Part shown: one piece after another, positions 1 to 64,000 of the stretch
Layout: each line of letters opens with the position of its first letter
How positions within the stretch are numbered: the stretch's first letter is position 1
Assembly (NCBI GenBank): GCA_025403435.1
Contig: CM046340.1
Span: 13,894,091 to 13,958,090, forward strand
DNA: 64,000 nucleotides
Source of the DNA: Artocarpus heterophyllus
Taxonomy: Eukaryota; Streptophyta; Magnoliopsida; Rosales; Moraceae
Direction: 5' to 3'
Made by a program: the position numbers and the translations under genes
Notes under the pieces: generated by a model
Told to the model about the DNA's origin: nothing
Databases searched by the model: none
What the model saw: the letters and a program-made list of their open reading frames with translations, nothing else

Positions 1-60
1 GAATTTAAGTTTTTATTTTTCTACTCCTCCTTAAACTCTTCGGACCCGGATATGTTTGCT

Positions 61-430
61 ACAGTAAAAGCTCAAATTTCTCTCTGATATTTTAGCAAAA
101 AAAAATCATAACTTCTTCATTTGATATCCAATTGAAACGATTTTTTTTTTCATTACATTCATAATGAAGAGAGGAATAAATCAAGATCCATATTGCATTT
201 TTTGAGAATTCTTAACATTAAGATTTTATTAGATTTGTTAATAATTTAAAAACTTTTTCCACTATCTATCCAAACACAAATTTTAATTTTATTCCCTATT
301 TAGAGTAACACTTTAAATGCACATTCAAACGTCAATTAAATAGTAATTTAAATCACTAATTCAAATTATACAACTCAAATTAAAATAATACAAATTAACA
401 CAATTTGAATCCATTTACCAAACGAACCCG
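61..430 (-). repeat. dispersed AT-rich repeat, inverted relative to the copy at 25947-26330
   Basis: Reverse-complementing this stretch gives the same order of blocks as 25947-26330: a start like GGGTTCGTTTGG, repeated AATTTGAATTAG-type words, a block reading 'aacaaatctaataaaatctta' with small changes, 'caatatggatctt', and a terminal block with 'gatatccg'. The two copies are clearly related but differ by many substitutions and small indels. I see no coding sequence. It may be a MITE or another short non-autonomous transposon; no clear terminal inverted repeats or target duplication could be fixed. Confidence 0.6.
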
Positions 431-473
431 TATATAAAACTTGAGTACCAAACAAAATCTCTCTCTCAATGTC

Positions 474-881
474 TCATGGATTTGGCACCTCTTTGATTTC
501 CCTAATGCCCCAAATATCATCATCCCAATATCATCACCAAAAAACATATTATAAGCCTCACCCATAAACTCAATATCCCAAAACGGCAACCACCACGACA
601 TCTGCTCATCCACCATGCCATGGACTCAGCCAAGGCCACCAATTCTCTTGCTCATCCCAACCCAATAATAAACCGCTCTCCGCCGCCTTCGCCACCGCCC
701 CCACGGAGCGCATACTCGATGCAGGGCTTACTTCAGTACACTTGCTCTCTTCTTCCACCTTGTTGCCCACTTGATCTTCCTTGATTACCCCTCTCTTCTT
801 CCCCATCTTGGTCGTCAAATCAACTTCAAACTTGACATGAACCTTGGAACTATTGCACTCCCCATTCCTCTCCCTCTTCAT
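474..881 (-). pseudogene. frameshifted small plant gene, function unknown
   Basis: A reading frame starts with ATG at 881 (MKRERNGEC...), runs through a basic and acidic N-terminal third and a small-residue stretch to a tryptophan-rich segment (WDEQENWWPWLSP) and stops at 606. A second overlapping frame continues with another tryptophan-rich segment (DEQMSWWLPFWDIEF, then GEAYNMFFGDDIG). A further shift near 510 would give a short acidic C-terminus ending DDDIWGIREIKEVPNP at a stop at 474. The three pieces read naturally as one protein of roughly 135-140 residues broken by two frameshifts. The sequence context before the ATG is plausible for a plant leader. I do not recognise the family. It could be a decayed gene, or an intact gene with assembly indels. 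No function is proposed. Confidence 0.4.
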
Positions 882-3431
882 TGGAAATTAATCTTTTTTG
901 CTTTGCTTCAACTCCAAACAAAGGAGAAAATGTTGGGCTTTTAAGCTATGCTCACAAGTACTTGTAATTAAACTAATATATCCTTTTTGGTGGCAAGCGC
1001 AAGTAAGATATTACTTTTATTTTCATTTTTTTTTAATTGATTGACACTATTCACGTGCGATCTACCTTGTCGTGGTTTGAAGCACGCCCTCGAGCAACTA
1101 CCAAGAGGCAAAACAAAAACAAAAACAAAAGCAGAAAAACTGCCCAAGAGATTTTCCGTATCCCTTTTCTCTTTTGTTTTTCCAAGAGGCTAAGCTAAGT
1201 AAGCAATTGGTTGGCACGCTTTGGAAAAACAAGTCCGTTTTTTTATTCTTGTCACTTGGACTCTGGACTGCACCGGCTGTGAAAAATCCTTTTAATCTCA
1301 ATGGGTTATAAGTACCCTACTTATATATCCAGTTTAGCATATAATACATTATTTAAGCTGAATTTTGCTGTTCTGTTAATAATAAAGTTATAATCGTATA
1401 AAGTTAATAAGATTACTTATTCTATATTGGTCCTACTTTTTATTAACATGTAGTGTTAAATAGTTATGATGCATTTAGATTTCACTTTTATTTTAATCTT
1501 TTCTATGTCTGTTTAATAATATGTCATATTCTAATAATATATCCTATCATATTAATTAGGTGGCGTGTTTATCAAATATAATAAAAAAGATAATAAGGTT
1601 AGAAAAAAATAAAATAATTCGTATTATTTACTTAGTTATTTGATGTTTTGATAGAAACAATATATTTTTCTTATTATTAATTTAAACATGGTAACCTTTT
1701 TATCAAATTATAATATTTAAATATACATTTAAATAAATTTAATATTTATTTTTCTTTTTTTAACAGAAAATAAATACTAAAAAAAATGTAAGAATTGGTT
1801 TTTTTTTCTTTTGATATAAAATAAACGCGTCAAAAAAACATATCAACAGAAAAAAGAGACGAAAAAGAAAAGAAAAGAAATACGAGCCAATGCATTCTAG
1901 CTTATCTGATAGAGTATTTCATTTTGAGTCGACAAAAAATATTTAAAAAACGAATACTCAGAAATGTTCGGCTGCAACTGATGGAAGATAATTGTTGGGC
2001 GTTGAAGGGATTTCTGCGCAAATGAGTGGTTTTTGTCGTTGATGGTTTAGTTCCCACTAATAGGCACGTAGTGACAAACCTGTGGTTCCATTGGCCAACT
2101 GGTTCGCAACTTTGACACTCAAAGTTTTTGAATTTAAAAAAGAATACAAAAAAAAAAAAAAAAAACCCACTTGGTCTCGAAAGGGCAGGAGAAGCTAGGG
2201 GCCATAAAAGTGACCTATCTTGGTTTTGGGTTTGGCCATTCAGCTTTAACAAGTTGACCCAGCTTTGACAAGTTCCAAGGGTGAATCAGCCAAAGGGAAA
2301 TTGACTAGAGTTAACCTTTGGGGTTAAATGTTACAGTTAAAATTGATTAGTGGCATGTGGGTTTTTTCATATTTTGTCGGTTATTTTGAGCCCCAAGTGT
2401 AGAATTTTTCTTTTTCTTTTTCTTTTTTTCGTTTTTGTTTTTGCGAAAAAGAAAGAGCAATGATTTGCGGCCAATCATATACTTTTATGTTGTTGTCACA
2501 TGGAAATTGCTTGCTATTGATTGTAATTTTAAAGAGATGTTATAGGTTGTTAATCAGTTAAAACTTACTCGGTTTTAACTATACTTTATAAAGCTTATAT
2601 GCTATAGTATAAAGTAAAAATATGTTATAATATAAAATTTTTATATGTAGTAATTTAAAGCTCTTATATGTTACAATACTTTTAGTTTAAACTATTAATT
2701 TTAACTCATTTTTTTTAAACACCTACTTTGATGATCTTTGTTTAAGCTCTTAATTTCAAAATAAAAAAAAGTCTCATATGCTATAAGACTCTAACAATAC
2801 TACGGGTTTTAGGTTTGATTTTATAAATTCATATATTCAAACTAAAGTTTGCCAAACACGTTTGAGTCTACGGAAATGCTCCAATTCTTGGAAAAATGTT
2901 GGATCCGGTTCTATTGCAATTTGCGAAAGTGGACCAGAATTTATGTACCCACCACTAGCAAGTCTGATTCTTGTTGCGCAACGCGTGGAAAGGTCAGTAG
3001 AATTTGGGAATACTGATGGAGCAGCTGAGAAATAGCTGGCATGTACCTTTCAAAGCCTATTTATTAATTTAGTTTTCTTCAAGTCTTCTAAGCATAGCTT
3101 CGTATTTTCTTTTAGCTCCCCTATAATTTTGTATTAAAGGTATAAACACTTTAAAATATCTCCTAAAAAAATATTTAAAATATATTGATAACATTGTTCC
3201 TGGAAAATATAACCACAAAAGAATATTCTGAAAAGGATGTCGAATATTTCCAGCAAAAAAAAGGGAAAAAATTAAATAAAATTGAACTATCACTTGCATG
3301 GCCTTTTCACCAAAAAAAAAAAAAAAAAGCACTACAACTTGCATGGAATTTTAAAATGACAGCAAAATGAGACAAAAGCAAAACGAAGAAATCTCATCGG
3401 GTCATTCCAAAAGAAATTGTGACATCAATCA

Positions 3432-3463
<32 letters not shown>

Positions 3464-5990
3464 CAACAAATTTAGATTATGATTATTAAACCTGAGAGGT
3501 TAATTTCATAAATGGTTCTTGAGATTTACCCTTGAGATTTACTCTTAATCTTATTTAGTCTTTAATATTTAAAAAGTATTATTTTGGTTCTTAATTTATT
3601 ATTTTGTTTCAGTTTCAATACCTATATTAATTATACGTTAAATATTTAATAGAAAACTTTTAAAAGCTAATAATCTATTATTTTATTTTACTGTTGGTCC
3701 ATTTGTTATAACAAAAAGTTATTAGGAACTAAAATTTAAAAAATCTAAAGTAAAAATCCAAATATAACAATTTTGATGCATATAATTTAAAAAATGTGAG
3801 ACCAAAAGTAAAACAAAGTAATAGATTATGGACTAAAATGATACAAAATAATATATTAAGGATTAAAGTGAGACATTTTAAGAATATTCTATTAAATATT
3901 TGATGCCTAACTGAGGGATAAACCAAAACTAAAACAAAGTAAAAGATTAAGAGCCAAAATAAAAATTTATAAATGTCGAGACAAAATGTGACTGAATGTA
4001 AACTTGTGGACCATTTGTGAGATTAATCCAACCTTTAATTTAGTTATCTAATGTAATACATATATTAGAAATGTGTAATGAGAATTGGGATTACAAATCT
4101 TCATGGTGTAACACACTTTCAATATAAATGTTATGATGAATAAAGTTCATGTTACACTTCAAATTTTTGCCTACTATGATGGAAATATGGTCTTTCTAAG
4201 AGCCTCATGATGATGCCTATATATGTGTATATATAAGAAACATATCTATTTGAAATATAATAAAGAATGGTTGTTAGCATGGTAAGGGTTTTCAAATTTG
4301 GTTTTGAGTATTAAGGATTGTCTTATTTTTTTCAAAATGACACAAAACTCCCTCCACGTAAATCATATAACAATTTTGGTAGTTATATCATTTTGTCAAA
4401 TTTTTAACTATTTTAGTTTCTTTTTCTTATTGAGTGATCTACGTATAGTTAAAACCGTTAAAATTATCATTATTAATCAGTTATATGACCCCACATATGA
4501 TAAAAATATTTTTTTGACAGATGATATAAATAATTTGTGAAAATATTACACTAAAATGAAAAATAAAGAAATAAATGATGCAATGTGTGATAAGTTTTGA
4601 AAGTCTCTTCTATTTTAAATTATAAAGAGCTAATTTAGGAAAATCATTCTTTTGGGATCATATATGAGGTTTAACCTTAGAGTAAGAAATCAGATGTTAA
4701 CATTTGAGGTACTTTAGTATATGTATCATGCCATAGCTAAAATCTATATATCAAACCATAGCCATAGGTAGCATATTTAAAGTGATAGGATGCTTTTATG
4801 TATTCTTTTTTCCCCTTCTTTATCTGAAAATTATGATAATATATATTTATCTAATAAAAAACTAAAGTAATTTGAGAGAAATACTTTATAAGTATGTTTG
4901 ACAAACCAATTAGAACCGAAAATTTTAATTTAAAAACTATAGTATGTAAGAATTTTACTTTATAATAACTTTTTGTTTTTTAATAAGCTACTAAAAACTT
5001 TATACTGTAGTTTGGCTTCAACTCACTTGTTAAATGCCATCTTAAAAAAATGGGCCCATCGATAACATATAACTAGAACAAAAACATTACATCGAAATCT
5101 CCATTTAAAAAATATTATATACATTGAGTTCAAACCAACCAAATTGACGTGTAGATATACTCTAACCCAATATTCCCCCCTTTTATTATGTGGACATCCT
5201 TCAATGAAATTCCCAACTGGTCCTTGCAATTTCTGTTCTTTGTATATCATTTGCAATCAATAAAAGCCTTTTCCAGAAACAAGGCGGCAAAGGCTAAACA
5301 CGGCTACAGAACAAATTTGTAACTAACTTTGATTGGACCCCAACAATTTGCGTCTTAAACTAAAACGTTAGCGGTTCAAGGCATTGTTTTACGTCTCTAC
5401 TTTTCTATGCTTATATTCAGATAGAGAAAGGGGGGAAAAATGATGGCGCCCTTTCCCAAGTAAAAGAAAGATTCCAACCTCCTCAAAAACCAGGTCCACG
5501 CTTGGTTTGAGAGGGAAAACACAGCCAACATAGAGAGATCACCAGTTGTTTTTGCCCCCTAGCGAATAAAGGGGCTCAGAAGTAAAGCAGATCAAGCAGA
5601 TGAATCCTTAGGGCTGGCTTTAGAAAAGCTTATGTAACAGATTCCAATTCGATTCATCTTTTGAACAGCTTTTTTTATAGACGTTGTAAACCGTTTGAAA
5701 GCCGTTGGATGATTCCCGATCAACGATCAAGGCAAAGGAACGACATTAAGGCAATTTTGCGTGTTGCAAAAGTACGCTTTTTTTCATTCTCAAAATCGTC
5801 AAAAGACGGGGGAATAGTCGAGTAGCAACTATTTCAGAAATCACAAGTAACCATTTCCAAAACAAAAAAGAAGAGAAAAACAATGAAATAACATGAGTAA
5901 CCAATAGACAATGGAAATTAATACTCAAAACAGTGTATATACACAAGTGTAAATGACTGCTTAGATTGGACTCAACAGCAACTTCAATTT
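882..5990. other. AT-rich intergenic region with degenerate repeats
   Basis: I see no supportable gene here. Short reading frames contain poly-F or poly-K runs caused by A/T tracts. The region includes an (AT)n tract followed by (AC)n at 3432-3464. Two degenerate copies of a dispersed repeat contain words like 'aaagctcttatatgttacaata': 2570-2730, and 4870-5040, whose closest partner is 34650-34840. Several long A or T tracts, for example at 2149-2165 and 3310-3328, look like poly-A remnants or simple repeats. Confidence 0.5.
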
Positions 5991-6398
5991 TTACAGATTC
6001 TCTTCACAAGCCGCTCATTGAAGCTTTTAAGCACCCACAAGAAATACAATGAGATATTCCCATCAGACTAAACCTTACAATACAAAGATGGGTGGAGCAA
6101 ACAAGACTTCCAAACCCCAAACCCCTCAGAAGCCCTCTTCTTTACCTTTCCCTGGCACAACAACCTAAAGACTCCTTTACATTATTTAGTTAAAATCTCA
6201 TTTACATACAAGACAGGTTACCTCTCTACAGAGAACCCTTAAAAACATATTTACACAATGCAAAAGGATCTCCCTCTTTTTCCCTCTCACTGGTAGTTTC
6301 AAAATTCCTCACGCTCTATCAAAGATTGTTTTGATTGTTTATGGTGAACTTTTAATCTTTTTTCCTATACACCTTTTGTTCGATAGGAAATGGGTTTT

Positions 6399-7581
6399 TC
6401 ATGCAAGGGCAGGGATACTGCAATTACGTCGATCCCTGTCCAGGCAATCAAACCCCTCGATCCTCACTGCTGGTTTGTTCCCAAAATTGGCCCTCACACA
6501 GCCTCCTTTCCTTGCGGACGATGAAGTAGGCGACGACAGACCTGAGGGTGGAGGAATTGGAGCCAGCGATGAGAACGGGGTGAGCTTCTCATCCCCGAAT
6601 CGAGCATCCTGAATCAATGGGTTAGCTACTCTGCTCGGCGGCGACCCGCTGAAAAATGGGGGCGACGAGGCTACTTGACTAGTTGGTTCCACACAATAAC
6701 CACCCTGTAATCACAAAGATTAACCATGAACAATAACATCAGCAACCAAACTATAAATCCAGGCTTTGAATATTATTAAAAAAAAAATTTAAAGCCATGA
6801 TATAAAACGATCGAATTAAGCATACTATAAAAACACGGTTTCCAACCACGTACTCTCTTGACAAGGACCAAAAGAACCAACAGACCACCAAACTACACAC
6901 AGCTATGCTCAACACCAAAAAGGCTTTGAATTATAATCTCTTTTGACCTCTCTTGACAATGAAAAAAAATCATCAGCAATCAAACCACACATCCATGGAT
7001 TCAGCCAAAAAAATAAAAACAAAAACAAGAAACCCAAAAAAAAAAAAAAGAACTACACATCCATGGTAAAAATAAGTCTTTTTCTAGCCATCATCACAAG
7101 AATATAATTAAACATGAAGATCAACATGATTTTCCGCTATAAGAATTCCAAAAACAAGATATTTCAAATGATTATAAATATCCTGGTAGATTGGACACCT
7201 AAAAACACAGAGAGATACAAAGGGCAAAGAGCAGACCTTTGTGAGGATGGCGTCGAAAAGATCTGTCCCTGCTTTCGAATCACATAGCTCAGATTGGTGG
7301 CTGAAATTTCAAGTAATCAAAAATTAGTCACAAATTACACAAGATCAAGCACCGTTTAGGAATTAAGAAAAAACATCTATACACGAAAAATAATTGAGGA
7401 AAGAAATTTACTTAAGATGCCATCTGAGAGATCTGGTTGGGTGGTGGTCCTGAAAGGCGGCGTTTAGGAGGCCCAGACGGCGAGGCTTTGGACAAACGAC
7501 AGGATCTTTTCGGTCAACACACAGGCCTGATCTAATCTCTTCACAAACTGAAAAGCCGCTCTGTCGTTGGATTCGATTCAT
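6399..7581 (-). CDS. conserved plant-specific 179-aa protein, three coding exons
   Basis: Three exons join cleanly: exon 1 7581-7412 (ATG at 7581, 170 nt), exon 2 7300-7237 (64 nt), exon 3 6704-6399 (306 nt with stop). All borders are GT-AG and phases match, giving 540 nt. The N-terminal part is basic with an LGLLNAAF-like segment. Exon 2 encodes a segment around CDSKAGTDLFDAILTK. Exon 3 starts GGYCVEP, then a Pro/Ser-rich region with SPPSRVANPLIQDARFGDEK, and ends with EGFDCLDRDRRNCSIPALA. The AGTDLFD, GGYCVEP, NPL-QDARFGDE and C-terminal GFDCLDRDR motifs are familiar from a conserved, uncharacterised plant protein family present in Arabidopsis; I recall such proteins being annotated only with uninformative names. 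No signal peptide or membrane segment is visible and the protein is probably soluble. The biochemical role is unknown. A TATA box and likely leader intron lie upstream. All exons are intact, so this is the only convincing ordinary host gene here. Confidence 0.85.
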
Positions 7582-8376
7582 CTTCTCTTCTCTTGGCTCT
7601 TCTCAAGGAACCAAAATCTTCTCTCATGGAAGAACAAAAAATAAAAATTAAATTAATTAACGAAATTATTAGGGGTTAAATTGAAAGAAAGTTCAACTTT
7701 GGGTTATCTCTTAACAGATCATAAACGTGTATACAATTCAGAGATCGAGATCTGGTCAAACAAATACAATTTTAAAAAAAAATTAAAAGCAGTTTCGCCA
7801 GCGAACATGGTTGACAGCTTCGAAATCGGGGCCACATGTCCAAATTACTAATTTTTCTCTCATTGAAATCCAACGGACTCCATCAGATCTGGCCAAAAAC
7901 CATCTCTGCACCTTCTATTTTTGAGAAAAAAAACAATTGAAATTCACTTCGCTTCAATTTTCTGGCGATTCCATCAGAAAAAGAAAATTCCTTCTCTTCC
8001 AAATCTTTCAAGATCTCAGATCTGAAAGACTTTCCAAAATTTTTCAAAAAATTATAATAAAAAAGCGCAAAAACTTCTGAATTTTCTGAACGAAAACGAG
8101 AAATCACCAGATCTACGAAGCGAAAAACCAAAAATTTCACAAAATCATCAATCAAACAAAATCCACAGAGAAGATGCAAGAAAGAGAAGAAAAGAGAGAT
8201 TCACCTTAGCTTACTGTACAGCTATAGCTCTAGGCAAAGGAACTCTTCTCTTTGGAAAAACAGAGCTATCGCTCTTGTCAAAAAAAAAAGAAAGAAAATA
8301 TTAAAAGAAAAGAAAAAATAAAATAAAACGAAGAAGAAGAAAGTTAGACTCAGGCGTGAGACAGGAAAGAAGGGTT
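7582..8376 (-). other. 5' leader of the 179-aa protein gene, with a probable leader intron
   Basis: Upstream of the ATG at 7581 the minus strand is CT-rich, as plant leaders are. A good donor (CTAAG|GTGAATC, exon end 8205) and a candidate acceptor near 7622 (TTCCATGAG) suggest a leader intron of about 580 nt, itself CT/T-rich. The first leader exon would run from about 8375 to 8205. Leader introns are common in plant housekeeping genes. Exact ends are inferred, not shown. Confidence 0.5.
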
Positions 8377-8396
8377 GTCAAGGGCGGTTGCTCTCA

Positions 8397-8403
8397 ATTT
8401 ATA
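8397..8403 (-). promoter_or_regulatory. TATA box for the 179-aa protein gene
   Basis: On the minus strand the sequence CTATAAATTGAG gives TATAAAT. It lies about 30 nt before a CT-rich stretch that would be the start of the leader, and upstream of the inferred leader intron donor at 8204. Confidence 0.55.
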
Positions 8404-8923
8404 GCACCACAGGCAAAAAGGATGAGAGAGAGTGAAGAGAGAATCTCTATTAAATTAATGCTAAATTAAATTCAATTTAGTTTTTTAATATTTTCTAAAT
8501 TTTTTTATTTTTCTGTTTATTTGTTATATTTAATTATTGCCGCAACAAAGGCGGTGCCTCCCCGGAGAAAATCAGAAATATCATTGGCATTAGCGCCCTA
8601 ATCAATCTAAAGCCTTTGGAAATTTGGAAAACGGGATATTTCCCATTTATTTTATTTTTTTATTGTTTCTTTCTACAGAAGTATCGCTGCGTTGGATCAT
8701 AAAATATCATACGGACCGGCGCTCGAATTACGAGACTGGGCGTTGAACGGGTAGTAGTTGCCCACACGAAAACTCGCTACCTGATTGCGACGCGTGTTCA
8801 CAGTTGATGGGTTCCTGAACGGTGTGGATTTTGTGAGCGTGGTAGATGGGCCCTCGTTTTTTTCCCTCTTTTCTTTGAACAAAATCGAAACAGTAGATTA
8901 AGTGAGGTCACGATGGGTATTTA

Positions 8924-9043
8924 GGGCCCGTTTGGTTCGAGCATTTGAGTAAAGTATTTAAATAAAGATTTAAATTTTTGTGAGAGAAAATACTGTAGCA
9001 AAATGATTCAAACTTTGATTTAAATACTCTACCAAACATACCC
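8924..9043. mobile_element. 120 bp Tourist/Harbinger-like MITE with TTA target duplication
   Basis: The element starts GGGCCCGTTTGGTTCGA and ends with the imperfect inverted repeat CTCTACCAAACATACCC. It is flanked on both sides by TTA (8921-8923 and 9044-9046), the 3 bp duplication typical of PIF/Harbinger MITEs. A second copy of the family lies at 28772-28879 with the same interior 'agagaaaatactgtagcaaa'. Confidence 0.65.
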
Positions 9044-9046
9044 TTA

Positions 9047-10713
9047 TTGTCTCATTTGTTTCGAAATTTTTTTAGCTATTTTTAGTTTTAAATTTAAATT
9101 TAAGTATTAAAATTTTTTTAGATATGTATTTATTTTTTGTTTAAATTTGACTTCTTTGATTATTAAAAATCTAAGTTTTTAAAATTCTTATTATCTCATA
9201 AACTTTTGATGCTTGAATATTTTTACTATTTTAAGCAGTAAAAAACTATCATGTTAGTGTCCATACCCAATCTTTACACCTGTCACTGCAAAACCGAGCT
9301 CTTCAACCAGTTTTACTAGTCTTTTGTAGAATTACTTATAGCATAAAAGAACTCATACTGAGTTTTTACTCAGTGAGTTTAAATATAATCTCATCAAATA
9401 TTAAAACATTCATGATAAAACTTTTCTCTTAAAATCGTTCTCGTAAAATGTTTTTCATAATCGTAAAATATTTTTAAATGTTTTTCACAAAACGTTCTTC
9501 ATAAAAATATTACTTAAAAGGAATGTAAGTAATGTCATAATGCATGATTCCATTTATGCTCATTTATAAACTTTCTATTATGAACCTCTTATTGTTCTTA
9601 ACTTGAATTTCTTATGATCATTCTTATTTTTTGTTTATCTTGTGAACTTAGGTGTTCGCACAAGCATCATCAATTATAAGAGCATAATGCTTCTCTTATA
9701 GAAGACTTAAAGACCATCGAACAATAAGGTCATAACATTAATATAACTTGTATACTTCACATTAAGAAGGCTAGTATGACATTTTTATTATCATTTTTAA
9801 ATTACCTTATTGTAAACTTTAATGAGCATATCAAATACTAAACAAACTATATACTATAACTTGGCATTTAAACATCAAACATAGCAAATGCAAACATGTT
9901 GCAAAACATGACTTGATCTTTTAAACATTATACATGACAAATGCAAACATAAAACATACTAAAAGCATTTGAAATTCATTTTCTTCATGCTCTAGGTGAG
10001 GATTGAAACTTACCTAAATTTCGCTCCAATGTTCCCATTATTTCTATTAATTGGCTTTATGTCCTATTCAAATGACACCTGACTATGAGTTAACTTTTCT
10101 TATTACCGACCTACTTGATCGATAACATAACTTAAACCTTAAGCTTTTATTCTTTATACTTAACTTCGTTTCCTACTAGTTTACCTTACCTTTACTTAAC
10201 TTGAACATCCTTTAGTTAAATTTTCCGTCTTACTTGATAGTTTCATTACTTGACATATTACGAAACATTTTTCATCTAAGGGCATTTCGCTAATTCGGAG
10301 GGTTTAGGTCTCTTTTAGCTATTCCTTAAAAATGATTTTACCCTTACGAGTTTTTCGTAAGCCCTGTAACTCTACTAAACTTCTTGTTTCACTTTACCAT
10401 TCCGTTACTTACGTGTTATAGAAAACTTCCCGCCAATGGACATTTTTTCTAAATTGGACGTTTTGGGGTCCGTTTTGGTCCTTTTACAAAAAATGATCAT
10501 TTTGCCTTTGACGGATCTTAGAAACATTCGGAACCTATTTTAAACAAAACTTACATTTTTTTTACTAATCGTAACATTGTGAAAATCAAAACATTGGTTT
10601 ACTTTTCACGAATAATCCTTTTTACCAAAACTTTTTAGTTTTGACCCATAATATGAAAATCATAATGATTTTGCCCTTAACGTACTTTTCTTAAGAAATT
10701 CTCATATTAACCT
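9047..10713. other. AT-rich repeat-like DNA without a gene
   Basis: No open frame or conserved domain is visible. The sequence has repeated phrases of the kind seen in long plant LTRs ('ttgcccttaacg', 'ttgcctttgacgg'). It continues on the other side of the insertion at 10719-12944. It is probably part of an old LTR-type element into which later elements inserted, but I cannot fix its ends. Confidence 0.35.
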
Positions 10714-10718
10714 TTAAA

Positions 10719-12944
10719 TGTTAGACATGTGTGCCCTAAAGAGTAAAAATGTAATATGTTTTCGGAGATATTTTTATCAATAAAGAATTTATTTATTATT
10801 CATATACCAAATTGTTGTTTTCTTTAAGTTCATATTTGTTGAATGTATGATAAGAAAACAAAAGTCTAAAACTGTCAATCTAAACCTTTGGAATCAGGCA
10901 TATGATAGAGAGATTGCAGAAGACACAATTCTAAAGATGACAGTTTAAATTATAAGATCCGCAATCAAGGGAATAAAGTTAGGCGTTTTATTTATGCAAA
11001 GATTGTTATGTTGCCTATATCTCTAACAGGAGATGGTTTATCTTGGCTATCAAATGTGGACTCTACGAATAAAAATATTGATGCATTGTCATAAGTGATG
11101 ATGTATTGGATTGGGACATAGAGTGTAAATGATTTGGATTAATAATTTTGTCTTGCCAAATCAATTCATTTTAGACAATCATATGTATTGTATCTTAATC
11201 CTAAGATGAATAGTGGGCCTGTTGTCTTGACTTATGTCTTTTGATGTACTAAAAGGTGACATCCATATTTTATAATGGTACGCATACCAGTACGTTAAGG
11301 ACATGACTCTTGATAGCATAGACTTGTTATTCATAGATATGGAATCCATAGCTCCTCTTTAGGAGTCAATGATATCCTCTTATATGCGTTATCTTGTAAT
11401 TAAAAAACTAGAGCGCTCAATCATTTAGATACATAGGTGCAACCAAATGGTATACTATCTTTAGATGGTAAGTTTTCTGATGATGAGATAATAGAATGTA
11501 AGAGAAAAATAATCAAGAAGGTAAGATAGAGTTTATACTTAAGCTAATTATGGATATCCTATAGGGATACGATACATTATAATAGGTCATAGAAACTTAG
11601 CTATTCGGGCTTCATAATTCTATATAGTTCGAGAGTGCAGCTTTAAGCTTTTAGTGGAGTAGTGTTAGAGCTAATAATTATGAAATATATATCTAGGATA
11701 TTGGGTTTCATAATTGTTGGGAGCTTGAACTATTGAGGTCCATTAGGTCCCCTTTGCTTGCTCATAATAAATCATGTAACGATACGGCGTTCTTTTTCAA
11801 TAAATTGGTGACTTATGTCAAATTATCAAATTGGTTAAAATTCGGTAGGATAAGTTAATTCATGTCGTTTGTTGGTTGAATTATTAAACTATTGTGCTTG
11901 AACTATTGGGTTTCATAATTGTTGGGAGCTTGAACTATTGAGGTCCATTAGGTCCCCTTTGCTTGCTCATAATAAATCATGTAACGATACGGCGTTCTTT
12001 TTCAATAAATTGGTGACTTATGTCAAATTATCAAATTGGTTAAAATTCGGTAGGATAAGTTAATTCATGTCGTTTGTTGGTTGAATTAATTTTGTGAAAA
12101 ATTAATTCAAGATAAACTTGTTGAATTATCGGGATCAGATAATTCATGTTTGTTTATCGATTGAATTAATTTCGAGTAAATTAATTCAAGATAAACTTGT
12201 TTGTATTATCAGGAATATTTATTTTCCTAGAGATTATCTAGATATGACTATTTTAATCAGATAACTTCTCTATTAAGTTGTTTGAATTAAAACTGAGGGT
12301 CTATCCCAAAAATCTCGGGTGAGCAATAAAAGATTCGTAGGGATCAGTTATCGTAAGTTTAGCAGGCCAATCTTCAGGTTGATCGGCCTGCCAATAGAGT
12401 AAGTTCGACAGGCCGATTTGCCAGTTCGGCCTACCTACTGAACGATTAATGATCACGCATTTTTAGACATGATTTTTATTAGATATTGATCTTGTTTTGA
12501 ATTTTTGAGACCTTATCTGATAAGGACTAACCCTTAGGCCCAACCTCTATAAACAGGGAGTGAGACTCATAAGTTATTTCGATCAATTGAGGAATTAAGA
12601 GTGAGCACTCTATACTATGAGTCTCTAAAACTCCCTACAACTATTGTTCACAAATCACGAACCTTAGTTATGGGTTTCCTCGATTGGTTGGAAGGAAAGT
12701 CACTGGAAAAAGCTGTACGACGTGCGCCCACATGCACTCGAATCGTGAATAGAGAATAGCAAAGAAGGCTAGTTGGTTGAGACTCTTTTAGAAAGCTTTT
12801 CTCTTCATAGGTTGCGGGAGCTTTTCGACAAACACGGTTAGTAAGATCTAGTTAATTTATACATATAACGTGTCAAACTTGTGTTTTAAAAAATACTCTG
12901 ATATAAAATTTTTAAAAATTTTGCTGTGTATTACTTTTCTAACA
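10719..12944. mobile_element. 2.2 kb solo LTR or LTR-type insertion with TTAAA target duplication
   Basis: The segment begins TGTTAG and ends CTAACA, the TG...CA form of an LTR with 6 bp terminal inverted repeats. It is flanked by a perfect 5 bp direct repeat, TTAAA (10714-10718 and 12945-12949). No coding sequence, PBS or PPT was found inside, which fits a solo LTR left by recombination. A TATAAA-like box at about 12548 (CCTCTATAAACAGGG) followed by a gene-like leader fits an LTR promoter on the plus strand. Length is long for a copia LTR, so a Ty3/gypsy or unclassified origin is more likely. Confidence 0.6.
11699..12088 (+). repeat. 185 bp direct repeat, period 205, inside the solo LTR
   Basis: The stretch 11699-11883 recurs at 11904-12088 with no difference that I can see, separated by 20 bp. 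It includes 'gatacggcgttctttttcaa' and 'gataagttaattcatgtcgt'. Identity suggests a recent local duplication within the element or its source copy. Confidence 0.85.
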
Positions 12945-12949
12945 TTAAA

Positions 12950-14284
12950 ACCCATGGTTACTTACTTGCTCATAGCAATACAGAAAACCAACTTTCCTCA
13001 GTGAAAATTCCCATTCATATGGTTTTATGGTTTTGGCCTGAACACAAAAATCTTGACTTTTTTGCCTCCGGAATAAAAAATGACCGCTTTATACTAAAAC
13101 ATCTAGTTTTTTGCAATGATTAAAACTTACAAAAGCTCCTTAGTTTAATTTAAAACATTTCAAAATGTTTTCCTTTTTACAAAAATTTATTCTTAAAATC
13201 TCGTAAAATTCATAACTTGAAATAGGTATAGAGTTTTTGCAAACCGTTTGAGACTTTTCACCGCCTCAATAAGATCTACAACCTTTGTATTTTAACTTTT
13301 CTCAAAATCATTCATCTTAATGATGTTTTTGAAAAGGTATAACTAAAATCAACATTTTTCAATTTGCTCTCATTGGAATTCGAGTAAATTTTTTTTACAA
13401 AAGTTGTCCTAATCGATGTTTTCAATAAATTACATGTTGAACTAAGAATAAGATTTAGCCCTTAAGTGTCTCAAACATTCAATTCTTTAAAAACTAGTTA
13501 TTTTGTATTTTTGACAAAGTTTAACAAACTTTTTCATTTGTACATTAAACCTTTATTTTCAATCTTTCAATCTTATTATCATCAACATAATAGCCAAACT
13601 AAACATGTCATAGCATTTTCTTTGCATTCCATGACTCAAAATCATTTTATCAAACATTTAGTTTGCTTGAACTTAATGTTTATGACAAATTTTGTCACAC
13701 TTTGTCTTTTTAACTATAAACCATAGTTTTTTCTCTTTCCATCATCATCATCATTCTCTCAACGTAACATTTAATCATACTATAGAGTCCCTAATACATG
13801 CCTTAGTCCAAAAAGATTACAAATTATAACCTTAACTCCTGAAAACATATATATTTTTTTCAAGAATAGAGTTTAGGATTTACCAAGGACTTCTTCAAGC
13901 TTTTTGGTCCTCCTTTATGATGCTTAAACCTTTGTTAAACCTCTTTGACATATCCATAATAAAACCCCATCAAAACCCACTTGAAACCCATGGAAAAGCA
14001 CTAAAAACCCATAGGAAAAATGTTGGGATTTTTACCTCTAAAAGTGTCAAATCTTGAACTAGAACACTTGAACTCTATTCCTTGAATGTTTTGAAGGCTT
14101 AAATACTCAAAATTTTGAGAGACACAAGGCTAGGGAGGGCCGGTTTTCCATAGAGAAGCTGTGGGTATTTTTTCTAGTTTTATGGAGCAATAATTTTGGA
14201 GAAAAGAAAATAAATTTCTTTAACTATGTCCTTAACAACTTAAAGACTCATCAGCAGGACTAAAATGCAAATTAAATTTTCTCC
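12950..14284. other. AT-rich sequence between two LTR insertions, no gene seen
   Basis: This continues the 9-10.7 kb sequence interrupted by the 10719-12944 insertion. It ends at the ATGAC target site of the element at 14290. Short frames such as the one at 13466-13726 have no recognisable motifs. Confidence 0.4.
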
Positions 14285-14289
14285 ATGAC

Positions 14290-16243
14290 TGTAACGCCCC
14301 TATATGGGGGTTAACAGTTTTTAATGAGATAAAATAAAAATAAATAATAAAAGTAAAACCTTAAAAATAAAATTTACCCGGGACTTAAATGAAAACTCTC
14401 AACTCAAAAATAAAAATATAAACGACAAATAAACCACAGTTTAATGTAGCACCTTAAATTTAATAATATAAACTGTTGTCATCATCATTTTAACCCTCAA
14501 CACATTGTAATACAGTCACAGAAAGTAACAATTGATGCTTACATTATCATGAAGAACATTCTCAACAATTGAAGCAGTCCCAATGTAATATAGCTACATC
14601 ACTTCCTCAACTATATTTCTCGTAGCCACCTCACACTTAGTGAGTCCTGAAAAGATAAAAATATAAGGGTATGAGCAACACTATGCTCAGTAGAGAAAGC
14701 CATTACTCACCTCTATCATTACCACATTAAAATCTGCATGGTTAATAAGTTACATCATATTCCAGATTATGAGGTTTATTATGATCACATCTTATGGATA
14801 CCGTAGTTAATCATTACCAAGTGTCATAATTACACATTTATACAAATATTAACAATCATCATTATTCCTAGGTATCCATGTTAAATTGAGTATCACTCAA
14901 CTCATCGAAACCCAAATGGGCGCACTTGATCACCCTATAAACATTCCAAGGGTGTTCCGGTGAGGGGACATCAAGCCCCGAGTCCTCACCAAATCGATTC
15001 CTGTACAGTGTGTTCTGGGACTTTCAACCCAAGGAAGCGTCATCGCCTTCCCCCTATTTTACCTTTTAGGGTATTCATGCCCAAGGACGTAACCGTCGCC
15101 CTCTTCATGTCTCACAATTTCTCTATATTGAATCATTATTAATAGAGTTAGTTTTCCTAACCATGCTTCTCAATTTATAACATGTGTCAATTCATTATGT
15201 TCCTCGCCGTACAATACAAGACGAGTCCATGTCATAGTTTCATATGTGATACTCATATAATATCACTTCAACATAGATATATATATATTGCGGCAAAACA
15301 ATCAATTTTAATTCTATAAAAACCTCACAAAAGATGAGTAATAGAATCCCTACCTTTTAAGCTTATCAACAGTCTCTTAATCCTGGAATCAATTAACGTT
15401 AGCTCCATACTCCCTTGATCCTAAGGCGTGCATAAGGACAATTAAAACTAAAGCACAACATACAACTACATTCATAAAATTTATTTTAATTTAATCTTAG
15501 AATTTCAAGAAATAACCACTGCCCATAGAGGTATTATAAAGTTTAACAATATAAATTTTCTGTCTAGGGCATATACACTTAGACTTCATACATATGCTCC
15601 AAATAGCAACAAACATATACTTAGGTTTAAGAACGCAAATTTGAATAATCCTTTAGTATAAAAGAAAATTTATAAATGAAAGACTAAATTTGTTCATAAG
15701 ATTCTAACCTCGGATTATGGTTAGTTGGAAGCTTCAAAACAGGTTCCTTTAGTTCGGTATGACTGAAATTCTTGCTCAAATGGAGGTGATCGTGGCTGAT
15801 TTTTATGGCTGCCTTGAAGAAGTTCTCTAAGTATTTTGCTTCAGCAAAGAAATAAGAAGAAGAGTGTGGGAACCGTGGAAGAGAAAGGAAGAAAAGATGA
15901 AGTCTTTGAAGAGAAGTGATAGAAACAATTATAGAGGAGACATGTTGAAGCATGTCACGGAGGAAATAAAGAAAATGAGGGTCAAGAGTAGTTGGAAAAG
16001 ATATCCTTATGTCTCATCTAAAGACTTTAACACACATAATGCCAATATGACATTTTTGAGATTTATTAGAAGTTCTAAGGCTTTTTAGTAATCATACTAA
16101 ATAAATATAAGAGAATTTTAGAAAATTTAAAAATAGATAAAAATAAATATTATAAAATAAATTTAAATGAAGCAATTTTTTTTTATACATTAAAAATTAA
16201 TTTAATTACCTCAATACCCGTTAGAAGAATAACGGGTGTCACA
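14290..16243 (-). repeat. 3' LTR of the cargo retrotransposon
   Basis: This 1954 bp copy matches 20635-22587 throughout. On the minus strand it starts TGTGACACCCGTTATTC and ends GGGGCGTTACA. Differences seen by eye are one extra G in the run at about 14306-14311 and one substitution at about 14735 (aaaaTctgc against aaaaGctgc). It contains a GC-richer block at 14960-15110. Reading frames inside it have no recognisable motifs and occur in both LTRs only because the LTRs are copies. Confidence 0.95.
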
Positions 16244-16282
16244 GCTCTACCCCCCTTAAAGAAATTTCGTCCTCGAAATTTC
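16244..16282 (-). other. polypurine tract and remnant of pol 3' end
   Basis: On the minus strand the sequence next to the 3' LTR is TTTAAGGGGGGTAGAGC, directly followed by TGTGACACC, which is a normal PPT position. Just before it, codons read N-F-E-D-E-I-S-L-R-G. This short tail is typical of the end of Ty3/gypsy Tekay/Del polyproteins and is the only trace of pol in the element. Confidence 0.75.
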
Positions 16283-16917
16283 AATTCTAGCAATACTAGT
16301 AAAAATTATGATTCCACTATGATTCCAATTCTGAGTCTAAACCGTTAATGTTGTTTGTCCTCCAAATTTAAGTTATCGTATCTCCACTTATTTACTTGCA
16401 TAATAAATCTTACTCCTAAATCCCTCAATGAGAGTATTTCTGACAAGTTTCAACTTATAACACCGTATAATAGTCTAAGAATCTGATCAGGCCTACATAT
16501 TGACCATATCATGATTCCAGTCCTTCATTGTCCATGGACTGTGATTTACAATCACATTTAAGGAGATTGCCAGAGAAATTTTATATACTTCATCTTTAGG
16601 TTCCTTTTCCTTTTTGAGTAAGGAAAAGTCAAATATATTTGATTTCATACCTCAACTAATAAACTAAAACATAATCATAAAACATATATCACAAACACTT
16701 TTATTCAAAACCATACATTAAACTTATTCATAGAGATATTAAACGGAATCTCAGAGTTGCAAACATACCCGGCATATTTTTCATTAAACAGCTATCCTCA
16801 TGACACAAACATTCAATCCAAATAATATACTCATATTTCACATGGAATATCCCCATAACTGACTCTGGTACTTCCACATAATATTAACAGAATATTACAC
16901 ATTACAAACATAATACG

Positions 16918-17063
16918 GATACGTTTCGAGAGTACAAGGCACTCCGTATACCAGCTATCCATATCATGCATGCTTAGAGGATACAAAAACATCGATAAAC
17001 AAAAGATCGGACCTTAAGAAAGATGCGTTTCGAGAGCATCAAGTACTCCGTATCCAGCCATCC
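16918..17063. repeat. pair of about 42 bp direct repeats in the element's 3' region
   Basis: The words 'gatacgtttcgagag...actccgtataccagctatcc' (16918-16960) and 'gatgcgtttcgagag...actccgtatccagccatcc' (17022-17063) are diverged direct copies about 104 bp apart. They lie between the LOG-like stop codon and the PPT, so would be in the 3' untranslated part of the transcript. Confidence 0.6.
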
Positions 17064-17198
17064 CGGCATTAGGCTCAATGAATCTAAAAGATTTAACAAC
17101 GACGTACCACAAGAAACACATAATACAAGGTAAACGGTTATTCGTAACACACGAAATACGGACACACATGCCTACATGCCAAAGATAAAACAAAAAGA

Positions 17199-17849
17199 TT
17201 ACAGATGGAGATTCAAATCAATTGGCCGCTCCCGGCTTTCCCTTTCCCATTCAAGCTTGGATGTTGCAGTGTCGGATTCTGGATGTATGATTTGCATTTT
17301 ATCTATCAATTCCTCAGCTGTTGAAGCAGTGACAAAGATTTGTCTCTCCGATTCTGTCGTGATGTTTTCTTCCACAGCGTAATCTAGAAATTTCAAAAGA
17401 CCGTCATAAAAACCCTTTACGTTCAGCAGTCCCAAAGGTTTGGAATAAAAGCCCAACAATTGCCCACAAGCAACTATAAATATTTCCTCAAGAGTACCTA
17501 GACCACCAGGTAATGCTATAAAAGCATCAGAATTATAGATTATGTCTTTAAAATTTTTAGGGATACTCCTGACTCCTTCTCCCTTACCTATGGCTTCCTT
17601 ACAAAGGTTTCCTTCAACTGGAATATGAGGCCAAATTCTTACATCAGTAGCGTCGCTAGACCTAGCTGCTAGTGTCATATTTACCATCATTTTTATACTA
17701 CCACCCCCATAGATTATGTTAATCTTCTTGCGTGCTAGGACTTGCCCTAAGTGATTTGCAGCTTCTAAATAAGCTTTATCTTTTCCAAGGCTGGAACCAC
17801 AAAAGACACAGACATTCTTTATTTTCTTCGTGGACTGGGAGGTAGACAT
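17199..17849 (-). CDS. LOG-family (cytokinin riboside monophosphate phosphoribohydrolase-like) protein in a retrotransposon
   Basis: A 216-residue intact frame runs from ATG at 17849 (an upstream in-frame extension to 17888 has no ATG after the stop). LOG enzymes release active cytokinin bases from their ribotides. Family features seen: VCVFCGSS at residues 13-20, YGGGSI at 47-52, SDAFIALPGG at 107-116 merging into PGGLGTLEE (114-122, the family signature), KPLGLLNV at 137-144, and a C-terminal half that fits well. Length is close to normal plant LOGs. The middle (residues 53-105) is very diverged: the GVIPK-type segment is lost, and the segment where plant LOGs have a Met-His-Gln/Glu-Arg-Lys motif reads IPKNFKDII, so the catalytic Arg appears to be Asn99. 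Plant LOG genes have several introns and this frame has none, so it was captured from cDNA. It is co-oriented with the retrotransposon. Enzyme activity is doubtful; ligand binding or another role is possible. Confidence 0.85.
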   Translation of the reverse strand: MSTSQSTKKIKNVCVFCGSSLGKDKAYLEAANHLGQVLARKKINIIYGGGSIKMMVNMTLAARSSDATDVRIWPHIPVEGNLCKEAIGKGEGVRSIPKNFKDIIYNSDAFIALPGGLGTLEEIFIVACGQLLGFYSKPLGLLNVKGFYDGLLKFLDYAVEENITTESERQIFVTASTAEELIDKMQIIHPESDTATSKLEWERESRERPIDLNLHL

Positions 17850-17889
17850 ATTTGGTTTATAGAAGTGGTTGCTTAATGTCTGCTCCACT

Positions 17890-18612
17890 TAGACTTCGGG
17901 TTCTACATGAGTTTTTAAAGATGAGAAATATACAAAAAGGGCTAAAGAGATAGACGAGTAGGTAATGAAAAGGTAATCCAAAGATTTAAACAAAATCTTG
18001 TGCGGATAAGAAAGTAAGATAAGGTGATTGATAGTTTACAGAAAATCTGATTCACTTTTTGAAAAAGATTAGACTCTAATTGTATAACTTTTGACAATTG
18101 AGAACAATTCGACAGAAGACCCTCTTGACACAACTGTAGACTTTTTGACAAATATACACCAAGTCTAGAAATTTAATATAAACGACAAATACTGTAGAAC
18201 TTTTGAAATTTGAGACACAAATCTTGAAATATCTGGATAAGCTTTTCAAAATTCAAACATATTACTGTACCGTATGTAACGTGTCTGATAAGATAATATA
18301 TTTTATTATATATATATTTAAGAAAATCATAAATTAAATAAGATATTAACACTTACTGTATCAATCTAATAATCACAATTACTTCAAACACAAAAGCAAA
18401 TATTCTGAGTAAAAGAAAAACACAAACTGTTGAACATCAGCTAAAACTGCTTCAAATAAGCAAAGACTAAATAACCTTTATAGAGCGATGACTTATTCCC
18501 CATCCAGTTTTCTTATGGCTTGGCAAACAGGATCTAAAAATACCATATTCCTGAGGCGTTGTCTTTCTGTATAAAATTTAGGCCAGAGTTTAAAAATAGC
18601 TCCTTGAACATA
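17890..18612 (-). other. spacer between the two cargo ORFs
   Basis: About 0.7 kb of AT-rich sequence without a convincing frame; a 69-codon frame at 17942-18151 has no recognisable motif. How the downstream LOG-like ORF would be translated (splicing, separate promoter, reinitiation) is not visible. Confidence 0.4.
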
Positions 18613-19014
18613 TCAACTAGGGTGACCGTGGAGAGGAGGATGGATGCTATCCAAGTTCTCCTTTGAAAGTCCATTCCTACAAAACCTTATTTTATCCTCT
18701 CTATTCGTAGACATATAACCAGGTGAAGTACATTTACCGTTACAATTTTGTCTTCCACATTTGTTACAAGTGACCACGATGGCACGAGCTCTTCTTTTCA
18801 TTGCACTACGACTGGTACCCGTTCCTGGTAAACCGACATCTTGACTAAAGTCACTCGGACGGATTTTCCCCTCTATTAACATTCTCACATCACAAGGGAT
18901 ACCAAAACGCATAAGAATCCACAACCGAGTAATTCTAGCCTTGTATTTCTTTCTGAGAATCTTTTGGGAGAGTGATGGGAAATACTTTCTCAGGTGTTGG
19001 TACTTTGGGTCCAT
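18613..19014 (-). CDS. small basic cysteine-rich protein resembling plant RNA-virus nucleic-acid-binding proteins, in a retrotransposon
   Basis: An intact 133-residue frame starts with ATG at 19014. The N-terminal 35 residues are Lys/Arg-rich. Next comes a hydrophobic helix-like stretch (LWILMRFGIPCDVRMLI, 31-47), a Gly/Ser-rich linker, an arginine-rich patch SAMKRRARAI (70-79), then a Cys cluster CNKCGRQNCNGKC (83-95; C-x2-C-x4-C-x3-C), a PG at 98-99 and a final FCRNG (111-115). This order (hydrophobic segment with G-x-P-x-DV, linker, S-x-KRRAR patch, zinc-binding cysteines, C-x2-PG, short tail) resembles the cysteine-rich nucleic-acid-binding proteins of carlaviruses and relatives, several of which are reported RNA-silencing suppressors. 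The Cys spacing is tighter than I expect for them. It is not a CCHC gag knuckle. Same strand as the element and the LOG-like ORF. The viral link is pattern recognition only. Confidence 0.6.
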   Translation of the reverse strand: MDPKYQHLRKYFPSLSQKILRKKYKARITRLWILMRFGIPCDVRMLIEGKIRPSDFSQDVGLPGTGTSRSAMKRRARAIVVTCNKCGRQNCNGKCTSPGYMSTNREDKIRFCRNGLSKENLDSIHPPLHGHPS

Positions 19015-20610
19015 GATGAGATGAAAGAAGAGTAAATAGAAATGAAAAATTAAGATAGTAAATTGCAGAATCCTAGAATTCCTTCTTCTTTTAGAGGAAA
19101 AGAAGAATTTTTAATGAAAAAGAAGAGGATTTGCGATTTAGAGAAAAAATAACAAATTAAGAGAGAAAAAGTGAACTCGGAGAAATAAGGTCATACGCAC
19201 AGTAAACGTATATGTAAACAATAATTAAACCACTGTATATGACACGTATAGAGACCACGTGGGAGAGACAGTGTGAATCAAACTGATTTAAGATTTGAAC
19301 TAGGCCCAAATGTTCTAAGTTGAAAATGGTCAGGTTGTTTCGGGCCTTAACACATTTGGAACGAGTTAAATAACAAACATAAAATTGAAAACCAATTCGT
19401 ATGAATCTTAAACCCAATTCAAAGTCCACTATAGATAAAGTTAAGTATGAACAACAAATCTAATTTAACGACAACAAGGATCTTCCTGAATGATATTTAA
19501 AATCATTTCATAACACAATCTTCCAGCAACTCAAATAATTTTGTTTTAATCAAAACCTTATTGAACAATGCATACACCCATATGTTATTCCTAATACTCA
19601 ACATCTATCAATGGATTCATCATCATTGCTACCAAGGGTTTAGAATGTGACTAACCTTGAAATCAATACGATTTACGTCTTTCAACGTAGACCATATCAA
19701 TGAACAAAGACACTTGATGTTACTACTTAAGAACATCTACAATCCCCACAATTCTACTTATACAATATATAATTTCCTCATATAACAAAACCTTAGGTAA
19801 CCAAAAGATTCACATCTAAACATCTAAAACTTAAACATTTTATTGTAATTATCCAAAATTATTATAAGTGCCTTAAGTATTATGATTTACTTAAGGAAAC
19901 TCCTATTGATCATTTTTCTATTGCATCTATATATAAAGATTCACTGATACACTTAAATACAATGTACGTAACGAAATATTCCAATTTTGAGATTCATGCA
20001 TTCTAGACTTTACACAGTCTCAATAGACCAAAAGTCTAACATTTATCTCTCTCAAGATTCAATACCATGATTCCCAACTTATATCATATTCCTCAATTAA
20101 ATAGAACTTTCAAGAAAAGTTATTGACACTTATGTGCTCCATCGAATCCACACATAATCATTACTTAGGTTTGAATCAATTACGAAAAATTTGGCATATC
20201 TATGCCAAACTTTAAAATCAATAAATCAAGCCTTATATTTTTTTTTATTGTTTTTCACGAGACAAAAGGCTCTTAAATCCTCGTATCTACACGAATTTCT
20301 CATCGTTTATACGAATTAGATATGCTTATAGATCCTAATATTATACGAATCTCTCATAAGCATTCTACTTATAAACTCATTCCATATAATTATCATTCCC
20401 TCATAACTATTAATACTTTCCTTCTATAAAATTATTGTACTCATATAACCATTAGTATTTTCATTCTATGGCCTTTCCATGTTACATCCTTCTAAACTGT
20501 ATAAATCAATGTGAAGGTTCATTTTGATGATGACAATGAAAATTCAGCTTCAAAACCATCTCAAAAATATATTTTTTTAAAGTGGTGCTACACTCCCTAG
20601 GTTAACCGAA
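19015..20610 (-). other. leader region of the cargo retrotransposon
   Basis: This 1.6 kb lies between the PBS and the first cargo ORF. It is AT-rich, with only short frames lacking known motifs (for example 19157-19429). It probably holds packaging and dimerisation signals of the RNA, by analogy with other non-autonomous elements; none can be identified directly. Confidence 0.45.
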
Positions 20611-20627
20611 CCTAGGCTCTAATACCA
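20611..20627 (-). other. primer-binding site of the cargo retrotransposon
   Basis: On the minus strand, seven bases after the LTR end, the sequence is TGGTATTAGAGCCTAGG. Its first 12 bases match the common initiator-Met tRNA PBS (TGGTATCAGAGC) with one change. This fixes the element's orientation as minus. Confidence 0.85.
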
Positions 20628-20634
20628 AAAATTC

Positions 20635-22587
20635 TGTAACGCCCCTATATGGGGTTAACAGTTTTTAATGAGATAAAATAAAAATAAATAATAAAAGTAA
20701 AACCTTAAAAATAAAATTTACCCGGGACTTAAATGAAAACTCTCAACTCAAAAATAAAAATATAAACGACAAATAAACCACAGTTTAATGTAGCACCTTA
20801 AATTTAATAATATAAACTGTTGTCATCATCATTTTAACCCTCAACACATTGTAATACAGTCACAGAAAGTAACAATTGATGCTTACATTATCATGAAGAA
20901 CATTCTCAACAATTGAAGCAGTCCCAATGTAATATAGCTACATCACTTCCTCAACTATATTTCTCGTAGCCACCTCACACTTAGTGAGTCCTGAAAAGAT
21001 AAAAATATAAGGGTATGAGCAACACTATGCTCAGTAGAGAAAGCCATTACTCACCTCTATCATTACCACATTAAAAGCTGCATGGTTAATAAGTTACATC
21101 ATATTCCAGATTATGAGGTTTATTATGATCACATCTTATGGATACCGTAGTTAATCATTACCAAGTGTCATAATTACACATTTATACAAATATTAACAAT
21201 CATCATTATTCCTAGGTATCCATGTTAAATTGAGTATCACTCAACTCATCGAAACCCAAATGGGCGCACTTGATCACCCTATAAACATTCCAAGGGTGTT
21301 CCGGTGAGGGGACATCAAGCCCCGAGTCCTCACCAAATCGATTCCTGTACAGTGTGTTCTGGGACTTTCAACCCAAGGAAGCGTCATCGCCTTCCCCCTA
21401 TTTTACCTTTTAGGGTATTCATGCCCAAGGACGTAACCGTCGCCCTCTTCATGTCTCACAATTTCTCTATATTGAATCATTATTAATAGAGTTAGTTTTC
21501 CTAACCATGCTTCTCAATTTATAACATGTGTCAATTCATTATGTTCCTCGCCGTACAATACAAGACGAGTCCATGTCATAGTTTCATATGTGATACTCAT
21601 ATAATATCACTTCAACATAGATATATATATATTGCGGCAAAACAATCAATTTTAATTCTATAAAAACCTCACAAAAGATGAGTAATAGAATCCCTACCTT
21701 TTAAGCTTATCAACAGTCTCTTAATCCTGGAATCAATTAACGTTAGCTCCATACTCCCTTGATCCTAAGGCGTGCATAAGGACAATTAAAACTAAAGCAC
21801 AACATACAACTACATTCATAAAATTTATTTTAATTTAATCTTAGAATTTCAAGAAATAACCACTGCCCATAGAGGTATTATAAAGTTTAACAATATAAAT
21901 TTTCTGTCTAGGGCATATACACTTAGACTTCATACATATGCTCCAAATAGCAACAAACATATACTTAGGTTTAAGAACGCAAATTTGAATAATCCTTTAG
22001 TATAAAAGAAAATTTATAAATGAAAGACTAAATTTGTTCATAAGATTCTAACCTCGGATTATGGTTAGTTGGAAGCTTCAAAACAGGTTCCTTTAGTTCG
22101 GTATGACTGAAATTCTTGCTCAAATGGAGGTGATCGTGGCTGATTTTTATGGCTGCCTTGAAGAAGTTCTCTAAGTATTTTGCTTCAGCAAAGAAATAAG
22201 AAGAAGAGTGTGGGAACCGTGGAAGAGAAAGGAAGAAAAGATGAAGTCTTTGAAGAGAAGTGATAGAAACAATTATAGAGGAGACATGTTGAAGCATGTC
22301 ACGGAGGAAATAAAGAAAATGAGGGTCAAGAGTAGTTGGAAAAGATATCCTTATGTCTCATCTAAAGACTTTAACACACATAATGCCAATATGACATTTT
22401 TGAGATTTATTAGAAGTTCTAAGGCTTTTTAGTAATCATACTAAATAAATATAAGAGAATTTTAGAAAATTTAAAAATAGATAAAAATAAATATTATAAA
22501 ATAAATTTAAATGAAGCAATTTTTTTTTATACATTAAAAATTAATTTAATTACCTCAATACCCGTTAGAAGAATAACGGGTGTCACA
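20635..22587 (-). repeat. 5' LTR of the cargo retrotransposon
   Basis: This 1953 bp copy matches 14290-16243 with two differences noticed by eye. The minus strand starts TGTGACACC and ends GTTACA. As the 5' LTR it should hold the promoter; I could not pick a TATA box with confidence. Confidence 0.95.
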
Positions 22588-22929
22588 ATGACACTTGTCC
22601 AAAACCTGTTCCATCATAAGGGGGAGAAGTGGTCCTTTTTTTACCTTTGGAGTGTCTTTTTTTTCTTTTCTTCATGACCATACTAAAAAAAAAAGACAGT
22701 AGCATTTAGTCATTTTTTCACTTAATTAAAACTTTGGCTCTACCACAAGCCCAAAACCAAGTATGTCATCGGTAAGGTGGCCAAATATTTCACCTTTTAT
22801 GTGTAATTGTTGGGTCCCACATCATCCTTTAACAGTCTAATTTTATACTGATAGTATATTTCTTATACTATAAGTATTCTTTTCTATACAAGTTATGAGA
22901 TCCCACAACTTTCTATATTTATCCATATC

Positions 22930-23150
22930 CTCCATACAATATAATTCATATACTGCTTAGGTTTATATAGTCCAATTCCCATACTGTATAACTTTATGTA
23001 GTATAATTTTTATACTACTTAACTGTATACAGTCTAATTTCTATAATGCTTAGTTTATACAGTATAATTTTTATACTGTTTAACTTTATTAGTATAATTC
23101 TTATACTGTATTATTCTAATATTGTATAATTTTTCATATTTTCCATATAG
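22930..23150. repeat. degenerate ~30 bp minisatellite with palindromic units
   Basis: About six diverged units of roughly 30 bp each contain a variant of 'agtataatttttatactg', itself a near-palindrome, linked by 'cttaactttat'-like spacers. A looser version extends upstream to about 22840. Just after it, 'caggtgttaca' at about 23205-23215 looks like a minus-strand LTR start (TGTAACACCTG), so the array may lie inside an old LTR. Confidence 0.6.
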
Positions 23151-25946
23151 TATTTTTCTTAACACAATCTATAATTATTGCATATATAATGCACTAGTAA
23201 TGTTCAGGTGTTACAGTTTAGGGTACACATCTTATGTTTTAAAGTTTGGGACATAGTATTTTAAAGGATATAATTGAGGGGCCTTTTTGTAATTATTCCA
23301 ATTATAAAATGTATTGTTGAAATTTGGAGTAGGGTTCTACAATGGCGAAAGGGCGACATGCATCAAATTTAAAATTTGAATTAAAATTATACTACATCAA
23401 TCTTTAACCAATGTGAATCTATTTGTATTTTTCTTGTTGTTGTTCCAAATGAAATAAGCTTTTAATAGAGCCTTAGTTTACTTTTTTTTTAAAAAAAAAA
23501 TGGCTTAACTTATAGTAAATTTAAGAGTCTAAGAATTATAAATTCATACAATAAGTTGATTTTTGGTTTATTTGAGGTTTTAAGTTTAAAATAATAAGAT
23601 ACTTAAGAGTCAAAACTTGAGCTCTATGTTGAACTAAAAAAAAAAGACTGTATATACATAGGAATTAAAAAATTTTAGAAGACAAACTAAAAGGAAAAAA
23701 AGAATGTCCAAAATCATCTCATTGATGCATAATTTGAAAGAAGGCCTTAACATTCAAGCATTCATTATGGAGGATATTTCTGGTATTTCAAAAACTTTAA
23801 CCAGTTAAAGATAATCATGGGATTGTTCAAAAGAAAAAAAAAATATTTTTGGGGCAATTTTTATAATAGAGAAGGAAATTTTGCTTCACTAGCCAATCAT
23901 AAGTATTTTGACTATCGGATTAACTTTTTAAAAACTTTGTAAATGGAAACAATTTTGCATCATGCGTTGTAAATTTTTAAAGTGGATGGTCACATATCGA
24001 ACAATTAAAAATTCTGATTGGATGGCTAAAACACTCTGCTCCATCAGTGAAGCAAACTTGACTTCTTCACCATAAGAATTTCTATTTTTTTGACCTACTT
24101 ATAAAAAGGAAACTTTTTCGGTGGAACTTTCATCAGTGGTGCATGTTTTGAACCATTACAACTTGTCAAAATCATTTTTTCTACAAATTTGATGACTAAA
24201 AGATGAATATGTACCGGTGGGTATTTTTAAGAAAAATTATGTGTATTTTTTAATTTTTCTTCTTCTTTTTTTATTGAACAAATGTTACAGTTTTGTACCA
24301 AGTTATCGAAAAATTTCACCGTGAAAGGTGTCTCAGTTTACGAGTACATTGAACACAACTGTCCAATCCGAAGATAACATTAATTTATATAAAAATGGCA
24401 AAAATTACATATTATGTTACACTTTAATAAATGTGTTTATTTATGTCATATTTAAAAAATCACGTTACACTATCATTCATGTTACATTTTTGTATTGTAT
24501 TATACTAACATGTATAGTATTTATAGAAAGTAAGTATTAAAAAATAGAAGTTACGAAAAATGTAATAATAGTTCAAGAAATCCTCTTACAATGTCGAGCT
24601 TTGTATTTGTATTTGATTAAATTCCATGGTGTGGAAATTGGCCCGTATAATACATAGAAAAATGACGTTTTCGAGAAATATATTCTTCGAGATAAGTGAC
24701 AGTTTCTTAAGACAATTTATTTGAAACGCCCCATAATCCTAGCCTATCTTTTTTTAAGTAATATCTAGGCTATTTTAAGGGTTGATCTCGGCTAATTTGA
24801 TTGACAAAATAATTACTAGAGTCAATTAGTGTTTATTTAGTGTGTGGTTTTTTTTTTTAACTTAATGTTGAGGGTTTCGAACTCTATACTGTGCGGTTAA
24901 ATCGGATATGAAATTGCTTTTAGGTTATGACATGTGAGTTGTTTTTAATGCATTGAGCCTTGAGTTTAGTCCAATAACTTTTTTTTGGTTGACATGTTGA
25001 CAAAATAGTTTTTATATCTCCTATACTTGCTTCTTCTATTTTATTTTTTATTTGTTGCGAATCCTTCCAATTAATTTATAGGTTAATCAATTGAACGAAA
25101 ATGAGTAAATTATACTGTTGCATTCTTAATTATTCGTTTTTTGCGTAATGTATTTCGAACTTCTAACCTTGACAAAATAAAACCTAAATTTTAAAATCAT
25201 TGATAATTAAGGTTCAATAGTTAACAAGAGTTAAAACACACGGACAATTTTGGTTACGAAATTCGCACGTAGGTTTTTTACTAGAAGAGCTCGTCATTTT
25301 AAGGAAAGAATTGAGGCTTAACACCATGAAAAAGAGTACATGAAAATTAAAAGTAGTTTTGGATTTTAATTGTCAATAATTTTAAAGTTTAAGATTTATG
25401 TGAAAGAATGAATAGTTCAAGTGCAACTTACTCGACGAAAATTACATACCAGTTTTTTTTTTTGGCTTACACATACGTATATTTACACCATTTTGTTTTG
25501 TTTTACATCTACCACACGTATACCAACTTTTTAAAAATAAAATACGAAACGCTAGTTTTTGTCCTTCTACCGAAGTTTTTCTTTTAATGGAGAAGTTTTT
25601 CTTTTTTCTTTTTTCTCTCATACACTGTAGAAGTGCAAGCATAAGGTTGTGATACGTTTTTCTCATAGAATAAAATAATAATAAAAAAAGATAATTAGAA
25701 ATACCCTGAAATCTATTGCAACTATACCTTTGGGTCCGTTTGTTTCAAAAGTTTGATTTATGGTGGTTTGAATTTTTTGGGTTTGAGATAGGGAGTTTGG
25801 AAACTATTGTTTAAAACTTGAATTTGAAATGATGTTTGAATGTATAATTGATTTTAAGTTTAAAAATGAATAAAATCTGAAACTGTATTTAGATATAAAC
25901 TTGAGAAATAAGTTTAAACTAAAGTAAACATTATATAAAAAGTAAG

Positions 25947-26330
25947 GGTTTGTTTGGTAAATGAATTCGAATTAGGAATTTAATTTGAATTAGTGTGATT
26001 TGAATTAGGATTTGAGTTAGTAATTTGAATTGTTATCCGAGTTAGTGTTTAGATGTGCATTTAAATTTTGAAATGAGTATGGAATAAAATTGAAATTTAT
26101 GTTTGGAGAGATAGTGAAAATAGTTTTTGATTTATTAACAAATCTAATAAAATCTTAATGTCAATGATCCTAAAAGAATGCAATATGGATCTTAATTTAT
26201 TCATCTCTTTACTAGAAACACAATGAAAAAAGAATTACATAATTAGATAACAAATGAAAAAGTTATGATTTTTTCCTCAAATATAAGAGAGATAATTTTT
26301 AGTTTTTATTGTAGCAGAGATATCCGAATA
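25947..26330 (+). repeat. dispersed AT-rich repeat, partner of 61-430
   Basis: Starts GGGTTTGTTTGGTAAATG and ends near 'gagatatccgaatatc'. It matches the reverse complement of 61-430 block by block with moderate divergence. Confidence 0.6.
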
Positions 26331-28113
26331 TCAAAAGTTTAGAGGGATGAGAACTCCGAAACTTTGGATTCATTCAAATTTTGGAGGAAAGAAACACGTA
26401 TCTAAAAGATTTTTTATACTTAATCTAGATTTAGGTCCATTAAGTTAATATAATACTCGAATTAAACAAGTCCTAGCTACATATTATTAAAATAATTTGT
26501 ATAAAATGCTCATCAGAGCAAAAAACACTTATATTTAAAAAAAAAAAATTCTTTAAAAATATGTATTAAAGTACGTGAAAGAATTATAATACAATGGATT
26601 TGATACTAGGCTGACTTCAAAATCGGTTTAAAATGATGATTTTGAGTTTGGGATGTTTTTCTTGCTTTTATGTTCTATCAGAGTTTGAGATTGGATCTCA
26701 ACAAAACAAATCCAAACACCTACCCAGTCTTAAACTTGGGTTCAAACTTGTTGAGTTCCCCAAATAAACAGCACCGAGAAATATCTTACTTCAACACTTT
26801 TTGAGTTTTAGAAAAAATAAAAAATGCTCTTGATCAGTAACTGTACAAAAACTGACATTTTGATCGTATCATTTAATGACAGAAGTGCACCTGCATGTGT
26901 AATTCACTCTAAAATCTGCCAAACGCAAGTCTCGATATTATATAATTTTTCTTACCGTTTGTTTGACTCAGTGATAAAATCATAATTTTTATTATAAATT
27001 TAATTATAAATAATATAAAACTCTCACATATTATAATAATAATAAAAAAATTACTATAATATAAAACTTTTATATACTACAATAAAAATAATTTTAATCA
27101 ATAATTTTTACCATTCTTCTAAACACCACATTAAGAAAAAAAAAAAAACAGCTCAAATTTTTTTTGGTGAATGAACGGGGTAATAAGACCCATAACAGCT
27201 CAAATTTTTAAACCCGAACCCTTTTTGTTCTTACAATTTTACCCCTATGCATGTGTTGGCCTAAAATATTTTGATCGAAATAATGTATATACAAATTATG
27301 TAAAACCAAGAAAAATGTCACTGCATTTTTCCTTAAAAAGTTAGCATACGCAATTTCCTTCTAAATGATGGGGCATGGGCACTCACAGAATTAACGTGCA
27401 AAATTATTTTTCCCTTTCCACTTGTAGTGGGAACGCCTTGTTCATCATGTGGTCCACATATTAACAATAAATTGGACAAGCCATCTACTCACTTTTAGAC
27501 GGTCTATCTAACAAATTAAAAGTATATTTATGCTTGTACAGTTTAGCAAGGATTTATGATTAAATTACTTTCATCCTTTTATAAGGTTCGCTGAATAATT
27601 AAATCACCTCATCTAAAATTCTCCATCTTCTTGAATATTTATTGTTACCCACTCACTTCTATAATTTAAATTATCCTGGGAAATTAGGATCATATATATA
27701 TATATATTAAAATCGTCACGTGGGCGGACTGCGTTGAGGAAGTAGGGGAAATAACCAAACCCTAGCTAGTTTGTTCTGTTTTTATTTTTTAAAGGGTGTA
27801 TGATTGGTAAAATTAGCTTTAACTAAAAAAATTTTGATTGCTACAGTATAAAGCTTTTATATGTTATAGATTTTAAAAAAATAAGTTAAATTATAGTATA
27901 AAATTGTCATATGTTACAATTTTTCGTTTTAAAGTTTTAGTTTTAATTATATTTTTTAAATATCTTATTATTTTATTTTATATTTTTTGAGGGATGAATA
28001 TCTGTTTTGTTTTTTTTTGTTTTTGTTTTTGTTGGATATCATATTGGGCGTGAAGGTTCGTTTCCTCAACTTGGGAATAAAACGACACATCTGGCGCTGT
28101 CTCATCCATGAAG

Positions 28114-28151
<38 letters not shown>

Positions 28152-28771
28152 TATTCCTACAAATCGAGTGGCATGTGTCTATTTTAATTTTGATGCCCTT
28201 TTTTGGTTGTCGTGTTGTAGTTGTCGATGACTAATGAAGCTGGACCACGTTTGATCTCCTAAGATTCTAGTCGTGATGCATTTGGACTTTGGGGACCTCG
28301 CTCTCCTCCACCACTCGATTGTTGTTTCTGTGTGTTTTATTTATTTATATGATTATCTTTCTTTTCTTTTCTTGACGTGAGATTTCAAAAATAATTATTA
28401 TATTGTTGGGTCGTGTTTGTATTATTGTATTTTTTTTCTTCATCTGGTACTATATATATTTATATTAAAACTCTTCCTGTTCATTCATGCAGTGCACTGC
28501 AGCGATGATTGGTGGTTCTCACTTTAGTGCAACTACCCTAATTATGGTGAACATGGTCATACGTGATTATAATTTATGATCGTGGTGTCCCTTTGATATT
28601 TCCAACGTTTCAGCTAACCTCCTTGAAATAACCTCCACAAGGTATACAAATATACATATATTATTCGGATTCTGATAAAAACTATGTTAGATACAGTACT
28701 TGAATGCAAAATCTCCCTCGTATGAATAACCGATAGAGTGTTTGAAAGAGTGATTTGAATTCTATAGTTTA

Positions 28772-28879
28772 GAGCCTGTTTGGTTCGATTATTTGAATAG
28801 AGTATTTGAATGGAGATTTAAATTTTTATAAGAGAAAATACTGTAGCAAAATGATTCGAACCACGAAACAAACGGGCTC
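28772..28879. mobile_element. second copy of the Harbinger-like MITE
   Basis: Starts GAGCCTGTTTGGTTCG and ends with the inverted counterpart ACGAAACAAACGGGCTC. The interior 'agagaaaatactgtagcaaaatgattcgaa' parallels 8982-9010. Flanks are TTA on the left and TTT on the right, a decayed 3 bp duplication. Confidence 0.6.
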
Positions 28880-30259
28880 TTTGAGATAAATAATATAAGG
28901 CTCTCACATGTTAACATACAATGTTAAAATATGATATGATATAAAGCTCTCATATGTTATATTATGCGATTCGAACTTTAGAGTTGGATCTCCTTTCGAC
29001 AACCTATAAATGTATCTATTGTTCTCTAAAATTTAATTCTTGATCGGAAAGGTGTTCCCGTCCAATAAAGAAAATCATGAAAAAAAGTATGAAATTATGC
29101 AACCAATTATATGATAACAATTTTGAAAACTCATTGGTGATTGTCCTAAGATAGGAGGAAAAAAAATGTCAATCATCACGTCCTCTTATTGATTCTTTAT
29201 CAAGAAAAATGAGTGCTAAATTTATGTACATATCCAAATTAAATATTATTTAATGTTTAAAACTCGGTTGGAACCATTCAAACAGTATAAAGCTCTTAAT
29301 GACCACTGCAAAAAAAAATAAAAAGTTGTTACATAATGTAAAACTCTCACACGTTATAGTTTTCAAATTAACAATTTTAATTCCAACCACTCTCTTAAAT
29401 ACTCATTTAGTTATGTAAAAAGGATATTTTAGTAAGTACTATTCTTAAGTTAGTAAATACTAGAAAAGAAATATAATTGATTTTCATCATGCCAAATTGA
29501 TATGTAAACACTCAAGAAAAAAAAATATATGATTCTCATTCTTAATTTTGTATTATCTAATTTATTTTTCAACGTCATTACCTTTCTTATTACATTCTTT
29601 TATAGTTTGGTAAACGCGCCCTAAAATTCTGAACAATGTGGATTTGTTGAATCCATTTAAGATATACTGCTAATCCAGAGAACTAATAACTCCATATTTA
29701 TTTTTGAAAAATGTTTATATTGGAAAGAATTTTTCACTCACTACAGACAGCTGGACATTGAATTGCTCAATACTGATACAATAAGCCAATGACTGAACAA
29801 TCGTCTGGAACAGAAAGTTGCTTCGGCAAATAGTAGTAAAGCTCCCTGGAAGCAGGCTCAAGTTATCGTCCAAAAGAAATTCAAGACGGTAAAGGAGTTA
29901 TCATAAGGGCTGTAGAGTCCTGAAATAATTTTCAAAATCCCATGAAAGCTAGTAATCAGACTGGTCGAAAGAGTAAAAAACTTTTTAAGAAGAAAAATAT
30001 ATTTCAAAAATAAATTCGGCACAATTAAGGGCAATTTTGTCTAATCTCTATGTTTTCTTTATCAAAAAAGTTTACGAGAGATTAAATTGAAACAAATATT
30101 TCAAATTTAAACAAATATTGTATTTATAATTATGTAATTGACCTATTTTCTTACACAAACTCGCATAGTTTCAAGTTCAAGGAAATCAAACTCCTAGCCC
30201 TAATACTCATACAAGCATATAAGCCTTCTATCGGTGCCTAACATGCCTTTTGTTAGTAA

Positions 30260-31110
30260 TAGAGATGCAACAATAGGCCGAGGCTCGTGGGCCGGCCCGA
30301 GCCCATCCTGCTACAATGATAGGCCCGGCACTGTTTACGGCCTGGCACGGCCCACAAATACTTGTGGGCTGGGCTGGGCCAATATATGTTGGCCCATGGG
30401 CTAGCCCGACACGGCCCATGAAAAATCATGGGCCAGGCTGGGCTGGGCTGGGCCTGGGCCGGGCCGGCCCGTCTAGGCCCACAATGGGCCTGCCCATCCT
30501 GGCCCATCTAGGCCCACAATGGGCCGGCCTATCCCGACCCACCCTTAATTCTTACTTCTATGTATTATTGATCTTACATCTTTCTAACGTCACTCTTAAT
30601 TTTTTTTGTTTTTAGTAATTTTGTAAACATTTTATGTATAATTATCCCGATTGTACTCTTTTTTCCTTACCAAGGTTTTGTCCCACTGGGTTTTCCTTGA
30701 AAACGTTTTTAATGAGGCAATCGTAAATAAAATATCATTTTTTTATATTTCCCTTAACTATTCAAACTTTTATATTTGTTAACTTGTTTAAAAATTCAAA
30801 AATAAAAAAATTAAAAATTACATGCTTAGATGGGCTGACCCATTTAAACACATGATGGGCCAAGATGGGCCAGCCCATTTAAGGCCCACGGCACAACCCG
30901 ACACGGCCCATGTAAAATTGGCCCGCGGGCCGGGTCGGGCTAGGTTATTTTTAATATGGGCTGGGTCGGGCCGGGCCGGGCTAAGTTATTTTTAATATGG
31001 GCCGGCCAGGCCCACGAAATTCATAGGAAGGGCCGGCCCGGCCCGCGGCCCGTGTGGGCCTAAGGAGAACGGGCCAGGCCGGGCCGAGCCGGCCCGTTCT
31101 TGCATCACTA
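30260..31110. mobile_element. 851 bp non-autonomous hAT element with GGCC-rich subterminal regions
   Basis: Ends are TAGAGATGCAA and TTGCATCACTA, an imperfect terminal inverted repeat of hAT type. The element is flanked by 8 bp direct repeats with one mismatch: GTTAGTAA (30252-30259) and CTTAGTAA (31111-31118). Both subterminal regions (about 30278-30540 and 30830-31090) are packed with GGGCC, GGCCCG and TGGGC words, in sharp contrast to the AT-rich middle. Such arrays in hAT elements are usually taken as transposase-binding sites. No transposase is encoded; frames over this region are produced by the repeats. Confidence 0.8.
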
Positions 31111-31118
31111 CTTAGTAA

Positions 31119-34100
31119 CTCTTGTAGGCTATTTGGCAAGTTGGTTAGCAATTTTTACTTTTTAGTGTAATTGCTAAAATATTTAAACTGTAGTTAGTAG
31201 TTAGTTGTAGTTAGTTAGAACCAATTAGTTCTAACAAACATTCCAAACACATGCACATAATGCTCTTGACAATTCTCACCTAATTGAGAATGCCCTTGTT
31301 ATATCTTTATGAAGTAATGGGCTCTCCGTCCCATGCCTAATGTTTCAATGGTGGTAAATTAAAGGGTAGTCTTAGCAAGGGTTTATCAGCAAAAACAATG
31401 ACAAGACAATCTTGGGAGTTGGGTGTAAATAGCAGACGAGGACTACATGAAGATCAAAGCCTTGTAGTGGGCCATGCACCCGCAATCAACAATTGTATAA
31501 TTGCTCAAAAAGATGCGAAAATTGTTGCATAACGTTCTTGTGATATATTGGCATCCTTGGAAATTTTGAGGATAAAATATAACAAAATGCCAGATGAGAA
31601 AAAGGCAGCTTATCAACTTAAACAGCTTGTAGTAGAAAGAGCTCTAAAATGGGAAGATTTTAATTTTTTTTTTCATAGATTTCTTCTTCTTAAATTTGTT
31701 TAGTTTGATCTCAATTTGTTTTTCCTTTTTATTTTTAACCTTTCTGACTTAATTCTTATTAATTATGTCCTTTCCTTCTCTTTTTAATAAAAGTTTTCGC
31801 TTACACAGAAAAGAAAGAAATTTACGAAAGTTACCATTTCAACAATAATTAGAACAAATCTCTGTTCAACTAGGGTTAAGAGGAATGTTGAGTGAGACAA
31901 TATACCAATTCAAGGAATTCTAGAGGCTGAGAAAACTTGAGTTGTTTTTCAATGAATTTATTCGTAAAAAACAAGATTAAAAACCTCACAAACATTTAGA
32001 CTAGACAACGGTGACCATATTAAATTTGCCAAAATTTTAGGGTTTTTTTTTAGTTTTTAACATAAACTAAGGATTCTATTATTATAAGAGCTCATACCGA
32101 TGACACTTGTTTTTAACATTAGATTAAGTGAATGTCACATTATGATAAAAATTATACAAAAGTAACAAAATTTAATACAAATCTAACGATTTGAAATAGT
32201 GTCCAATTAATAAGGTTTTTTTTTTAATATATACTATAGTAAATAATTCTGCCATAGACAAGTCAAATCATTACATGTGATTAGTTTTAAACGTGCTCCC
32301 AACCATTCAATCACGTGGGTCCCCTATTTTCATAAATTGTGAGACACAGCCGGCATCATATGGCATGCCTCTAACACAAAATCATAGTTTAATGGCCTTC
32401 AACTTGTATGCCTAATAGCACAATGATCTTTATATATTCTGAAAAATATATTTAATCCTTAATCAGAAAAAATAACAATGGATCTATGATATTAAATTTT
32501 ACGTGGAGTGAAAATCAAGTCTTTTCCTAATAAAATTCTCTTGCAAGCGAGTCTTGACACAAAAAGAGCATGAATATATGCAGATTTTTTTAGACTTTTT
32601 CTCAGGAAACAACTAAAGATGCGTGGACGATTTATTATTACCTACACGAGTCCCATCTTTTTCATTTTTTTCCTGTAATTTTAATTAAAGTCTTTGATCC
32701 AGTTGTAACCCAAAAGAGGCCCCTTAGAAAAATTGTGAATTTTTCAATGTTTATTCCTATAATTTGGAAGCTGTATAACATATCAACATTACATGCATGC
32801 CAACTGCCAATTTGAGATTTTTTTTTTCACCTGCTTTAAATTTCCAAGAACACTATTGTCTAAGGAATAAAAGTTACCTTGTGTTTAGCAGAACGGTTTA
32901 AACTAATAAGTTCAAACTGAAAGCTTTCATATAGTGACAGAGGTAATCAGAGATTAAGCCCCCAGCTTTTTTCTTGCCCCTATATAATATGGGTGTACAT
33001 GAGTAGTATACTCAAAAAAGTTAACAAAATTTGCATAAAAGCTCCCCAAAAAAGTTGAATACAGATAATCTTATACATTATAAGGTATTAGCCCCCAACA
33101 AAAAATCCTACCTCTGTTACTGCTCTTACATGCTATAGTTTAAAGTAAAAATATGTTACAGTGTAAAGCTCTTACATGTTACAATATTTAAATAAGGAGT
33201 TTAAACTCATTTATTAAACACCCTAAACAACATAATACGTGAAAAGTCTTTCTGAATCTGATCATTTAACTTGTTTAAGGAACTGTAGGACAAAATAAGT
33301 CTACTGTCATCTTTTTCTTTTTCTTTTCCTCCCTTTCTTTTTGTTTAAGGCCATAATTCTATCATTTTGTGGAGAAACCCTGTTTAGTACTATATCCTCA
33401 ACAAAATTATGAAGCCAAATATGTTTCGGTTCATGATCAATAGTGAATCAATTTGATGCTGTAGCTCATTCATGCTTGGTTATATATATGGAGAGCAGAA
33501 AATGTAATTGAACAACCATGCAAGGGAGAAACACTTTGATGGGCAATTTTTACTTTTGTTATCGTACTTTTTATTGTTGAAATGAAATTTTGCTAAAAAT
33601 AAGAAAGAAAGAAAGAAAGAAAAAAAAGATCCTAGTATTACCACTAACAAAGTGAAAAATATTTCAAAATTAGTACACAAATTTCATAGATTGCGACATT
33701 CAAAATTAATTACACGATATCAAAAATATAATTTTTTTTATCCTACTACAAATTTGTCATTATTTTTTTTACAACATACTTTTGTAAAATTAAATAATTT
33801 CAATTTAAAAATAATTAAGAATGAATAATAGGCGTCATTTAAAATCTTAAAAGATGATTATAGGACATGCATCGGTAAACTTGAATTCAATATTATTTAC
33901 CAAGATAAATCAATTCATCAATAACCGACGTACGATGTACCAAAAAGAGCCGACTTCAAAAGGAGCCGACATACAATTAAATTTAACACCATTTGGGACA
34001 TTTACTAAAAGCAGACTTCAAAAAGGGCCGCCCACTAAAATTTCTCAGAAAGGAATTAAATGGAATGAAAAAAAATTTCTTAATATATGTAGGGTTATTT

Positions 34101-35945
34101 TAATTTTTAACTATGAGGAATTAGGGTCCTTATATTTTGACCCACAGCACTTTAAATGACATAAATTTAACCCCTTGAAATTTAATTTATTACACCAACA
34201 ACCTTTGCTCTCCCAAATGTTAAATCTCTCACAATTCATGCGTATGAGATGTATATAACATGCAAATAACAAGCCGTTGAAGACAAATTGCTTGTATTTA
34301 ACACTAAAACTAACATGATCAACCAAAACTTGAAGCTCAATGAGGTTGCTGTTGTTGTTTTTTTTTTAATTTTATTTTTTACTTTTTAAGAATGATGTAA
34401 GATTTTAAATTTTTTTCCCTTTAAAATGTCTTTATACTAAAAGGCCAAAAGTGACATTTCATATCCCAAACAGAGTCCCAAGTTACTTAGGCTATTTTTT
34501 AAGGTATGAGGTAGGTATTCAATATTATCTAAACACTGAAATAAATAACAAAACAGAGATGTAGTATCCTATTAATACGATGCAATTGACAGAAGTGGAA
34601 TGTCTTCGATTCTTAAGGGGTTATGCTGCTATTTACTACTAAACTAACTGATAAGAGAGATCAAAATACTCTTTCGTAATGTACGAAAAGCGTCTTGATG
34701 GTTTTTAAGAACGGTTAGAACTAACATTTTTGATTTGAAAACTGTAGCATGTAAGAGCCTTATATTGTAGCATATTAGAGTTTTATAATATTTGCAGTTA
34801 TAACTGAGGGTTAAAATCACTTTTTTCAAATGCCTTTTTATCTTTCAAATTAAGTATCTCTTGTTTCCGTTTTGGTCTGGTCTTTTGTTTTGGAAGTGAT
34901 TTCACTATCACAAAGGCGGCTGCAACATGCAACCTTTTATCTCACATGCTTTTGTCTAAAACACAAATACAAAGTCCAAATCACTCCAGCCAAGCCTTTC
35001 GAATAGTTCGCCATGACGAGTCACTTGCCTCTTTTCTTTCTTACTTTCTTTCTTTTTTTGAGGAGAAAATTCAAATCATTAGACATAATGAGAGTAATTT
35101 TCATGCGTCATAGTCCTTTTTCATGTTCTCATCATTTTGTGAAATTGGTGCTTCCTGGTGCACATTTATGCCATAAAACAATGAAAATAATTGACTTTTA
35201 ACTTTTAAGATGTTGCGTCACTAAGCAATATCGGTTAATACCGCACATGCTTTATTTATACAATATCTTAAGTTCAATGTAAAGATTTTAGCAATTAGCA
35301 ATACATAGTCCAAGCTTATCGATAATAACAAGTTGGAAAGCTAGGACGATGTGACAACAATCCATTTTAATTAGTTTTTATTGACTACTATAGTACATGA
35401 CATAGATTTCTAGTTAATTAATAATGCCAAAAGTTTGAACTTTGAATGCTTCAAAGTAGGAAAATGAGGAACCCTTTTTAGCACTGCCACTATTGAATGT
35501 TTTACATCCAATTCTAGGTGATGACCTGGTCTTGAAAGTTCAAAATTCAATGTTGATGTTAGAACTTGCGCTGTTATAAAAAAAATAAAGGATAACATTA
35601 TTTATTTATTTAATTCTTTCAGAGAATAAAATTTGTACCTCTGGTTTAGATTTTTTGTAGAGAAGGGCATCTTCAATCATTTATCTCCTCAATTTTAAAC
35701 TTTTGGAGTCCTGGTAATCTGGTAAGAGACAAAGTTGTTACTTGGAAGAGCAGAAACGTCAAAGATGCTATTTGGAACAAAACCCATTTTAATTTTACAA
35801 AGAATAGATAAAATTGAAGGTGCTCCAAGAATCCGGGTAAGAATGAGAACAACATAACGCAGTAAAATGCTTAAGCATCCTGAAATGTGTCACTAGTTGC
35901 TATTTCATTTGCAAAAAGAGAGTTTAAACTTTAAACCGTGATGGT
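31119..35945. other. AT-rich intergenic region, no gene seen
   Basis: I find no conserved coding sequence. Two copies of the dispersed 'ctatagtttaaagtaaaaatatgttaca / aaagctcttacatgttacaat' repeat lie at about 32885-33225 and 34650-34840. The first is close to the copy at 2570-2730, the second to 4870-5040. A short AAAG tract lies at 33600-33625. Confidence 0.5.
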
Positions 35946-36134
35946 TTAAGCTGAAGCTGCTTCAGCCGTATTGGCAGCAGCGGCAGCAGCTCTTTTCATG
36001 GTGAAATATTCTTCTGCACGAGCGACGTTTTTAGCAACAGATGGCTTTACCCACTTCTTCCGTCCAGGTAGTACCGTCAGGGAACAGCCAGCAGCCTCCA
36101 GCTTCTCCTTTGCCGATGTTGAAAAGGCACGAGC
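35946..36134 (-). pseudogene. chloroplast ribosomal protein uL15 (RPL15), last exon
   Basis: The minus strand has an acceptor (GCGTAG|GCT) and then 62 codons plus TAA: residues ARAFSTSAKEKLEAAG, then CSLTVLPGRKKWVKPSVAKN, an alanine-rich run and a stop. This is the C-terminal part of plant plastid 50S ribosomal protein L15, which sits near the peptidyl-transferase centre and is imported from the cytosol. This exon is itself intact and in phase 0. The exons that should precede it are not found between here and 48287, and exon 2 is frameshifted, so the locus is called a pseudogene. Confidence 0.75.
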
Positions 36135-37373
36135 CTACGCTTAGTTCTCAATCACCAAGTATCTTGAACCAGTAAAACAACAAAGAATTTCTCAGCCAAA
36201 AGGTTTATAACTTCATATATCCCAGTAAGTTTCCAAAACAGCGTAGTATTTGCAATCAGGATATCATTCATTCAAGCTGCTGTTGCAGCTGAGGCAAGCA
36301 CAGATAACTTATATACTGCAGAAAGCATTTTATGGTTTGGCAACATTTTGGCCACAGGACGAAAGGCTTGAATACGTTTGCATGGTGACCCTTTCTGCAC
36401 TCAATATAAACTTGTGGAAGCAAACCATCCGGCTATATTTAAGTAAAAATTTTAGGGATCTGTTCTTCCATACCAACTCACAGTGCATCAGAACCGTTCT
36501 ATCAAGGATTCAAGACAAGATTGTTTCGTAGATCAACGCATGCTTAGGATTTTCCCAAATTGGATTCAACAAAACATAAAGTCCAGATTTTAAGCAAACA
36601 ACTGAAAGTAAATGGAGTCTAACACAGTGGAAACTTCATTTCATCCTCGTTTTAGTCGGAAGATTCCAATGCACTAGAATGAGAATATGACAAATCATGC
36701 ATTTTGCTCGCCCAGGGTTTGGTTCACATGAAATAAAGGACAACAATCCAACACTAATTTCAAGGGAAAAGCAATATACTCAGCTTCTTTGCTCTTTTTC
36801 AATTTTCCTTTTATTTCCCGTGTAAGTTCACAATGTAAAAAAGTTATCCCCAGGTAATGTGAAAATGCCAACAAAATGGATTCAAGCGCTAAACGCTTGG
36901 CAATAATGGTCTATGGACAGTTGATGCATTACAACAGTGTTTGACCTCAAACTGGCATCTAGCTTGAGAATCTTGATAGAATATTAATTATGCCTCCTAC
37001 TTTTAACTATTTTTCGATTTATTTTTCAATTTTTCGAAACTACAAAGGATCTTTGAGTTTAAAAAATTTCAATTTTATCCCTATGAATAGAAAAGATTAG
37101 GTAAAACAATATAATTACCCTTAAACAGTTATAAAAAATATTTATAGATTTAAAAACATAAAAATCCTAAAACAAAACATCAAATTAAAAAAAAAAATCT
37201 TAAGTTTTATTGCTTTTTGAATATTAAAATATTTTTTTAAAAAAATTTCTTAAGAAAAAAATATATTTCAGAAATAAATTCGGCCTAATTTTAGGTATTT
37301 TTATCTTATCTCCATTTTTTGCTATCCAAAAAGCTAGCGAGGAATAAACTAAAACAAATTTTCAAATTTAAAG
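36135..37373. other. remnant RPL15 intron or flanking DNA
   Basis: No exon of RPL15 was found here on the minus strand, although the missing middle of the protein should lie upstream of the last exon. The part 37250-37375 resembles 29990-30120, so some of it is repeat-derived. A 93-codon plus-strand frame at 36250 has no known motif. Confidence 0.4.
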
Positions 37374-37378
37374 AACAC

Positions 37379-37736
37379 TGTTAGAATAAGCGGTTCAATA
37401 TTTAGGAAAAGTATAGTAAATCTTAGTAGATTGGTTAATTGGTTAGCCAGGAGTTAAAAGCTGGTTGGTAGATTCTGATTTGATCGTGGCATGCTAGTTA
37501 GTTAGAGGGTTTTAAAGCAGAGGCTCTAATGAATAACTAGAGATAGAGTAATCAGATTATATTCTTTGGTGAAAGAAAGTGTACAGACAAAGTCTTGTAG
37601 AGAGAATGGTTGTATTGCTCGTTCTTGAGAAAGGCAATAATAATTCTTGAGGTTTTTTTTATGAAATTCCTTTTGTGTTCTAGAGTGTTGTGTTGTTGTG
37701 ATTGATCAAAGGGTTTGAAGATTCCAGTTTTCTATA
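37379..37736 (+). repeat. 5' LTR of copia element 1
   Basis: 358 bp, from TGTTAGAATAAGCGG to TTTTCTATA. It matches 46729-47094 with multiple substitutions and small indels, so the insertion is not young. Confidence 0.85.
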
Positions 37737-37768
37737 AGTGGTATCAGAGCTCAGTCGAGAGTACAACA

Positions 37769-38690
37769 ATGGCGTTGGTTAAATTGGAAGTAGAGAAATT
37801 CACAAGCACTAACGATTTCAATTTGTGGAGGTTGAAGTTGTAGTGCATCAAGGCTTAGACGCGGCATTGTCGAATGAGGCAATGGCAAAGGTAGAGGAGA
37901 AACTTCGAGAGGACTTGTTACAAAAGGCTCACAGTGCAATCTTGTTAAGTCTTGAAGATGAAGTTCTTAGGGAAGTAGCTGACGAAGACACCGCCATTGG
38001 AATATGGGGAAAATTGGAAGCTTTGTATATGAAGAAATCTTTGGCGAATTGGTGGTACTTGAAGAAGTGACTTTATGCCCTCCTAATGGATTATGGAAAG
38101 TCTCTGAAGAAACATTTGGACATGGACCTAAAGAGCATCGATGTAAAGATCAATGATGAGGACCAAGCGATCATCCTCTTTAGTTCTCTACGAAAAAGTT
38201 ATGAGCACTTTGTAGATATGATGTTGTATGGAAAGGAATCTTTGACTATGGCTGAAGTGAAAGCAGCCCCAAATTCTAAAGAATTACAGATGAATGGGGA
38301 GAGTAAGAAGGAAGAGGGCCTTGTTGAGAGTCTAGTAATTCGCGAAAGATCTGAGAAATGGGAGTTCAAGAATCAAGGACAGTCTAGATCAAGAGCCAAA
38401 GTGAGAAGAAAATGTTTTTTCTGTCTCAAGGAAGGGCATTTCAAGAAGGATTGTCTCAAGAGAAAGAATAGGGCAAACGACAACATAAAGAATTTTGGGG
38501 ATGTAGCCATTGCAAAAAATGGCTATGAAAGTGCCAAGATCTTGATTGTGTCTGATCAAGAATCCAGTAAAGAATCGATTCTTGACTCAAGATGTTCATT
38601 TCATATGAGTCCAAATAAGAGTTTGTTTGAAAAGCTCAAGTTGGCTGACTATGGAGTGTGCTTCTAGGGGACAACAAAGAATGCACAGTA
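37769..38690 (+). pseudogene. copia element 1 gag and start of protease, interrupted
   Basis: Translation starts at ATG 37769 (MALVKLEVEKF...NDFNLWRLK), followed by a frame change and a gag region with VVHQGLDAAL and a stop at 38068. The second frame from 38086 ends in a CCHC zinc knuckle, CFFCLKEGHFKKDC (about 38411-38452), and a protease-like start (ILDSRCSFHMS, where DSG is changed to DSR). The nested element interrupts it at 38690. Gag would package element RNA; this copy cannot. Confidence 0.8.
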
Positions 38691-38890
38691 TCATGAGATA
38701 TGGGAAGTGAAATTAATCTGACTTATTTTATTGATTAGAGTTATATGAATACATATACATCTCAGCATAGAAATAGAAAAAGGAAACCAAAAAATTAGGA
38801 AACTATCTCCTAGAATCTCACAATTTAGGATCTAAAAAACTAACTTTCCTAAAACAGTGTACAACTAATATTCAACTACTACACTCGACA
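38691..38890 (-). repeat. 3' LTR of nested copia
   Basis: 200 bp matching 43482-43702, which has an extra segment around 'ccacaacatagaaaactatcccccaa'. Confidence 0.85.
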
Positions 38891-38897
38891 CTCCCCC

Positions 38898-41800
38898 TCA
38901 AGCCGAGGAATAGATGTCTTCCATTCCCAACTTGGAGATAATATCATGAAAACTCGAACTGTTTAATCCCTTTGTCAAAACATCAACTAATTGGCTTCCA
39001 GCACAAGTCCTTCCTCCAATTTTTCCATGATGAAATGTTTATCCACCTCAATATGCTTTGTCCTATCATGTTGAATAAGGCTATGGGCAATATTGATGGC
39101 TGGTTTGTTGTCACAGTAGAGCTTCATAGAACCTTCCCACTTAATTTTCAAGTCATCTAGTATAATCTTTAACCATAACAACTCTCACAAGCCTTGAGCA
39201 ATTGCTCTAAATTCTAATTATGCTGATGATTTAGCCACAACATTTTGTTTCTTGCTCCTCCAAGTCACCAAATTGCCTCCAAGAAAAGTACAGTAACCTG
39301 TGGTTGATCTTCGGTCTACCATTGATCCTGCATAATCCGCATCCGTATAAGCTTCTAGGACTAGATGATCGTTCCTCTTAAACAAAATTCCTTTCCCTGG
39401 ACTACCTTTTAAATAATGTAGTACCCTAAAAGCAGCTTGTAGATGTTGCTCTCTTGGATCATGCATAAATTGGCTAATTACGCTCACTGAGTAAGCTATG
39501 TTGGGTCAAGTATGGGCAAGATATATGAGTCTGCCAACTAACCCCTAGTACATCTTTCTATCAACGGCTGGTTCTTCCTTTGCTTCTCCAAGCTTCTGGT
39601 TCGAGTCTATTGGAGTAGAAACCGGTTTGCACCCAATCTTCCCTGTCTCATTTAGAAGGTCAATCCCATACTTCTGTTGGGACATGAAAATTCCTTGTGT
39701 GGAATATGCCACCTCAATACCAAGGAAGTACTTTAATCTCCCAAGCTCCTTTATCTCAAACTCCTTGATCAGCCATTGCTTCAATTCCCCTTTTACCTTT
39801 TCATCATTTCCAATCATAATAATATCATCAACATGCACTAGAAGTGCGGTTACTCCCCCTACAGCCGATTGCTTGATGAAGAGAGTATGATCACCTTGAA
39901 TTTGTTTATATCCCGACCCTTTCATGACTTTAGCAAATCTACCAAACCATGCCCTAGGAGATTGTTTCAGTCCATATAGAGCCTTTTTCAGCCTACAAAC
40001 TCTGTTACTTGTGTTTTCTTCAAAGCCTGTGGAATATTCACATAGATTTCTTCATCTAGGTCTTCGTGAAGGAATGCCTTCTTCACATCACACTGAAGAA
40101 GTCGCCAGTCAAAGTGAGCTGCTAATGATAATAAAATACTCACAGTATTCATTTTTGCCATTGGAGCAAATGTCCCCTAGTAATCAACCCCATAAGTTTG
40201 AGTGTACCCTTTAGCAACTAACTGTGCTTTATATCTCCCAAGTGATCCATCAGCTTTGTATTTCAGTGTGAAGATCCATTTGCAATCAACTATGTTTTTC
40301 TCCTTTGGTTTATCAACAATCTCCCATGTCCGATTCTTCTCGAATGCATCCATTTCCTCCCTCATGGCATTCCTCCATTCTCTTTTAAACAATGCCACAG
40401 AAACAATATTGGGAATGGAGATGGTATTCAAACTCACAATGAACTTTTTGTGCACTGGTGATAAGTGTGTTAGTGACACATATTGAGACAAAGGATATAA
40501 AGGTCTCTTAGTACATTCTCTAGTACCTTTTCTAACAGCAATGGGAAGATGTGAGTCATCTGTAGGTGTTTCAACTGATTGTGTATGCAAAGGAGGATCA
40601 AATCTTACTATGGACTCATTACCAGAGTTCATCTCAGATTCCTAGGCCTGTTTCAAGTCTGGAACAGTTGCTTTTTTGGAATACACTTGTGAACATCTTG
40701 GAAAATCATGAGTAACACAAACTGACTTTGGAGACTTTGGAGAGTGCATGTTTTCTTGAAGAGTTTCTGGATTTGGAAGAATTTATGGACGAGTGACTTC
40801 TGTGTTTTCTGGGACAAATTGCTCAGAGGACACAGGACTGGAAGTCGAGGACGTGTTTGGGACATAGGACTGGAAGTCGAGGACGTGTTTGGGACAGACA
40901 TAGGAAGCTCAAGAGACTGAAAAGTACTATCTTCTATCATCGAAATCTCCCCCTGAAGATAGGACTTTGATTTTAGCAAAAATAACATCAGCTGAGCTGT
41001 AGAATTTGCGTGAGGAAGGGTCATAGCACTTATATCCCTTTTGTGTAGGTGAATAACCTATAAAGACACATTTAATGGCTCGGGGATCTAACTTTCCTTG
41101 GTGTTGACGATGAACATGTACAAAGGCCGTGCATCCAAATACCCTAGGTGTAAGTCCATTTGAGGTTCTAAAGTTGGGATAAAAGGTATAAAGAATTTCC
41201 ATGAGTCTTATTATCTAACACACGTAAGGGTAGTCCATTTATCATATATGTGGCAGTTAAAACTGCCTCCCCCTAATAGGATTTAGAAACATTCCCTTGA
41301 AACAGTAGAGCCCGAGTTACATCAAATAGGTGCCCATTTTTCCTTTTAGCTACCCCATTTTGTTGAGGTGTATCAACACATGATGAGTCATGAATAATTC
41401 ATTGGTTTTGAAAATAGGTTGACAAAGTCTGATTGTAGTAGTCTCTAGCATTGTCCGACCTAAAGCTTTTAATCTTAACTCCAAATTGGTTTTGAATCAT
41501 AGAATGAAAATTAGTTATAATAGTGCTAATATCAGATTTTTTTTTTTTTTGAGTAAGAAAATCCATGTAACCCGAGTACAGTTGTCAATCAACGAAACAA
41601 ACAAACGAGCCCCAGTAACATTAGGAACAGTAGAAGGGCCCAGGTATCACTGTGAATCAAATGAAAAAGATAAGAACTTCTTTTATTGATAATAGGAAAG
41701 GATACACGAGTATGTTTTGCCAATTCACAAATTTCGCAATGAAAATCTGAAATATCTAATCCTTTGAACAAATGTGGGAACATAACTTTTAAGACTCTAA

Positions 41801-43351
41801 AAGATGGATGACCAAGGCGTAAATGGTAAAGCCAAATGTCATCTTTATTTGACATACTAAGAAATGACTGGACAAATTATTCATGATTTTCTGAAAAGAT
41901 TCAAGGTGGTAAAGACCGTTCCTTTCCTTAGCAAGTTCAATCCTCCTCCCTGAGCCCTGGTCCTGAAAAACACAATAAGAAGAGGAAAAAGTTGCGTAAC
42001 ATTTGAGGTCATGTGTAAGTTTTTGAATAGACACAAGATTGGCTGATAGTTTTGGTACATGAAGGACAATTTTAAGAATAAGTGAGGGTGTTATATATGC
42101 ATCTCCTATTCTTGCAACAGTAGCTAAAGAACCATTGGCCACTACAATCTTCCTATTACTAGGACACGGGGTATAGGTATGGAAAAAGTGTGAGGAGTGA
42201 GTCATATGGTCTATAACACCTAAGTCAATTATCCATGTGTTGGCATAATACTTATTTGAGGCATTCATGCAAAAAGAGAGTACAGGTTTACCTGAGAGAG
42301 CCAAGGAACTAGCTCCAGAGGGTTTCTCAAGAGATCCTAAAACACTCCTCAATTTTTCAATCTACTCACTATTAAGAACTCCTTTATCCAAGGCTTCTTC
42401 TGCTTTAGGCTGCTCGGTCAGGCGTGCTTGAGTCCTCTGCTGCACTCCACGGTTTCCCTACTCTCGGCTTGGTGGTTTTCCATTCAACTTCCAACATTTT
42501 TCCTTTGTATGCCTCAGTTTCTTACGGTATGTGCACCACAAATTGTCCTTATTCTCCTTCCACTAGCTGTCTTTTCCAGAATTCTTTGGCAGGCCACCTT
42601 TCCCTTTCTCCTGGTGGTCCAGTTTGGTGGCTAAGATTGAGCTTTCCACGGTCTGGGGTTCAAGCATGATATTCCTTTGGCTTTCCTCTGCTCTAATCAT
42701 GGAGATTGTCTCTTCTAGTGAGGGTATTTCCTCCTTGCCAAGAATCTAGATTCAGACCTAATCAAATTTAGGATTTAACCCAGCCAAAAAATCATACACA
42801 CGGTCTCTTTCAATGAAAGTCTTCAAAATTGCAACATCTTTAGGGCACTTCATCTCGAACACTCGATAATGATCGAGTTCCTGCCACAGGTTTTGCAGCA
42901 AAGTTTGCGTATTTAGTGACAGTCTTGTCTACCTGTTCAATCGCCCCAACTTTGATCTTGATCTCGTACACTTGAGTAGCATCACAAGCCTTTGAATAGG
43001 TGCGACGAATAAAATCCCAAATCTCCTTTGCAATAGCCAAAAACATGCATGTATCACTGATCATTGGGTCCATCAAGTCCCATAGCCATAACATAATCAT
43101 GGAGTCCTCCTCATTCCACACCCCAAATGTTGGATCTTCCTTGTTGGTCCCCTTCCAAGAAGATGACTGAGTCTTCCTTTGCCTTTCAGGTATGTGCGGA
43201 CAAATTGAGACCATTTGAGATAGTTCTTTCCATTGAGCCTATAGGAAGCCTGAATGTTTTGCAGGTCTCCGGTCTTTTGGAGCAAATTTTCTTCTTCGGA
43301 TGGGTTAGGGTTGCTGGAGATGGCAGTTTCAGATGAAGACATAATGGGCAT
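38898..43351 (-). pseudogene. polyprotein of nested copia, broken
   Basis: Gag begins at ATG 43351 (MPIMSSSETAIS) with the GKNYLKWSQFVRTYLKGKG motif, then shifts frame. A zinc-knuckle-like segment is at about 42500. The protease motif WIIDSGATDHMT reads WIIDLGVIDHMT (about 42220), so the catalytic DSG is lost. Integrase starts LWHLRLGHPS (about 41830), and its C-terminal part includes VFGCTAFVHVHRQHQGKLDP. RT has CKWIFTLKYKADGSLGRYKA (about 40270) and HVDDIIMIG in place of YVDD (about 39830). RNase H includes YTDADYAGS and LYCDNKPAINIA. The protein ends KLGMEDIYSSA with TGA at 38898. Multiple stops and frameshifts rule out activity. Confidence 0.85.
40828..40898. repeat. 32 bp tandem duplication in the nested copia
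   Basis: The unit 'aggactggaagtcgaggacgtgtttgggacat' occurs twice in a row within the spacer between integrase and RT. It is a small local duplication after or during decay. Confidence 0.8.
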
Positions 43352-43481
43352 GATGGAAGGGAAAAAGCGGATATAGAGAAGAGGAAAAAGGAGAAGCAAT
43401 CGAGAAAAGAAGATAAGTAGCAACGAAGGCTGCACGAAGACAGATTTCCAGGAAAAAAAGCCTGATGGCTCTGATACCATA

Positions 43482-43702
43482 TCACAAGATATGGGAAGTG
43501 AAATTGATCTGACTTATTTTATTGCTTAGAATTACATGAATATATACACATCTTAGCATAGAAACAAAAAAAGGAAACCACAACATAGAAAACTATCCCC
43601 CAAAAAATAGGAAACTATCTCCTAGAATCTCACAATTTAGGATCTAAAAAACTAACTTTCCTAAAATAGCGTACAACTAATATTTAGCTACTATACTCGA
43701 CA
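43482..43702 (-). repeat. 5' LTR of nested copia
   Basis: 221 bp; on the minus strand TGTCGAGTATAG to ATCTTGTGA, two bases before the PBS. Confidence 0.85.
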
Positions 43703-46677
43703 CAGTAATGGGCATAGGAACTATGAGGATCAAGATGTTTGATGGGGCAGAAATAATTCTTCAAGATCTAAAGTATGTTCCTGAATTAAAAAGGAATCTA
43801 ATCTCTCTTGGTATGCTTGATAGAAAAGGCTATGGTTATAGAGGTGAAAATGGGAATTTGAGGGTCTATAAGGGTTTTTTGATAGTAATGAAAGGAACTC
43901 GGGCAAATGGTCTTTACTCTCAAATTGGAAAGACAGTAATTGGGGGTTAGTAGATGCCATGAGTGAAGATATTGACAAGACAAAACTGTGGCATCAAAGG
44001 TTGGGCCATGTTAGTCAAAGAGGTCTAGAAGAACTATATGAACAGGGACAATTGTGTGGAGACAAGATTGAAACACTTGGTTTCAGTGATCACTATGTTT
44101 TAGGGAAAGCAAGAAGGCTTAAGTTTACCATAGCAAAACAGAGAACAGAAGGTGTTCTTGACTATGTTCATTTAGATCTCTGGGGACCCTCAAGTATTGT
44201 TTCACATGGGGCATCAAAGTACTTCTTGTCTATAGTTGATGACTACTCAAGGAAACTATGGGTTTACTTCTTGAAAAATAAGAATGATGCACTTCAGAAA
44301 TTCAAGGAATGGAGAATCCTGGTTGAAACTCAAACAGGGAAGAAAGTCAAGAAACTCAAAACAGACAATGGTCTAGAGTATTGTGCTAACTTGTTTACAC
44401 AGTATTGTAAAGACACAGGAACGGCAAGACACTAGATTGTGAGGAAAACACCACAACAGCATGGCCTAGCAGAGAGATTTAACAGGACCATACTTGAACG
44501 AGTAAGGCGTATGCTGAGCAATGTAGGTCTGCCAAAGATTTTTTGGGCAGAAGCAGTTAGTACAGCTGCTTATCTTATCCATAGATGCCCATCTACTACT
44601 TTGGGTTTCAAAACACCCCAAGAGATATGGAATGGTAAACCAGCAAACTACAATAGACTAAGGACATTTGGATGCATTGCTAATACTCATATCAAGCAAA
44701 ATAAGCTAGATCCGAGGGCTCTCAAGTGCATATTTGTGGGCTATCCTGATTGTGTAAAGGGCTATCAACTATGGTGCTTAGAGCTTGGATAGAAAAAATG
44801 CATCATTAGTAGAGATGTGGTTTTCAATGAAAATCAATGGCAGATTTGGTTCAAAGGAATCCATCAGTTTCACAGGATGATCATAGCAAAGATACATAGG
44901 AGTTTGAGGTGGAACCTAGAGGGGTTCAAAGTCAAATTAACATAGCCACACCACCAATTTTAGAAGAAAAGGAACAACAAGATGTTGATATCACTCAAGA
45001 AACTGCTTCAGACAGTTATAGCTTGGCAAAGGACAGGACTAGGACACATAGAGCACCTCAGAGGTATGGACAGGCTGATTTGATCTTTTATGCATTTAGG
45101 TCAAGATATTGAGGAAGACAGATTCTGGATCATATGCTGAGGCCATGGAGAGTCAAGACAAAGCTAATTGGCAGTAAGCAATGGCCGAGGAGATGGACTC
45201 TTTATACAAAAATGGAACCTGACAGCTCGTGGATAGGCCAAAGGATCAAAAGGTAGTTGGTTGCAAGTGGATCTTTAAGAAGTAGGAATTCTAGGAATAG
45301 AAAGTGCTCGTTTTAAAGCAAGGTTTGTAGCTCGTGGTTTTAAACAATAGGAAGGAATAGATTTCACAGAAATATTCTCTCCTGTAGGAAAACACAGTTC
45401 CATTAGAACTAGCCTTTGTGAATCATTTTGACATGGAATTAGAATAAATGGACGTCAAAACAACTTTTTTGCATGGTGAACTGGATGAAACAATTTATAT
45501 GAAACAGCTAGATGGTTTCATTGAGAAAGATGTTGAAGATAAAGTGTGTTTGCTTAGGAAGTCCTTATATGGTTTGAAAGAATCCCCTAGTATGTGGTAT
45601 AGGCATTTTGATGAGTTCATGATGAGAGTTGGCTTCCTGAGAAGTAAATATGACTACTGTGTGTATTTGAAGAAAGAGGCAGTTATCAAACCTCTTTACT
45701 TGCCACTATACGTGCATGGCATGTTGATAGCAAGTGGGGATACAGGGGAGATTTCAAAGTTAAAGAAACTGCTGAAGATTGAGTTTGACATGAAGGATCT
45801 TGGTTCGGCGATCATGATATTGGGAATGGAGATCATTAGAAAGAGAAACAAGGGAGAGCTCTACTTGTCTCAAGGAATATACTTAAGGAAAGTGATAAAG
45901 AGATTCAATATGTCTCAAGCTAAGTCAGTACTCACACCCTTAGCTCAACATTTTAAGGTCTTAGTGCAACAGAAACCAAAAACAGATGAAGAATTCAAGT
46001 GCATGGAGAAGATACCTTACTCAAGTGCCGTGGGAAGCACCATGTATGCAATGGTATGCAGTAGGCCTGATCCTACCTATGCAATCATTGTAATAATCAG
46101 GTTTATGGCTAAACCTGGAAAGGGTCACTGGGAGGCTGTTAAGTGGGTTATGAGGTATCTGTGTGGTTCAGTTGGTTATGGGCTAAGGTATGTTTAAAGG
46201 CAGTTAGTGGATAGAGTCCTAAAGGGTTATCTAGACTCAGATTTTGCTGGAAACGTTAACACAAGAAACTCTCTGACTGGGTATGTTAGCTAGAAGTCTA
46301 ACTTGCAGCATGTTGTAGCATTCTCAACTACAGAGGCAGAATATATTGCTGCCACAGAAGCTGTTAAAGAAGCCATTTGGCTCAAAGGTCTTTTGTCTAA
46401 GTTGCTTGCTCAACAAGAGATTAGAGAAGTAACCGTTTTCTGTGACAACCAGAGTGCTATCTATTTAACCAGGAACCAAGTCCATCATGAGAGAACGAAA
46501 CATGTGGATGTGCAGTACCACTTTGTCAAAGATGTAATTGTATAGAAAGTTGTGTCTGTGCAAAAGGTGTCAACTGAAGATAGCCCTGCAGATATGCTGA
46601 CAAAAGCACTGCCATCAGTGAAGTTCAACCATTGTTTGAAGCTGTTGGGAGTGGAAGAAGTTTCTAATAGGAATTGA
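43703..46677 (+). pseudogene. copia element 1 protease-end, integrase, RT and RNase H, broken
   Basis: The frame resumes after the nested insertion with VMGIGTMRIKMFDGAEI and YVPELKRNLISLG. Integrase: LWHQRLGHVSQRGLEEL (about 43990), then HLDLWGPSS, YFLSIVDDYSRKLWVYFL, and QQHGLAERFNRTILERVR. RT: MDVKTTFLHGELDETIYMKQ (about 45448) and KSLYGLKESPSMWYRHFD. The YVDD catalytic motif reads YVHG (about 45709), so it is dead. RNase [16 protein letters not shown] and [11 protein letters not shown]. It ends at TGA 46677. Stops occur at about 44433, 44790, 45110, 46195 and 46291, the last at an expected tryptophan codon. Confidence 0.85.
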
Positions 46678-46728
46678 CAATAAATTTGTATAATTGTAAT
46701 ATATTGAATATAGAACCAAGGTGGAAAT

Positions 46729-47094
46729 TGTTAGAATAAGTGGTTCAATATTCAGGGGCAATTTAGTAAAGCATAGTAGATTGGTTAATTGGTTAGCCGG
46801 GTGTTAAAAGCTAGTTGGCTGAGTTGGTAGATTCTAATTTGATCTTGGCAGGCTAGTTAGTTAGAGGGTTTAAAAGCAGAGGCTCTAACGGATAACTAGA
46901 GAGAGAGTAATCAGATTATATTCTTTAGTGAAGAAAGTGTACAGAGAAAGCCTTGTAGAGAGAATGGTTGTATTGCTGGTTCTTGAGAAAGGCAATAATA
47001 GCTCTTGAGGTTTTTCTGTGAAATTCCTTTTGTGTTCTAGAGTGCTGTGTGGTTGTGATTGATCAGAGAGTTTGAAGATTCCAGTTTTTCTACA
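46729..47094 (+). repeat. 3' LTR of copia element 1
   Basis: 366 bp, TGTTAGAATAAGTGG to TTTTCTACA, followed by GACAC. Confidence 0.85.
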
Positions 47095-47099
47095 GACAC

Positions 47100-48287
47100 C
47101 TTTATAGTTTCCAAAAATAGAGGGATAAATTTAGAAATAATTAAAACTAGAAATTATAGTTATGTTATTAACCCTATAATATATGCTACTTCCCTCATTA
47201 AACATGATACGTAATCACTCTCAGAAGTGCAGTAGTGCACAATGAGTTGACAACTTGACCTCGTGCAAAGTCAAATGAGGCGTATTGTAAAAGATAGTTA
47301 TTTAATGGAACTACACTATTGATGATTTCTTTCTTTTCTCCTACTATAGAATAATTCATTAAAATGACATATCCTAGCTTTCTTTCGGTAATAACTGCTT
47401 TCATGGTGTAGGCCTAAGGAGAAAGTTGTGTATCCCCTACGAACTGATAGTGATTATTCATATCCTTTCTTGTCTCCTATCACATTTTGAATTTCATAAC
47501 AGATGGTTTCCTCAATTTTAAATGTTGTTATTTTCTTGTTTTATCGGTGTCCTGAACTCAATAGTTAATAGTTAACCACCGTTCCATGGTGCGACCCAAG
47601 GCATGTCTTGGAAGGAGATAGTCAAGCGAAGTAATATAAAAATGTGATATTTTCAAGCATAAAATGGGTCTCAAACAGTGAAATTTTGCGACACAAAACT
47701 TAGCCTAAAATTGAAGCATGTCCTGGAGAACTATGTGATGAGGAACAAGAATAAAAGTAGAAAGCAGCATTTAGTATTATTTCCTAATATTTTGTTAGTC
47801 TATTAACTTTCCCTAAAACTGATCTAGTAACTTTCACTTTACTGATAGTGGGTAGTTTTCATTATTTGTTTGTTTACTTTCCTCTTTGTGTTGGCTTCCT
47901 TTCTCGTCATTTATTTCAAGATTGTCACTGTAATTCAGACTACAGACATAACATTACACATTAAATATTCGAATTTCCCCTTAATTGTTCATCTTCTTCT
48001 CTCTCCAAATTCTAAACTCTCTCTCTTCGCCTCTAATTCTTCCTCTATCTTTTTTTTTTTCCGATCTTTTATTTCCCTGTCCTACATCACAATGTCATAG
48101 CTAGTCAAACATCTTAAGTTCGCATATAGTGCACAATGATACTCATCCAGAGTAGATATCAACTTCATTTACTGATAATATAAACCAACGACAGATTACT
48201 CAGTGAAGCATTTCCACAAACATATACCGCGCACGAAAGTTGAAACCAAAAAAGACACATCAAGGAGAAAAACAATCAGGCAATTAC
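47100..48287. other. RPL15 intron remnant, no exon seen
   Basis: No RPL15 coding sequence could be read on the minus strand although the middle exons belong in this interval or in 36135-37373. A T-rich run at 48048-48062 and short frames without motifs are present. Confidence 0.4.
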
Positions 48288-48647
48288 CTTCGGCGATTCC
48301 TCGCAATTTGGGAATCCGACGGGAGAGGCATCTGCCCACCTTCAAAACCTTTTCTGACGCCGGGCCCAGACCTGGACTTCTGACCCCTCATCCCGAACCC
48401 ACAGCTGTTCCCTTGACCGGCCGAGATGCCCCTCCCCTTTCTCTTCGCCTTCTTCCTCGACCCCGGTTGTGGGCCCAGATTGTTCAGCCTGAACCAGACT
48501 TTCTCCGGCTTGCTGGGCCTCAGCTGCTTTGCTCACCACGACCAACAGTGGCTGTCTTCTCTCTCTACCTAAGTTCTTGAAGCTGAGTCTAGGAGAGAGA
48601 ATACTACCAGTACCAGACGGGTTTGTTTTCCAGTTAGTGACATTGCC
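48288..48647 (-). pseudogene. chloroplast ribosomal protein uL15 (RPL15), second exon, two frameshifts
   Basis: The minus strand has an acceptor (TTTTGCAG|GGC at 48647) and a donor (GAAG|GTAATT at 48288). The first frame gives GNVTNWKTN, LSPRLSFKNLG and VVVSKAAEA, the end of the transit peptide and start of the mature protein. A second frame gives [19 protein letters not shown], then [20 protein letters not shown] and [18 protein letters not shown], the highly conserved uL15 core. A third frame gives [10 protein letters not shown]. The breaks lie near 48504 and near 48319, where two bases of an expected Tyr codon seem missing. Nothing in this exon can be read through in one frame, so no full protein can be made unless the indels are assembly errors. 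Confidence 0.8.
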
Positions 48648-48662
48648 CTGCAAAACAGACAG

Positions 48663-49016
48663 TGTTGGACATTGATTGGCCCACGTGGAACATTCATATT
48701 GAACGTCAACCACTGTTAACGGTTTGACATTAATCAGATAGTTTTGGACAAAATTAACCGTCTTATCCGTGTGATGGGAACGGGTATAAAATTGTGATTC
48801 CTATTTGGGTCCCTAAGCATACAAAACATTATCAGAAAATTAGAACACCATCAAGTGAGTTTTGCAAGTGCTTAGAAACTCAAATACATCGTTGCATTCG
48901 AAGGAAATTTGTGTAAAAAACAGAGCAATCAAAACGACAATGGTTGGAGGTATTTAATGTTTCATTTGCTTCCACTTTTATGAATTCAATTGTTTCATAT
49001 TGTTTTAGAGATAACA
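48663..49016 (+). repeat. 5' LTR of the intron-1 copia
   Basis: TGTTGGACATTG to GAGATAACA, 354 bp. It differs from the 3' LTR at a few positions (for example 'cacgtgg' against 'cacatgg'). Confidence 0.92.
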
Positions 49017-49302
49017 TTTGGTATCATAGCCAACTTAAAAAATGCCTCTGCCTTGCCGTTGAACATCCTTTTTTTTTTACAGTTCACGTTCAAAATTTTT
49101 TGTGAATTCGGGTTTTCTGGTTTGAAGTTTTTAATCAAAACTAAAGTTGGAAATCATTGGGTAATTAGATTTCTAACAATTTTATAATTTAAAACGTTGA
49201 AATTGATGCCCGAAACGTGAAAATTCGAACGGGCCCAAAACCGGGTCGTAATATGGATCAAACGGGTCAACAAGACCCAATTTCGGGTGAAGGAGACGAC
49301 CA

Positions 49303-49554
49303 GAAAACGACATATCGTTTAGCATTTTGTTAGCCAAACGACATGTCATTCAGCCTGATGAATTGGGGTTTTCATTACAATGAAACGACATGTCGTTTCA
49401 AGAGCTGAGGCTCAAAACGACATGTCGTTTTGACATGCCAATGGACGTCCCCTCCACAAGTAAATGAATCGTCATTTTTAGCACGGGTGAGACCCCCCTT
49501 AAGGCAGAACGACGTCGTTTTGGGACCCCCCTCTAAAGTCAAACGACGTCGTTT
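49303..49554. repeat. cluster of six palindromes with ACGACATGTCGT or ACGACGTCGT cores
   Basis: In the untranslated leader of the intron-1 copia: an imperfect copy at about 49304-49320, another at 49335-49350, a perfect 20 bp palindrome TGAAACGACATGTCGTTTCA at 49381-49400, a perfect 22 bp palindrome around AAAACGACATGTCGTTTT (49412-49433), AACGACGTCGTT at 49508-49519 and AAACGACGTCGTTT at 49541-49554. All are contained in about 250 bp. Confidence 0.85.
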
Positions 49555-50398
49555 TGGGGCAAAAAAAAAATCTAAAAAAATTATTTTTATTTAATTTTTG
49601 GTTTTTGGATATGCACATAATTTTTGCAATAATTTCATGGGAAATTCAATTTATACATTATGTGCAAAGTATTTGTTTTATGTGCATAATTTTATTGTTG
49701 TTATTATGTACATAATTTTGAAAATACATTTTTATGCATAAATTATGAAATTAATTATGCATATCATTTAGAAAATGTTCTATTTTAATGAATGTTTTAT
49801 TGGAAAACATATTATGATAATTGTTGTGCTAATTATTGTTATATGCATAGTTTTGAGTTTTATTATGCATGTTATTAAGTTAAATTAACCTATTTAGGAC
49901 AAATTGAGATTTTGTTCATAATTATTATATTGCCTATAGAACATGCAATTTTCATGAATAATTTGTGAACAAAATTAAATGTCTAAGTGATCCATATAAT
50001 TTTGAATAATTGGAGCTTAGCCATAGCAACTCTAATTATACAAAATTATATATTAATTGGTTTATGATCACATTTGGTTAAAGGACATTTATTGTAATTA
50101 GTTGTACTTAATATAATAAATTTTATCCTACATGAATTTTTATTATATTGGTATGACTAATTGGGATAAAATATCAAATTATATTTTCTGATTTACCCAC
50201 AGGGATTAGAAAAGGGAACATAATTTGATAGTTTTATCATACAATTAAATGGATCTAATTGAATTATAACTTTAGCCTACAGGCAAGTTTTATGTCATAG
50301 ATTCATGATATTATGCATGATTTACATTGGTAAAGCATGATTTATGTTATTAGCCTCAATATTTTGGATCATAAGCATGTTTATTTTAATTTTGCAGT

Positions 50399-53300
50399 CA
50401 TACAACCTGTGAATTTCTCTGATGTTCGATGTGATATCCCTGGGCCGAAAGGGGATAACTATAAAGTCTAGAAAGAGAGAATTCTCCTTCACTTGGGGTG
50501 GATGGACATTGATTATGCTATAAGGAAAGAAGAGCCCGTAATTACTGAAACCAGTACTTAGGATAATATTGCTCTTTATGAACGTTGGGAGCGATCTAAT
50601 CGCCTTAGCGTCATGTTCATAAAGACAAAAATCTCTGCTAGTATACGTGGTTCCGTCGAACAGTATGACAAAGTCCGGGCATTACTGAAGGCTATTGATG
50701 AGCAATTTGAAACTTCAAATAAGGCACTTGCCAGCGCCCTAATCATGAGGTTCTCATCCTTAAGGCTCACCAGTGTGAGAGGTGTGCGTGAGCATATCAT
50801 GGAGATGAGGGACATAGCAGCTCAACTAAAGAACCTTGAGGTGGATATGTCTAAATCTTTCTTGGTGCACTACATTCTGAACACCCTTCCAAAACAATAT
50901 GGGCCCTTTAAGATTTCCTACAATACACATAAAGACAAATGGTTAATAAATGAGCTTTTGACCATGTGTACTCAAGAAGAGGGGCAACTTGTAATGAAAA
51001 TGGGTGAAACTACACTAACAACCACGAGAGGAAAGAATCAGAATCAAGACCAATATCAAGCCAAGGACAAAGGGAAGGGTAAAATAACCTCCCAAAGCTG
51101 TCATTAAGAAGGAATCCAAGTGTTTCTTCTGTAAAAAGAAGGGACACATGAAGAAGGATTGCACGAAATTTCAGAGTTGGCTTGAGAAGAAAGGTAATCC
51201 AATCTCATTGGTTTGTTATGAATCTAATATGGTTGATGTTGTTTATAACACATGGTGGATTGATTATGGATCTACAATCCATGTTTCGAATACCTTGCAA
51301 GGTATGCGAAAACTAAGGAAGCCAGTGGGAAGTGAGCTGAGCATCTCTTCAGGAAACAAGATGCGTTCACATGTGGAAGCCATCGGAACATGCACCTTAG
51401 TTTTAAGTAGTGGTTTTACTTTGGAATTAGATAAGACATTTTATGTTCCAAACTTTTCTAGGAACTTAATTTCTGTTTCCAGACTTGTACCTTTGGGATA
51501 TTCCTTTACCTTTTCAGACAAATATTTTAGTTTATTTTATAAATCTGATCTTGTTGGGAATGGTATTTTGTCTGATGGTCTTTTCTCAATTAATTTGCAA
51601 AATGAACCACATCACACTGCTATGCATGTTCAATCTGGCATTAAACATTGTGTTATAAATGAGGATTCCTCTATCTTGTGGCATCAGAGATTAGGACATA
51701 TCTCCATTGAGAGAATCAAGAGGTTAGTGACTGACGGAGTACTTAGTACTTTGGATTTTACTGACTTTGAGACTTGTGTGGGTTGCATTAAAGGAAAGTT
51801 AACCAACAAGTCTAAGAAAGGTGCCAAGAGGAGTTTAGAAATATTAGAAATCATACATTCAGATATTTGTAGTCTAGTAATGGACTCATATGGTCCGAGA
51901 TACTTCATCTCTTTTATAGATGACTACTCACGGTATATGTATCTCTACTTGCTTCATACAAAGGACGAAGCATTAGACGCCTTTAAAGTTTTCAAGGCTG
52001 AAGTAGAGAAACAATGCGGAAAGCAAATAAAGATCATGAGGACAGATAAAGGTAGAGAATATTATGGTAGATACACTGAGGATTGACAAGCTCAAGGTCC
52101 ATTTGCGAGTTTTCTTCAAGAGCATGGGATAGTTGCCCAATACACCATGCCTGGTTCTCCGGATCAGAATGGTGTAGCAGAAAGAAGAAACCAAACATTA
52201 ATGGACATGGTGAGGAGCATGCAGAGTAACTCTAACCTGCCTAAGTCCTTGTGGACTGAAGCTCTTAAGACAGCTGTGTATATATTAAACCGGGTTTCGA
52301 CTAAGGCTGTCCCAAGGATGCCATTTGAGTTATGGAAAGGTTGAAAACCGAGTTTGCGACATATAGGCGTTTGGGGATGTCCGTCTGAAGTAAGGGTATA
52401 CAACCCATAAGAGAAGAAGCTAGATCCGAGGACCATTAGCGGGTATTTTGTTGGATATGCCGAAAGGTCCAAAGGATATAGATTCTATTGTCCAACTCAC
52501 AGCACTAGATTTGTGGAATCAAGGAACGCCAAGTTTCTTGAGAATGACTTGATTAGTGGGAGCGATCAATTTCGGAACATAGTTTTTGAAAGAGATCATA
52601 CTGAAGCTCAACCATCTACATCAAGTGATCGGTTGATCATAGTTCATAGCACTCCTATAGTTCAACCGAGTGTTGTGCAACCAATCATTGAGGTTCTACA
52701 AATTACTGATAATAATCTAAAAGGTCAAGTTGCTCAATAACCACTGGAAACAATCGAGCAACAAGTTGGACAACAGATTCCTCAAGAAAATGTTGAACCA
52801 ACAGTAAGAAGATCTACTAGAGAAAGGAAATCGACAATTTCTAGTGATTATGTTGTGTATCTACAAGAATCAGACTATAACATTGGAGTTGAAAATGATC
52901 CCGAAACGTTTTCACAAGCCATAAGTTGCCAAGAATCAAAACTTTGGTACGATGCAATGAAGGATGAGATGGATTCTATGGCATCCAATGGAGTCTAGGA
53001 TCATGTCGAGTTGCCTAATGGTGCAAAAGCCATAGGGTGTAAATAGGTCTATAAAACGAAGAAAGACTCATTGGGCAACATCAAAAGATATAAGGCAAGA
53101 CTCGTCGCCAAAGGATTCACTCAGAAAGAAGGAATCGACTACAAGGAGACCTTTTCTCCTGTATCCAAGAAAGATTCTCTCCGCATTATCTTGGCACTTG
53201 TTGCTCTTTTTGACTTAGAGTTGCAATAGATGGATGTGAAAACGGCATTTCTCAATGGTGAACTAGAGGAAGAGGTTTATATGAAACAACTAGAAGGATT

Positions 53301-54468
53301 CTCCTCTAGTAATGGTGAGCAGTTGGCATGTAAGCTTAAGAAATCCATATATGGGTTGAAGCAGGCCTCCCGTCGGTGGTATTTAAAATTTCATGACGTC
53401 ATCTCTTCATTTGGATTTGTAGAAAACATCATGGATCAATGCATATACCAGAAGGTCAGTGGGAGTAAAATTTGTTTCCTGGTTCTATATGTGGATGACA
53501 TTCTACTTACAACCAATGACAAGGGTATGCTACATGGGGTAAAACAATTCCTCTCTAAAAACTTTGACATGAAGGATATGGGTGATGCATTCTTCCTTAT
53601 AGGCATTAAGATACATAGAGACAGATATAAAGGCACTTTGGGTCTGTCTCAAGAGGCCTATATCAACAAAGTTTTGGAGAGATTTCAGACAAAAAATTGT
53701 TCACCGAGTATAGCTCCCATTGTGAAGGGTGACAGATTCAATCTGAATCAGTGCCCAAAAAATGACCTTGAAAGAGAACAGATGTGCAACATTCCATATG
53801 CTTCAGCTGTTGGAAGTCTTATGTATGCTCAGGTTTGCACAAGACCTGACATAGCATTTGCTGTAGGAATGTTGGGCAGATATCAGAGTGATCCAGGATC
53901 AGACCACTGGAAGGCTGCAAAGAAAGTGATGAGGTACCTACAAGGAACCAAAGACTACATGCTTATGTATAGACGGACTGACAACTTGGAAGTCATTGGC
54001 TACTCTGATTCTGACTTTGCTAGCTGTATTGATTCACGGAAATCAACTTCCGGATACATTTTCATGCTAGCTGGTAGAGCTATTTCATGGAGGAGCACCA
54101 AACAAACCTTAACTGCTACTTCCACTACGGAGGCTGAGTTCGTATCTTGTTTTGAGGCTACTTCACATGGTGTATAGATCAAGAGTTTCATTTCTGGGCT
54201 TAGGATTGTGGATTCTATCTCTAGGCCATTGAGGCTATTCTGTGACAATTCAGCTGCTATTTTTATGGCTAGAAATAACAAGAGCGGTAGTCGAAGTAAA
54301 CACATCGACATTAAATATCTAGCCATAAGAGAGCGTGTTAAGGATAAAACAGTGGTCATTGAACACATAAGCACTAAATTGATGATTGCTGATCCCTTGA
54401 CTAAAGGCATGCCACCAGTAAAATTTAGGGATCATGTGGACAGAATGGGACTTGGTTCCCTCATGTAA
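50399..54468 (+). pseudogene. polyprotein of the intron-1 copia, broken by stops
   Basis: Gag starts near IQPVNFSDVRCDIPGPKGDNYKV and includes LHLGWMDIDYAIRKEEP and QYDKVRALLKAIDEQF. A CCHC knuckle, CFFCKKKGHMKKDC, is at about 51122-51163. The protease motif reads WWIDYGSTIHVS, with DSG changed to DYG. Integrase: LWHQRLGHISIERIKRL (about 51677) with CVGCIKGK, then FISFIDDYSRYMYLYLL and [39 protein letters not shown] (about 53230) and an intact LYVDDILL (about 53489). RNase [20 protein letters not shown], then LFCDNSAAIFMARN. It ends at 54468. Stop codons interrupt many points; at least five fall where the family has tryptophan (about 50468, 50560, 52996, 53047, 54175). Confidence 0.88.
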
Positions 54469-54744
54469 TTTGTTGTACTTTGTTGTGAAACTCTGTATTT
54501 AATATATTTTCTCATTTCAACTCCAGTGACGTGCACAACTTTATTTTGAGAAATATCACTATAGTTTGGACCTAGAGTAAACATAGGGTTTATTCATTGA
54601 GTTACATGGGTAAATCTTGAGAGACAAGTTACATTGTAATGCATGGAAGATAATACTCGTCATTCAGAGGACCTATCGCGCATGATTCATGTATTTTGTT
54701 TCTTATCGAAGTGGTTAATAGAATATATGAGCCAAGTGGGAGAA

Positions 54745-55098
54745 TGTTGGACATTGATTGGCCCACATGGAACGTTAATATTGAACGTCAACCACCATTA
54801 ACCGTTTGACATTAATCAGACGGTTTTGGACAAAATTAACCGTCTTACCCGTGTGATGGGAACGGGTATAAAATTATGATTCCTATTTGGGTCCCTAAGC
54901 ATACAAAACATTATCAGAAAATTAGAACACCATCAAGTGAGTTTTGCAAGTGCTTAGAAACTCAAATACATCGTTGCAGTCGAAGGAAATTCGTGTAAAA
55001 AACAGAGCAATCAAAACGACAATGGCTGGAGGTATTTAATGATCCATTTGCTTCTGCTTTTATGAATTCAATTGTTTCATATTGTTTTAGAGATAACA
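54745..55098 (+). repeat. 3' LTR of the intron-1 copia
   Basis: 354 bp, followed directly by GACAG. Confidence 0.92.
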
Positions 55099-55159
55099 GA
55101 CAGAAGATTAGAACAGTGAGGATGAAAATTATTTATGAGAGAAAGAGAGAGAGGAGTAC

Positions 55160-55246
55160 CTTGAATGAGGAAAAAGGGTTGTGAAGAGAGGATGTTGGTG
55201 AGGTTGAAGAAAGAGAGAGAAAAGCTCTCGCCATAGATATGGCCAT
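55160..55246 (-). pseudogene. chloroplast ribosomal protein uL15 (RPL15), first exon
   Basis: ATG at 55246 opens 29 codons, MAISMARAFLSLSSTSPTSS and then LHNPFSSFK, before a donor (CAAG|GTACTCC). The Ser/Thr-rich, acid-free N-terminus is a typical plastid transit peptide. Phase 0 matches the acceptor at 48647. The exon itself is intact. The 6.5 kb intron 1 now holds a whole copia element. Because downstream exons are frameshifted or missing, this start belongs to a non-functional locus unless the assembly is wrong. Confidence 0.75.
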
Positions 55247-56350
55247 AGGATATTACTCTTTTGTGCTCTGTGCAGCGGCATTAATTGTAAACCGATACGA
55301 TAAAGAGCTGTTTCTTTCTTTGTTTTTTAAGAAATTGTGGGGTTCCACTGAGGAGTCAAATGATCCGACAGCTACCTTCGCTTTCCGCGGGTGATGATAA
55401 TTGAAGGAATGGTGATGCTTAATATTTACGTGGATTCAACTAGCCTTTAAAAAGGCGCAGAATCAAGGGCACATTCGACCTAGGCTATTTTGTTAGGAGC
55501 AAAATCACAAAGCAATGAAGAATCAAAAGAAAAAAAAAGTCAGAATAAGCAAAAAATAAGAAATAAATAAAAAAAATTAGAAAAATTGGGATGTAACTTA
55601 GAGGAGTGATTAAATAGTTATAAAGATCATGTTCAATAAAATATTTAAGTAAAGATACATTTGAAAGAAATAATTACTTCATAGGAATAGATTAGAAAGT
55701 ATTTTGATGATATATTTAAAGAAATAAGAACGAGAAGGAAAAGCAAAAAGATAAAAACATAAAAAATAGGACCTTTAAAAAAAACAAATAACAAAAAAGT
55801 TGAAAAGTAAGAAAAAAAATGTAGGAACAAAACCCTTGTGAAGAACCATTAGGGGTAGAAGCACGCATTTTAGAAGCTTTTATATATTATATAATAAACA
55901 AGCAGGGCATATTGCAAAAACAATTATTGAAAATTAATTAAGAAGTATTAGGTGAAAATAGTAGTTGAGATAGCTATATATTTTTTTATAAAGATCATAG
56001 TTCTCGAACAAGCAATCGAAAAGATTATAGAACATCCTCAAGTACTTGATTATTTTTTAATGAATGAAAATGGGGGAATTTATAATTTCAATCCATGCAG
56101 TGATATAAGATAATGTATAAATCTGTGTAGTAATATTATTTTTAATCCATTAAACTTGAATTGGCATTTTCTCCATCCAAATTATTGTAACGAGGATACA
56201 TTAAAGAAAAGATTTTTTTTTTCACATGGATATATTAGAAAAAGCGATATTTAGGGGTACAATAGTTGTTTGCATTGTAATTGGAAAGAAAAATATTCAA
56301 GTAGGGAGAAAATAGAAATATAAGATCTTTAAGAAACAAATATAAAAAGA
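55247..56350. other. upstream region of RPL15 pseudogene, AT-rich, no gene seen
   Basis: The part just upstream of 55246 may hold the old promoter and leader ('gtaaaccgatacgataaagagctgtttc'). From 55500 the sequence is mostly A-rich low-complexity DNA. No gene is visible. Confidence 0.4.
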
Positions 56351-56356
56351 TGAAAA

Positions 56357-57805
56357 TGTTGGCACAAGAGTTAAGTAAAATAATTTTGATGATAACAAAC
56401 AAGGGATTGGGCGTTTGCTAATAATTAACTTTGAATTTTTTTTAACAAAGATTTTTCAATTATTTGTCAAACTCAAGTGGTTGAGAAGAAAAGATTAAAT
56501 GTTGTATCAAGCTCTCAGAACAAATTTTTTTGAAGATGGATTATAGCTTGAAGACTTGAAGATTATGCAAGACTAGCTCTACATAGGTTTATTTCTTAAA
56601 TTTAGTCTTGTATCTATTGTATGTGCATTCAATCAACGTGCTTTCAATAGATGTTGGCTCACACACACAGACTTTAACTCTTTCACAAAATTGCATTTCA
56701 TTTTAAAATGGTTTTTCAAAGTTATAAAAAATTAGGTGTATATTATATTTGGTTCTAAGTTGTTTAAAGCATTAATTTAAGAACATATGAATATTGTGTC
56801 AAGTTTTGGTTATAGGTAGTGTTTATACATATTAGTAATCATTCTGGTTACTTTGGTAGTCTAGCAGGTTACAAAGTCCTGTTCTTTTTAAATGCTTGTT
56901 GCCTCCTACCGATTGAATGAATGTAGTCCACCAGTCAACCGATACCATTCAAATGAATAGATTTTTGTCTGTTGGAAATCAAGCTCCGATGCCTCTTCAA
57001 CATTTTCCCTTTTGAAAGTCATTTTTGAGCTCCAAAAATTAGTTTCTAAACAAGAATTTTTCCTAACTTGTGAGAAACACAATTAATTTTGCTCTCTCTA
57101 AAGCATTTATAACTCTCGTTGCATACATTGTTCTCTTCATAAGCATTTATTTCAAAAATCATTCTTGAGCCTCACCATTATTGTTTACATTAATTGAACG
57201 AACATATTTTCTTTCAGGTTCTTACTTTTTTTCAAATTTTTGTGAGAGAAAACATTGAGAGCACCAATCTGCAAAAGATTTCTTAATTGTATATTCTATC
57301 AAACCCTTAAGGGAATTAGGTGTGGAAAGAAGTACCAACCTCCAAAGTTAAAGCTTGATGGTTTGTAAAAGTGTTCATGAGCCTTGGGAAGAAGAAGTCA
57401 CCATCTAGTATAAGGCATGATCAAGCCAAAAGTCGATCACAATAAAGTAAGAGGCCATGTTGAATATCGATCGATGACACTAGATATAGGCTTATTGTCG
57501 AACTACTATAAAATTGCATTTGCACAATCCTTTCCTTGTTCTCTTTAACTTTTGCAAATTATTTTTATTGAAATATTCTCTTGGTGCCTATTTCTAATTT
57601 GGTCATTGGTTATTTGAGTCTTGCATGTCAATTGTTTGACATTTGGTACTTGGTGTGTTTTTGGGTTATTAGTTCTTACGTTTACTATCATTTTATTATT
57701 GTTTTTGTCATTTACTCTAATTTTTCAATAATTTTGAAAAAGTTTTAAAGCACAATTCACCCCCTTCTTAGGTAGTTTTTTTTTTTTTTTTTTTTTTTAC
57801 TAACA
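56357..57805 (+). repeat. 5' LTR of the truncated copia
   Basis: Starts TGTTGGCACAAGAG, ends TTTTTACTAACA with a long T tract just before (about 57778-57798), and is followed two bases later by the PBS. No second copy is in the window. Confidence 0.65.
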
Positions 57806-57864
57806 ATTGGTATCAGAGTAAGGTACTCAAATTTATTTTTGAAAAAAATTAAACAATCTTAAGG

Positions 57865-60680
57865 GTGGCTACTCAAAATTTGCAAAACATGAAAAGTCAT
57901 TCTATGAATAGACCTCCTCTTTTCAACGTAGTTGATTACAATTATTGGAAAGTTAGGATGACTTTTTATTTACAATCCATTGACTGTGCTTTATGAAGAA
58001 TTATTAAAACAAACCCTTATAAACCTATGAAGGAAGTATATAAGATTATGGTTCCTAAATATCCAAATGAATATGTTGAAAATGATAAAAAACAAAGTTA
58101 TCTTTGAATGCTAGAGCCATTAACATATTATATTGTGCTTTGGATAAATATGAGTCTATTAGAATCACATCTTGCACATTCGTGCAAGAGATATAGCACA
58201 CTTTAAAGGTTGTTCATGTTAGAATAATCAAAGGAAGAAAACTAAGATTAATTATCTTCTTTATGATTATGAAATGTTCAAAATAAAAGATTATTAGTCC
58301 ATTAATGAAATGTATACTAGTTTATGGATACCAGTAATCGTTTGAAATCCCTTGGTAGGACTTTCAAGACAAGCGAATTGGTAAGCAAGATTGTCCGGTC
58401 ACCACCTGTATCATGGCCAAATGGACAACCTTGGAAGAAGACAAAGATCTTTCTACTCTACTATTGGAGGAGCTAATTGGATCTCTTATAACTCATGAGA
58501 TCATAAGAAAGCAAAACCAATACAAGGAAGACAAAAAGAAGAAATGAATTATTTTGAAGGCATCCATCGAAGAAGAGGAGGATGCTGATGAAGATGTATC
58601 CTTTGATCCAAGAGATTTAGATGTAATGGCCTTATTCACAAAGAAGTACACGAAATTCTATAGAAAGTTTACAAAGGTAAAGGATCTAGAAGAAACAATG
58701 ACCAAGGAGAAAAATTAAAGGAAAAAAAGATAATTCGTTGTGATTACAAAAAATTAAGACACAAAAGACCGGATTGTTCTCTAAAAAGAAAGGAAAACAA
58801 GAAGGGAACTCAAAAAGAAGAATTGATTAAAGTTCTCTAAGCCACTTGAAATGAACTTGATCTTAAAGAATCCAACTAGAAAGAGCCAAGATAAGTCACC
58901 AACATATGTTTCATGGCGGTTGATAATGATGAGGTAATTTCCTCTCAATCTCCTAAGGATGATTATAATGAGTTTGATTGTATTAAGCTATCTAGAGCTT
59001 CTAATGAATTGCATGATGATTAAAGAATCTAGCGCTTAGAAATGCTATACTTAAAATGAAAATTGCAATTCTTCAAAATGAAACTGAGGATTAGAAAAAA
59101 TGAGAAATTAAAGAGTGTTGACAATGATTTATTGCTAAGAATTCATATTTGAAAGAAAAGTTTGATGACTTAAATAAAATAATTTCAAAGTTCACCAATG
59201 GAAAGAAACTTTGATTTGATGCTTGATGAACAACAATGTGTTTTTAAGAAAGGAGGAATAGGCTACAAGCCACATATTAAACAAAAATTTCTCAAGAATA
59301 TTTTGTCAAGGCATCATCTAGTGAAAGCAACTCAAAATACGCATGCAGTTATTGCAACCAAGATGGACACACAGATTTCTTTTGTCTCATCAAGAAGAGA
59401 GCATATTTTAGAGCTAAACAAGAATAGGTTTCCAAAACCTCAAAGGCTAACACCAATGGACCCAAAGTTATATAGCTACCAAAAATGAAAGCTTGATTAT
59501 GTTTTGTGGGTACCAAGAAAGGAAAAAGTCAAGTGGTTTTTGAATAGTGGTTACTCCAAGCACATGATAAGCAATCTCTCATTGTTCTCTAACTTTACTA
59601 AGAAGACTAATAGTCATGTGATGTTTGGAGACGACAGAAAAGGAAACAAATTCTTGGAGTTAGTGATGTTGGAAACAGTTCCTCTCCTATTATTGAAAAT
59701 GTTTTTTTGTTGATAATTTGAAGCATAATTTACTTCATATTAGTCAATCATATGATAAGGGGTTATAGAGTTACTTTTGACTTTTCAAAGTATTTGATTC
59801 AAAATGTTTACAATGGGGAGGTTGTGTTTGTTGGTGACCGAAATGATAATGTTTGTACCATTGACATTGAAAAGATTTCAAACAAAAATCAATGTCTCTC
59901 GGTTTCAAATGATGATTCTTGGCTTTAGCATAGCATGCATTAACTTTCAAAGCTTTCTAGAAAATATATTGTTTAGGGGTTGCCTAAAATGTTATTTCGA
60001 AAAGACAAAATTTGTGATGCATGTCAATTTGGAAAATAAGTGAAAATTTTTTTAAATCGATTTACGATATTTGTACTACTAGTTATAGACCCTTCACCAC
60101 TTTTTCATATAGATTTATTTGGTCTATCTAGGACTACTAGTCTTGACGGTAAACACTATGCTTTTGTGATTTTAGATGATTTTTCAAGGTTTACTTAGAT
60201 TTTGTTTTAAACAAGTAAAGGTGAGATGTTGAAAACATTTTCTTATTTTTGCAAAGGAGTTTAAAATAAATAATCCACATGATTACTTCAGTTAAAAGTG
60301 ATCATGGTGATGAGTTTGATAACGATGCTTTTGAACAATTTTGTAATGAAAAAGGTCTTAGACATAACTTTTCGGCACCAAGAACCCCTCAACAAAATAG
60401 TGTTGTTGAAAGAAAAAATAAAGTTTTGCAAGAAATAACTAGGTCGATATTGAATGAAAATAGTTTGCCAGAATTATTTTGGGCCGAAACCTTTAATACG
60501 GTATATTATTCTTATTAGGCCAAAACTAGACAAGACTTTTAATGAGCTTTGGCATGGTAGATAGCCCGACATAGGATATTTCAATGTCTTTGGCTACAAA
60601 TACTTTATTTTAAACACCGAAGACAATTTAGGAAAGTTTGATTCAAAGTCTATAATGAGTGAGTATTTGATTCACAAATC
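57865..60680 (+). pseudogene. gag to integrase of the truncated copia, broken
   Basis: Start codon is changed to GTG (VATQNLQNMKSHSMN), followed by FNVVDYNYWKVRMTFYLQS. Further frames hold a protease remnant (WFLNSGYSKHMISNLSLF, DSG changed to NSG, about 59540), HIDLFGLSRTTSLDGKHYAFV (about 60110), and an integrase core end SVKSDHGDEFDNDAFEQFC with HNFSAPRTPQQNSVVERKNK (about 60290-60420). The last recognisable phrase is FILNTEDNLGKFDSKS. Stops are frequent. Confidence 0.75.
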
Positions 60681-60690
60681 AATTATTCCT

Positions 60691-62344
60691 TAAGCTTAAA
60701 TATTGTGAAAATCCTTAAGCTTTTGTGTTATTTTGATGTTTTCGGTGTTATTTATAGAAAATTATTAATATGGAGACTAAGGGAAGTTTGGGCATAAAAA
60801 ATAGGACTTTGGAAAGCATTTTTAGGAGCATCTCCCTTGTCCACGTGCCAGCCCAGCCTTTGGCACTGCCCGCACGTGTTTGGGAGGCCTCCACCTGAAA
60901 CCTATGCACGCACGCAGCTGAGTGCATTGCCCGCTGAGCTGTATATTGGGGTCAAAAAGAGAGTGAAAATTTGAATTTAAACTTGGCTTCAAATAAACAC
61001 TCACACGTATGAAAAAAAATTGGCGAAAGCCTCCATAGCCACGGTTCGATCATTGCTTCAAAAAATGGCTACAGCGTCAATCCTCATAGCAGGAATCCCA
61101 TCCATAGAACGCTGCATGTTTGGTTGCCCCCCACAATCTCCGGCCATGCATAGTCTCTTGCAGTGTGGACCAATGAAGCTCCATGCTCCCTCGTGCCTTA
61201 GCAAATGTCGGTGCAGCCACATCACCTATTCTGTCCAGTTGATCCCCAACCCAACTCTTTCTGAACTACTTAATGTCACATGTAGAGCTCATTAAGTCCC
61301 ATTGCACATTGTTCATCCTCTCTAATTGTGGGATCAAATAGAAGAAAAAAAATGAATTTTTAGAGCTGATTGAAAAGGGAAGAAAGCACAGTGGTCGAGG
61401 AAGGGTGAAGAACCCTATTCTTGGGTTTTGAAGGCTGATTCCAAAGCCAAAAAAAAGAAATAAATATTTAGTTTAGTTTAGTTTAGTTTAGTTTAGGATT
61501 TATATTTAGTTTTAGATTAGCTATTCTAGTTTTCAATAAATCATCATGGGAGATACATTTGGAGATCAATAAGTATAAGAAGAGAAGAAAACGAAGAGCT
61601 TGAAGAATGTGATAGCCCCAAATTGGGTTTTTTCATTCCTATTCTCTTCTTTTTATTTTTGTGATATGTAAATGTTGAACCCTTAATATTCATTTGTTTA
61701 ATGTTAGTTATGGAGTAGTTACTTTTCTAGAGCTTTGATTTTGCCTTATTTTAAAATGTTGATCTATTTTTAGTACTTTTTGATAGTTTATTTGTGTTAT
61801 CTTACTTTTAATGCTTCTAGTTTACTTGGTCAATAAATTAGACAATTTTAGTGTGTGGGGTTTGACACTCAAGAAAGGGAAATTCCATGTATGGCTTGTG
61901 GAAACGCAACCTAGATGACTATAAGATTGGAAGATTTATAGTTTCTTTGTAGTTATTAAAAGAACTAAAGATTAATAAATGTTTAATTACTTGGTCCTTG
62001 ATAGGGATATTGAAATTAGGTTTTTAACCGTATCATCCAATTTAATGCTTGGGAGAGGTAAGTGGGTTATTAAAAAGGTTCTCGACTAATTAATCATGAG
62101 ATTCACTTAATAGTAAAATTAACGTGGATTCAATATGGTGAAATTTATGCTATACTAATATTAATTATTTGTTTTCGTTATTTAGTTTCTTTTGCTTAAT
62201 TATTTTCATTAGTTTCTTTTATTCGTTTCTCTATTCGAACATCCAAATAATCTTAGATTCAATCAATTTTGATAATTAATGCAAATCGAATACAATCCTC
62301 GTGAGAACTATATATGTACTCCAGTACACTTTATTACTTGGGTT
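60691..62344. other. unassigned, probably retroelement-derived sequence
   Basis: A GC-richer patch at 60830-60950, a short AGTTT tandem at 61467-61496 and a T-rich leader-like region around 61610-61900 are seen. The 91-codon frame at 61020 has no known motif and I do not call it a gene. It may be an old LTR or untranslated region, but I cannot support a class. Confidence 0.35.
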
Positions 62345-64000
62345 TGTTGGAATAAAATACGAAACGTAGCGGAAGCAATGAATCATTGACAAACAAAATT
62401 TTAGGAATTTTACTAACCTTTTTGAAGACTATCAGAGTATCCTAGCTTTCCTTTTTGACACCACAATCTTTCAATCCAGGCCTCCACACCAATGGAAAGA
62501 CTAGTGGGCGTTAAACTACAAGAATAAATTTTTCTCACACTTTTCTGAATCTGCTATATACTCAACACATGAGATAGTAGACTTTTTTTTTTTCAGAGAA
62601 GAACTCTCAGTTTTTCTCTCTATGAAAGTTACATGAATGATAGATCTATATAGATAACTTTTATCTCTACTCTTTTTATATCTGAACAATTAGTTATTTT
62701 TTAATTAATTTTAAATTTAAAATAACCACCATATCATATATATGAGGAATGAATGTACTCTACATTCCTTCTTTTATTGTTATTCCTTCCTTTTTATTTT
62801 TTATTTTTTTAATCCAAATCAAGATTTGATTTATATATATATACACACACACGCTTAATTATGTTACGTTTTTTTTTTTTAATTTTTACTTAACGAATTA
62901 GTTGCTAACTGATTCAGTATATATATATATATATATATTAATATATATATATAAACGTAAATGTTTGTTTACGTAATGTGTATATATATATATATTAATA
63001 AATAATAAAATCTAATATATATATATTAAAAATCAAAAAATAAATCTCATTTATTTAAGAATAAAAAAATAATCAATTAATTTAATTAACTAATGCTCAA
63101 TTAAATGTGACAATATTTATTACATTACATTATGTGTCACAGAGAATATTTTTCTGTGTCACATTAATCACTCAAGTGTGAAATAATTAACTCAGAATTC
63201 AACAATTTTAAATTAAATATCTATAATTCATTCTATGCATAAATCCAATATAGTGTCACAGAGGTGGCATTGGGGACCTATGGACCTATAACTCAAGCTC
63301 TAATAAATTTGACAATTAATCAAACTCTTTAATTAATATGCCAAATTTATTAGTTTCAGTGTTACTCTACTAAAAACCTGAAACTGAACTCTTGATATTA
63401 TAGTAAAATTACTCAAAAAAAAGTTAGCAGTCCATTGATATAATCATTCCATATAAGTCTGTCCTTCATAAATAGTTCATAATAAGAGCTAGGTTCAATT
63501 TTCATTTACCTCTCTTATTATATCTTTATCCTTAAGTTCCAATAATTCTTTAATGAATAGTTAATTCATAATCTTATTATGAACGAGCGCTCTACTGTTC
63601 AAACCTCGAATTATCACTCAAGAGAACTATTTTTCTAACTTCCATAAGGAAGGAATGGATTCCATATCTATATAATATTATTTCCAGCTATTTATTATAT
63701 TATGTTTCCAAGATGCTAAGTTATGATCTATGCTTAGACAAATCTTACAAAGTAAGTTAAAAAACATAATATCATAAACAGGAGTCTAATAAATACTCAG
63801 GATTAAGAGTGTCAAATATATGATCATCATAGTGATAAATTTGAATACTCTATTTATAACGGATGATTATTAGAAATCTATAATTTATCTGGTCCAGTTC
63901 TATATAATCTCATTGTATAAAGTACCTCCAATCTAATGTCTCTACATTAATAGCCTGGATAATGACTCTTTCATTCTAAATAAGATTAGACCGTACTTGT
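62345..64000. other. possible LTR or non-coding element running off the window end
   Basis: Begins TGTTGGAATAAAATACG, an LTR-like start, and runs to the window edge without coding sequence. It contains (AT)n-rich stretches at 62822-63030. Its phrases ('ggacctatggacctataact', 'tctctacattaatagcctgg') feel like a non-coding plant retroelement family, but no end or PBS is visible. Confidence 0.3.

What the first reader, a model, noticed from the sequence alone, without database searches (positions are those of the whole stretch)
14290..22587. Recently inserted LTR retrotransposon that has replaced gag-pol with two non-retroviral genes
Structure is complete: LTRs differing by about two positions, ATGAC duplication, PBS and PPT. 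Yet the interior has no retroviral enzyme and instead two intact ORFs in the element's sense. Very young LTRs together with open frames mean the cargo has been carried intact up to the last transposition. A transposon family that carries a virus-like RNA-binding protein and a plant-hormone-enzyme relative would be a new kind of cargo element, and I know of no description of one.
Basis: partly seen in the sequence, partly recalled or inferred. Interest (0 to 1): 0.93.

Follow-up and report, generated by a model that had tools for sequence, protein, structure and literature searches.

The report
Retrotransposon carrying only a two-gene module
In a plant genome, a recently active jumping element from a family of some 2,700 copies has no gene of its own for copying or inserting itself and instead carries two other genes, one resembling a plant-virus RNA-binding protein and one a plant-hormone enzyme; the pair recurs in unrelated elements and would likely help them escape the plant's silencing defences.

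Summary
The element at 14290-22587 is real: LTRs of 1954/1953 bp differing by one indel and one substitution, target duplication ATGAC, iMet-like PBS, PPT, and no reverse transcriptase or integrase found. It belongs to a large family ('type A'): 2,771 places match its LTR-end/PBS junction (reversed control 0; older relatives included), and 4 of 4 assessable sister copies (10 tried) have different 5-bp target duplications and 99.6-100% identical LTR pieces. The genes are a protein resembling carlavirus nucleic-acid-binding proteins (NABP) and a LONELY GUY (LOG) relative. The window's NABP ends 40 residues short of most sister copies. The same NABP-LOG pair sits in a different, Athila-like shell with gag-protease but no polymerase (type B) and in a third context (type C). 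NABP and LOG are also linked in predicted proteins of Citrus, Orobanche and Acer. NABP shows clear purifying selection, LOG weaker. LOG has lost usual active-site residues; 92 of 97 full-length relatives also lacking them end in LxLxL, an EAR-repressor-like tail. Best reading: a non-autonomous element mobilised in trans, keeping a mobile, likely counter-silencing module. LOG-bearing Ty3/gypsy elements were already reported; I found no report of the pair. Function is inferred.

The parts
14285..14289 (.). target-site duplication ATGAC, left copy
14290..16243 (-). 3' LTR (element sense), 1954 bp
   Evidence: one indel and one substitution against the other LTR
16249..16259 (-). polypurine tract, within a 3' end resembling intact-looking chromoviruses of the same genome
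   Evidence: 77% over 66 bp to L051/L052
16913..16960 (-). predicted RNA hairpin 2 (GGATAG...ACGGAGT...ACTCTCGAAACGTATCC) downstream of LOG
   Evidence: also in type C; 2,700 matches genome-wide, reversed control 0; no Rfam match
17017..17063 (-). predicted RNA hairpin 1, tandem relative of hairpin 2
17199..17849 (-). LOG-like ORF, 216 aa; changed active-site segment; C-terminal ...IDLNLHL (EAR-like)
   Evidence: Pfam PF03641 E 9.8e-22; TIGR00730 above cut-off; Foldseek of the family's LOG model (P0003), top 2a33 E 1.8e-16
18613..19014 (-). NABP-like ORF, 133 aa in this copy (173 aa in most sister copies); basic KRRAR stretch followed by four cysteines
   Evidence: PF05515 E 0.0062, below cut-off; 109 of 120 listed relatives carry PF01623
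19015..20614 (-). about 1.6-kb leader without a long sense ORF, shared with older family members
20615..20627 (-). primer-binding site TGGTATTAGAGCC (iMet-like; tRNA assignment recalled)
20635..22587 (-). 5' LTR (element sense), 1953 bp
22588..22592 (.). target-site duplication ATGAC, right copy

Best explanation
The element is one copy of an abundant LTR retrotransposon family, recently active, that encodes no gag, protease, reverse transcriptase or integrase, is therefore likely copied in trans by another element's proteins, and carries a two-gene module (an NABP-like protein and a LOG-like protein) that likely protects its RNA or DNA from host silencing. Shown: anatomy, copy number, recent transposition, no polymerase found, the same gene pair in a second, unrelated LTR shell and a third context in this genome, linkage of the two domains in predicted proteins of other plants, sub-neutral dN/dS, change of the LOG active-site segment and a recurrent LxLxL tail. 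Inferred: (1) the mobilising partner is a chromovirus (PBS type, PPT zone and LTR start resemble chromoviruses of this genome); (2) NABP binds nucleic acid and acts as a silencing suppressor, as carlavirus CRPs do; (3) the LOG-like protein is no longer mainly a cytokinin enzyme but an adapter whose EAR-like tail recruits TOPLESS-type corepressors; (4) the two act with a cis bias, which would explain selection on them in an element whose enzymes come in trans; (5) the module passes between elements by template switching.
For: Copy number: 2,771 LTR-end/PBS junction matches and 2,700 hairpin matches, reversed controls 0; on contig C1, 53 of 66 junctions have the hairpin 3-4.5 kb downstream. Recency: 4 of 4 assessable copies have different TSDs and LTR pieces with 0/1585, 0/1582, 2/1587 and 4/1648 mismatches (the last also 2 gaps) (6 of the 10 copies tried could not be assessed). 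Coding kept: in 13 copies chosen by leader sequence, NABP is full length in 13 and LOG open in 10. Selection: shared NABP variants 8 of 19 nonsynonymous against 13.9 expected, P=0.003 (type A, 24 copies), and 5 of 15 against 10.8, P=0.0018 (type B, 7 copies); LOG 11 of 22 against 16.4, P=0.0098 (type B); NABP between type A and an older relative dN 0.026-0.029, dS 0.10-0.13. Module: type B L017 has gag, protease, NABP, LOG and no RT/INT frame between its LTRs, LTRs without blastn similarity to type A and a TGGCGCCGTTGTCGGG PBS; type C L053; NABP and LOG trees share the topology ((A,C),B), the three-type clade with support 1.0 in both; four listed proteins (Orobanche gracilis, Citrus) carry both Pfam domains, and an Orobanche protein runs protease into NABP. 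Function hints: RRA stretch and four conserved cysteines; carlavirus CRPs described as silencing suppressors (PMC12172455 passages); LxLxL in the last 15 residues of 92 of 97 full-length LOG relatives lacking HQRKAEM/HERKAEM, 0 of 6 cellular-type.
Against: No autonomous partner with type A LTRs was found; two junction matches without the hairpin were read and are older type A leaders. Shared-variant selection on type A LOG is weak (4 of 9 against 6.4, P=0.085; leader-chosen P=0.10), and LOG between type A and L054 has dN/dS near 0.5. The window NABP is truncated and that form has at least three copies, so full-length NABP is not needed in cis by every copy. Many of the 150 scored type B NABP matches contain stop codons. 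The NABP match to viral Pfam models is below cut-off for this genome's own proteins, and all 17 organism-named rows among the 120 listed are plants, none viral. The EAR reading is motif-only; the cellular control is six Solanaceae proteins, and the list was drawn by similarity to a tailed query. Not every LOG linked to retroelement sequence fits: Xanthoceras P0004/P0005 keep HERKAEM and lack the tail, as do 3 of 3 full-length HERKAEM proteins, and type B ends in WDLSL, a partial motif. No expression, small-RNA or binding data.
Confidence: 0.5

Rival explanations
1. The module helps replication rather than counter-defence: NABP would act as a nucleocapsid-like RNA chaperone or packaging factor that brings the element's RNA into another element's particles, with the LOG-like protein as partner.
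For: NABP is a small basic protein with four conserved cysteines; type B keeps gag-protease upstream of NABP, as does an Orobanche protein (P0168); type A, which has no gag, still keeps NABP.
Against: Type B gag may still have its own zinc knuckle (weak Pfam hits), so NABP is not a simple replacement; the role would not need a LOG fold or an LxLxL tail; viral relatives are described as silencing suppressors.
Confidence: 0.22
2. Passive cargo: the genes were captured once and hitchhike on a very successful LTR shell; open frames only reflect recent copying.
For: The sampled copies are so young that most would be open anyway; LOG is broken in 3 of 13 leader-chosen copies and its selection signal in type A is weak; the truncated NABP form still amplified.
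Against: Sub-neutral dN/dS on shared variants and between subfamilies; the same gene order in an unrelated shell and in other plants; at the cut-off used, blastn between A and B finds only ORF segments.
Confidence: 0.15
3. The LOG-like protein is still a cytokinin-activating enzyme that raises meristem or germline cell division and so the element's transmission.
For: LOG fold and PGGxGTxxE motif kept; some relatives in Xanthoceras keep HERKAEM.
Against: The HQRK segment is altered in types A, B and C; the NCBIfam cytokinin equivalog cut-off is not reached, although tomato LOG3 does not reach it either.
Confidence: 0.08
4. It is an endogenous RNA-virus remnant that happened to land inside an LTR element.
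For: NABP resembles carlavirus proteins.
Against: NABP occurs with LOG in this genome in more than one shell and in other plants; no other viral gene was seen; a viral-contig scan found no relative.
Confidence: 0.02

Closest known systems
Plant Ty3/gypsy elements with additional ORFs, including LOG/YgdH-bearing elements of Citrus and Populus (PMC9289625, passages and one section read; Steinbauerova et al. 2011 cited there, not read; review PMC7264820, first part of three read)
   Same: Ty3/gypsy-type shells with a LOG-family ORF
   Different: Those consensus sequences were found with reverse transcriptase as marker; here pol is absent, NABP precedes LOG, and type A consists of the module alone
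LARD (large retrotransposon derivative; recalled)
   Same: Non-autonomous LTR element without gag-pol, with PBS, PPT and TSD
   Different: LARDs are described as non-coding (recalled); this one keeps two genes with dN/dS below 1
TR-GAG elements (recalled)
   Same: Type B encodes gag-protease but no RT/INT
   Different: Type B adds NABP and LOG
Bdelloid rotifer LTR elements sharing ORF3 types across diverse retroelements (PMC5408684, passages read)
   Same: Accessory ORFs shared between unrelated retroelements
   Different: Animal elements; other proteins; not this two-gene cassette
Phalaenopsis Gypsy elements with an AlkB RNA demethylase (PMC9289625)
   Same: Retrotransposon-borne gene acting on RNA, of a kind also found in flexiviruses
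   Different: Additional to the element's own polyprotein; different gene; activity shown in vitro there
Carlavirus NABP/CRP (Pfam PF05515, PF01623)
   Same: Basic stretch followed by a cysteine cluster
   Different: Chromosomal, paired with LOG; closest named relatives found are plant-genome proteins, and scores of this genome's own proteins are below the Pfam cut-offs

Membership tests
LTR retrotransposon | near-identical LTRs, TSD, PBS, PPT | tested here: met
   four sister copies
LTR retrotransposon | own reverse transcriptase and integrase | tested here: not met
   no such frame or domain, hence non-autonomous
LARD | large LTR element with no coding capacity (recalled) | tested here: not met
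   two ORFs with dN/dS below 1
Tekay-type chromovirus (shell) | iMet PBS, matching PPT/3' end and LTR start | tested here: inconclusive
   77% over 66 bp to a 1554-aa-ORF chromovirus 3' end; no LTR-wide homology; lineage name recalled
Tekay-type chromovirus (shell) | gag-pol with chromodomain | tested here: not met
Athila/Tat-like shell (type B) | gag-protease and TGGCGCCGTTGTC-type PBS | tested here: met
   lineage assignment of PBS, LTR start and gag recalled
Viral NABP (PF05515/PF01623) | score above the curated cut-off | tested here: not met
   17 of 23 bits (window), 21 of 23 (type B); but 109 of 120 listed relatives carry precomputed PF01623
Viral NABP | nucleic-acid binding / silencing suppression | not testable with these tools
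   needs bench assay
LOG phosphoribohydrolase | fold and PGGxGTxxE motif | tested here: met
LOG phosphoribohydrolase | HQRK active-site segment (role recalled) | tested here: not met
   altered in types A, B and C
EAR-motif repressor | LxLxL or DLNxxP motif | tested here: met
   LNLHL at the C-terminus; 92 of 97 full-length relatives of its kind; motif definition from the start of the PMC6479872 abstract
EAR-motif repressor | TOPLESS binding | not tested
   -

The most novel reading that the evidence does not exclude
A portable counter-silencing cassette, half of it kin to an RNA-virus silencing suppressor and half a dead hormone enzyme turned TOPLESS-hijacking adapter, moves between unrelated retrotransposon shells across flowering plants, and has produced a family of thousands of elements that code for nothing else between their LTRs: a transposon that codes only for defeating its host's defences and borrows everything else.
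Probability: 0.3. Interest if true: 0.92.

Novelty: new variant of a known kind. Interest (0 to 1): 0.74.

Why it matters
Non-autonomous elements are usually thought to win by having no genes. Here an abundant young element has lost every replication gene yet keeps two accessory genes, at least one clearly under selection, which suggests those genes pay the element directly. If the module suppresses silencing, it gives plants a retrotransposon counterpart of viral silencing suppressors and would help explain how such a family reached thousands of copies. It also makes testable whether RNA viruses and retrotransposons share the same counter-defence genes.

Tried and rejected
Single-copy oddity: rejected. 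Autonomous partner sharing type A LTRs: 3' ends of two chromovirus families with long open frames (1578 and 1554 aa; L049-L052) share only 33 and 66 bp around the PPT; of junction matches without a hairpin, 7 were wanted and 2 read, both older type A leaders at 74% and 93% identity. Viral contigs: no relative. Rfam: none. NABP fold: model too poor (pTM 0.31), not searched. Host LOG genes: a tomato LOG query returned 150 scored places (capped list) that look like retroelement LOGs by frame and identity, so host copies were not isolated. Fast LOG evolution in type A by positive selection: set aside in favour of segment exchange, since the LOG block differs from L054 at synonymous sites (dS 0.36-0.41) far more than NABP (0.10-0.13). 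Host species: matK fragments of plastid origin show a plant, but no protein search was left to name it. Literature searches; what I saw of the listings (several were cut, e.g. 15 of 23 and 12 of 95) did not show the NABP-LOG pair; only open-licence papers are held.
Full report
WHAT IS THERE. The window lies in a 985-Mb genome (C14:13894091-13958090) that holds plastid-derived matK fragments, so a plant. Positions 14290-22587 hold a complete LTR element read on the minus strand: LTRs of 1954 and 1953 bp with one indel and one substitution, ATGAC on both sides, PBS TGGTATTAGAGCC and a polypurine tract. The only frames over 100 aa in the interior are an NABP-like ORF and a LOG-like ORF, both in the element's sense. 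Of 30 interior stop-to-stop pieces of 45 aa or more, the 6 scanned with Pfam gave no reverse transcriptase, integrase or gag.

IT IS A LARGE FAMILY WITH RECENT MEMBERS. A 30-base pattern over LTR end and PBS (26 fixed bases) matches 2,771 places, its reversed control none. A second pattern, over a hairpin downstream of LOG, matches 2,700, control none; it also fits the type C copy read here. On contig C1, 53 of 66 junctions have the hairpin 3-4.5 kb downstream, and 53 of 61 hairpins have the junction upstream. The junction count includes older relatives: the two read among those without hairpin are 74% and 93% identical to the window's leader. At 8.3 kb per copy 2,771 would be about 23 Mb, 2.3% of the assembly, if all were full length (my estimate, an upper figure for these matches). 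I read 13 of the 40 copies listed by leader sequence and, for 10 of them, a flanking piece. Both ends could be read in 4, and all 4 have different 5-bp duplications (TAATC, CAGGC, GTTCC, GTCGT), with LTR pieces differing at 0/1585, 0/1582, 4/1648 (plus 2 gaps) and 2/1587 sites. In the other 6 the 5' end of a longer LTR lay outside the piece.

THE GENES. In the 13 leader-chosen copies NABP is full length (173 aa) in all 13 and LOG is open in 10. Among the eight copies listed first by NABP similarity (window included), LOG is open in five. The window's NABP stops after 133 aa, and two further copies share this (L001, L007). All 150 scored places for each gene are free of stops, but those are the best-scoring ends of capped lists (6,182 and 5,477 candidates).

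SELECTION. The 24 type A copies are the window, ten chosen by NABP or LOG similarity (L001, L003-L010, L012; L002 is the window and L011 equals L004, both dropped) and the 13 leader-chosen. The null re-places each observed base change at random on the same base (5,000 draws; it ignores methylation context). Variants shared by two or more copies are nonsynonymous in 8 of 19 cases in NABP (13.9 expected, P=0.003) and 4 of 9 in LOG (6.4, P=0.085); in the leader-chosen 13 alone, 6 of 15 (11.0, P=0.006) and 3 of 7 (5.0, P=0.10). For seven type B copies: 5 of 15 (10.8, P=0.0018) and 11 of 22 (16.4, P=0.0098). Singletons are less skewed: NABP A 13 of 21 (16.0, P=0.10), LOG A 22 of 37 (28.5, P=0.010), NABP B 19 of 29 (21.7, P=0.16), LOG B 38 of 59 (43.5, P=0.064). 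Type B copies were chosen by NABP similarity, so NABP openness there is no evidence, and many of the 150 type B matches contain stops. Between subfamilies NABP has dN 0.026-0.029 against dS 0.10-0.13 (type A and older relative L054) and 0.16-0.17 against 0.8-1.2 (A and C). LOG A-C is 0.23-0.25 against 0.7-0.9, but LOG A-L054 is 0.20-0.22 against 0.36-0.41, a ratio near 0.5 (166 codons; L054's LOG frame is broken after that). Between A and B, dS is near saturation, but second codon positions are best conserved and third positions least. So the case is good for NABP and moderate for LOG.

A MODULE IN SEVERAL SHELLS. A second family in the same genome (type B; 150 of 150 scored matches 89-98% identical to homologue P0002) has the order gag, protease, NABP, LOG. 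In L017, read with both flanking pieces, the ORF list between 5' LTR end and 3' LTR start shows gag and gag-protease in two overlapping frames, NABP and LOG and no RT or INT frame; Pfam on three of those frames gives gag and protease only. Its LTRs begin TGATGAGACTG, are 97% alike and have no blastn similarity to type A, and its PBS is TGGCGCCGTTGTCGGG. A third arrangement (type C, L053) holds NABP and LOG between 75-81% identical direct repeats. Distance from NABP ATG to LOG ATG is 1.17-1.28 kb in all three. Trees of NABP and of LOG agree on ((A,C),B) within a clade of support 1.0; the inner node has 0.86 in NABP and 0.94 in LOG. In other plants, the NABP profile search listed 120 of 124 proteins: 109 carry Pfam PF01623; 17 have organism names, all plants (Hibiscus, Xanthoceras, Orobanche, Acer, Citrus); four hold NABP and LOG Pfam domains together, and two more LOG-domain proteins match the NABP profile. 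These are gene models, which may join neighbouring frames. One Orobanche protein runs from protease into NABP (P0168), and Xanthoceras LOG proteins contain a gag-like segment also seen, by eye, in type B gag. So the pair is old and belongs to retroelements, not to this one insertion.

LOG-LIKE PROTEIN. A model of the family's LOG (P0003) folds as LOG (Foldseek top 2a33, E 1.8e-16), but the HQRKAEM segment of cellular LOGs reads IPKNFKD in type A, MPERIRD in type B and an altered form in type C; that this segment is catalytic is recalled. Of the 120 listed LOG relatives 106 are 205-240 aa long: six with HQRKAEM (all Solanaceae) have no LxLxL in the last 15 residues, three with HERKAEM have none, and 92 of the other 97 have it. 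LxLxL and DLNxxP are the EAR repressor motifs (PMC6479872, abstract start in listing), and several pathogen effectors use EAR motifs or TOPLESS (PMC7446885, PMC8126959, PMC5539180; titles and abstract starts). Caveats: the list was drawn by similarity to a query with such a tail; many entries come from few genera or have no name; Xanthoceras LOGs next to gag-like sequence keep HERKAEM and lack the tail.

NABP-LIKE PROTEIN. A basic RRA stretch and four cysteines are invariant or nearly so over 49 sequences; one leader-chosen copy (L022) has lost one cysteine. Carlavirus CRPs are described as silencing suppressors (PMC12172455, passages). The genome's own NABPs miss the Pfam cut-offs, so viral kinship rests on relatives that pass, and the direction of transfer is open.

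OTHER FINDINGS. Against older relative L054 the four LOG windows of 150 bp differ at 13-36% of sites and the window just downstream at 25%, while the other windows differ at 3-13%; this points to segment exchange between elements. Two tandem hairpins lie downstream of LOG in types A and C, unknown to Rfam.

HOW IT LIKELY WORKS. Lacking gag and pol, the RNA must be packaged, copied and integrated by another element (inferred; chromovirus suspected from the shell). Selection on genes in such an element implies that a copy gains from its own proteins. The simplest account is that they act near the RNA that made them, shielding it from silencing. That is inference; packaging help is the main rival.

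NOVELTY. LOG-bearing Ty3/gypsy elements, gene-less derivatives and accessory ORFs shared between retroelements are each known. I found no report of the NABP-LOG pair, of its sharing between unrelated shells, or of a family made of it alone (searches listed under Tried and rejected; open-licence papers and partly cut listings only).

Noticed in passing
window 38000-54500: Several Ty1/copia-like gag-pol fragments on both strands, in pieces, flank the element (frames; lineage by eye).
   Followed up: no
window 15684-15953 and 22028-22297 (-): An 89-aa open frame lies inside each LTR in the element's sense; no Pfam match for the one scanned.
   Followed up: partly
window 16913-17063 and L053:1657-1763 region: Tandem hairpins sharing ACGGAGT and CTCTCGAAAC downstream of LOG, with a G-C to A-U change in the outer stem between the two; possible RNA signal, no Rfam family.
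   Followed up: partly
L054:1-5001: Older type A relative whose LOG block is far more diverged than most of the rest, suggesting exchange of LOG segments between elements.
   Followed up: yes
L053:569-4786: Type C module lies between direct repeats of up to about 490 bp and 75-81% identity unrelated to the type A or B LTRs; nature of this shell unknown.
   Followed up: partly
G000, e.g. C6:18696786 and C1:20240421: Chromoviruses with long open frames (1578 and 1554 aa) are present, candidates for supplying proteins in trans.
   Followed up: partly
L025, L028, L029, L030, L034 (and a smaller change in L026): A type A subtype has roughly 380-390 bp of extra sequence within the LTR.
   Followed up: no
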